Origin: a virus
Virus record (IMG/VR): IMGVR_UViG_3300031673_000370
Location: 1-28,078 of that record
DNA length: 28,078 bases
Reading direction: 5' to 3' (one strand)
Below the pieces are notes generated by a model. The model ran no database searches. It saw only the letters and a list, made by a program, of their open reading frames with translations, and was not told where the DNA came from. Position 1 is the first letter of the stretch, and each line of letters begins with the position of its first letter. A program made the translations under genes and the position numbers. Shown one piece after another: positions 1 to 28,078 of the stretch.

Positions 1-650
1 GCCGAGCCGAACGGCCGGTTAATCGTTATGGTAACCCCCGTATGCGAAATGATTGTCCGCCTGGCCGAGCCGACCACGATTTCGCCGCCGTGACCGAAAT
101 CATACGCGCTTGCCCCGAACTCCGTCGCCGTAATAGTAATCCCATCTATCGTATCGATCGTATCGATGATCTTGTACGCTTCTTTGTTGAGTCCGCAGCG
201 ATAGCCGAACAGCTTATGACCGCAGAGCCTCATGCACCGCCTGCGGCCGCCGACGAAAGGCAGGTCCGAACTTCTCGGCTCGAAATAACACGTGGGCACG
301 GCGTTGCCGTCGAATTTCACGTTAGTCAAAAACCCCCTGAAACAAGTTGTAAAAAATGTGCTGTGTCCCCTGTAGCTTGTCAGTGTAACTTCCTCTTCCG
401 GAACGCCGGCGACGCATATAGCCCCGAGCGCGTGACCTTTCGGCAATTTTAACTCGACGCCGTCCTTCGGTATTTCGCCCGTCTGCTCTATTTCGCTTTG
501 CTTGCATGTCACAAATTCGTAGGTATGGCCGAGAAATTCTTTGTCCTCGGGACCGCTGGTGATTCGCCAATGCGTAAGCCCCATAGCGATATCGAACAGC
601 TCTACCGGCCTGCCTTCCGCTGCGGATTGTTCGTAATCTTCGTATGTCAT
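1..650 (-). CDS. Tail hub protein, Phage_BR0599 (DUF2163) type, 3' end cut by window edge
   Basis: An open frame of at least 216 residues runs from ATG at 650 off the left edge with no stop. The ATG overlaps the TGA of the upstream 560-residue gene as ATGA, which fixes the start and suggests coupled translation. The part near residues 137-154 (RRRCMRLCGHKLFGYRCGL) with the preceding Cys121 matches my memory of the BR0599 family, known as the tail hub of gene transfer agents and many siphoviruses and placed at the base of the tail after the distal tail protein. Four cysteines (121, 139, 143, 152) resemble the iron-sulfur site of hub proteins such as lambda gpL; metal binding here is inference. 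Its place after tape measure and tail-tip genes fits. A longer hub or a fused peptidase domain could lie beyond the edge. Confidence 0.8.
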   Translation of the reverse strand, partial: MTYEDYEQSAAEGRPVELFDIAMGLTHWRITSGPEDKEFLGHTYEFVTCKQSEIEQTGEIPKDGVELKLPKGHALGAICVAGVPEEEVTLTSYRGHSTFFTTCFRGFLTNVKFDGNAVPTCYFEPRSSDLPFVGGRRRCMRLCGHKLFGYRCGLNKEAYKIIDTIDTIDGITITATEFGASAYDFGHGGEIVVGSARRTIISHTGVTITINRPFGS

Positions 651-2329
651 GCCTTCACCGCATGTAGCTGCGTATCGCAGACAAGCTCATGAGCCCCATT
701 CCAAACAAACTCTACCTCATCGCCCGCCCGCCTCAGCTTGTCCAGCCAGGATATCACGCAATCGCCCGGCTCCACCGCCATATCCAGATCGCTGTCGATT
801 GATATGATCTCCACGGCCCCCGATTTGACTATCCCCGTGACCTCCCTGTAAAGCTGCGTGCCGTCCGGAAATATGAAGGCGATATCGGTCCGCAAATCAT
901 TGACGCCCATATTGTCGGCAAGCCCGATGTTCTCGATGTTAAAGCTCGTATCGGCCGCCCCGAACCCTTCCGCAAGGACCATATCTTCCTTGTGTGTCGC
1001 CACGTAAAACGTTCCCTGCTGCCCGAGCAGCGAATGAATGAATTTCCGGAAATCCCAGCAAGCGGCCTTCGTGTCCTTGTGAAACAAATGGGACTGAATG
1101 TAGATATTGAAATCGCTGTCCGAAAAGAAGTCGAAATCGCCCGCCTTATAGTCCTGCAGATAAGCATCGGCATCGGATGATTTGCTTTGAGTCGGATCGA
1201 CGGCCGTTGCCTCGGTAAGAACCGGCAGGCCCTTGTAGGTAGTCGCCGGCGTGAAGCCCGTCAGCAGAATATTGTCCTTGACCGCAAACGAAAAATCAGA
1301 GACGGCCAGCCCCGTCGAATGTCCCTTGCGTTTGCTCGAAGCGTCCATCTGTGCGGTCCGTACAGGCATTATGAGCTTAGTGCCTGTAAACGTATTCTGT
1401 ACCGGGTTCGACAGCGTAAGGCTTCCCTCGGCAACCGTATCGACCTGGACCACTTCGCAACTATCCTCGGACTGCCAGATGGCGGCCAGGCTGTCGTCTC
1501 TGAAGTCGGCATTTGTCGTATCGACCGTGATAGCCATATCGGTAGCATTGATCGCCCCGGTATGCACAACCAGCTCAGGCCACACCGGAAGCCCGAAAGA
1601 ACGTTTCTGCCACGAGAACAGCATGGCATCGAGTCTTGCCTGCTGCTTTTCGCTCTCCATCATAACGGAAAATCGGAAGCCCTGCCGCGGTATCGGCCGT
1701 ATAGACATGCGCTGCTCCGAGCCGTCCCTGCCGACAAGCACGTCGGTCAGGAAAGCCAGGGTTTCTTTTAACGGCCGCTGAGGACGCCACGGAAACAATA
1801 TCACCCTGGTCCCGGACAGCAAAACAATACAATCGTTCGCATCCGTAAACTCGAACGTGATCGAGCCTTCGAACGTAGGGCTGCCCCCCTCGAACGGAAC
1901 CTCTATTGTGAACGTAGTGTATTCGAGCGCATCAAGATTGAAAGGCGTCGCCAGTCCCGTCAAGTCCCATTCATCGCCGTTTACCTCAACGATATCCGAG
2001 CACGTTTTTTGAACGAAGTAAGCGTTCCAAACAATAATCTCATCGGTTATCAGGGTGACTATTGCTCCGAAATGCAGCGTAGCCGGCATGACATGGATTC
2101 GGTAATAGTAATCGTCAAGGAAGGAATCGACCTTCGTGCCCGTCCGGGCCCGCTCGATCTGCTCGACGGGCAGGTAGTTATGCCACGAAACTGATCCAAG
2201 TGGAATGACCGACTCCAGCATACACACATCCACAGGGCTGACTACGGTATTGTCGATAATGGTTGCCGAGCAGCGCAAAGTGTCCTCGACAAAAATGGGC
2301 GGTGTCAATATTCCTGTCCATGTGGCCAT
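647..2329 (-). CDS. Tail-tip (distal tail-like) structural protein, 560 aa
   Basis: This lies between the virion proteins after the tape measure and the BR0599 hub, the place of distal tail or baseplate proteins. Its ATG overlaps the TAA of the preceding gene (TAATG at 2329-2331). I see no signal peptide or membrane segment. Residues about 180-250 carry a pattern I associate with phage tail-tip proteins: FPWRPQ, then a TDVLVGRDGSEQR stretch and a PRQGFRF stretch. That order resembles DUF2460-like distal tail proteins, but at 560 residues it is much longer than the gene transfer agent version of about 200. The rest looks all-beta, with aromatic and acidic strands. The role in joining tail tube to hub is inferred from position and partial similarity. 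It could alternatively be a tail needle or receptor-binding subunit. Confidence 0.6.
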   Translation of the reverse strand: MATWTGILTPPIFVEDTLRCSATIIDNTVVSPVDVCMLESVIPLGSVSWHNYLPVEQIERARTGTKVDSFLDDYYYRIHVMPATLHFGAIVTLITDEIIVWNAYFVQKTCSDIVEVNGDEWDLTGLATPFNLDALEYTTFTIEVPFEGGSPTFEGSITFEFTDANDCIVLLSGTRVILFPWRPQRPLKETLAFLTDVLVGRDGSEQRMSIRPIPRQGFRFSVMMESEKQQARLDAMLFSWQKRSFGLPVWPELVVHTGAINATDMAITVDTTNADFRDDSLAAIWQSEDSCEVVQVDTVAEGSLTLSNPVQNTFTGTKLIMPVRTAQMDASSKRKGHSTGLAVSDFSFAVKDNILLTGFTPATTYKGLPVLTEATAVDPTQSKSSDADAYLQDYKAGDFDFFSDSDFNIYIQSHLFHKDTKAACWDFRKFIHSLLGQQGTFYVATHKEDMVLAEGFGAADTSFNIENIGLADNMGVNDLRTDIAFIFPDGTQLYREVTGIVKSGAVEIISIDSDLDMAVEPGDCVISWLDKLRRAGDEVEFVWNGAHELVCDTQLHAVKA

Positions 2330-3351
2330 TATTCATCTTTCAAAAACGCAAAACCAGAACCCACATTTACAGGGTCCGCTTCCAAGCTATCATCATGGAA
2401 TGCGACCCACGTTTCGGCTCCGTACGTTATTTCCTCGCCAGAGTCATAGATAGTGACATTCAAATATCGCACACCTTCCGGCCAGCCTAACAGTGAGTAA
2501 TTGTCGTCACTTCTTCTGAGAAGCGTATAAAGAGGACACATTGCAGACATCGCGTTATAAGCATCCGGGGAAAGCGAATAAAAGAATGAAGCTAATCCTC
2601 CTCTATGCTTTGTTGGTGAATAATCACCAGCGCTTGGACATGGAAATATTATTTGATCATTCGCAGGAGCTACTCCGCCACGGCCCGATATTCTCCAACT
2701 TGCCACGCTATCAACGTTTACATATACCGCTCCATTAAGTTCTCCTGTCTGTGAAGGCACGCTAACAAAGTACCTTGAATCATCGTAATTAAAAGTGCCC
2801 TGATAATCATACCAAGGTCTTCTGCTGCCCATCGAAGCCGTGAAGTATTGACCGCCGGTATAAGCTCCCTGTTTAACAAGCAAACCAAAACTCATAAACT
2901 GGAATTTTCCCGCTGTTATCTCGACCACGATATGGACCGACTCGCCGTTGAAAAAGAAATAATAAGCCGGAATCGCCGTTGTTGACATTGGCGACATTAC
3001 ATTGCCAAAAGATTTATCACTTAAATCTGCATTTTCAGGATATCCCGGTTGAACATGCCAAAGTTCACCACCATCATACCCGGTCGATCCATTGACAATA
3101 AGACCTGTTACCGTACCATCCGCTCCTGAGTAATTATCTTCTGTGATTAAAGTCACTCCGGTTTCGGCAATGGCCGAACGAAAGTTGAAATACATAACAG
3201 TTGCGTCACCCGCTGTCTTATGAACATGCAATCTATACCCGGCACCAACCGCTGAATGATCATCAACTGTCCAGCCCTCGGCCAGCAATGCAACCCGCAA
3301 TTTATCCAACAGGTCATTCGGGCCCGTCGATGTTCCTGCGTAATATCCCAT
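2329..3351 (-). CDS. Virion structural protein (tail-associated), 340 aa
   Basis: A beta-rich protein with no signal peptide or membrane segment. It begins MGYYAGTSTGPNDLLDKLRV and continues with a helix ending in LLAEGWTVDD. That opening (a short helix selecting one of several subunits, then 'AEGWT') is one I know from uncharacterised phage virion proteins encoded next to tail genes. Aromatic residues are frequent (about 40 Tyr and Phe in all), as is common in surface-exposed tail proteins. It ends with a TAA that overlaps the next ATG, and starts six bases after the 415-residue gene. The 415-residue neighbour is probably a partner. Function beyond 'part of the tail or its decoration' cannot be read from the sequence. 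Confidence 0.55.
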   Translation of the reverse strand: MGYYAGTSTGPNDLLDKLRVALLAEGWTVDDHSAVGAGYRLHVHKTAGDATVMYFNFRSAIAETGVTLITEDNYSGADGTVTGLIVNGSTGYDGGELWHVQPGYPENADLSDKSFGNVMSPMSTTAIPAYYFFFNGESVHIVVEITAGKFQFMSFGLLVKQGAYTGGQYFTASMGSRRPWYDYQGTFNYDDSRYFVSVPSQTGELNGAVYVNVDSVASWRISGRGGVAPANDQIIFPCPSAGDYSPTKHRGGLASFFYSLSPDAYNAMSAMCPLYTLLRRSDDNYSLLGWPEGVRYLNVTIYDSGEEITYGAETWVAFHDDSLEADPVNVGSGFAFLKDE

Positions 3352-3357
3352 ATTTTA

Positions 3358-4605
3358 TTACTCCAGTAATAATGCCCAGAAATCGCTTCTGTCGGCGTTT
3401 GGCACTATAGGAAACGCCACATAGGTGTCACCGTCGATTATAAATGTATCCTCGGCCGCAATCCCGCCAAAGGCCGGTACTGCAAACACGCCTTGAAGTG
3501 GACCGAAAATATGTTTACTCGGATTGCCTATCATCGGTACCGCATTAAACACTGGATAACTTCCGTCGATGTTTTCTCGTAATTTAGTGCTGAATACATC
3601 CTGATAATATGATTCAAATTGATCTGAACAATTGTAAGGCCATACAATATTTGTATTCTGTAATGTGGAACCTGTTTTACCAAATATTTTTATCCAGCTT
3701 GTCCCCTGTAAAACCTTCAGTGTTGCGTAATCCTGAGTCGTATCAAATATTGACGCCGTACATACAGTCGCTGCGTTAGCGTAAGGATTAGCAAATCCGC
3801 GATGACTGGCATGAACTGAACTATAACGATTATAAGCAACCGTTGCATCCGGACACGCCGCACCGCCAACAACCATCGGGTACGGAAACTGAGTCGGCAG
3901 GCCGTAAGGCAAAGCGAAGCCGAGATAACCGGCAGGATAAACCGTCGAGACTTTCGGCACAACAACGAATCGCCTGCCGTTGGCGACGAGCCAGTATTGA
4001 ATCTTGCCCTGCCACAAAAGCAATCGGGCCATCCTGCCCTGAGTCAGTCCCGGCATGTACTGTAATTCAACATCCGAATAGCTCGTCATTCCGGCTATCC
4101 GCCAGTTGTAATAATCGTCACCAGCCGATTCGACCGTCTGAATGGCCGAGTAAATCTCATCGGTCCCCGCCGTGCCCGGGCCCATCAGGATCAATTCGTA
4201 GCCGCCGGCGCCATCGTAATCGGTATCGTACCGCATGGCCGTATATAACTCGGTCGCACCCAAACCATCGGCAACGTCGAACGTGAACGAATCGGTAGCG
4301 ACAAACGCCGTATCGCCCGCGATTATTGTAAACGCAACTATCCCGTTATCGTAAGGCGTCCCGACCGTAGCCGCCGCCTGGGCCCCCGAAACAGATCCGG
4401 TGACAGTAAAGTTAGTAGCCGATGTCGCCGTAAGCGTCCAGGTCTCATCCACAGGGCTCGTACTGGCCCGCTCTGCCGAGACGTAGCCATCACCCGTATT
4501 GGCACCCGCTGCGATATCATAGGCCATCTTGGCGTCGCACAGGAAGCCCTTGACCGCTATCAGTAAATTCTTATGACCGTCTGCATATCCGATTTTGAAA
4601 GCCAT
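3358..4605 (-). CDS. Virion structural protein with beta-sandwich-like N-terminal insert, 415 aa
   Basis: The first 30 residues (FKIGYADGHKNLLIAVKGFL) look like a docking helix and strand. Residues about 45-110 form a small Thr/Ala-rich domain (TWTLTATSATNFTVTGSVSG, later IIAGDTAFVATDSFTFDVA) of a kind that recurs in unrelated phage structural proteins. The middle and C-terminus (YNWRIAGM, MARLLLWQGKIQYWLVANGRR, then a Gly/Pro/Tyr-rich part) resemble uncharacterised tail-associated virion proteins. The gene sits seven bases after the tape measure stop, where lambda-like phages encode tail-tip components, and is followed by a 340-residue protein of similar style. A role as a tail-surface or tip protein is inference from position. 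The TATC-rich spacer before the ATG has a weak SD. Confidence 0.55.
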   Translation of the reverse strand: MAFKIGYADGHKNLLIAVKGFLCDAKMAYDIAAGANTGDGYVSAERASTSPVDETWTLTATSATNFTVTGSVSGAQAAATVGTPYDNGIVAFTIIAGDTAFVATDSFTFDVADGLGATELYTAMRYDTDYDGAGGYELILMGPGTAGTDEIYSAIQTVESAGDDYYNWRIAGMTSYSDVELQYMPGLTQGRMARLLLWQGKIQYWLVANGRRFVVVPKVSTVYPAGYLGFALPYGLPTQFPYPMVVGGAACPDATVAYNRYSSVHASHRGFANPYANAATVCTASIFDTTQDYATLKVLQGTSWIKIFGKTGSTLQNTNIVWPYNCSDQFESYYQDVFSTKLRENIDGSYPVFNAVPMIGNPSKHIFGPLQGVFAVPAFGGIAAEDTFIIDGDTYVAFPIVPNADRSDFWALLLE

Positions 4606-4612
4606 ATCAATT

Positions 4613-7138
4613 TCACCTTAACAAATTCCGGTTACGGATTGCGTGTTGGATGAAAACTTTCTCGCCCTCTTTGCTTTTCATTTCCTCAATTATTGCTTGC
4701 CGTCGGTCATCCACGATAATACTTCTGACGTGAACCTCAATCGGCCGATCTGTTTTTTGTGTGCCCCCGGCCCCTTTCGGAATCACCCTTTCTCCTCTCT
4801 GCAGGATCGCCGGCACTTCATCGGACCCTAAATGAAATCTCGGCGCGTTCGCGAACGTCCCGAACGGAACCGGCTTTCTGACACCGTCAATACCGGCTAT
4901 ACCGCCGCCGTGCAGAAAATACGGATTGCCTCCGCCCGCCGCCGATCCGCCTGCGGTTATCATACTACCGCCGCCAGGACCATAAAAGCCAAGCCCACTC
5001 AGAGTACCATACATTATTGACTCAGCAAGCATCTGTGACGCCATCCTCGAAAAAGCTCTGCCAATATCCTGAGCAAAGCCTGTCATCGCATCCTTGAAGC
5101 TTGCACCTTCGGAAATCATTGAATCAAAAGAGTTGGCCATAGAATATTCAATGGACGCCGCCGCATCCGCCCACTTTTTCGGCATGTCACCCACTCTTTT
5201 TTCAAGATCGTCAAAATAGTCATCCAATGAATTTTTTTCATTCTGGTAAGAGTCTTCACTCAATTTTTCAAGCTGATCGTAGTACCAACTATTAAGCAGG
5301 GCTTTGTCGTCTATGAATTTAGAATATTCGTCATATTGCAGATCGATAAGTGCCTTCTGCGCATTGTAATAATCATCCCCAAACTCTCCCATGTCACGGT
5401 ACATATCCGCCGTTATTCGTGTCCGTTGATATGCCAGATCGTTTGCGGCTTTTGTGGCCTCGTCATTTATCTGTATATCTTCTTTTGTAATATTACCAAC
5501 TGCTTTTAAGGCTTCGCTATATCGTAAAGTTTCTCTCGTAATCCCCGGAAGCTTTTCGAGCCAATTGTCGGCATCCATCGCAAATTGCTGAAAAGGCGAA
5601 AGGTTTGTATAGTCCCTTGATCCGGACTCCTGAAATATGCGGTCAATTTCATCTTTCGTCTGTTGCGTAATTTGCTTGAGCCTCGAAGTATCAGGCTTGT
5701 ATTCTATAAGCGGATAAGCCTCTTCCAAAACAGGCTGAAAGTACCCGGTAGATAATTTTTCGGAAGCCTTCTGGGATGCTCTTTGACGTATAGCCGCCTC
5801 AGCTTCTTTGGTTATGCCTCCTGAATATTCCATCTGTGCGAGAAATTCATTTATGAGGCGTCTATGCTCTAAGCCCTGTGCTATTCCTCGCTTTACCCAT
5901 ATACTGATATTGCTGCCCAGAGGCAAAAAGATATCTTCTAACACAACCATCAATGACTTGCCAAAGCCCCTGAACAATTCAAGCGACACATCGAGGCCAA
6001 GCTTTATTCCAGCCTTCCAGTCATTCCGCATAAATTCAATGAATCCGCTCAGCTTATCCGCCGCCTTCTCAGCATATTCAATAATTTTTTCTTTATGCTT
6101 AAGAATGAGTTCGGTCAATTCAGTCATTTGACCGGCGAATTCCTCGCCAACCTCAACTGATACAATCTTTACGAGTTGCCAGAGACGTCGAAATCTTTGT
6201 GCGAGAATGTTCGTATTTTTTCCAAACGCCTCCTGCGTCATACCTGCGGATCTCATAGCTTGCTCATAATCATCGAGATATCCTTTCTGGTCTTGAATAA
6301 GTTTACTTATTGATGTTCTCGCTTCAACCTCAGTAAACATATCATTTATAGTCGATACGGAAAGTACGCTGAGCTCTTTCAGTACGCCAGAAAGGCCCTT
6401 GGCCGCCAGGGCTTCTGTTGATAATACAATGCCGTGTTTAGCTGCTAATTCAACAGCTTGCTCCTGTTTTCCCTGTAGCGCAATAATGCCCTGCCTTAAT
6501 CCCGTTATGGCTTCATCTGTGCTTATGCCGCCGCGTGTTATTGTGGCTAAGGCGGCAGATACTTCCTCAAGAGCCACACCCGCACCTGATGATATTGCAG
6601 TCACCCGGCCTATAGCTGGAGCCAATTGAGCAAAAGTTGTTTGTCCTTTGTAAACAGTGCTGAACAAAATATCAGAAACACGACTTGCCTTGTCGGCAGC
6701 AAGACCATAAGCATTTAAGATTCCGGTTATTGCATAGGTCGCTGTCCCCGTATCTGTTATGCCGGCCTTCGCTGAACGGACTGCTACATCGAGAACCTCG
6801 ATAGCCTTATCTGCTGAAATTGAGGCCGAAAGAATGTTATACAGACCTTCGGATAGGGTTTTTGTCCCTTCTCCGAATTCTATAGCCATGCCCTTTATCG
6901 CCTTCGAATAAGCCGGCATGTATCTCATGGTCTGTTCGTTTAGCATGGTACTGACTTGTGCCATTTGCTCTTCGAAGCTGGAAAATGCCTTAATCGAAAG
7001 GCCCATATAAGCCGTTATGGCAAGCATGGCTCGCTTGGCGCTTCGCGATACTTTAGACATTGCCCTATCAAAATCCATAACGCCGGCATGAGCGCCGCTT
7101 GAATCAACCTTCAATCGTAATGATGCTACATCTGCCAA
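4613..7138 (-). CDS. Tail tape measure protein, TP901 type, 841 aa
   Basis: This sets tail length and lies in the tube lumen before ejection. Residues about 50-260 are the TP901/PhageMin_Tail core: SSFEEQMAQVSTM, then GTKTLSEGLYNILSASI and a long helical stretch with LEEVSAALATITRGGISTDE. A helical middle contains hydrophobic segments near residues 355-415 that may cross the host membrane during DNA entry. A second coiled-coil stretch lies around 480-670. The C-terminus has the usual Gly-rich tail: LHGGGIAGIDGVRKPVPFG, then a FHLGSDEVPAILQRGERVIP motif. The rule of about 0.15 nm per residue would give a tail near 125 nm, if all residues count. It starts five bases after the stop of the frameshifted chaperone, as in lambda G-GT-H. 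Confidence 0.93.
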   Translation of the reverse strand: MADVASLRLKVDSSGAHAGVMDFDRAMSKVSRSAKRAMLAITAYMGLSIKAFSSFEEQMAQVSTMLNEQTMRYMPAYSKAIKGMAIEFGEGTKTLSEGLYNILSASISADKAIEVLDVAVRSAKAGITDTGTATYAITGILNAYGLAADKASRVSDILFSTVYKGQTTFAQLAPAIGRVTAISSGAGVALEEVSAALATITRGGISTDEAITGLRQGIIALQGKQEQAVELAAKHGIVLSTEALAAKGLSGVLKELSVLSVSTINDMFTEVEARTSISKLIQDQKGYLDDYEQAMRSAGMTQEAFGKNTNILAQRFRRLWQLVKIVSVEVGEEFAGQMTELTELILKHKEKIIEYAEKAADKLSGFIEFMRNDWKAGIKLGLDVSLELFRGFGKSLMVVLEDIFLPLGSNISIWVKRGIAQGLEHRRLINEFLAQMEYSGGITKEAEAAIRQRASQKASEKLSTGYFQPVLEEAYPLIEYKPDTSRLKQITQQTKDEIDRIFQESGSRDYTNLSPFQQFAMDADNWLEKLPGITRETLRYSEALKAVGNITKEDIQINDEATKAANDLAYQRTRITADMYRDMGEFGDDYYNAQKALIDLQYDEYSKFIDDKALLNSWYYDQLEKLSEDSYQNEKNSLDDYFDDLEKRVGDMPKKWADAAASIEYSMANSFDSMISEGASFKDAMTGFAQDIGRAFSRMASQMLAESIMYGTLSGLGFYGPGGGSMITAGGSAAGGGNPYFLHGGGIAGIDGVRKPVPFGTFANAPRFHLGSDEVPAILQRGERVIPKGAGGTQKTDRPIEVHVRSIIVDDRRQAIIEEMKSKEGEKVFIQHAIRNRNLLR

Positions 7139-7142
7139 ATCA

Positions 7143-7861
7143 TTATCCCTTCTCGTTTTGCTCGCTTGCCCAATTCAACCATACCTTATCCATACTCTTT
7201 ATCAGCTTGAGGTATTCAAGGCGGTCCGCAACAGCGATACCATAAAGCCCTGATATTTTGATAATCTCTCCGGCCAAAAGTGGACATGGGCCGAAACCGT
7301 ATTGCCTGCATTCATTGATTTGCCAAAACGATTCCCACACATACTCAAGGTCCTCGTAAAGCTCCGGCATATTGTCGAGGGCCGGGGTCGATTTGCCCGC
7401 CTCGCTTCGAGCTTTCAGGAATTCAATATCATTGCCCCAGGCTAACTGCCACCTGAGACAATCGCAGAGTTTTTTCCCGACGCCTTCTGAAACTCCTTGC
7501 GGAACCATTCTTTTTCATCTGCACTGCCCAAAACGAAAATAGGCATATCCGGAAGAAGTTCGAATATCCTTAAAGCTTCTTTGGGGCTGAAACTTAGCTG
7601 CTTACCGTTCTCTGTCAAGTTCTTCCACCCCTTAAGCAAATGCTTTGCTATGGCAGGCTTGATGATTTCGACACGCTCTGTAAACTCTATCCCTTTCGTC
7701 CTAATTTTCTGGCGATAGGGCTCTAATAAATCGGAACATGCCTTGCGAAATTCCTGAGAATTTGTATTGCCTATTAAGAGTTCGGTATCGAGATCATATT
7801 TAACCCATACGCCCTTATCCTGCTTATCGGGATCGAGCATTAGTTGCTGAATATCAGCCAT
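7143..7861 (-). CDS. Tail assembly chaperone, long form made by -1 frameshift (G-T fusion), about 239 aa
   Basis: The short chaperone frame (7861 to 7442) and a downstream frame ending at 7143 overlap, and the second is in the -1 phase. A slippery run lies in the overlap, so ribosomes that slip read about 131 residues of the first frame followed by about 108 of the second (first residues LCDCLRWQLAW). In lambda the equivalent gpGT recruits tube subunits to the tape measure while gpG coats it, and the ratio is set by rare slippage. The T-like part carries a pattern seen in DUF1799-like T domains: an acidic stretch with YVWESFWQINECRQYG and a LAGEIIKISGLYG motif. An internal ATG at 7508 opens the second frame alone, but no strong SD precedes it. 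The tape measure starts immediately downstream, as expected. Confidence 0.75.
7434..7478 (-). promoter_or_regulatory. Programmed -1 frameshift signal: slippery site plus stem-loop
   Basis: On the minus strand the sequence reads GGGAAAAAAC at 7478-7469. In the first frame this holds two overlapping canonical heptamers, G GGA AAA and A AAA AAC. The second ends at 7469. After a nine-base spacer, the arms GTCTCAGG (7459-7452) and CCTGGGGC (7441-7434) pair over eight positions, two of them G-U, around a ten-base loop that contains the first-frame stop codon TAG. Slippage by one base leads into the open T frame. Slippery run, spacing, stem and frame all agree with the lambda G-T signal (GGGAAAG). 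The efficiency cannot be read. Confidence 0.8.
7442..7861 (-). CDS. Tail assembly chaperone, short form (lambda gpG-like), 139 aa
   Basis: The 139-residue length is almost that of lambda gpG (140). It starts after a clear SD (GGAAAGGA, about eight bases before the ATG at 7861). The N-terminus (QQLMLDPDKQDKGVWVKYD) has the 'plus extra substrate-like strand, WVKYD' look common to G-type chaperones, followed by EFRKACSDLLEPYRQKI and a helical part to LFSPKEALRIFELLP-like residues. Its last residues, after the slippery site, are NSAIVSGGS. It would bind tape measure and tube protein in the cytoplasm before tail assembly and is absent from finished virions in the lambda system. Similarity to known families is by pattern only; the position before a T-like frame and a tape measure gene is the strongest support. 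Confidence 0.75.
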   Translation of the reverse strand: MADIQQLMLDPDKQDKGVWVKYDLDTELLIGNTNSQEFRKACSDLLEPYRQKIRTKGIEFTERVEIIKPAIAKHLLKGWKNLTENGKQLSFSPKEALRIFELLPDMPIFVLGSADEKEWFRKEFQKASGKNSAIVSGGS

Positions 7862-7936
7862 ACAAAAATCCTTTCCTTTCCACTGTTAACGAAACGCTGA
7901 TAATTGCGCACACTGTTAAGTCGTTTCACAAATTGA

Positions 7937-9859
7937 CTATGCTGCGAACCGAACGATCCTAATCGTAATTTCTTCCGTTCCTTCCATGAACGCCTGGAAC
8001 GTGCAAGGCACCTTGAAATCGTCGCCAATGCCGGCCCCGGAATGTCTCTGGCCGTCCGTTATCTTCAAGCCAGGCATATCGAACACGTAACCGTTGCCGT
8101 CGGCATCCTGAAACACCTTGGCAAGAGAAGTGTTGTCAAAATCCAGGTATTTGTCGTAAAGTGTCTTGCTCTCGTAATAGGCCGTGAATGAACCCGAGAC
8201 GTTGATACTGTTCGCTCCGAAGCCAAACGGTCCAAGTGTCCCGACCTTCAGGCGTTCTCTCAGGTTGTTATTGATCGTCAAGGAGCAATCGAGCACGTCG
8301 ATAGCTGCTGCGTTTTCGTAAACTCCCTGAACATGGTCGATGGAGTTCAGAACGTCGTTATCGTTCGGATCCTCGTACCCGTCCCCGCCGCTTGCCGTCT
8401 CGGACGTCTCTATCTGTCCCATCACGCCGAAGCTGCCGGTGATAATACCGTTCGTCCCGACGGTGAGGGTCATCTGATTCAGCATACAGCCCTTGAATAA
8501 TGCAAGCTCTTGTGTCAGGTCCGTATATGTACGCTCGAAGTTGAATGAGTTCTTTGCCACACCGTTGACGATAGAGCTGCCCTGCTTGATTGTGCGTGAG
8601 GCTCCTTCCGCTTCGGTAACAAGAGTAGCGTAAACTATAACCTTCGCAGCCGTCGCCGATGCGACCTTAAAGTAGCCGTTATCTGCCGCTGCCGTAAAAC
8701 CTGAAGCTCTGATCCATTGGTTTGCAACTATGCTCCCGAATCCGTTTCCCGAGTCATTGAAAGAACTGTCACCGCTTGCCACGCTGATCGTAGATGCAGT
8801 GACAGTGACCGGGGCCGTCCAGCCCGCCCCTGCCGTCGTCGTCCCGAGAGTCGCTGCGTCAAATTCGTTTGTGCCCGCTGCAAATGTTTCGGTAGTTGCA
8901 ATGGCATTACCGACCAGTCCGGGCAACATCGCCGTCAAAACAGCAATGTCTGTGGCGAATGCGGCAATTGTAACCGTTGGGTGCGCCGTCATAAGGGCGG
9001 CATATCCGGTCCCGGGCGTCCCGCCCAGAACAAAGGCTTCCACTATGCTGGCCTGGGTGTTCGCCGTTGCCGCCCCGACCTCGATATGGCCGTCGATATT
9101 ATCCAATGCACCATTCATATCGAAGTAGTAAACCTTCGTGTCGATTGTCATCGTATCGCCGTCTGCGCCGGCCGCCTCGGTTCCAAGCGTGACAGCATCG
9201 AAAATATTCAAGTCAGAATCGAAGGTCTCTGTTGTCGGTATCGCATCGCCCGCTACGCCCGTTGCTATTGCGGTAACGATAGAATCGTTCGCAGCAAATG
9301 CCCCCATTCTAACCAGTGGATGCGGAGTCACAGTTGCCGTGTAATATTCCATTCCCGCGGTCCCGGTACCATTGATCGTGGCGACCACGCTCGCTTGCGT
9401 AATCACTGCAGTTGTACCGATTTGAATATCATTGGCCTGGGTCATAATGGTTTTGAATCGATACACAGTCGTGCCGATTGTCATAGTATCGCCATCGATG
9501 GGATTCACATCCAATGAGAGCAAACCCTGCGATGAATTACCGCCCGTACAGTTCGTATCGAGAGTCAGCAGGCCCTGGGCCTTGACGTTCGCAGACATTA
9601 AAACGCACGCCAGAAAATCGTCGAAGCTCCCGTAGCTTAATTCGAAATCCAGGCCGCCCGATACTGCCACCCTTGTTCTCGACACGCCGACAATCTGCCT
9701 GTCCGGGCGGATCTCGTTACTGTTGGCGATGTCCGTGTCCTGCTTGAGGCTTTCCCCGGTCAGTCTCACCTTCTGCAAATTGCAGCCAGTCACCTGCTGG
9801 CCGAACGTGGATTCCTGAGCGTATGCCAGCAATACTTGTGAAATGTCACTTACAGTCAT
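7937..9859 (-). CDS. Tail tube protein with large inserted cassette, 640 aa
   Basis: Residues to about 93 (QESTFGQQVTGCNLQKVRLT, IRPDRQIVG, LDFELSYGSFDDFLACVLMS) and the C-terminal 300 residues (RTYTDL, ELALFKGCMLNQMTLTVG, FGVMGQ, DCSLTINNNLRE) match the Phage_tube_2-like tail tube fold, which polymerises into the tail around the tape measure. Between them, about residues 95-345, sit two related modules opening DGDTMTIGTTVYRF and DGDTMTIDTKVYYF. The same cassette is inserted in the 400-residue cement protein. Tube proteins of this family usually have about 300 residues; this one is about twice that length only because of the insert. I chose the second ATG at 9859: AGGGA lies six bases before it but abuts the first ATG at 9865. 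Inserts of this kind normally face outward from the tube, which is inference here. Confidence 0.85.
   Translation of the reverse strand: MTVSDISQVLLAYAQESTFGQQVTGCNLQKVRLTGESLKQDTDIANSNEIRPDRQIVGVSRTRVAVSGGLDFELSYGSFDDFLACVLMSANVKAQGLLTLDTNCTGGNSSQGLLSLDVNPIDGDTMTIGTTVYRFKTIMTQANDIQIGTTAVITQASVVATINGTGTAGMEYYTATVTPHPLVRMGAFAANDSIVTAIATGVAGDAIPTTETFDSDLNIFDAVTLGTEAAGADGDTMTIDTKVYYFDMNGALDNIDGHIEVGAATANTQASIVEAFVLGGTPGTGYAALMTAHPTVTIAAFATDIAVLTAMLPGLVGNAIATTETFAAGTNEFDAATLGTTTAGAGWTAPVTVTASTISVASGDSSFNDSGNGFGSIVANQWIRASGFTAAADNGYFKVASATAAKVIVYATLVTEAEGASRTIKQGSSIVNGVAKNSFNFERTYTDLTQELALFKGCMLNQMTLTVGTNGIITGSFGVMGQIETSETASGGDGYEDPNDNDVLNSIDHVQGVYENAAAIDVLDCSLTINNNLRERLKVGTLGPFGFGANSINVSGSFTAYYESKTLYDKYLDFDNTSLAKVFQDADGNGYVFDMPGLKITDGQRHSGAGIGDDFKVPCTFQAFMEGTEEITIRIVRFAA
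8826..9575 (-). repeat. Inserted two-module cassette, copy in tail tube gene
   Basis: About 750 bp encoding two related modules, each opening DGDTMTI and holding ATTETF and LGTTTAGA motifs. Boundaries are taken where similarity to the cement copy (20264-21029) fades: 'AQG-LT' at the start and AGA at the end. Bases 8979-9160 are identical to 20427-20608. The remainder is similar but diverged. Confidence 0.85.
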
Positions 9860-9886
9860 AATCATTCCCTTTCAAAGGATTTTGTT

Positions 9887-10294
9887 TTACCCAATATCAT
9901 CGGCATAGAACGGGCAATTGACGTTAATCTGCCACTCTGCGCCATTCCTGCCGCGAACGTCTGTTGATGGGGTCCCAAACGTGACCCCGGTGTCCGTGAC
10001 GCGCTTAAAAGCTGTTATGACCGCATCGGCTATCACCAACAAATCGCCATCCCCTTTGCCCGCCGGGCCAAACAACTGCGCTATCATAACCCCCGGCGTC
10101 CGGTCCCTGTTTCCCGTCGGGCTGCCTACCGACTTTTGAATAGTTTCGCCGAACTTGACAGTCAGCCTGCACCATTCAGCATTGTCAGGATTGTCCAGCT
10201 TATGATTGTCGTATTGAGTAGCCAAAGACAGGACGTCCGCCACCTGCGCCTTGAAGCGGCTGCGTATCGCGTTGGCAATTTCCGTCTTTGTCAT
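9887..10294 (-). CDS. Tail terminator (gpU-like, DUF4128 type), 135 aa
   Basis: It opens with an amphipathic helix (IANAIRSRFKAQV), then TQYDNHKLDNPDNAEWCRLT, and ends with NGAEWQINVNCPFYADDI. This matches my memory of the DUF4128 and lambda gpU class, which forms a hexamer on the finished tube to stop growth and join the head. The position, after a gp10-like protein and before the tail tube, is the usual one. The start overlaps the TAA of the preceding gene (TAATG at 10294), so the two are coupled. Length (135) is close to gpU (131). I see no unusual feature. Confidence 0.75.
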   Translation of the reverse strand: MTKTEIANAIRSRFKAQVADVLSLATQYDNHKLDNPDNAEWCRLTVKFGETIQKSVGSPTGNRDRTPGVMIAQLFGPAGKGDGDLLVIADAVITAFKRVTDTGVTFGTPSTDVRGRNGAEWQINVNCPFYADDIG

Positions 10295-10734
10295 TACGCT
10301 GCCTTAAACATATTCCTGAGTTCTTCGATTGTTATAGCCAGCATACCTTCCGGGGCCTGCCCACTATGACCGTGCTCAAGTTCCTCGATGTAATCGATAT
10401 TGTTCGAAATCCAGACCACTTGCATATCAGGGAGTCCGGCCAACGCAGCCAATCCCTTCGCAATCGTAGCGTCGCCCTTTTTGTCTGTCTGATCAAACTT
10501 TCCTTCTGCAGGCTCGCCTATCGTAACCTGCCAGTTCCCTCGAGCGCGTCCGGTATCAACAGGGGTCTTTTGTACGAGCCTTCGAAGGGCTTCAAGCACA
10601 ATCTTTTTTTGCAATAAAGTGACCTTGCCCGGAATGCTTTTGGCAAACTGTGTTATCTCCGAATTAAATTGTGCCAGGTTATTCGTTACCACTTTTCTCA
10701 ACGCCTTAACTGGAACAAATACAGGCATATCCAT
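10294..10734 (-). CDS. Tail completion / head-tail joining protein, HK97 gp10 type, 146 aa
   Basis: The pattern around residues 35-85 (a long helix, then LVQKTPVDTGRARGNWQVTIG) is the HK97 gp10-like signature 'PVDTG...R..W'. The C-terminus holds DMQVVWISNNIDYIEELEHGHS, the 'Y...E.G.S' part of the same family. Members act at the head-tail junction or tail completion. Two start codons are possible: ATG at 10734, or ATG at 10728 with GGTGA six bases upstream, which I think at least as likely. The gene overlaps the end of the upstream neck gene by about 30 bases and is followed by a TAATG overlap. Confidence 0.8.
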   Translation of the reverse strand: MDMPVFVPVKALRKVVTNNLAQFNSEITQFAKSIPGKVTLLQKKIVLEALRRLVQKTPVDTGRARGNWQVTIGEPAEGKFDQTDKKGDATIAKGLAALAGLPDMQVVWISNNIDYIEELEHGHSGQAPEGMLAITIEELRNMFKAA

Positions 10735-11159
10735 TCACCGCTGTATATCGGAGAGACCTGTATTATTGTCCAAATATCACTTCCAACCGTAACGCTCATT
10801 CCTTTGGCCGGGGTAAATTCGATGTCCTTTGCCGGGACACCGGAAAGCATGTCACCCGCCTTAATCAAATCCCCGTCAACGTACTTCAAATCAATCGAGT
10901 AAGGCGGAATGACTTTGAGAGGGTATTGCGTAGCGTCGCCGGGCGTGCTTGTTCCGGTTGCCGGGCTGTAAGTCTCGCCGGGGTAAACCCAAAAAGTGAC
11001 AGTCTTGCCAACCTCGGCGATGATTTCGAACACGTCCTCAAGCAGCTCGGTATCCAGCTCCGTAGCCGTGCCGGATACAGTTGGAGCGACCGGAGAATCT
11101 ATCGCCTCCAGAAAACCGCCTGAGAACACGGCAACTAAATCCGCACCCTGAATACTCAT
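10698..11159 (-). CDS. Head-closure (neck) protein, 153 aa
   Basis: No exact family is certain. The last third (GMSVTVGSDIWTIIQVSPIY, then SGEWICLYLFQLRR) is the typical ending of small neck proteins of the lambda gpFII and head-tail stopper class: a beta-barrel with a strand in 'v.v.d..w.i....pi.sg......lqlrr'. Residues 37-75 include a Glu-rich helix and a FWVYPGETYSPATGTST loop. It lies just before the gp10-like and terminator genes, the usual place. The ATG at 11159 overlaps the stop of the upstream gene as ATGA, and its end overlaps the next gene. Role in sealing the head after packaging is inferred. Confidence 0.65.
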   Translation of the reverse strand: MSIQGADLVAVFSGGFLEAIDSPVAPTVSGTATELDTELLEDVFEIIAEVGKTVTFWVYPGETYSPATGTSTPGDATQYPLKVIPPYSIDLKYVDGDLIKAGDMLSGVPAKDIEFTPAKGMSVTVGSDIWTIIQVSPIYSGEWICLYLFQLRR

Positions 11160-11641
11160 AACACCGTCACCTGCCTATAAGGAGTTGTTGTGCTCATTGT
11201 CACCTCGGCGATAACAGTAACGCCATCGTCGGGATCGAGAATTTCCTGAACGCCTGGAGAGCCAACTTTATCACGCGCCAAACCAAGCGCCCACGCGGCA
11301 AGCACTTTTGTCATTGCGCTCTTGCACAGAATGTCCTTGCCTACCGGGATATGAAGATCGCCCGATTCTTTAGCGTATGCAAAATATTGAACGTCCTTAG
11401 TCCAGACGGCGGTTGCTAAAGACAGCCCCCAATGCCCGTCCCCTGTGAGCGTCGAAGCCCCGGCGATAGACTCGGCCGCCTGCCATGTCTGATCCGCTCC
11501 GCGATACCACTTGCCGGCGTTATCGCCGTTCACCGCCTGCAAATAAAAATTGACCGTGCCGGCGACGATCGGATTACCGCTTGCCTTGGCAACGAGCGGC
11601 AAAGCAATAACATTAGCCTGTCCCGTGTAAACAATCTGCAT
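11156..11641 (-). CDS. Small virion protein with beta-sandwich domain, 161 aa
   Basis: Residues 1-100 form an all-beta domain: GQANVIALPLVAKASG, VNFYLQAVNGDNAGKWYRG, WQAAES, GHWGLSL and then SGDLHIPVG. This is a recurring phage domain seen in tail-fibre or neck-attached proteins, where it looks like a baseplate or upper-tail adaptor. The C-terminal part has an amphipathic helix and a strand PYRQVTVL. It lies between the 170-residue protein and the neck gene, so it could be a neck whisker or a head-tail adaptor. It shares an ATGA overlap with the neck gene. No enzymatic motif is visible. Confidence 0.55.
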   Translation of the reverse strand: MQIVYTGQANVIALPLVAKASGNPIVAGTVNFYLQAVNGDNAGKWYRGADQTWQAAESIAGASTLTGDGHWGLSLATAVWTKDVQYFAYAKESGDLHIPVGKDILCKSAMTKVLAAWALGLARDKVGSPGVQEILDPDDGVTVIAEVTMSTTTPYRQVTVL

Positions 11642-11677
11642 TGCTTATGCTCCCTTCAACCAATCGGATTCATAAGC

Positions 11678-12190
11678 CTATGCACCCAAATAGGTTACAT
11701 TCCATGTCACGGTCAAAGTATCGTCCGCACCCTTGGCGATCTGGGCGGCAAATACGGCGATTGCGTAGGTGTGAGTCTCATCGGCTTCGCCCGCGGCGGT
11801 TGTGTTATCGACAATAGCAACGCGATTGATTGTGGCGTCCGTACCTTCACCGGCAGCCCACAGCCTGCGGAACTGTACTATATCGTCGGTTGCCCCTGCC
11901 TTTGGCGTGCTGTCATCGAGGGCCTTGGCCGAACCAGCCACATAATCGCCGACGGCGATAAAGCTGCCAGCCCCATCTTTTGATGCTGCCGTCGAGGCCG
12001 TTCCGAGCTTCATGCCCCAGGTTGCGTAAGCGGCTGTAAATATTGCCTGCGCAGCGAAGAAGTCGCCCTGTTCCGTGACGAGATTATGCGTGACCTGCCT
12101 TTGCTTGATTTTGCCGTCCGGACCTCTAAGCACGGCAATGACCTCACCTCTAAGCCTCAAACCATCTTTTTTCATTTGTTCTGCTTGCAT
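11678..12190 (-). CDS. Small virion protein with NLVT motif, 170 aa
   Basis: It begins with a charged stretch (LRLRGEVIAVLRGPDGKIK) and the motif THNLVTEQGDFFAAQA. This 'hNLVt..G' pattern recurs in short phage virion proteins next to fibre or neck genes. The remainder is Ala/Thr-rich with predicted beta strands (INRVAIVDNTTAAG, TLTVTWNVTYLG). It is the first gene after the strong terminator at 12221-12265, so it should need its own promoter or read-through. SD GAAAGGGA lies before the ATG at 12190. Its role (capsid or tail decoration, or a fibre-adaptor subunit) is not resolved. Confidence 0.55.
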   Translation of the reverse strand: MQAEQMKKDGLRLRGEVIAVLRGPDGKIKQRQVTHNLVTEQGDFFAAQAIFTAAYATWGMKLGTASTAASKDGAGSFIAVGDYVAGSAKALDDSTPKAGATDDIVQFRRLWAAGEGTDATINRVAIVDNTTAAGEADETHTYAIAVFAAQIAKGADDTLTVTWNVTYLGA

Positions 12191-12220
12191 TACAAATTCC
12201 CTTTCAATGAGTTTTTTTCG

Positions 12221-12265
12221 CCAAAAGAAAAGGGGGCCTCAAAGTCTTTCGACCTCGAAGCCCCC
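12221..12265 (-). terminator. Strong intrinsic terminator with GAAA tetraloop
   Basis: On the minus strand, GGGGGCTTCGAGGTC (12265-12251), GAAA and GACTTTGAGGCCCCC (12246-12232) form a 15-bp hairpin with three or four G-U pairs, followed by TTTTCTTTTGG. The GAAA tetraloop and C-rich base are typical of rho-independent terminators. It lies 30 bases before the 170-residue gene and about 90 bases after the 58-residue gene. Confidence 0.85.
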
Positions 12266-12353
12266 GTAAAAGGCTGCGATGTTTACGGCATCTCAGCGGA
12301 AGCTACCCCGCCTATGCCTGATTTTCTTCTGGCTTAGTTAGCTATTTATTGAT
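12266..12353 (-). promoter_or_regulatory. Possible alternative RNA arms upstream of the terminator
   Basis: On the minus strand GCTGAGATG and CATCGCAGC (12308-12284 region) can form a hairpin with one mismatch around the loop CCGTAAA. The same CCGTAAA is the exact complement of TTTACGG (12270-12264), which overlaps two bases of the terminator's first arm. So two structures are mutually exclusive, an attenuator-like layout. No ligand-binding element is recognised; function is inference. Confidence 0.35.
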
Positions 12354-12530
12354 TTACTCCTTTGGCTCTATATTCATTTCGCCGACAAACCAATTGTCAT
12401 CCCAATTACCAGATTCTTCATCATCCGTATCGTGGACAAGATTGAGAAAATGCTTTTCCAGTAAATCAAAGGCACCGTCGATGTTCTCGGCCTCAAACTC
12501 TATGTCGGCTGTGAATTTGAATTTTTTCAT
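12354..12530 (-). CDS. Small hypothetical protein, 58 aa, acidic C-terminus
   Basis: A complete short frame. It begins MKKFKFTADIEFEAENIDGA and has a second half ESGNWDDNWFVGEMNI. A purine-rich SD (AAGGAAG) lies about six bases before the ATG at 12530, which is the main support, along with a start 15 bases after the stop of the 149-residue gene. The acidic, Trp-containing C-terminus resembles small phage inhibitors and DNA-mimic proteins, but this is only a resemblance. It is the last gene before the strong terminator. No function is assigned. Confidence 0.6.
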   Translation of the reverse strand: MKKFKFTADIEFEAENIDGAFDLLEKHFLNLVHDTDDEESGNWDDNWFVGEMNIEPKE

Positions 12531-12544
12531 GCTTCGCTTCCTTT

Positions 12545-12994
12545 CTATCTATCCTTCCAAATATCCATTAAACAATATTTTTCAATTAGCTCAATTTGCG
12601 ATGGCGGTATAGGTTCGCATACAATTACAGCTTCCTCCTGTCCCGTATGATATTTAAGATTTTCAATATGACCGCTATGATGGAGGGTGATATTAGCATC
12701 AGGATCGTTCGGGGCATGTAAAATCTTATCTCTATTGAATTTTGCACGTAAAAGAACTGCTTTGACAGTATTCTTGTAGGCCATTTGATACAGTATGCAG
12801 CCCCTGTGGGCCAGTCCCGTAATCACCATATCCCAAATCCAGATACCGACAATATAATCTCTTTTAAAAATAGGTACGAATTCCTGCCTGCGGATTTTAT
12901 AAGGTTGCAATCCTTCAACTTGAATCTTCTTCCAACATTCCTCGCTGGTATAATGATAACCTGTTGAAAGTTTTGTTTTCTTGGTCTTGTTCAT
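12545..12994 (-). CDS. Hypothetical protein, possible ADP-ribosyltransferase-like fold, 149 aa
   Basis: The region GYHYTSEECWKKIQVEGLQP (residues 12-31) resembles the opening of ART-fold proteins (KptA, DarT and relatives: a 'H.T....w..I...GL.P' pattern where H and T line the NAD pocket). IVGIWIWD and VLLRAKFNRDKI strands follow, then near the end a helix EPIPPSQIELIEKY of the sort that ends these domains (residues 127-140). The order is suggestive, but no catalytic Glu or Arg can be placed with certainty. The gene follows the stop of the giant fibre gene by one base (TGAAATG) and lacks a strong SD, so it may be translated by coupling. It may modify host proteins or counter a defence, or act within the virion; this is inference. 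Confidence 0.5.
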   Translation of the reverse strand: MNKTKKTKLSTGYHYTSEECWKKIQVEGLQPYKIRRQEFVPIFKRDYIVGIWIWDMVITGLAHRGCILYQMAYKNTVKAVLLRAKFNRDKILHAPNDPDANITLHHSGHIENLKYHTGQEEAVIVCEPIPPSQIELIEKYCLMDIWKDR

Positions 12995-12995
12995 T

Positions 12996-15900
12996 TCAGT
13001 TATGAGTTTGCCTCATTACCATAAATGCCCAGGCGGCCTTCATTAGACCGCTAAGCTGATGTATTTCTTCATCCGTAATATTCATGCTGTCGTTTATCGA
13101 CCGAATTGCCACAGATACTCTAATCATGGCGTCGAGAGTTCCTATGGCATCGCCCTGTGTCCGCAGATAATCGATGAGCTTTGTGACCGAATCGGATATG
13201 CCGAGCGTGTCTGTTAATGCTATGAGCCTGCCTAAAGCAATGCCGTCTGTGATCCCCTCCGAATCGCTGATGATCCGGCTGACCGCAAAGAGGCTCGCCA
13301 TGGCGTCCGTCAAGCCGAGATTATCTGAAAGAACCCGGAGCGTTACAAACACCCTCTCCGTACTGTCGCTTATGCCCAGGGCGTTATTGATTGTCCTGAA
13401 ATAATTCCCGACACCGTCGGTATCTATTGCATCCGTGATGCCAAGCGAATCCGCAACCGTTCTTAGCACGGTCCAGATCCGGCCCATGTCATCGGCAATG
13501 CCCATTGAGTCCGCTATCGTCTTGACGGCAACATAGACGCGGGACGCCGAATCGGTAAGCCCTATTGAGTCGGCAAGAGATTTGCCTTCACCCTTCGATT
13601 GTGAATCCGTGATACCAATGTTCTCTTGCACCATCCGAAGCATCACAAGCAATGAACCCAGGGCATCGGTCAAGCCAACCTCATCGCTCTCTGTTTTCAC
13701 GATAGATAATTGCTTTGTGAAATCATCCGTCAGGCCCAAAGCGTCCGTGACAGCCAAAACCCTTTTCAATGTAAGGCCGTCCGTAATACCCTCACTGTCG
13801 CTTACGAGCTTGCTGATGGCAAACAGGCTTACTACTGAATCGCTTATAGCAAGGCTTTCAGATATAACACGCAGGGCGATGAAAGTTTTGGATGTGCTGT
13901 CGGTTAAGCCGATGGAATTGTTTATTGTCTTAAGAATATTGCCGATACCCTCGGCATCCATCTCGTCCGTAATGCCTAAACTGCTGGCAAGAGTCCTGAC
14001 AACCGTCCACACGCGGCCGATATCGTCAGCCATTCCGAGAGAATCGGCTATCGTTTTTAAGATCGCGTAAACGTGGGTCACTGAATCGGTAACGCCGATA
14101 GAATCCGCAATCACCTTACCCTCATCTTTGGTTCGGGAATCGGATATACCCATCGCATCGAGGACCGTCCGCAGGATAGACAATAGGGAAGTCAATGAAT
14201 CGGTCACGCCAACAGGATCGTCCTGAGTTCTAAGAATAGTCAGCAGCCTCGTAAGGCTATCTGTCATGCCCAGGCCGTCCGTCACCAACAATACTCTGCT
14301 TAAAACAACGCCGTCCGTTATGCCTTCGCTGTCACTTACAAGCCGGCTGACGATGAACAGCTTTACAACAGAGTCCGTCAAGCCGAGATTTTCAGACAAG
14401 GTCCGCAACGCAACATGGATCCTGGAACTGCTGTCGGTCAGGCCCAGGGCATCGTTCATTGTTCGCACAAACGCCTCGCCGCCGGGCACGAAATCCTCGG
14501 ACATTAAGTCCGTCATGCCAAGATCATCGGCAACAGTTCTCAGAGCCGCCCAGACACTTGAAACGCTGTCGGTCAGGCCCAGGGATTCAGCTATAACCTT
14601 AAGGGTGCTGCAAATTCTATTTGCTTCATCGGTCAATCCTATGCTGTCTGCAACCGTCCTCATAATTGCAAACAACGATGTCAGGGAATCAGTCAAGCCT
14701 ACTTCATCGCTTTGTGTTCTTACGAGTGCCAGCAGTTTTGTAAAATCATCGGTCAGGCCAAGAGAATCCGTCTCTACCAACATTCTGGCCAATACCGTCC
14801 CGTCGGTCAGGCCCTCGCTGTCGCTTATGATCCTGTTGATAGCCAGGAGCTTTACAACCGAGTCCGTCAGTCCCAGATCGTCCGACAATGTTCGCAGGGC
14901 GATATGAAGCTTAGAACTGCTGTCAACAAGGCCAAGGCTATCGGCAACCGTGCGATATTGCCCCTTGGTTGCGGCCATAAGATCGGTGATTCCCATATCA
15001 TCAGAGACGGTCCGGATCTCCGCCAATAAGCTGGATATGTTGTCGGTCAGGCCAAGCGACTCGGCGAGGACCCTGACAACAATAATAATTCTTGTCGCTT
15101 CATCGGTCAAACCAAGCGAATCAGAAATAATCTTAGCTTCACCTTTCGCAGTAGAATCTGCAATGCCTAACGACTCGAGTATTCTTGCGGCAATACCGTT
15201 AATCATGCCGGCGTCTGTCAGCCCGATCGTATCGGCGACTATCCTGTCGAGAACGCTGATGCTCGACGGCAAATCGGTTATGCCAAGCGACTCGGATATG
15301 ACCCTCAAAATGACGGAACTGCGAACCGCATCGTCCGTTAAGCCGAGATTGTCGGCGATAGTACGAAACTGGCCCTTGGTCCCGGCCATTGAATCGGTCA
15401 AGCCCAAAGTCTCGGCCAACGTTTTGTTGAATACCACCGAAGCAATCTGAGCATCGGTCAATCCAAGCGACTCAGCCAACGTCTTAATAAATCCCGCCGA
15501 AGCGACTTGCTCATCCGTCAATCCCAGAGATTCGGCGAGGACCCTAATCGCACTCTGTCCAAACGTCCTGGCATCTGTTACGCCGATTGAGTCGGCAAGC
15601 ACCTTTCCTTCGCCCTTGAATTGAGAATCGGCAATATCGAGTGAATCCGCCAATGTTCGCAAGATACCTTTCGTTGAAATATTTGCATCTGTAATTCCAA
15701 GAGACTCAGCCAATGTTCGCAATGCCACGATGTTCCTGCTCTTGTCGTCTGCAACACCCATAGACTCGTCGAATCCGCGAAACATTGTTTTTGTATGCGT
15801 ATTCGCATCTGTTACGCCGAGAGTCGCTGCGAGAATGCGAATCAAAGCGAAAAGCTTTGTCTGAGCATCTGTTATACCAACGCCATCATTGAACGTTCGT

Positions 15901-17018
15901 ATGTAATCGTCACCTGCCGGTGCAACAACCTTGAACGCCACCATCGCATAGGCTTCGTACCAATAAGCGTCTTTAGCGCCTGATGAGACATTTGCCATGC
16001 CCATTTCAAGCGAATTGACCAAAGCCTGAGACCATGCAGATGCGCCCTGCGGAGTATCGGCGGCATAAAGTTTAAGCCATGTAGGGGCAGTTGGGTCGTC
16101 TATGTTGTCATTTACGTAGTCACCATCAGAAACAATGACCTTGTTGCCGTAGTCATCAGCACCGCCGCCATCCGTTTCGTAATACCACATGAAATTGACG
16201 GCTACGATAGTATCGCTACCGCCAATACCGGCAAGGTTGCCGCTGCCACATTCATCCATCACAACAGAATAACGATATATATTAGCATCACCATCCGATT
16301 GACAACCGTCAGTTATAACTGGCGGATCGCTGTCGAGATATGTATATAATGCATCAGTGATTTTTCCTAAATTTCCCCAAGCGTCCTCATCAGGGTATCC
16401 CGAAATAGTATCTTGGTCAGTTCCCTCTCCTACCGGGCGAGCGGCTAAAACTCGGATGTCACCGAGGTCAGAACTGCTTAAAGTGTCACTGATAGCAAGA
16501 TCGTCAAAATATATATCTGCACTTACTGACGAACCAATACCTAATTCAAATCCATAACCGGATGATCCCCAATACGCCGAACTTAAATCTACCTCGTCAT
16601 GCTCAAGACTACCATCGATCCAAACATAGCTTTGTGTTAAGCTTAAAGATGCAAACGATATTCGATGCCACTGGCCGGTACTTAACTGGGTTGTGCCATC
16701 AAACTTTTTTGTGTTTGCTACATATAAGTCAAGCTCGCCGTTTGTAGTTAATCTAATATTTGTCATTAACGTGCCGGCACTGCCGCATATAAGAGTGTCT
16801 GCATTGGGCAAGGCGTTGATATATATATAAAATGTTCCTGCACGTACATAACCTGACGCCGCTAAGAACATAACATGAGCCTCATCCGATGATGGATTAC
16901 ACCGCATCCCATAGTTACCAGAATGAGCCGCTCCAACAACAAACGTAGGCGAACCGACAACGCTCGCCCAAGCGTCTGCCCCACCAGTTTCAAAACCATC
17001 ATGGAATATGAATGCCAT
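12996..17018 (-). CDS. Giant fibre-like protein, LamG-like N-terminus and about 48 SLGLTD repeats, 1340 aa
   Basis: Residues 1-185 look like a LamG/concanavalin-type domain (FHDGFETGGADAW, HSGNYGMRCN, GQWHRISFASLS, YVWIDGSLEHDE, IYFDDLAISD). Residues about 190-365 are a Gly/Asp-rich linker domain with a WYYETDGGGADDYG strand. Residues about 371-1319 consist of about 48 repeats of 20 residues, with consensus near R-T-L-A-D-S-L-G-L-T-D-S and a variable ten-residue segment. The last 20 residues (LMKAAWAFMVMRQTHN region) are a hydrophobic cap. A fibre or adhesin on the virion is the natural guess because it sits beside beta-helix and virion genes, but the domain order (binding-like domain at the N-terminus) is opposite to most tail fibres. 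Start: ATG after TAA of a micro-gene. Confidence 0.7.
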   Translation of the reverse strand: MAFIFHDGFETGGADAWASVVGSPTFVVGAAHSGNYGMRCNPSSDEAHVMFLAASGYVRAGTFYIYINALPNADTLICGSAGTLMTNIRLTTNGELDLYVANTKKFDGTTQLSTGQWHRISFASLSLTQSYVWIDGSLEHDEVDLSSAYWGSSGYGFELGIGSSVSADIYFDDLAISDTLSSSDLGDIRVLAARPVGEGTDQDTISGYPDEDAWGNLGKITDALYTYLDSDPPVITDGCQSDGDANIYRYSVVMDECGSGNLAGIGGSDTIVAVNFMWYYETDGGGADDYGNKVIVSDGDYVNDNIDDPTAPTWLKLYAADTPQGASAWSQALVNSLEMGMANVSSGAKDAYWYEAYAMVAFKVVAPAGDDYIRTFNDGVGITDAQTKLFALIRILAATLGVTDANTHTKTMFRGFDESMGVADDKSRNIVALRTLAESLGITDANISTKGILRTLADSLDIADSQFKGEGKVLADSIGVTDARTFGQSAIRVLAESLGLTDEQVASAGFIKTLAESLGLTDAQIASVVFNKTLAETLGLTDSMAGTKGQFRTIADNLGLTDDAVRSSVILRVISESLGITDLPSSISVLDRIVADTIGLTDAGMINGIAARILESLGIADSTAKGEAKIISDSLGLTDEATRIIIVVRVLAESLGLTDNISSLLAEIRTVSDDMGITDLMAATKGQYRTVADSLGLVDSSSKLHIALRTLSDDLGLTDSVVKLLAINRIISDSEGLTDGTVLARMLVETDSLGLTDDFTKLLALVRTQSDEVGLTDSLTSLFAIMRTVADSIGLTDEANRICSTLKVIAESLGLTDSVSSVWAALRTVADDLGMTDLMSEDFVPGGEAFVRTMNDALGLTDSSSRIHVALRTLSENLGLTDSVVKLFIVSRLVSDSEGITDGVVLSRVLLVTDGLGMTDSLTRLLTILRTQDDPVGVTDSLTSLLSILRTVLDAMGISDSRTKDEGKVIADSIGVTDSVTHVYAILKTIADSLGMADDIGRVWTVVRTLASSLGITDEMDAEGIGNILKTINNSIGLTDSTSKTFIALRVISESLAISDSVVSLFAISKLVSDSEGITDGLTLKRVLAVTDALGLTDDFTKQLSIVKTESDEVGLTDALGSLLVMLRMVQENIGITDSQSKGEGKSLADSIGLTDSASRVYVAVKTIADSMGIADDMGRIWTVLRTVADSLGITDAIDTDGVGNYFRTINNALGISDSTERVFVTLRVLSDNLGLTDAMASLFAVSRIISDSEGITDGIALGRLIALTDTLGISDSVTKLIDYLRTQGDAIGTLDAMIRVSVAIRSINDSMNITDEEIHQLSGLMKAAWAFMVMRQTHN
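13060..15905 (-). repeat. Protein-coding tandem repeat: about 48 units of about 60 bp, with 534-bp higher-order unit
   Basis: Units of about 60 bp encode about 20 residues each (core LADSLGLTDS). The sub-motif SDSEG(I/L)TDG marks corresponding positions at about 13242, 13776, 14310 and 14799. The first two intervals are exactly 534 bp, the last is 489 bp, lacking one unit. So a nine-unit block was duplicated, with one block short by a unit. Bases have diverged at many synonymous and other sites, so the duplications are old. It is a gene repeat, not a CRISPR array. Confidence 0.9.
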
Positions 17019-17105
17019 TTACAGCCACCATTCCCCTGTAATCGGGCCAAGTTCTTTGTTCTGGCATTTTGAAGTCATCGGATATTTCGCCCCTGTATTT
17101 GCCAT
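17019..17105 (-). CDS. Possible micro-gene, 28 aa
   Basis: ATG at 17105 opens a frame of 28 residues (MANTGAKYPMTSKCQNKELG, ending GEWWL) that stops at TAA directly before the ATG of the giant fibre gene (TAAATG). A perfect GGAGGAG lies 11 bases upstream, inside the end of the preceding 53-residue gene. That SD and the tight fit suggest translation; the length makes it uncertain. The C-terminal GEWWL has some resemblance to the EWILGEP motif of its neighbour. No function is assigned. Confidence 0.4.
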   Translation of the reverse strand: MANTGAKYPMTSKCQNKELGPITGEWWL

Positions 17106-17108
17106 AGC

Positions 17109-17270
17109 TTACGCCGCTCCTCCTATGGCAACGCTGTAATCGTAAATAATCGGCGAAGGTTCAGGGCCTTCTTCAGTATTATCTATCAGGACATGCGGCT
17201 CGCCCAAAATCCATTCATATACAGACTGAGTAGCTGCCGGTTCGCCAAGAATCCATTCATTCTGTGCCAT
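17109..17270 (-). CDS. Small hypothetical protein, 53 aa, with EWILGEP repeat
   Basis: ATG at 17270 overlaps the TAA of the beta-helix gene (TAATG), with a GGTGAG SD a few bases upstream. The frame runs to TAA at 17109. The protein has a repeated motif: NEWILGEPAATQS then YEWILGEPHVL, eighteen residues apart. The rest (EEGPEPSPIIYDYSVAIGGAA) is acidic then Gly/Ala-rich. It could be a small virion adaptor between the beta-helix and repeat proteins, or a subunit of them, which is inference from position. Another possibility is that the 53- and 28-residue frames are pieces of an older, longer gene. Confidence 0.6.
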   Translation of the reverse strand: MAQNEWILGEPAATQSVYEWILGEPHVLIDNTEEGPEPSPIIYDYSVAIGGAA

Positions 17271-18931
17271 TAACTCACCACAGGCTTAATGTCAACGTCT
17301 ATGTATTCACTGGCATCCTCATACTCGGCCAGATAAAACCAGAGATAAACCCAACCTGTTCGTAAGGGTGTAATTGTTACTGAGAACGCTGTCCATTCAG
17401 CATCGTTTGTTATGGTTTGAGTGGAATCAATCTCCGTTCGAGCGGCGGATGCCCCGTTGGATAAGTATGATGCACGGAGAAATGCTTCGGATGCTGTCAA
17501 GGCACTGTCCCACGCAGAGCCTGTTCTCGCATAGACGGTTATCGTTATCTCGACAGATGCCGATGCCCAGATGCGAGAGAATCCTCGTAGAGTATCTCCA
17601 AGAATCAAAGGAAAGTTAGGCCCACATTGGTCACTTGAAAGCATCTTCGCATAAGAGTCCGCTCCGCCGCTTCTTGGCGAGGATGTCTCTCTCGTAATAA
17701 TCCCAGAAGGAAGAAGCGTTCTATGCGATTCAAATACAGCATCCAAATCTTCTGTAAAAGTTCCGCCAGTATAATCGTAAGAGCCAAAAAAACTATCCCA
17801 TGTCCCATTATAGGAACAATTTCTTGCCCAAATCACCCCGCCGTATTGGCTTTGAATGCATGAAGTGCTAAAATTATTAGAGGGTTCAAAAATACAATCT
17901 AATAGATAGCACGTACCAGCATAACAATAGATGCCGATTTGAGAACCAAGTCCAGAACCGGCGTCAAATGTACAATTTTTAACTAATATCAATCCGGAGG
18001 AAATATATAATTGACCATTTATATGATTGATGTCACTAAAAGAACAATTATCAATAGTAGCATGGCCTCCTGTTTTCACCCATAAAGCAGAATATGTCGC
18101 TGAATCAGAAAAAGAGCAATCTTTGAAATACCATCCTAAAGACCTGTCAACCTGCCATCCTCCAGCAGTATCCGCCCATTGTCTAATATCGAGCCTTTCA
18201 ATCCACCAAAAGTCATCTGTTAATCCGAGAGCTTGATACTGAGCATCTTCAAAATCCACAATAGGCTTGACATCAGAGCCGTCGCTCCAAGGGTCATTAG
18301 TAACCGAGTCACAACCTATAATACTAATATAATCATCAACAGTTCCATCTTCATCGAAAGTAATGTCCTTCGCTTCCGTACCCTGGTCCCAAGTGATATT
18401 TGCCCTGAGAAAAGCCCTGTCTCCTGCCGTTCTAACCGTATCGGTCGTGTACTTGGTTATGGTTTTCCAGGCATTGCCGGTTGACAAGCCATCGTTTCCA
18501 TCGTTGCCGTTGTCGTAGTCGATATAGTAATCAGCCTGGTCGTGCAGATTAGTCCTCACAACAAGATCTTTTTCACGCAGTTCAACTTCTTTGAGACAGA
18601 CAGCCAGCTTGTCGAAAAGCCTCTGCTCCTTCTGGTTGGCATAATACCATTCATCCATCTTGGCCTTAACTGCGTCCAGTATTTCAGCATCGGATTTCAG
18701 CGCCTTACCATCGTCAGAAACTTTCACATCGAAGTTCCATTCTCCGACAAGACGCTCGCGTAGAGTATTTATTTTGCGAACGTACATCGGAATAAGACAA
18801 TCAAAATCCTTTTGAGAGCGATGCGTTATATCTCGATACTCGATCTTCTGCTCCCATGCCGCCTGATTCAATTTCTTGTAATCGGCATGAGTATTTATTT
18901 CATTTATAAAATAGTCCAATGACAGGTTCAT
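17270..18931 (-). CDS. Beta-helix virion protein with an unrelated helical N-terminus, 553 aa
   Basis: Residues 1-125 are helical and charged (DYFINEINTHADYKKLNQAA, DCLIPMYVRKINTLRERLVG, YYANQKEQRLFDKLAVCLKE) and look like a docking or connector domain. From residue about 132 a right-handed beta-helix follows: ADYYIDYDNGNDGNDGLSTG and NAWKTI, then repeated strands (WYFKDCSFS, ATIDNCSFSD, ILVKNCTFDAGSG, CYLLDCIFEPSN, WARNCSYNG) as in tailspike and pectate-lyase-like proteins. Residues about 420-553 are a jelly-roll-like end (SVEITITVYARTGSAW, GWVYLWFYLAEYED). A tail- or capsid-attached host-binding or polysaccharide-acting protein is likely; no catalytic residues are certain. SD AGGGAGGAAAG precedes the ATG. 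The position after a head-tail connector suggests the N-terminus anchors to the neck. Confidence 0.65.
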   Translation of the reverse strand: MNLSLDYFINEINTHADYKKLNQAAWEQKIEYRDITHRSQKDFDCLIPMYVRKINTLRERLVGEWNFDVKVSDDGKALKSDAEILDAVKAKMDEWYYANQKEQRLFDKLAVCLKEVELREKDLVVRTNLHDQADYYIDYDNGNDGNDGLSTGNAWKTITKYTTDTVRTAGDRAFLRANITWDQGTEAKDITFDEDGTVDDYISIIGCDSVTNDPWSDGSDVKPIVDFEDAQYQALGLTDDFWWIERLDIRQWADTAGGWQVDRSLGWYFKDCSFSDSATYSALWVKTGGHATIDNCSFSDINHINGQLYISSGLILVKNCTFDAGSGLGSQIGIYCYAGTCYLLDCIFEPSNNFSTSCIQSQYGGVIWARNCSYNGTWDSFFGSYDYTGGTFTEDLDAVFESHRTLLPSGIITRETSSPRSGGADSYAKMLSSDQCGPNFPLILGDTLRGFSRIWASASVEITITVYARTGSAWDSALTASEAFLRASYLSNGASAARTEIDSTQTITNDAEWTAFSVTITPLRTGWVYLWFYLAEYEDASEYIDVDIKPVVS

Positions 18932-18984
18932 ACTTTCCTCCCTTTGGAAAGTGATTTTATATAGATAACAAAAAAAAGAACTTC

Positions 18985-19506
18985 TTAGCCTCTTTCGAGT
19001 GTTCCCACGCCTATCAACTGTTTAATTAAGCCGTCTATGAGTGGATATTTCTTGACTTGGTTATATCCGCCGGAGTATGACACGCTCTTTGATATTGGCC
19101 CGACCGTGACGCTTGTGCTGCTGATAACGCCGGGCTTCGTTATGTCATCAAAAAGTGTATCTCCTTCAACAACTCGCAACGCAAGCTCCGCAGTTGCATC
19201 TTTTAGCTTTTGTGGGATTGCGTCACTGTCATAATACGCAGAATCGTAAGTGTCGCTCTTTTCCGCCCATATACGGGGCCATGCAAGCGACTGAGCATCG
19301 GAACATTTGGCCCCCTTCCAAAGTCCTGCATACCGAACGTCAAGATATTGAGTAGCAAGCCGAAGGGCCTTTTCCTTGACGGCCTCTGTAGCTGCTATCC
19401 ACAGCGCAGAGGCGCTATGTGCTAAATTGTAAGAATCGGCATCGGTCAACGACAAATAGCTGTCAGCATCCGTCTTGCCGGTTCCGTCCTCAACTACAAG
19501 AGCCAT
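18985..19506 (-). CDS. Head-tail connector (gp6-like / DnaT-like type), 173 aa
   Basis: The opening MALVVEDGTGKTDADSYLSL followed by DADSYNLAHSASALW and KALRLATQYLDVRYAG is the pattern of connector proteins, in which a helix bundle forms a ring under the portal. The middle (SLAWPRIWAEKSD, PQKLKDATAELALRVVEGDTL) and the C-terminal STSVTVGPISKSVSYSGG and YPLIDGLIKQLI match the same class. In databases this family is often labelled 'DnaT-like ssDNA-binding protein'; in a phage neck context it is a connector. SD CAGGAG overlaps the stop of the preceding gene. Length 173 is usual. It lies upstream of fibre-like genes, an unusual order. Confidence 0.8.
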   Translation of the reverse strand: MALVVEDGTGKTDADSYLSLTDADSYNLAHSASALWIAATEAVKEKALRLATQYLDVRYAGLWKGAKCSDAQSLAWPRIWAEKSDTYDSAYYDSDAIPQKLKDATAELALRVVEGDTLFDDITKPGVISSTSVTVGPISKSVSYSGGYNQVKKYPLIDGLIKQLIGVGTLERG

Positions 19507-19512
19507 TTGTTG

Positions 19513-19977
19513 TTACTCCTGATCTTCGGAAGCGTTTGTTTCTTCGTCCGAGCCGGTTTCTTCGCTGTCGGTAGCTCCGCTCGCTTTCTCGGCTTCTTGA
19601 ATTGCTTCGAGAATATCACCCCTTTTTGTCACTTTGGATACGTCGATATTGTTCAGTTTGGCGTAGTCCCTGAGTTTAGGAATGGTCATATTGACCAGCA
19701 ATTCAGGCTCCGGCTCAGGCATAATCTCGGGCTCAGGCTCCGGCTCCGGCACAATCTCCGGCTCAGGCTCGGGACCATCCAGATTCGCAGTCCCGGATCT
19801 CAAAATATCCATAGCATCGACCGGCCAGACTTTTATCCATCTCTTTTGAGCTATGAGCCAAAGACTGACCTTGCCCCGCTCGTCAATAGCCTCAGTAATC
19901 GGCCTTGCACTTTTTCTCGCCGCTTTCATTGCCTCATCCTTTTGTGCCAACATGACATCGACATTGATATCGACCAT
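19513..19977 (-). CDS. Head-neck protein with Pro-Glu linker and Rho-N/SAP-like C-terminus, 154 aa
   Basis: Residues 1-65 form a folded part (MVDINVDVMLAQKDEAMKAA, WLIAQKRWIKVWPVDA). Residues about 68-93 are a Pro-Glu repeat (PEPEPEIVPEPEPEPEIMP), a stiff linker. Residues about 95-125 (MTIPKLRDYAKLNNIDVSKV and TKRGDILEAIQEA) match the Rho N-terminal or SAP-like helix-turn-helix that small head-completion proteins often carry, and the tail is acidic (DSEETGSDEETNASEDQE). SD GGGGAA precedes the ATG at 19977. The acidic tail and HeH-type fold hint at DNA contact at the head vertex or a host-mimicking tail; neither is shown. Confidence 0.65.
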   Translation of the reverse strand: MVDINVDVMLAQKDEAMKAARKSARPITEAIDERGKVSLWLIAQKRWIKVWPVDAMDILRSGTANLDGPEPEPEIVPEPEPEPEIMPEPEPELLVNMTIPKLRDYAKLNNIDVSKVTKRGDILEAIQEAEKASGATDSEETGSDEETNASEDQE

Positions 19978-20005
19978 AATAATTCCCCTTTATGATTTAC
20001 CTGAT

Positions 20006-21208
20006 TTACCCCTTGCAGATTCGGCCCTGGTAATTGATACCTGTGCCGACATGCGTTCCGGCAACCACGGTATAGAGCCTGAGATAACGATACACCGTTC
20101 CCATAAACTCGTTTCTAAACGGCATGATGATTCTGCCGATAGACGTGACTATATCTCCGTTAATGGCCGCAGCCGCCCCAACCGCTACAGCCGCAATGTC
20201 GGTATATACGCTGGCAAAGGTCTCGGAGTTTGAGCCCTGCAGGAGAATGTCGTACCGCTCGTCGCCATCGGCACCGGCCCTTGTAGCCCCAAGCGTTAAC
20301 CCATCAAAGACGTTTGTGACCGCGTCGAATGTCTCGGTTGTCGCTATCGCATCGCTTGCAACCCCTTTAGTCTTGGCAGTTAGGATTGCAATGTCGGCGA
20401 CACTAAATGCGGCAATATCGACTGTCGGGTGCGCCGTCATAAGGGCGGCATATCCGGTCCCGGGCGTCCCGCCCAGAACAAAGGCTTCCACTATGCTGGC
20501 CTGGGTGTTCGCCGTTGCCGCCCCGACCTCGATATGGCCGTCGATATTATCCAATGCACCATTCATATCGAAGTAGTAAACCTTCGTGTCGATTGTCATC
20601 GTATCGCCATCGGCGCCGGCCGCCGTCGTTCCGAGCGTGCCAGCGTCGAAAATATTCGTTCCGGCGTTAAACGTTTCAGTTGTTGCTATCGTATCGCCCG
20701 CTACGCCCGTTGCTATTGCGGTAACGATAGAATCGTCAGCAGCAAACGCCCCCATTCTGACCAGGGGGTGCGGCGATGTAGACCCTGCGAAATATTCCGT
20801 CCCTGCCGTACCCGTCCCGTTGATTGTGGCCAAAATGTTTAGCTGTGTTGCGGCAGCAGTAGCACCAATTAGAATATCATTGACCAGGCTCGGCACGTCC
20901 TGGAACCTGTACGTAGTCGTGCCGATTGTCATGGTATCGACATTTACATCGACGGGATTTACATCCAATGTCAGCAGGCCCTGCGATGAATTGCCGCCCG
21001 TGCAGTTCGTATCGAGAGTCAGAGCGCCTTGGGCAGCCGATCCATCGACTTCAATGCTGGCAATATCAATCAAAAGCTCACAGTCAATAACGCCCTCACC
21101 GACATCGAGAATCTTGGCTACACCGCCCACAAGGGCGGCCGCCGATGCAGCAATGGCGCCTGCATCCTTCAAAACTAAAGCCGATTCGTAAGTAAAGTTG
21201 TGTCTCAT
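20006..21208 (-). CDS. Enlarged capsid cement (Bbp16-like) paralogue with inserted cassette, 400 aa
   Basis: Residues 1-58 (TYESALVLKDAGAIAASAAA, IDCELLIDIASIEVDGS) and the last 85 (DERYDILLQ, SIGRIIMPFRNEFMGTVY, YLRLYTVVAG) are clearly related to the 141-residue protein encoded just upstream (KASGAIAASAAA, DIIIDVTAMDIVGN; EMYDIIAQ, TIGRYILPFDNEYCGTIYP, VRLYTVTVG), which resembles Bbp16 capsid cement proteins. In place of the junction, about residues 60-315 hold the two modules DTMTIGTTTYRF and DGDTMTIDTKVYYF, the same cassette found in the tail tube. So this is a duplicate cement gene carrying an outward display domain, by inference. SD AAGGG precedes the ATG. A terminator lies just upstream. 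Confidence 0.75.
   Translation of the reverse strand: MRHNFTYESALVLKDAGAIAASAAALVGGVAKILDVGEGVIDCELLIDIASIEVDGSAAQGALTLDTNCTGGNSSQGLLTLDVNPVDVNVDTMTIGTTTYRFQDVPSLVNDILIGATAAATQLNILATINGTGTAGTEYFAGSTSPHPLVRMGAFAADDSIVTAIATGVAGDTIATTETFNAGTNIFDAGTLGTTAAGADGDTMTIDTKVYYFDMNGALDNIDGHIEVGAATANTQASIVEAFVLGGTPGTGYAALMTAHPTVDIAAFSVADIAILTAKTKGVASDAIATTETFDAVTNVFDGLTLGATRAGADGDERYDILLQGSNSETFASVYTDIAAVAVGAAAAINGDIVTSIGRIIMPFRNEFMGTVYRYLRLYTVVAGTHVGTGINYQGRICKG
20264..21029 (-). repeat. Inserted two-module cassette, copy in enlarged cement gene
   Basis: Second copy of the same two-module unit, here between the two halves of a cement protein. The entry side shares TLDTNCTGGNSSQGLL with the tail tube copy, the exit side ends near LGATRAGADGDE. 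It is slightly longer than the other copy because of a VNVDT stretch in the first module. Confidence 0.85.
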
Positions 21209-21242
21209 AATTTTTACCCTTATGCCTGGATATTGAGATTAA

Positions 21243-21276
21243 AGAACAAAAGCTTGCCGGCAATAAACCGGCAAGC
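21243..21276 (-). terminator. Intrinsic terminator after the capsid block, possibly bidirectional
   Basis: Forward 21252-21260 (GCTTGCCGG) and 21268-21276 (CCGGCAAGC) form a perfect nine-bp stem with a seven-base loop. On the minus strand it is followed by TTTTGTTCTTT, and a T-rich run (TTATTTTTT) also follows on the plus strand. It separates the 141-residue cement gene from the 400-residue paralogue. Confidence 0.8.
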
Positions 21277-21296
21277 CGACCTTATTTTTTACGTGA

Positions 21297-21722
21297 TTAG
21301 CCCGCTCTTTTTGCCAGTCTTGCGGAGTAAGTAATGCTGTTCGTGGCCCCGACCGTAACGGTATAAAGTCGGACATACGGATATATCGTTCCGCAGTATT
21401 CATTATCGAACGGCAGGATATATCGACCGATAGTATCATCCCTGTTGCAATCCGACCGCTTTGTCTCCATAGCACCTAAGCTTATGGCGCATCTGTCAAC
21501 AAGGGTTGCCGGCGTGCAGGCGAGATCCGGCGAAAGCTGAGCAATGATGTCATACATCTCATCATTGCCGACAATGTCCATAGCGGTGACGTCGATGATT
21601 ATATCGCCCTGGACCAGTCCTTCACCGATCAACGGAATAACTGTGGCGGCAGCAGAAGCGGCTATTGCCCCCGACGCCTTCAGGTTTAGCGTGGCATCGT
21701 CAACTGTGCGATTTCTTAACAT
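21297..21722 (-). CDS. Capsid cement protein, Bbp16-like, 141 aa
   Basis: A small protein immediately after the major capsid gene, as expected for a decoration or cement protein. Its C-terminus (TIGRYILPFDNEYCGTIYP, then VRLYTVTVGATNSITYSARL) has the 'P....n....yvrlyytv.G...' pattern of Bbp16-type cement proteins of Bordetella phage BPP-1. It likely stabilises the shell from outside. It starts after SD AAAGGAG (ATG at 21722) and ends right before an intrinsic terminator. The enlarged 400-residue paralogue follows, so both may share sites on the capsid. Confidence in the family is moderate; confidence in the paralogy is high. Confidence 0.75.
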   Translation of the reverse strand: MLRNRTVDDATLNLKASGAIAASAAATVIPLIGEGLVQGDIIIDVTAMDIVGNDEMYDIIAQLSPDLACTPATLVDRCAISLGAMETKRSDCNRDDTIGRYILPFDNEYCGTIYPYVRLYTVTVGATNSITYSARLAKRAG

Positions 21723-21802
21723 ATTAAACTCCTTTCAAGAGTTTACGTTTTGTATTAGTTGTATTTTCAAAAACAAATTCATTGCCGAAACTTCACTGCC
21801 GA

Positions 21803-22741
21803 TTACGCAACAGCTACGGCGTCGCTGATAGACCACAGCCTTGCAGCGGCCCTCGGGTGCTCGATGCAGATTCCGTTGTACCATTCGACGCGGGTCAGTT
21901 CGGTCACTGTGGCCGTCTGCTCGCCAACCATGCGAACGTCAATACTTCCGTTCTGAAGTCCCTCAATCATCCCATCGCCGACCGATATGCAATAGATCGA
22001 AGTGGCGGTGGCTGCGGCTCCAACATTGTTGGATACTTCAAGGAAGTTCAGAATATCGGCGCCGGTATGATCTCTGTCTGCGATAATAATCGGAAGCTCA
22101 TCGTACAACATGACCGCTTTGCCAAATTCATCTTTGGTCCAGGTAATATTCCCGCCTACAGCCGCCGTGCGCGCTGCAACACTAAGACGCCTGCGCATTT
22201 TCTTGTTCATAATCAAATGCGTGGGATTATCGACCGAGTCAATCAATGTATCCAGGTTCAACAGCGATAAAGGATCGCCGCCATTTGTAGTGCCGTTGGC
22301 AGTCAACTGAGCGCCCGTCAATCTGACCTGCAAGCCGTCAAGAGAAGCCGGCGTTGTGACCGAGCTGCCCTTAATGAAAGCCAACGTCCATGCGTGGGCA
22401 AGCGCCTTGATCTTCATAATCTGGTGGCGTTCGCGGACTCCCTCGCCGCCCGTCTTGATTATGAACGGATCAATCGACAGATCGCCACCGGCAATTACAA
22501 GCGGCTCCACCTGGGGATTGATAATCCCGGTGCTGGCGGTATATCCCGCATTGACTCCGCGAAATCCGATGCCGGGCAATGTTTGCTCTTGGTTATATGC
22601 ATAGGCGTTGCCGGCGATGTCCCTGAACGGCAACACCCTCAAGATGTCTGAGGACATGGCATACGTCTCAACAACCGCCGAACGCAGCACCTCTCCTCGA
22701 TTGACCATAAGCTTTGAAGCTTCAATAAGTGTCAAACTCAT
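21803..22741 (-). CDS. Major capsid protein, HK97 fold, 312 aa
   Basis: The shell subunit. Residues 1-100 show the recognisable start of a capsid class with no long scaffold domain of its own (SLTLIEASKLMVNRGEVLRS, ILRVLPFRDIAGNAYAYNQE, LPGIGFRGVNAGYTASTG). The rest carries the P-domain and A-domain pattern (IKALAHAWTLAFIKGSS, LMNKKMRRRLS-like stretch THLIMNKKMRRRLSVAAR, YDELPIIIADRD, IYCISVGDGMIEGLQNGSID, TRVEWYNGICIEHPRAAARL). It follows the scaffold gene. SD AAAGGTAA precedes the ATG at 22741. No cleavage site or fused protease is seen, so maturation may be without cleavage. Confidence 0.92.
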   Translation of the reverse strand: MSLTLIEASKLMVNRGEVLRSAVVETYAMSSDILRVLPFRDIAGNAYAYNQEQTLPGIGFRGVNAGYTASTGIINPQVEPLVIAGGDLSIDPFIIKTGGEGVRERHQIMKIKALAHAWTLAFIKGSSVTTPASLDGLQVRLTGAQLTANGTTNGGDPLSLLNLDTLIDSVDNPTHLIMNKKMRRRLSVAARTAAVGGNITWTKDEFGKAVMLYDELPIIIADRDHTGADILNFLEVSNNVGAAATATSIYCISVGDGMIEGLQNGSIDVRMVGEQTATVTELTRVEWYNGICIEHPRAAARLWSISDAVAVA

Positions 22742-22764
22742 AACAGTTACCTTTCAAAATTCTT

Positions 22765-23550
22765 TTACTTTGTAATTCCCAACTCATGTGCTTTTTTAAG
22801 CCTTTCGGCGGGCGGCAGCTTTCCGAGTTCTTCGTTAGTGATCTTGCCGGTTTTCGTTGTACTCGATTGGACAGCGCCGCTTCCCGAGGCGCCTGTACCA
22901 TCGAACAAAGGAGCATAGGCATCGTTGCTTTTCATTTCGACAACGAGTTCTGATATTGACATTGGTGAAGTAGAGCCTGAAGCCGGACTGATTCTCGGAT
23001 TTCCATCGTTGCCTATAACCTCAACGATGAAATCGCCGCTGTCGGTTTTTCTCATTCGGGTCAATTCACGAATTGGATACAGCAATACGCTTGCCGATTT
23101 GGGGCTGCCTCCATGTTCCGCTATTGCCTTGATGGCATCGGAATCAATCATCTTTTTTTGGAGCTGTTTCGTGAGCATGGAAACTTCATCTTCCTTCTTT
23201 GTGAGTTCCCCGCGATGCTTGTCCTCGATCTGTTGCTTCAAGACCGCTATCTGCTCTTTGACCTTGTCCTCGGGCTTCCAGTTCGCCATTTCCTCGACCT
23301 TACTGAGCGCATCCCGCGCTTTGTCCACATCCAGACCCTCGAATGATTTGAGCTTATTTTCCGCCGCCTCCCGCGTGGTACGCTCTGAGCTTAATGCCGA
23401 CTTGAGACCCTTGACGTCCTCCAATGCAAAACCTTCCACCGCCGTCACATCGAGCAGAAACGTCCCGTCACTCTGCTTTTTGTACTCCTTCTTGAGATCG
23501 TCCGACAAACCTGTGAAAACCTCTTCTTTGATAATCGCTGCCAGTGCCAT
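22765..23550 (-). CDS. Capsid scaffold protein, 261 aa
   Basis: Directly upstream of the major capsid gene, with the usual charged helical composition. Residues about 60-135 are a coiled coil (EVKGLKSALSSERTTREAAE, KVKEQIAVLKQQIEDKHRGE, KKEDEVSMLTKQLQKKMIDS). A beta/loop part with TSPMSISELVVEMKSNDAYA and a basic C-terminus (LGKLPPAERLKKAHELGITK) end it, typical of scaffolds that bind the capsid subunit by their C-terminal helix. SD GAAGGAG precedes the ATG at 23550. It is first after the structured gap and terminator, so capsid production may be set independently. Confidence 0.85.
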   Translation of the reverse strand: MALAAIIKEEVFTGLSDDLKKEYKKQSDGTFLLDVTAVEGFALEDVKGLKSALSSERTTREAAENKLKSFEGLDVDKARDALSKVEEMANWKPEDKVKEQIAVLKQQIEDKHRGELTKKEDEVSMLTKQLQKKMIDSDAIKAIAEHGGSPKSASVLLYPIRELTRMRKTDSGDFIVEVIGNDGNPRISPASGSTSPMSISELVVEMKSNDAYAPLFDGTGASGSGAVQSSTTKTGKITNEELGKLPPAERLKKAHELGITK

Positions 23551-23781
23551 AATTGTTACTCCTTCGGCTTCCCGCCTTTAAGCAGCCTTCCCGGCCGCCG
23601 GGCATCCCGCCCTGACTTTTCGTATTCGCTGCGGGCTACACACCCGCTTGATTAGCTTCGTGCGGGCAATAAAAAAACGGCAAGCAAAGAGAGTAAGGCT
23701 CCTTACTTGCCGTCGTTATATTCTTGCGTCTCACTGCGACTGGCCGGTCACAGCGAAAGCCCGCACATTTTATTCAATTGT
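23551..23781 (-). promoter_or_regulatory. Structured gap before scaffold/capsid genes
   Basis: A 231-bp stretch without a gene, between the minor head stop and the scaffold ATG. It holds an intrinsic terminator (23671-23713). GTGCGGGC (23766-23759 on the minus strand) can pair exactly with GCCCGCAC (23667-23660), bracketing that terminator. CAAGCGGGTG (23650-23641) can pair with either GCCCGCAC or GCCCGC at 23636-23631, so arms compete. CCCGG-CGG-CCGGG forms another hairpin before the SD. I see no convincing promoter. Confidence 0.5.
23671..23713 (-). terminator. Intrinsic terminator before scaffold gene
   Basis: On the minus strand ACGGCAAG (23713-23706) and CTTGCCGT (23684-23677) form an eight-bp stem, with an inner TAAGG/CCTTA hairpin in the loop. 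A run of six or seven T follows. This would stop or reduce transcripts coming from the terminase-portal-minor head block. Confidence 0.75.
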
Positions 23782-24855
23782 CTAAACTGCTAACTTTTCA
23801 AGTTCCTTTAACGTCAACGGCTTATTCCTTCGGTCGATGAAGTCGTTTAGCTTTAATTGGCCGGACCTGAACATTTTCGCACGCCCAACTCCAAGCGCTT
23901 CGTTCTGCACGTCTGCTGTCTGTTTTTTCAGCCAGGCTGGATAAGTCTGCGTTGCCGGTACCTGACCGTTCATCGAAGCCCTCGTGCCAGCAGGCAGTTC
24001 TTTCGCATCAATGCCAAGCTCCTTCCAGGACTTCAACACCGGGGCGGTAGTGCATCTGCAACTGTAATGAAACGGGGGCCTCCGGCCCTCATCGACCTGG
24101 TAAACCTTGCCATCAAGATTCATGCACTCAAGGCAAGTCCTCGTATCGAGCGTAGCAAGGATCTCAACGCCCTTAACGACGTCCGTATTGGCGGCATAAA
24201 CCTCATCCCTTGCCGCGTGAGAAACGTTGCTTGTGGCCGTCCTGACAACGGAATTAAGATTGTGCCTGCTGGTATTCAGTATGCCGTCCGTGTATTGAGC
24301 TGCCCGCGTCCCCTTGATCCTCCGGACGATATCAGCAATACCCTGACCTTCAATCATGCCGTTTTGAATTGTCCTGTTTACATTGAAAGCCGTATCCCTT
24401 GCCAGCTTGCCGAACCACTCCTTAACCAAAGCCCCCTCCATCGGCTGCTGAGTCACAAGCGCTTTGAGCATATTGGCGTTCGGAGAAACAAAATCATAAG
24501 CGATCGGCATAAAATTCTGCATTGTCTTTATCAGCCAGGACGATTCCACCTTGGCGAAATCCCTTAGCTGACCATACATCTTGCTCTCCATCACAAGATA
24601 TTCCGCCCTCACCAGATCGCCGTTGTCTTTGAAAAGCGACTGGAGTTTCTTGCTGCTCATTGTCACCGTTCGCAGGCTCTTTTCGATCTTTGCCAAAAGC
24701 TCAGGCTCAAGCGTTTTGTTGAATTCGGCAAGAATATCGTTTGCAACCTGCGTCTTGTACCGCTCCAGATACAGGGCGTGACGGATTGCCCTGTCTGCGA
24801 TTAGCTCGTTGACGGTTGTTGGCAGATCGGGAAGTTTCGGCAGATTCTTAGGCAT
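23782..24855 (-). CDS. Minor head protein, Mu F / SPP1 gp7 type, 357 aa
   Basis: A protein that enters the head and helps packaging or ejection in related phages. The Mu F-type domain is about residues 165-275: GMIEGQGIADIVRRIKG, ARDEVYAANTDVVKGVEILA, LDTRTCLECMNLDGKVYQV and PPFHYSCRCTTAPV. The cysteines at about 241, 244, 266 and 268 with His263 form a likely zinc-binding cluster, typical of the family. Residues 1-160 are helical and probably contact the portal. No toxin domain is fused, unlike polymorphic MuF toxins; the C-terminus (KMFRSGQLKLNDFIDRRNKP) is short. It starts directly after the TAA of the zinc-ribbon gene. Confidence 0.88.
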   Translation of the reverse strand: MPKNLPKLPDLPTTVNELIADRAIRHALYLERYKTQVANDILAEFNKTLEPELLAKIEKSLRTVTMSSKKLQSLFKDNGDLVRAEYLVMESKMYGQLRDFAKVESSWLIKTMQNFMPIAYDFVSPNANMLKALVTQQPMEGALVKEWFGKLARDTAFNVNRTIQNGMIEGQGIADIVRRIKGTRAAQYTDGILNTSRHNLNSVVRTATSNVSHAARDEVYAANTDVVKGVEILATLDTRTCLECMNLDGKVYQVDEGRRPPFHYSCRCTTAPVLKSWKELGIDAKELPAGTRASMNGQVPATQTYPAWLKKQTADVQNEALGVGRAKMFRSGQLKLNDFIDRRNKPLTLKELEKLAV

Positions 24856-25140
24856 TTATTCTTCCCACCATTCCTTTGCATCAGCTTCCTGGGCGGTCAT
24901 ATTGCCGCAATTGCCACATTCGAGATTATCAAGATCGTCGGTCACGGCCGGCACAATGGCTGTTTGTTCGTGACTGCAAATACGACACTGTAAATCAATA
25001 ACAATCCATTCCTCACTTATCCCCAAATCTCTCAATTCTTGTGTGACCACATTCAAGTCATCAACCATCTCATCCGACAAAGGGCTGTCAACATCTTTGT
25101 ATGCCTCGATAACTTCATTCTTGTTCTTGAAAAGAATCAT
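24856..25140 (-). CDS. Zinc-ribbon protein, 94 aa
   Basis: A small acidic protein with two Cys pairs, C52-x2-C55 (QCRICSHEQ) and C75-x2-C78 (ECGNCGNM), the layout of a zinc ribbon. Residues 1-48 are helical and acidic. The C-terminus AQEADAKEWWEE is acidic and aromatic. The start overlaps the portal stop (TAATG), and the stop abuts the minor head ATG, so it is coupled in the head operon. Phage genomes often have such a protein between portal and minor head, with no function known to me. It may bind the minor head protein's zinc cluster partner or nucleic acid, but there is no evidence. Confidence 0.7.
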   Translation of the reverse strand: MILFKNKNEVIEAYKDVDSPLSDEMVDDLNVVTQELRDLGISEEWIVIDLQCRICSHEQTAIVPAVTDDLDNLECGNCGNMTAQEADAKEWWEE

Positions 25141-26555
25141 TATTCTGCTCCTAACCCAATCATCCCCAAAGCCGGCCCTTCCGCCTCGATAGCGGCAATT
25201 TCCTCGTCTATATCCAGCGTCTCGGAAAGCAGGGCACGTCTCTTGACTTCTCTCAGGAACGTCTGTCTTGAAAGCTCGCGGGCTTGTCGCATTTTAATCA
25301 GCTCTGGTACATCCTTCATCGCCCTTACCCAGATATCGAAGGTATTGAAAATATCGACCTTGAAATCTTCCGGCAGCTTGGCACCGATCCATTCGGCGGC
25401 TGTCTCGTAAGCCTGCCTCAGTAATCTCTCAAGAGACATTACCCACGCCTGGATATCGCAGTTGGCCCTGGACTCGTCTATCGACTGGCCCGTTGCCGTC
25501 TGGCTCGCTATCCTTCGCAGGAACGGCTGCAAGCCGAGAATCATCATCCTGTCCTCAAGCTTGTCTATGTCCTTTGCGCCCGCGTCAATAGCGGTACCGG
25601 AATGCTCCAGAAATTTTACATCGCCCTCGGGATTTGAAGTTGAGATTATTTGATTCGGACCTAATGCAATCTTATCAGTCTCTTCCGTACTGAAGCCCTT
25701 TGCGAATAGTGTTATCGTCCGTGCCATGTGAAGGATGTTTCTCTGGTCGCTGTCGCTGCGGAAATGTGCCAGGTTCGTCTCGGCCAGCTCCCTCAGCGGC
25801 GGATCGGCAGTCAAAAAACCCGTCTGATTAGCGTATCCGGTCACAAGCGGAACCTTGCCGAGACTGTTGGGGCCTTCAGTTAAGAGTGCATATTCGTCCT
25901 TTTCTCCTTCGACATATAGACGCCAATTATCGCGCTCGTAAACCCTGATATATTTGACCTGCTTTTCGCCCCATTCACCAACTGGCTCGGTCTGTGTTTC
26001 CGCAATCCTGATTTGTGTCAATACGTTATTGCCGCTTGCATCTTTCTCCATGCGCCATCCTATAAGCTGCTCGGGCTTAATGTTTATAAACCTTGGCATT
26101 ATCCTTGCGGACCTTTCCTGTGCTCGATTCGGCGTAGTCCCGTCCTCGGCAACCGTACTCGGATAATCCACGAGAATATGACCGATTCCGCGATTGACGA
26201 ACTGAAAGAATATATCCTTTGCCAGTTGAGCAAGAGAATTGCCCTGGCCGTCAACATCGTTCTCTATTTCATCCAGCGGCACAGGCAGATCTCCGTATAG
26301 CTTCACCGGCTTGCTGAAAGGCTTGCCGCAAATACTCTTGACCGTATCGCCGTAAGCACTGAACAGGATCGAGTTGGTAACCCGCGAGTTGTAATGTTTC
26401 TGTTCTTCCTTGTCGAACTTCGGCAGGTAGTTAGTCGATCCCGCCTGCATAGCGGCAGTGCCGGCAATCAGATCGTCAATCAAAGTCCACTCCGAAGCCA
26501 TCGCGTTATAAGCACTGCACGGGGTATTTGCCTTCGCTTCATTCGTCTTAGCCAT
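25140..26555 (-). CDS. Portal protein, DUF4055 type, 471 aa
   Basis: The ring at the packaging vertex. The N-terminal part (WTLIDDLIAGTAAMQAGSTN, YLPKFDKEEQKHYNSRV, FSAYGDTVKSICGKPFSKPV, FVNRGIGHILVDYPS) matches the DUF4055 portal family. The middle carries the LIGWRMEKDASGNNVLTQIR strand and LRELAETNLAHFRSDSDQRN, the C-terminal stem EEIAAIEAEGPALGMIGLG. The frame opens earlier with GTG at 26570, overlapping the previous stop. I prefer ATG at 26555 because a GAGAA SD lies eight bases before it; the longer start adds MRNII. It overlaps the zinc-ribbon gene by TAATG. Confidence 0.9.
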   Translation of the reverse strand: MAKTNEAKANTPCSAYNAMASEWTLIDDLIAGTAAMQAGSTNYLPKFDKEEQKHYNSRVTNSILFSAYGDTVKSICGKPFSKPVKLYGDLPVPLDEIENDVDGQGNSLAQLAKDIFFQFVNRGIGHILVDYPSTVAEDGTTPNRAQERSARIMPRFINIKPEQLIGWRMEKDASGNNVLTQIRIAETQTEPVGEWGEKQVKYIRVYERDNWRLYVEGEKDEYALLTEGPNSLGKVPLVTGYANQTGFLTADPPLRELAETNLAHFRSDSDQRNILHMARTITLFAKGFSTEETDKIALGPNQIISTSNPEGDVKFLEHSGTAIDAGAKDIDKLEDRMMILGLQPFLRRIASQTATGQSIDESRANCDIQAWVMSLERLLRQAYETAAEWIGAKLPEDFKVDIFNTFDIWVRAMKDVPELIKMRQARELSRQTFLREVKRRALLSETLDIDEEIAAIEAEGPALGMIGLGAE

Positions 26556-26566
26556 AATAATATTTC

Positions 26567-26761
26567 TCACACCAAAAGTTTCTCTGCATCTATTTTGCTT
26601 CTAACTTCGGCAATCACGCCTTCTTTTAACAAATCCAGCAGCTTGCCGTCCTGCCTCCGGGCCAGTTGTGACTCAAGGTCTGCTTTGATGTTTTGAGTCA
26701 ATAGCCTGCTGCCGATTTGTAATTGCAAATCCCTTGCCCTGTTTTTCTTTGCCTGTCCCAT
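26567..26761 (-). CDS. Small basic helical protein, 64 aa
   Basis: Composition is Arg/Lys and Gln rich, almost all helical: MGQAKKNRARDLQLQIGSRL, then LARRQDGKLLDLLKEGVIAE. No domain is recognised. It lies between the membrane-anchored protein and the portal, and ends with a TGA that overlaps the alternative portal start. The coding density and its place in the tight array support it as real. A weak GGGAGG lies 14 bases upstream of the ATG. It may be a small packaging or portal accessory protein, which is inference. Confidence 0.55.
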   Translation of the reverse strand: MGQAKKNRARDLQLQIGSRLLTQNIKADLESQLARRQDGKLLDLLKEGVIAEVRSKIDAEKLLV

Positions 26762-26763
26762 AT

Positions 26764-27054
26764 TTAGTTTTTAACCTCCCTGAGAATTTCGCGCTGCATC
26801 GTAATCATCTGCTGTTGTGCAACATCAATTCGGTCTATCTTCTCATCAAGTCTTTCAATGTCCTTGCCGATGCTCGTTACCGCTATGGTGTTTGAGTCAA
26901 TTTTCGGCACGGACTTTGATATTGTCTCTGTATTCATTTCGACGCTTTTGCAGATCCCCGCCGCGTTCCATATCCAAACCAATGAGGCAAGAAGCAAAGC
27001 CACCAATGTGCCTATAGTAACTTTCAAAAAAGTCCCGTTCTTTGTTTTGTCCAT
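26764..27054 (-). CDS. Membrane-anchored coiled-coil protein, 96 aa
   Basis: After a short basic start (MDKTKNGTFLKV) there is one membrane segment, about residues 10-29 (TIGTLVALLLASLVWIW), then a region of heptad-like helix (SIGKDIERLDEKIDRIDVAQ, QMITMQREILREVKN). This looks like small lysis or superinfection-type membrane proteins of the XhlA kind, though the location between terminase and portal is not the usual one for lysis genes. I chose ATG at 27054 because GGAAGGGA lies eight bases upstream; a TTG at 27078 would extend it by eight residues and overlap the terminase stop. Function is not known. Confidence 0.6.
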   Translation of the reverse strand: MDKTKNGTFLKVTIGTLVALLLASLVWIWNAAGICKSVEMNTETISKSVPKIDSNTIAVTSIGKDIERLDEKIDRIDVAQQQMITMQREILREVKN

Positions 27055-27074
27055 TTTATTTTTCCCTTCCGATT

Positions 27075-28078
27075 TCAACTCGCTTGTCTAACGCTAAGGC
27101 TGTAAGTTTTTGCCAAACATCTATATCTGACATCATCTGCAATATGGTCCTCGGCCTCAGTATCGACATCATCGGCCTTGTGTTTGTCTCTCGGAAGAAC
27201 AGGGAATGTGCGTATGAACTGCCGGCACGTATCGAGTGCGTAAATCCCCGGACCTTCCCTGCTGATGGAGTTTTTCAAACGCTCCCTGAGAATCTCCCAG
27301 CCATTGATACGGCTACCGGGCGACTTGTTTGCCCGTGTCCATCTGATACCCATTCTTTCCATATCACTTGCGATACAATTACCGTTCTCTATTGTGTATA
27401 TCGAAGAATCGGCTGGGCCGGGATTGATTGCCCTGCCGAGCTCCTTCTGATAATTAAGGACCTTGCGTGCAACTTCAACCGCAAGCTCCCTGGTCCCTTG
27501 GTTAGGCTTTCCCGTCCATCCGTACAATTCCGCAAACCGAAACAAATCGCCTCGCTGCGTAGCTCTAAGGGATCCGTCCGGCAACTTGACATCGCAGCCG
27601 TCGGACTCCGCCCAAAACCCGACCGAGTAAGGCTTACTGCTGCCCCAGTCGAAAGACCTGTCAAGCTTCCACGTCGCCGGTATCTCGAAGGGCGCAACAA
27701 TATGAACCTTACTGTCCCAAACATCGTCGAACATTCCGCCCGCGACGATGTCCCAGTCACCTTCGAGCCAGGCGGCACGCCTTGCCCCCGTCTGGGATCT
27801 CAGCATGTTCACGTAAGCCGGATCGTTTTGCAGGACAATCAAATTCTCCCATATTGTGCCGTGTATCGTAACCCTTTCCATGCCATCTTCGTCCGGTATG
27901 ACAATCCCTCTCGGTGCCGGATCGATAAACCTGCCCTTTACCCAGTTGTGACCGACTCCGTAAGGGTTGGCCGTGCATCGATAGTGACGTGGAACGTTGG
28001 GGTCGCTTGACCTGCAGACGGTTTTCATGGTAATATAAAGTTCATCGTTCGGCCACAAAGTCAATTCATCCCATCCGA
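27075..28078 (-). CDS. terL: Terminase large subunit, C-terminal part (cut by window edge)
   Basis: The motor and nuclease for DNA packaging. Reading from the right edge the frame is open with GWDELTLWP, which includes the Asp-Glu of Walker B, so the N-terminal ATPase half lies outside. Then come NPYGVGHNWVKGRFIDP (the coupling region) and QTGARRAAWLEGDWDIVAGG. The RNase H-like nuclease has its first acidic site in LDRSFDWGSSKPYS, a second likely site at GPADSSIY, and a third near the end (HKADDVDTEAEDHIADD). It ends at TGA 27075. No start is assigned because the edge cuts it; a TTG at 28064 is not a real start. The terminase leads the head operon, as in most phages. Confidence 0.9.
   Translation of the reverse strand, partial: GWDELTLWPNDELYITMKTVCRSSDPNVPRHYRCTANPYGVGHNWVKGRFIDPAPRGIVIPDEDGMERVTIHGTIWENLIVLQNDPAYVNMLRSQTGARRAAWLEGDWDIVAGGMFDDVWDSKVHIVAPFEIPATWKLDRSFDWGSSKPYSVGFWAESDGCDVKLPDGSLRATQRGDLFRFAELYGWTGKPNQGTRELAVEVARKVLNYQKELGRAINPGPADSSIYTIENGNCIASDMERMGIRWTRANKSPGSRINGWEILRERLKNSISREGPGIYALDTCRQFIRTFPVLPRDKHKADDVDTEAEDHIADDVRYRCLAKTYSLSVRQAS

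Follow-up and report, generated by a model that had tools for sequence, protein, structure and literature searches.

A 48-unit repeat gene and its small partner gene may encode a rope-like accessory fibre in uncultured tailed phages

Here, we found in an uncultured phage that the gene for a very long repeat protein (hereafter the array) forms a pair with a small gene, u170, as it does across many unrelated phages. This association is missing from PHROGs, where the two families, phrog_12240 (array) and phrog_5417 (u170), are both annotated 'unknown function' with no link between them. The pair was analysed in a 28,078-nt stretch of DNA (the window), namely positions 1 to 28,078 of the IMG/VR record IMGVR_UViG_3300031673_000370. 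We propose, as a reading that we regard as evenly balanced, that the array is a rope-like accessory fibre of the virion, dressed by u170 beads, anchored near the neck by its C-terminus, and carrying an outward-facing lectin-like head at its N-terminus. A sequence-only reading of the window had described a fibre-like protein alone; we keep the fibre but find it to be half of a two-gene module, the partner having been missed there.

The array is real and contains 48 units (Table 1), in agreement with the earlier count of about 48 SLGLTD repeats of 20 residues. Its units follow the consensus R-T-[VI]-A-D-S-L-G-L-T-D-S-V-T-R-L-L-A-I-L, in which D11 is invariant among the 20-residue units and G8 almost so; most units are 20 aa long, and variants of 18, 19, 22, and 25 aa occur. 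The self-similarity of the protein at lag 20 reached z 22.5, and the ORF matched the phrog_12240 profile (1.1e-27). Tandem Repeats Finder made no call on the array DNA because the copies are just ~60% identical. The Pfam matches of the array (TAF, AAA_lid_5, and Homeodomain) were rejected as repeat noise, with no single stretch passing alone. A tblastn search of cultured phages with the array yielded no convincing match, and the matches in Aminay and PhiCh1 were artefacts on the strand opposite to the genes. PhiCh1 does carry invertible tail-fibre genes with ~10-residue SQTAMDAVSD repeats (L200:4532-5902 and L200:1946-3232).

Table 1 Features of the array gene and its partner in the window
Feature	Position	Strand	Description
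Array ORF	12996-17018	minus	1340 aa; N-terminal head, 48-unit array, short C-terminal tail
48-unit array	13014-15899	minus	residues 374-1335
N-terminal region	15903-17018	minus	residues 1-372; varies among relatives
Higher-order block A	14466-14954	minus	8 units (17-24), 489 bp; without the 18-aa KGEG-type unit
Higher-order block B	13932-14465	minus	9 units (25-33), 534 bp
Higher-order block C	13398-13931	minus	9 units (34-42), 534 bp; 59% aa identity to B
Higher-order block D, partial	13104-13397	minus	units 43-47
Last unit and conserved C-terminal tail (KAAWAFMxxRQTH)	12996-13103	minus	presumed anchor
149-aa gene between array and partner	12545-12994	minus	no family match; kept in L004, L047, L105
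u170 (phrog_5417)	11678-12190	minus	170 aa, presumed bead or adaptor; array neighbour on the same strand

Relatives were sought in IMG/VR with a DNA pattern of three GxTD at 20-residue spacing, which returned at least 119 stretches; at least 92 arrays, mostly in viral contigs, were left after removal of low-complexity matches such as the GVTDGVTD-type loci. Among the matches listed, uncultured tailed phages carry the repeat at more than 80 loci, and complete arrays have 10-58 units (median 18.5). The suggestion that unit number varies in relatives was borne out, with 16 units in L137, whose N-terminal domain is that of the window protein, 33 in L091, and 48 in L105. Matches in genome contigs were mostly single chance hits, L137 being the only true relative with a partner. 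Several further observations were made in this set: one contig (L104) carries two adjacent GITD array genes, at 1384-6090 (58 units) and 6358-7968 (16 units); in large proteins of Nitrosarchaeum and Nitrosotenuis (L145, L176, and L177), a small number of GxTD units are spaced 20 residues apart; and, among the matches listed, the glycosyltransferase family phrog_2170 lies near arrays in eight loci (e.g., L021:703-1899).

The array gene sits among the head-tail connector genes and not after the tape measure gene. Going downstream, the gene order in the window is terminase, portal, head morphogenesis, scaffold, major head protein, two unknowns, HNH, Ad1 adaptor, beta-helix protein, array, 149-aa gene, u170, 161-aa gene, Hc1, Neck1, tail terminator, tube, chaperones, tape measure, and tail tip. 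The position between Ad1 and Hc1 is no more than suggestive of attachment at the tail vertex; in L077, the array lies upstream of Ad1. The 149-aa gene is absent in L008, L022, and L091, where just 4 bp separate the array from its partner; this gene, which is confined to close relatives, is probably not part of the array module and may be an accessory gene. Directly upstream of the array, a right-handed beta-helix protein (17270-18931; Beta_helix 9.1e-7) is possibly another virion appendage, and a short tandem repeat (19703-19770; 30 bp, 2.3 copies) was seen within the HNH/endonuclease VII gene.

The two ends of the array protein differ in conservation. The C-terminal motif KAAWAFMxxRQTH is common, with small variations, to about 11 relatives in the clade of the window. 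The first ~190 residues, which lie at high coordinates because the gene is on the minus strand, appear LamG/jelly-roll-like; this lectin-like domain is common to the window protein and L137 (51% identity across the whole alignment), and the N-termini of L105, L047, and L091 are different. Other domains in the array proteins of relatives are Laminin_G_3, Gly_rich_2, BNR/sialidase, GH123, fn3, and DUF4082. The conserved C-terminus and variable N-terminal domains together point to a C-terminal anchor and a free N-terminal head. The sequence-only reading of a LamG-like domain at an end unusual for a fibre tip holds for the arrangement of a variable lectin-like N-terminus and a conserved C-terminus, but less so for LamG itself: the window domain matched the jelly-roll lyase 2zzj weakly (E 0.005), and the Laminin_G_3 Pfam profile matched three of 36 relatives (best 3.4e-16) and not the window protein.

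The partner gene recurs far more often than any other neighbour. When same-strand neighbours were clustered, the u170 family was present in 47 array loci and the next family in 11, among the matches listed. The window u170 matches the phrog_5417 profile (2.9e-8), as do 40 of the 43 partner proteins. In otherwise unrelated phages, u170 is always on the array strand, upstream or downstream, and often 4 bp away. A search of whole records found u170 in 28 of 48 array records among the matches listed, most of those without it being short; for array records of at least 30 kb, our own count is 21 of 22. Another 36 records from the pattern scan included seven with u170; on our reading, the arrays there fall below our length cut-off or lie at the end of the locus. 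Neither u170 nor gp80 was found for the arrays in G046, G059, G065, and G081. In G001, G024, G053, and G078, the u170 matches cross in-frame stops, which may reflect pseudogenes, an adjacent frame, or a different genetic code. That u170 is the only neighbour common to most array loci favours a partnership of rope and bead.

The AlphaFold model of u170 (pLDDT 84) was then compared with known structures. Foldseek gave tail-fibre and tail-collar proteins in a viral library and no significant match in the PDB. When the Foldseek list was realigned, the top 11 PDB matches were all phage virion proteins, and the next, unrelated one had Z 4.4. The structural Z was 9.5 for the HFTV1 tail, 8 for phi812 and A511 gp105 (8.0 for the latter), 7.0 for T4 gp8, and 6 for neck proteins. 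Gp80 of GP4 fibre I (8jou_a) aligned over 113 of 136 residues (rmsd 3.6) with Z 7.3, which is below Z 8 and within the range of common arrangements. The predicted fold of u170 appears to resemble that of phage adaptor proteins, including gp80. By sequence, u170 and gp80 showed no homology (hhalign probability 1.1), and the window u170 had no Pfam match, PF23140 (Gp80) included; its relative L117 matched PF23140 weakly (best 5.7e-5; 24.5 bits, below the 27-bit cut-off). Of the unit-like N-termini noticed by eye in u170 homologues (L054, L072, and L106), just that of L106 came near significance (i-E 0.0037). The baseplate wedge/arm proteins T4 gp8, A511 gp105, and phi812 share the predicted fold at ~10% sequence identity, and we know of no comparable repeat protein beside them.

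In fibre I of the Ralstonia podophage GP4, an elongated rope protein reportedly links five gp80 dimers at the tail vertex. The window pair is like this fibre in that a small, putatively gp8/gp80-type protein is encoded beside a 20-residue-period protein (a long neighbour with z 22.5 in the window), near head-tail components; in GP4, the small protein is present in many copies (10 gp80 chains, PDB 8jou). The differences are that u170 does not belong to PF23140 by sequence and that the GxTD arrays reach 48-58 units. We propose by analogy that the array may work like GP4 fibre I, but we do not file the window pair as a member because of the absence of a PF23140 match. The study of GP4 fibre I (Zheng et al. 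2023, JMB 435:168258) is cited in PMC10925440 and PMC11784390.

A similar gene arrangement was detected in 19 gp80-family loci, consisting of 18 from cultured phages and the record G071. In 17 of these 19 loci, a nearby gene was significantly self-similar at lag 20, versus one among 61 further genes in these loci (Fisher p 3e-14, a value that overstates independence as the loci are partly related, most being from actinobacteriophages or one podophage group). This gene adjoins the gp80-family gene or, in two cases, lies one gene further; after trimming of the Gly-rich domain, the lag-20 signal rose in most loci and 20 was the top lag in most actinobacteriophage cases, and PF23140 membership was confirmed for ten small proteins of the sampled loci. 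G071 carries both pairs, a GITD array with u170 and a 20-residue-period protein of LSGxGxL type (LSGxGxLSxDV) followed by a PF23140 Gp80 gene, whose product GP4 gp80 (8jou, 10 chains) matches at 1.7e-14; this LSGxGxL pair (L189:664-1866) is a second rope-like pair within that phage. In BcepIL02, gp55 (bead) and gp56 (rope) are both annotated as virion-associated, with the PHROGs category head and packaging. About 11 twenty-residue units were counted by eye in gp56, which, set against the ten gp80 chains, fits one unit per bead, the two numbers being from different phages. In mycobacteriophages, minor tail proteins beside gp80-type 'head proteins' (e.g., Aminay gp26/gp27, phrog_416/phrog_240) also have the 20-residue period (z 21 in Aminay). 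The Aminay repeat protein resembles the array in having a small partner gene beside it, there of the gp80 family, and has a Gly-rich domain of a type found in two array relatives; however, its repeat motif is another one, and its Gly-rich domain is C-terminal, whereas that of L105 is N-terminal. The motifs of the various ropes are dissimilar (GxGxAxLxL in BcepIL02 gp56, DxxGxTD in the window array). Searches of solved structures with rope candidates did not find the GP4 rope chain in PDB sequences. Both results count against the rope-and-bead reading, as do the lack of sequence homology between u170 and gp80, their modest structural Z, the partial relatedness of the sampled loci, the arrays with neither u170 nor gp80, and the poor AlphaFold model of the array. 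The recurrence of a 20-residue-period neighbour at gp80-family loci, the presence of both pairs in G071, the virion association of gp55 and gp56, and the virion-protein matches of the u170 model favour it.

Under the rope-and-bead reading, the product of the array gene would be a long fibre of the virion, similar to a rope. Each of its 20-residue units may form a weakly predicted strand-turn-strand element, unstable as a lone chain. Many u170 copies would sit on the rope, as gp80 dimers reportedly do along the GP4 rope. The conserved C-terminus would serve as the anchor; its likeliest site is near the head-tail neck, in keeping with the position of the genes, and the variable lectin-like domain at the free end would contact the host surface. 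The number of units would set rope length and hence bead number, and plausibly reach; it would change through loss or gain of single units and blocks.

The main rival, which we consider possible but distinctly less probable, is that the array is a self-sufficient, homotrimeric, beta-structured shaft, with u170 as a single adaptor to the neck or baseplate, in the manner of T4 gp8 or A511 gp105 in their baseplates. The best structural matches of u170 include baseplate and adaptor proteins (A511 gp105, phi812, T4 gp8, and neck proteins) besides gp80, and its viral-library matches are tail-fibre and tail-collar proteins, both of which suit such a role. An AlphaFold monomer model of ten array units reached just pLDDT 37 and hinted at two strands in each unit; an obligate trimer would likewise not fold as a lone chain, and the result fits both readings. 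On the other hand, the array has a period of 20 and not the 15-residue repeat with a Gly/Pro turn of triple beta-spiral fibres (adenovirus and reovirus), its units of 18, 19, 22, and 25 aa are commoner than one would expect in a regular trimeric shaft, and the tie between the gp80 family and 20-residue arrays would require a separate reason.

As for changes in unit number, the array shows a nine-unit order. The marker SDSEGxTDG starts (plus strand) at exactly 13242, 13776, 14310, and 14799, just as first reported, and its steps in protein order are 163, 178, and 178 aa (489, 534, and 534 bp). The predicted 534-bp off-diagonal proved to be the strongest self-match of the array DNA, and in the protein lag 178 came second after lag 20. 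Registered blocks were 0.596 identical, versus 0.456 +/- 0.011 when unit order was permuted (z 12.8). Growth by blocks as well as by single units is thus supported by register and markers, but the block duplications are ancient and not ongoing. Blocks B and C share 59% of amino acids and just 40% of third codon positions, and identical residues use the same codon in 38% of cases versus 33% expected, synonymous sites being nearly saturated. Codon identity this close to expectation argues for ancient duplication, and the amino acid identity kept meanwhile argues that block positions are held by selection. In L105, which is complete with 48 units, the marker steps are 178 and 178 aa (534 bp throughout), and an 18-aa unit, TAMDAMAISDTVSKGEGK, stands where block A of the window has none; the best reading of the 489-bp step is thus that one 18-residue unit was lost and three residues, net, were gained.

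The same identities (59% versus 40%; 38% versus 33%) would also suit a nine-unit order that is a structural register under selection, equal to one superhelix turn, with block duplication merely its origin. This explanation concerns the block structure and is compatible with either the rope-and-bead or the trimeric-shaft model; we consider it rather improbable. Relatives have other unit-order periods (z ~4 or more): besides nine (window, L105, and L047), we detected eight (L104), seven (L091 and L049), four (L031 and L100), and three (L030, L107, and L055). Moreover, L091, with its seven-unit period, misses two units (38 aa) at two sites that lie roughly one block from each other, so that no single superhelical turn is required. 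It is very improbable that the phage carries the array as a moron, its product being a repeat protein of the bacterial surface or a secreted one and not part of the virion: although GxTD triplets occur in the large thaumarchaeal proteins too, the gene lies inside the connector run in the window, L006, L047, L077, L091, and L105, the partner has a predicted virion-protein fold, and inspection by eye revealed no clear start of signal-peptide type.

Overall, these results raise the prospect, to which we give slightly less than even weight, that 20-residue-period arrays with unrelated motifs and a bead gene of gp8/gp80 fold constitute a general, modular class of tailed-phage fibre, in which unit number fixes bead number. 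About 900 public phage records have a gp80-family gene, whose neighbour in the sampled records, usually a 'minor tail protein' or hypothetical, has an unannotated 20-residue period. If true, such a class would extend to hundreds of mycobacteriophages ('minor tail' and 'head' pairs) and to uncultured phages with a GxTD array and phrog_5417. Should the rope-and-bead arrangement prove general, a testable role would emerge for two anonymous PHROG families and for a gene pair common in mycobacteriophages, that of an accessory fibre adjustable in length through its repeat number, and an ancient, selected nine-unit order would offer a way to ask whether the units along one rope are interchangeable.
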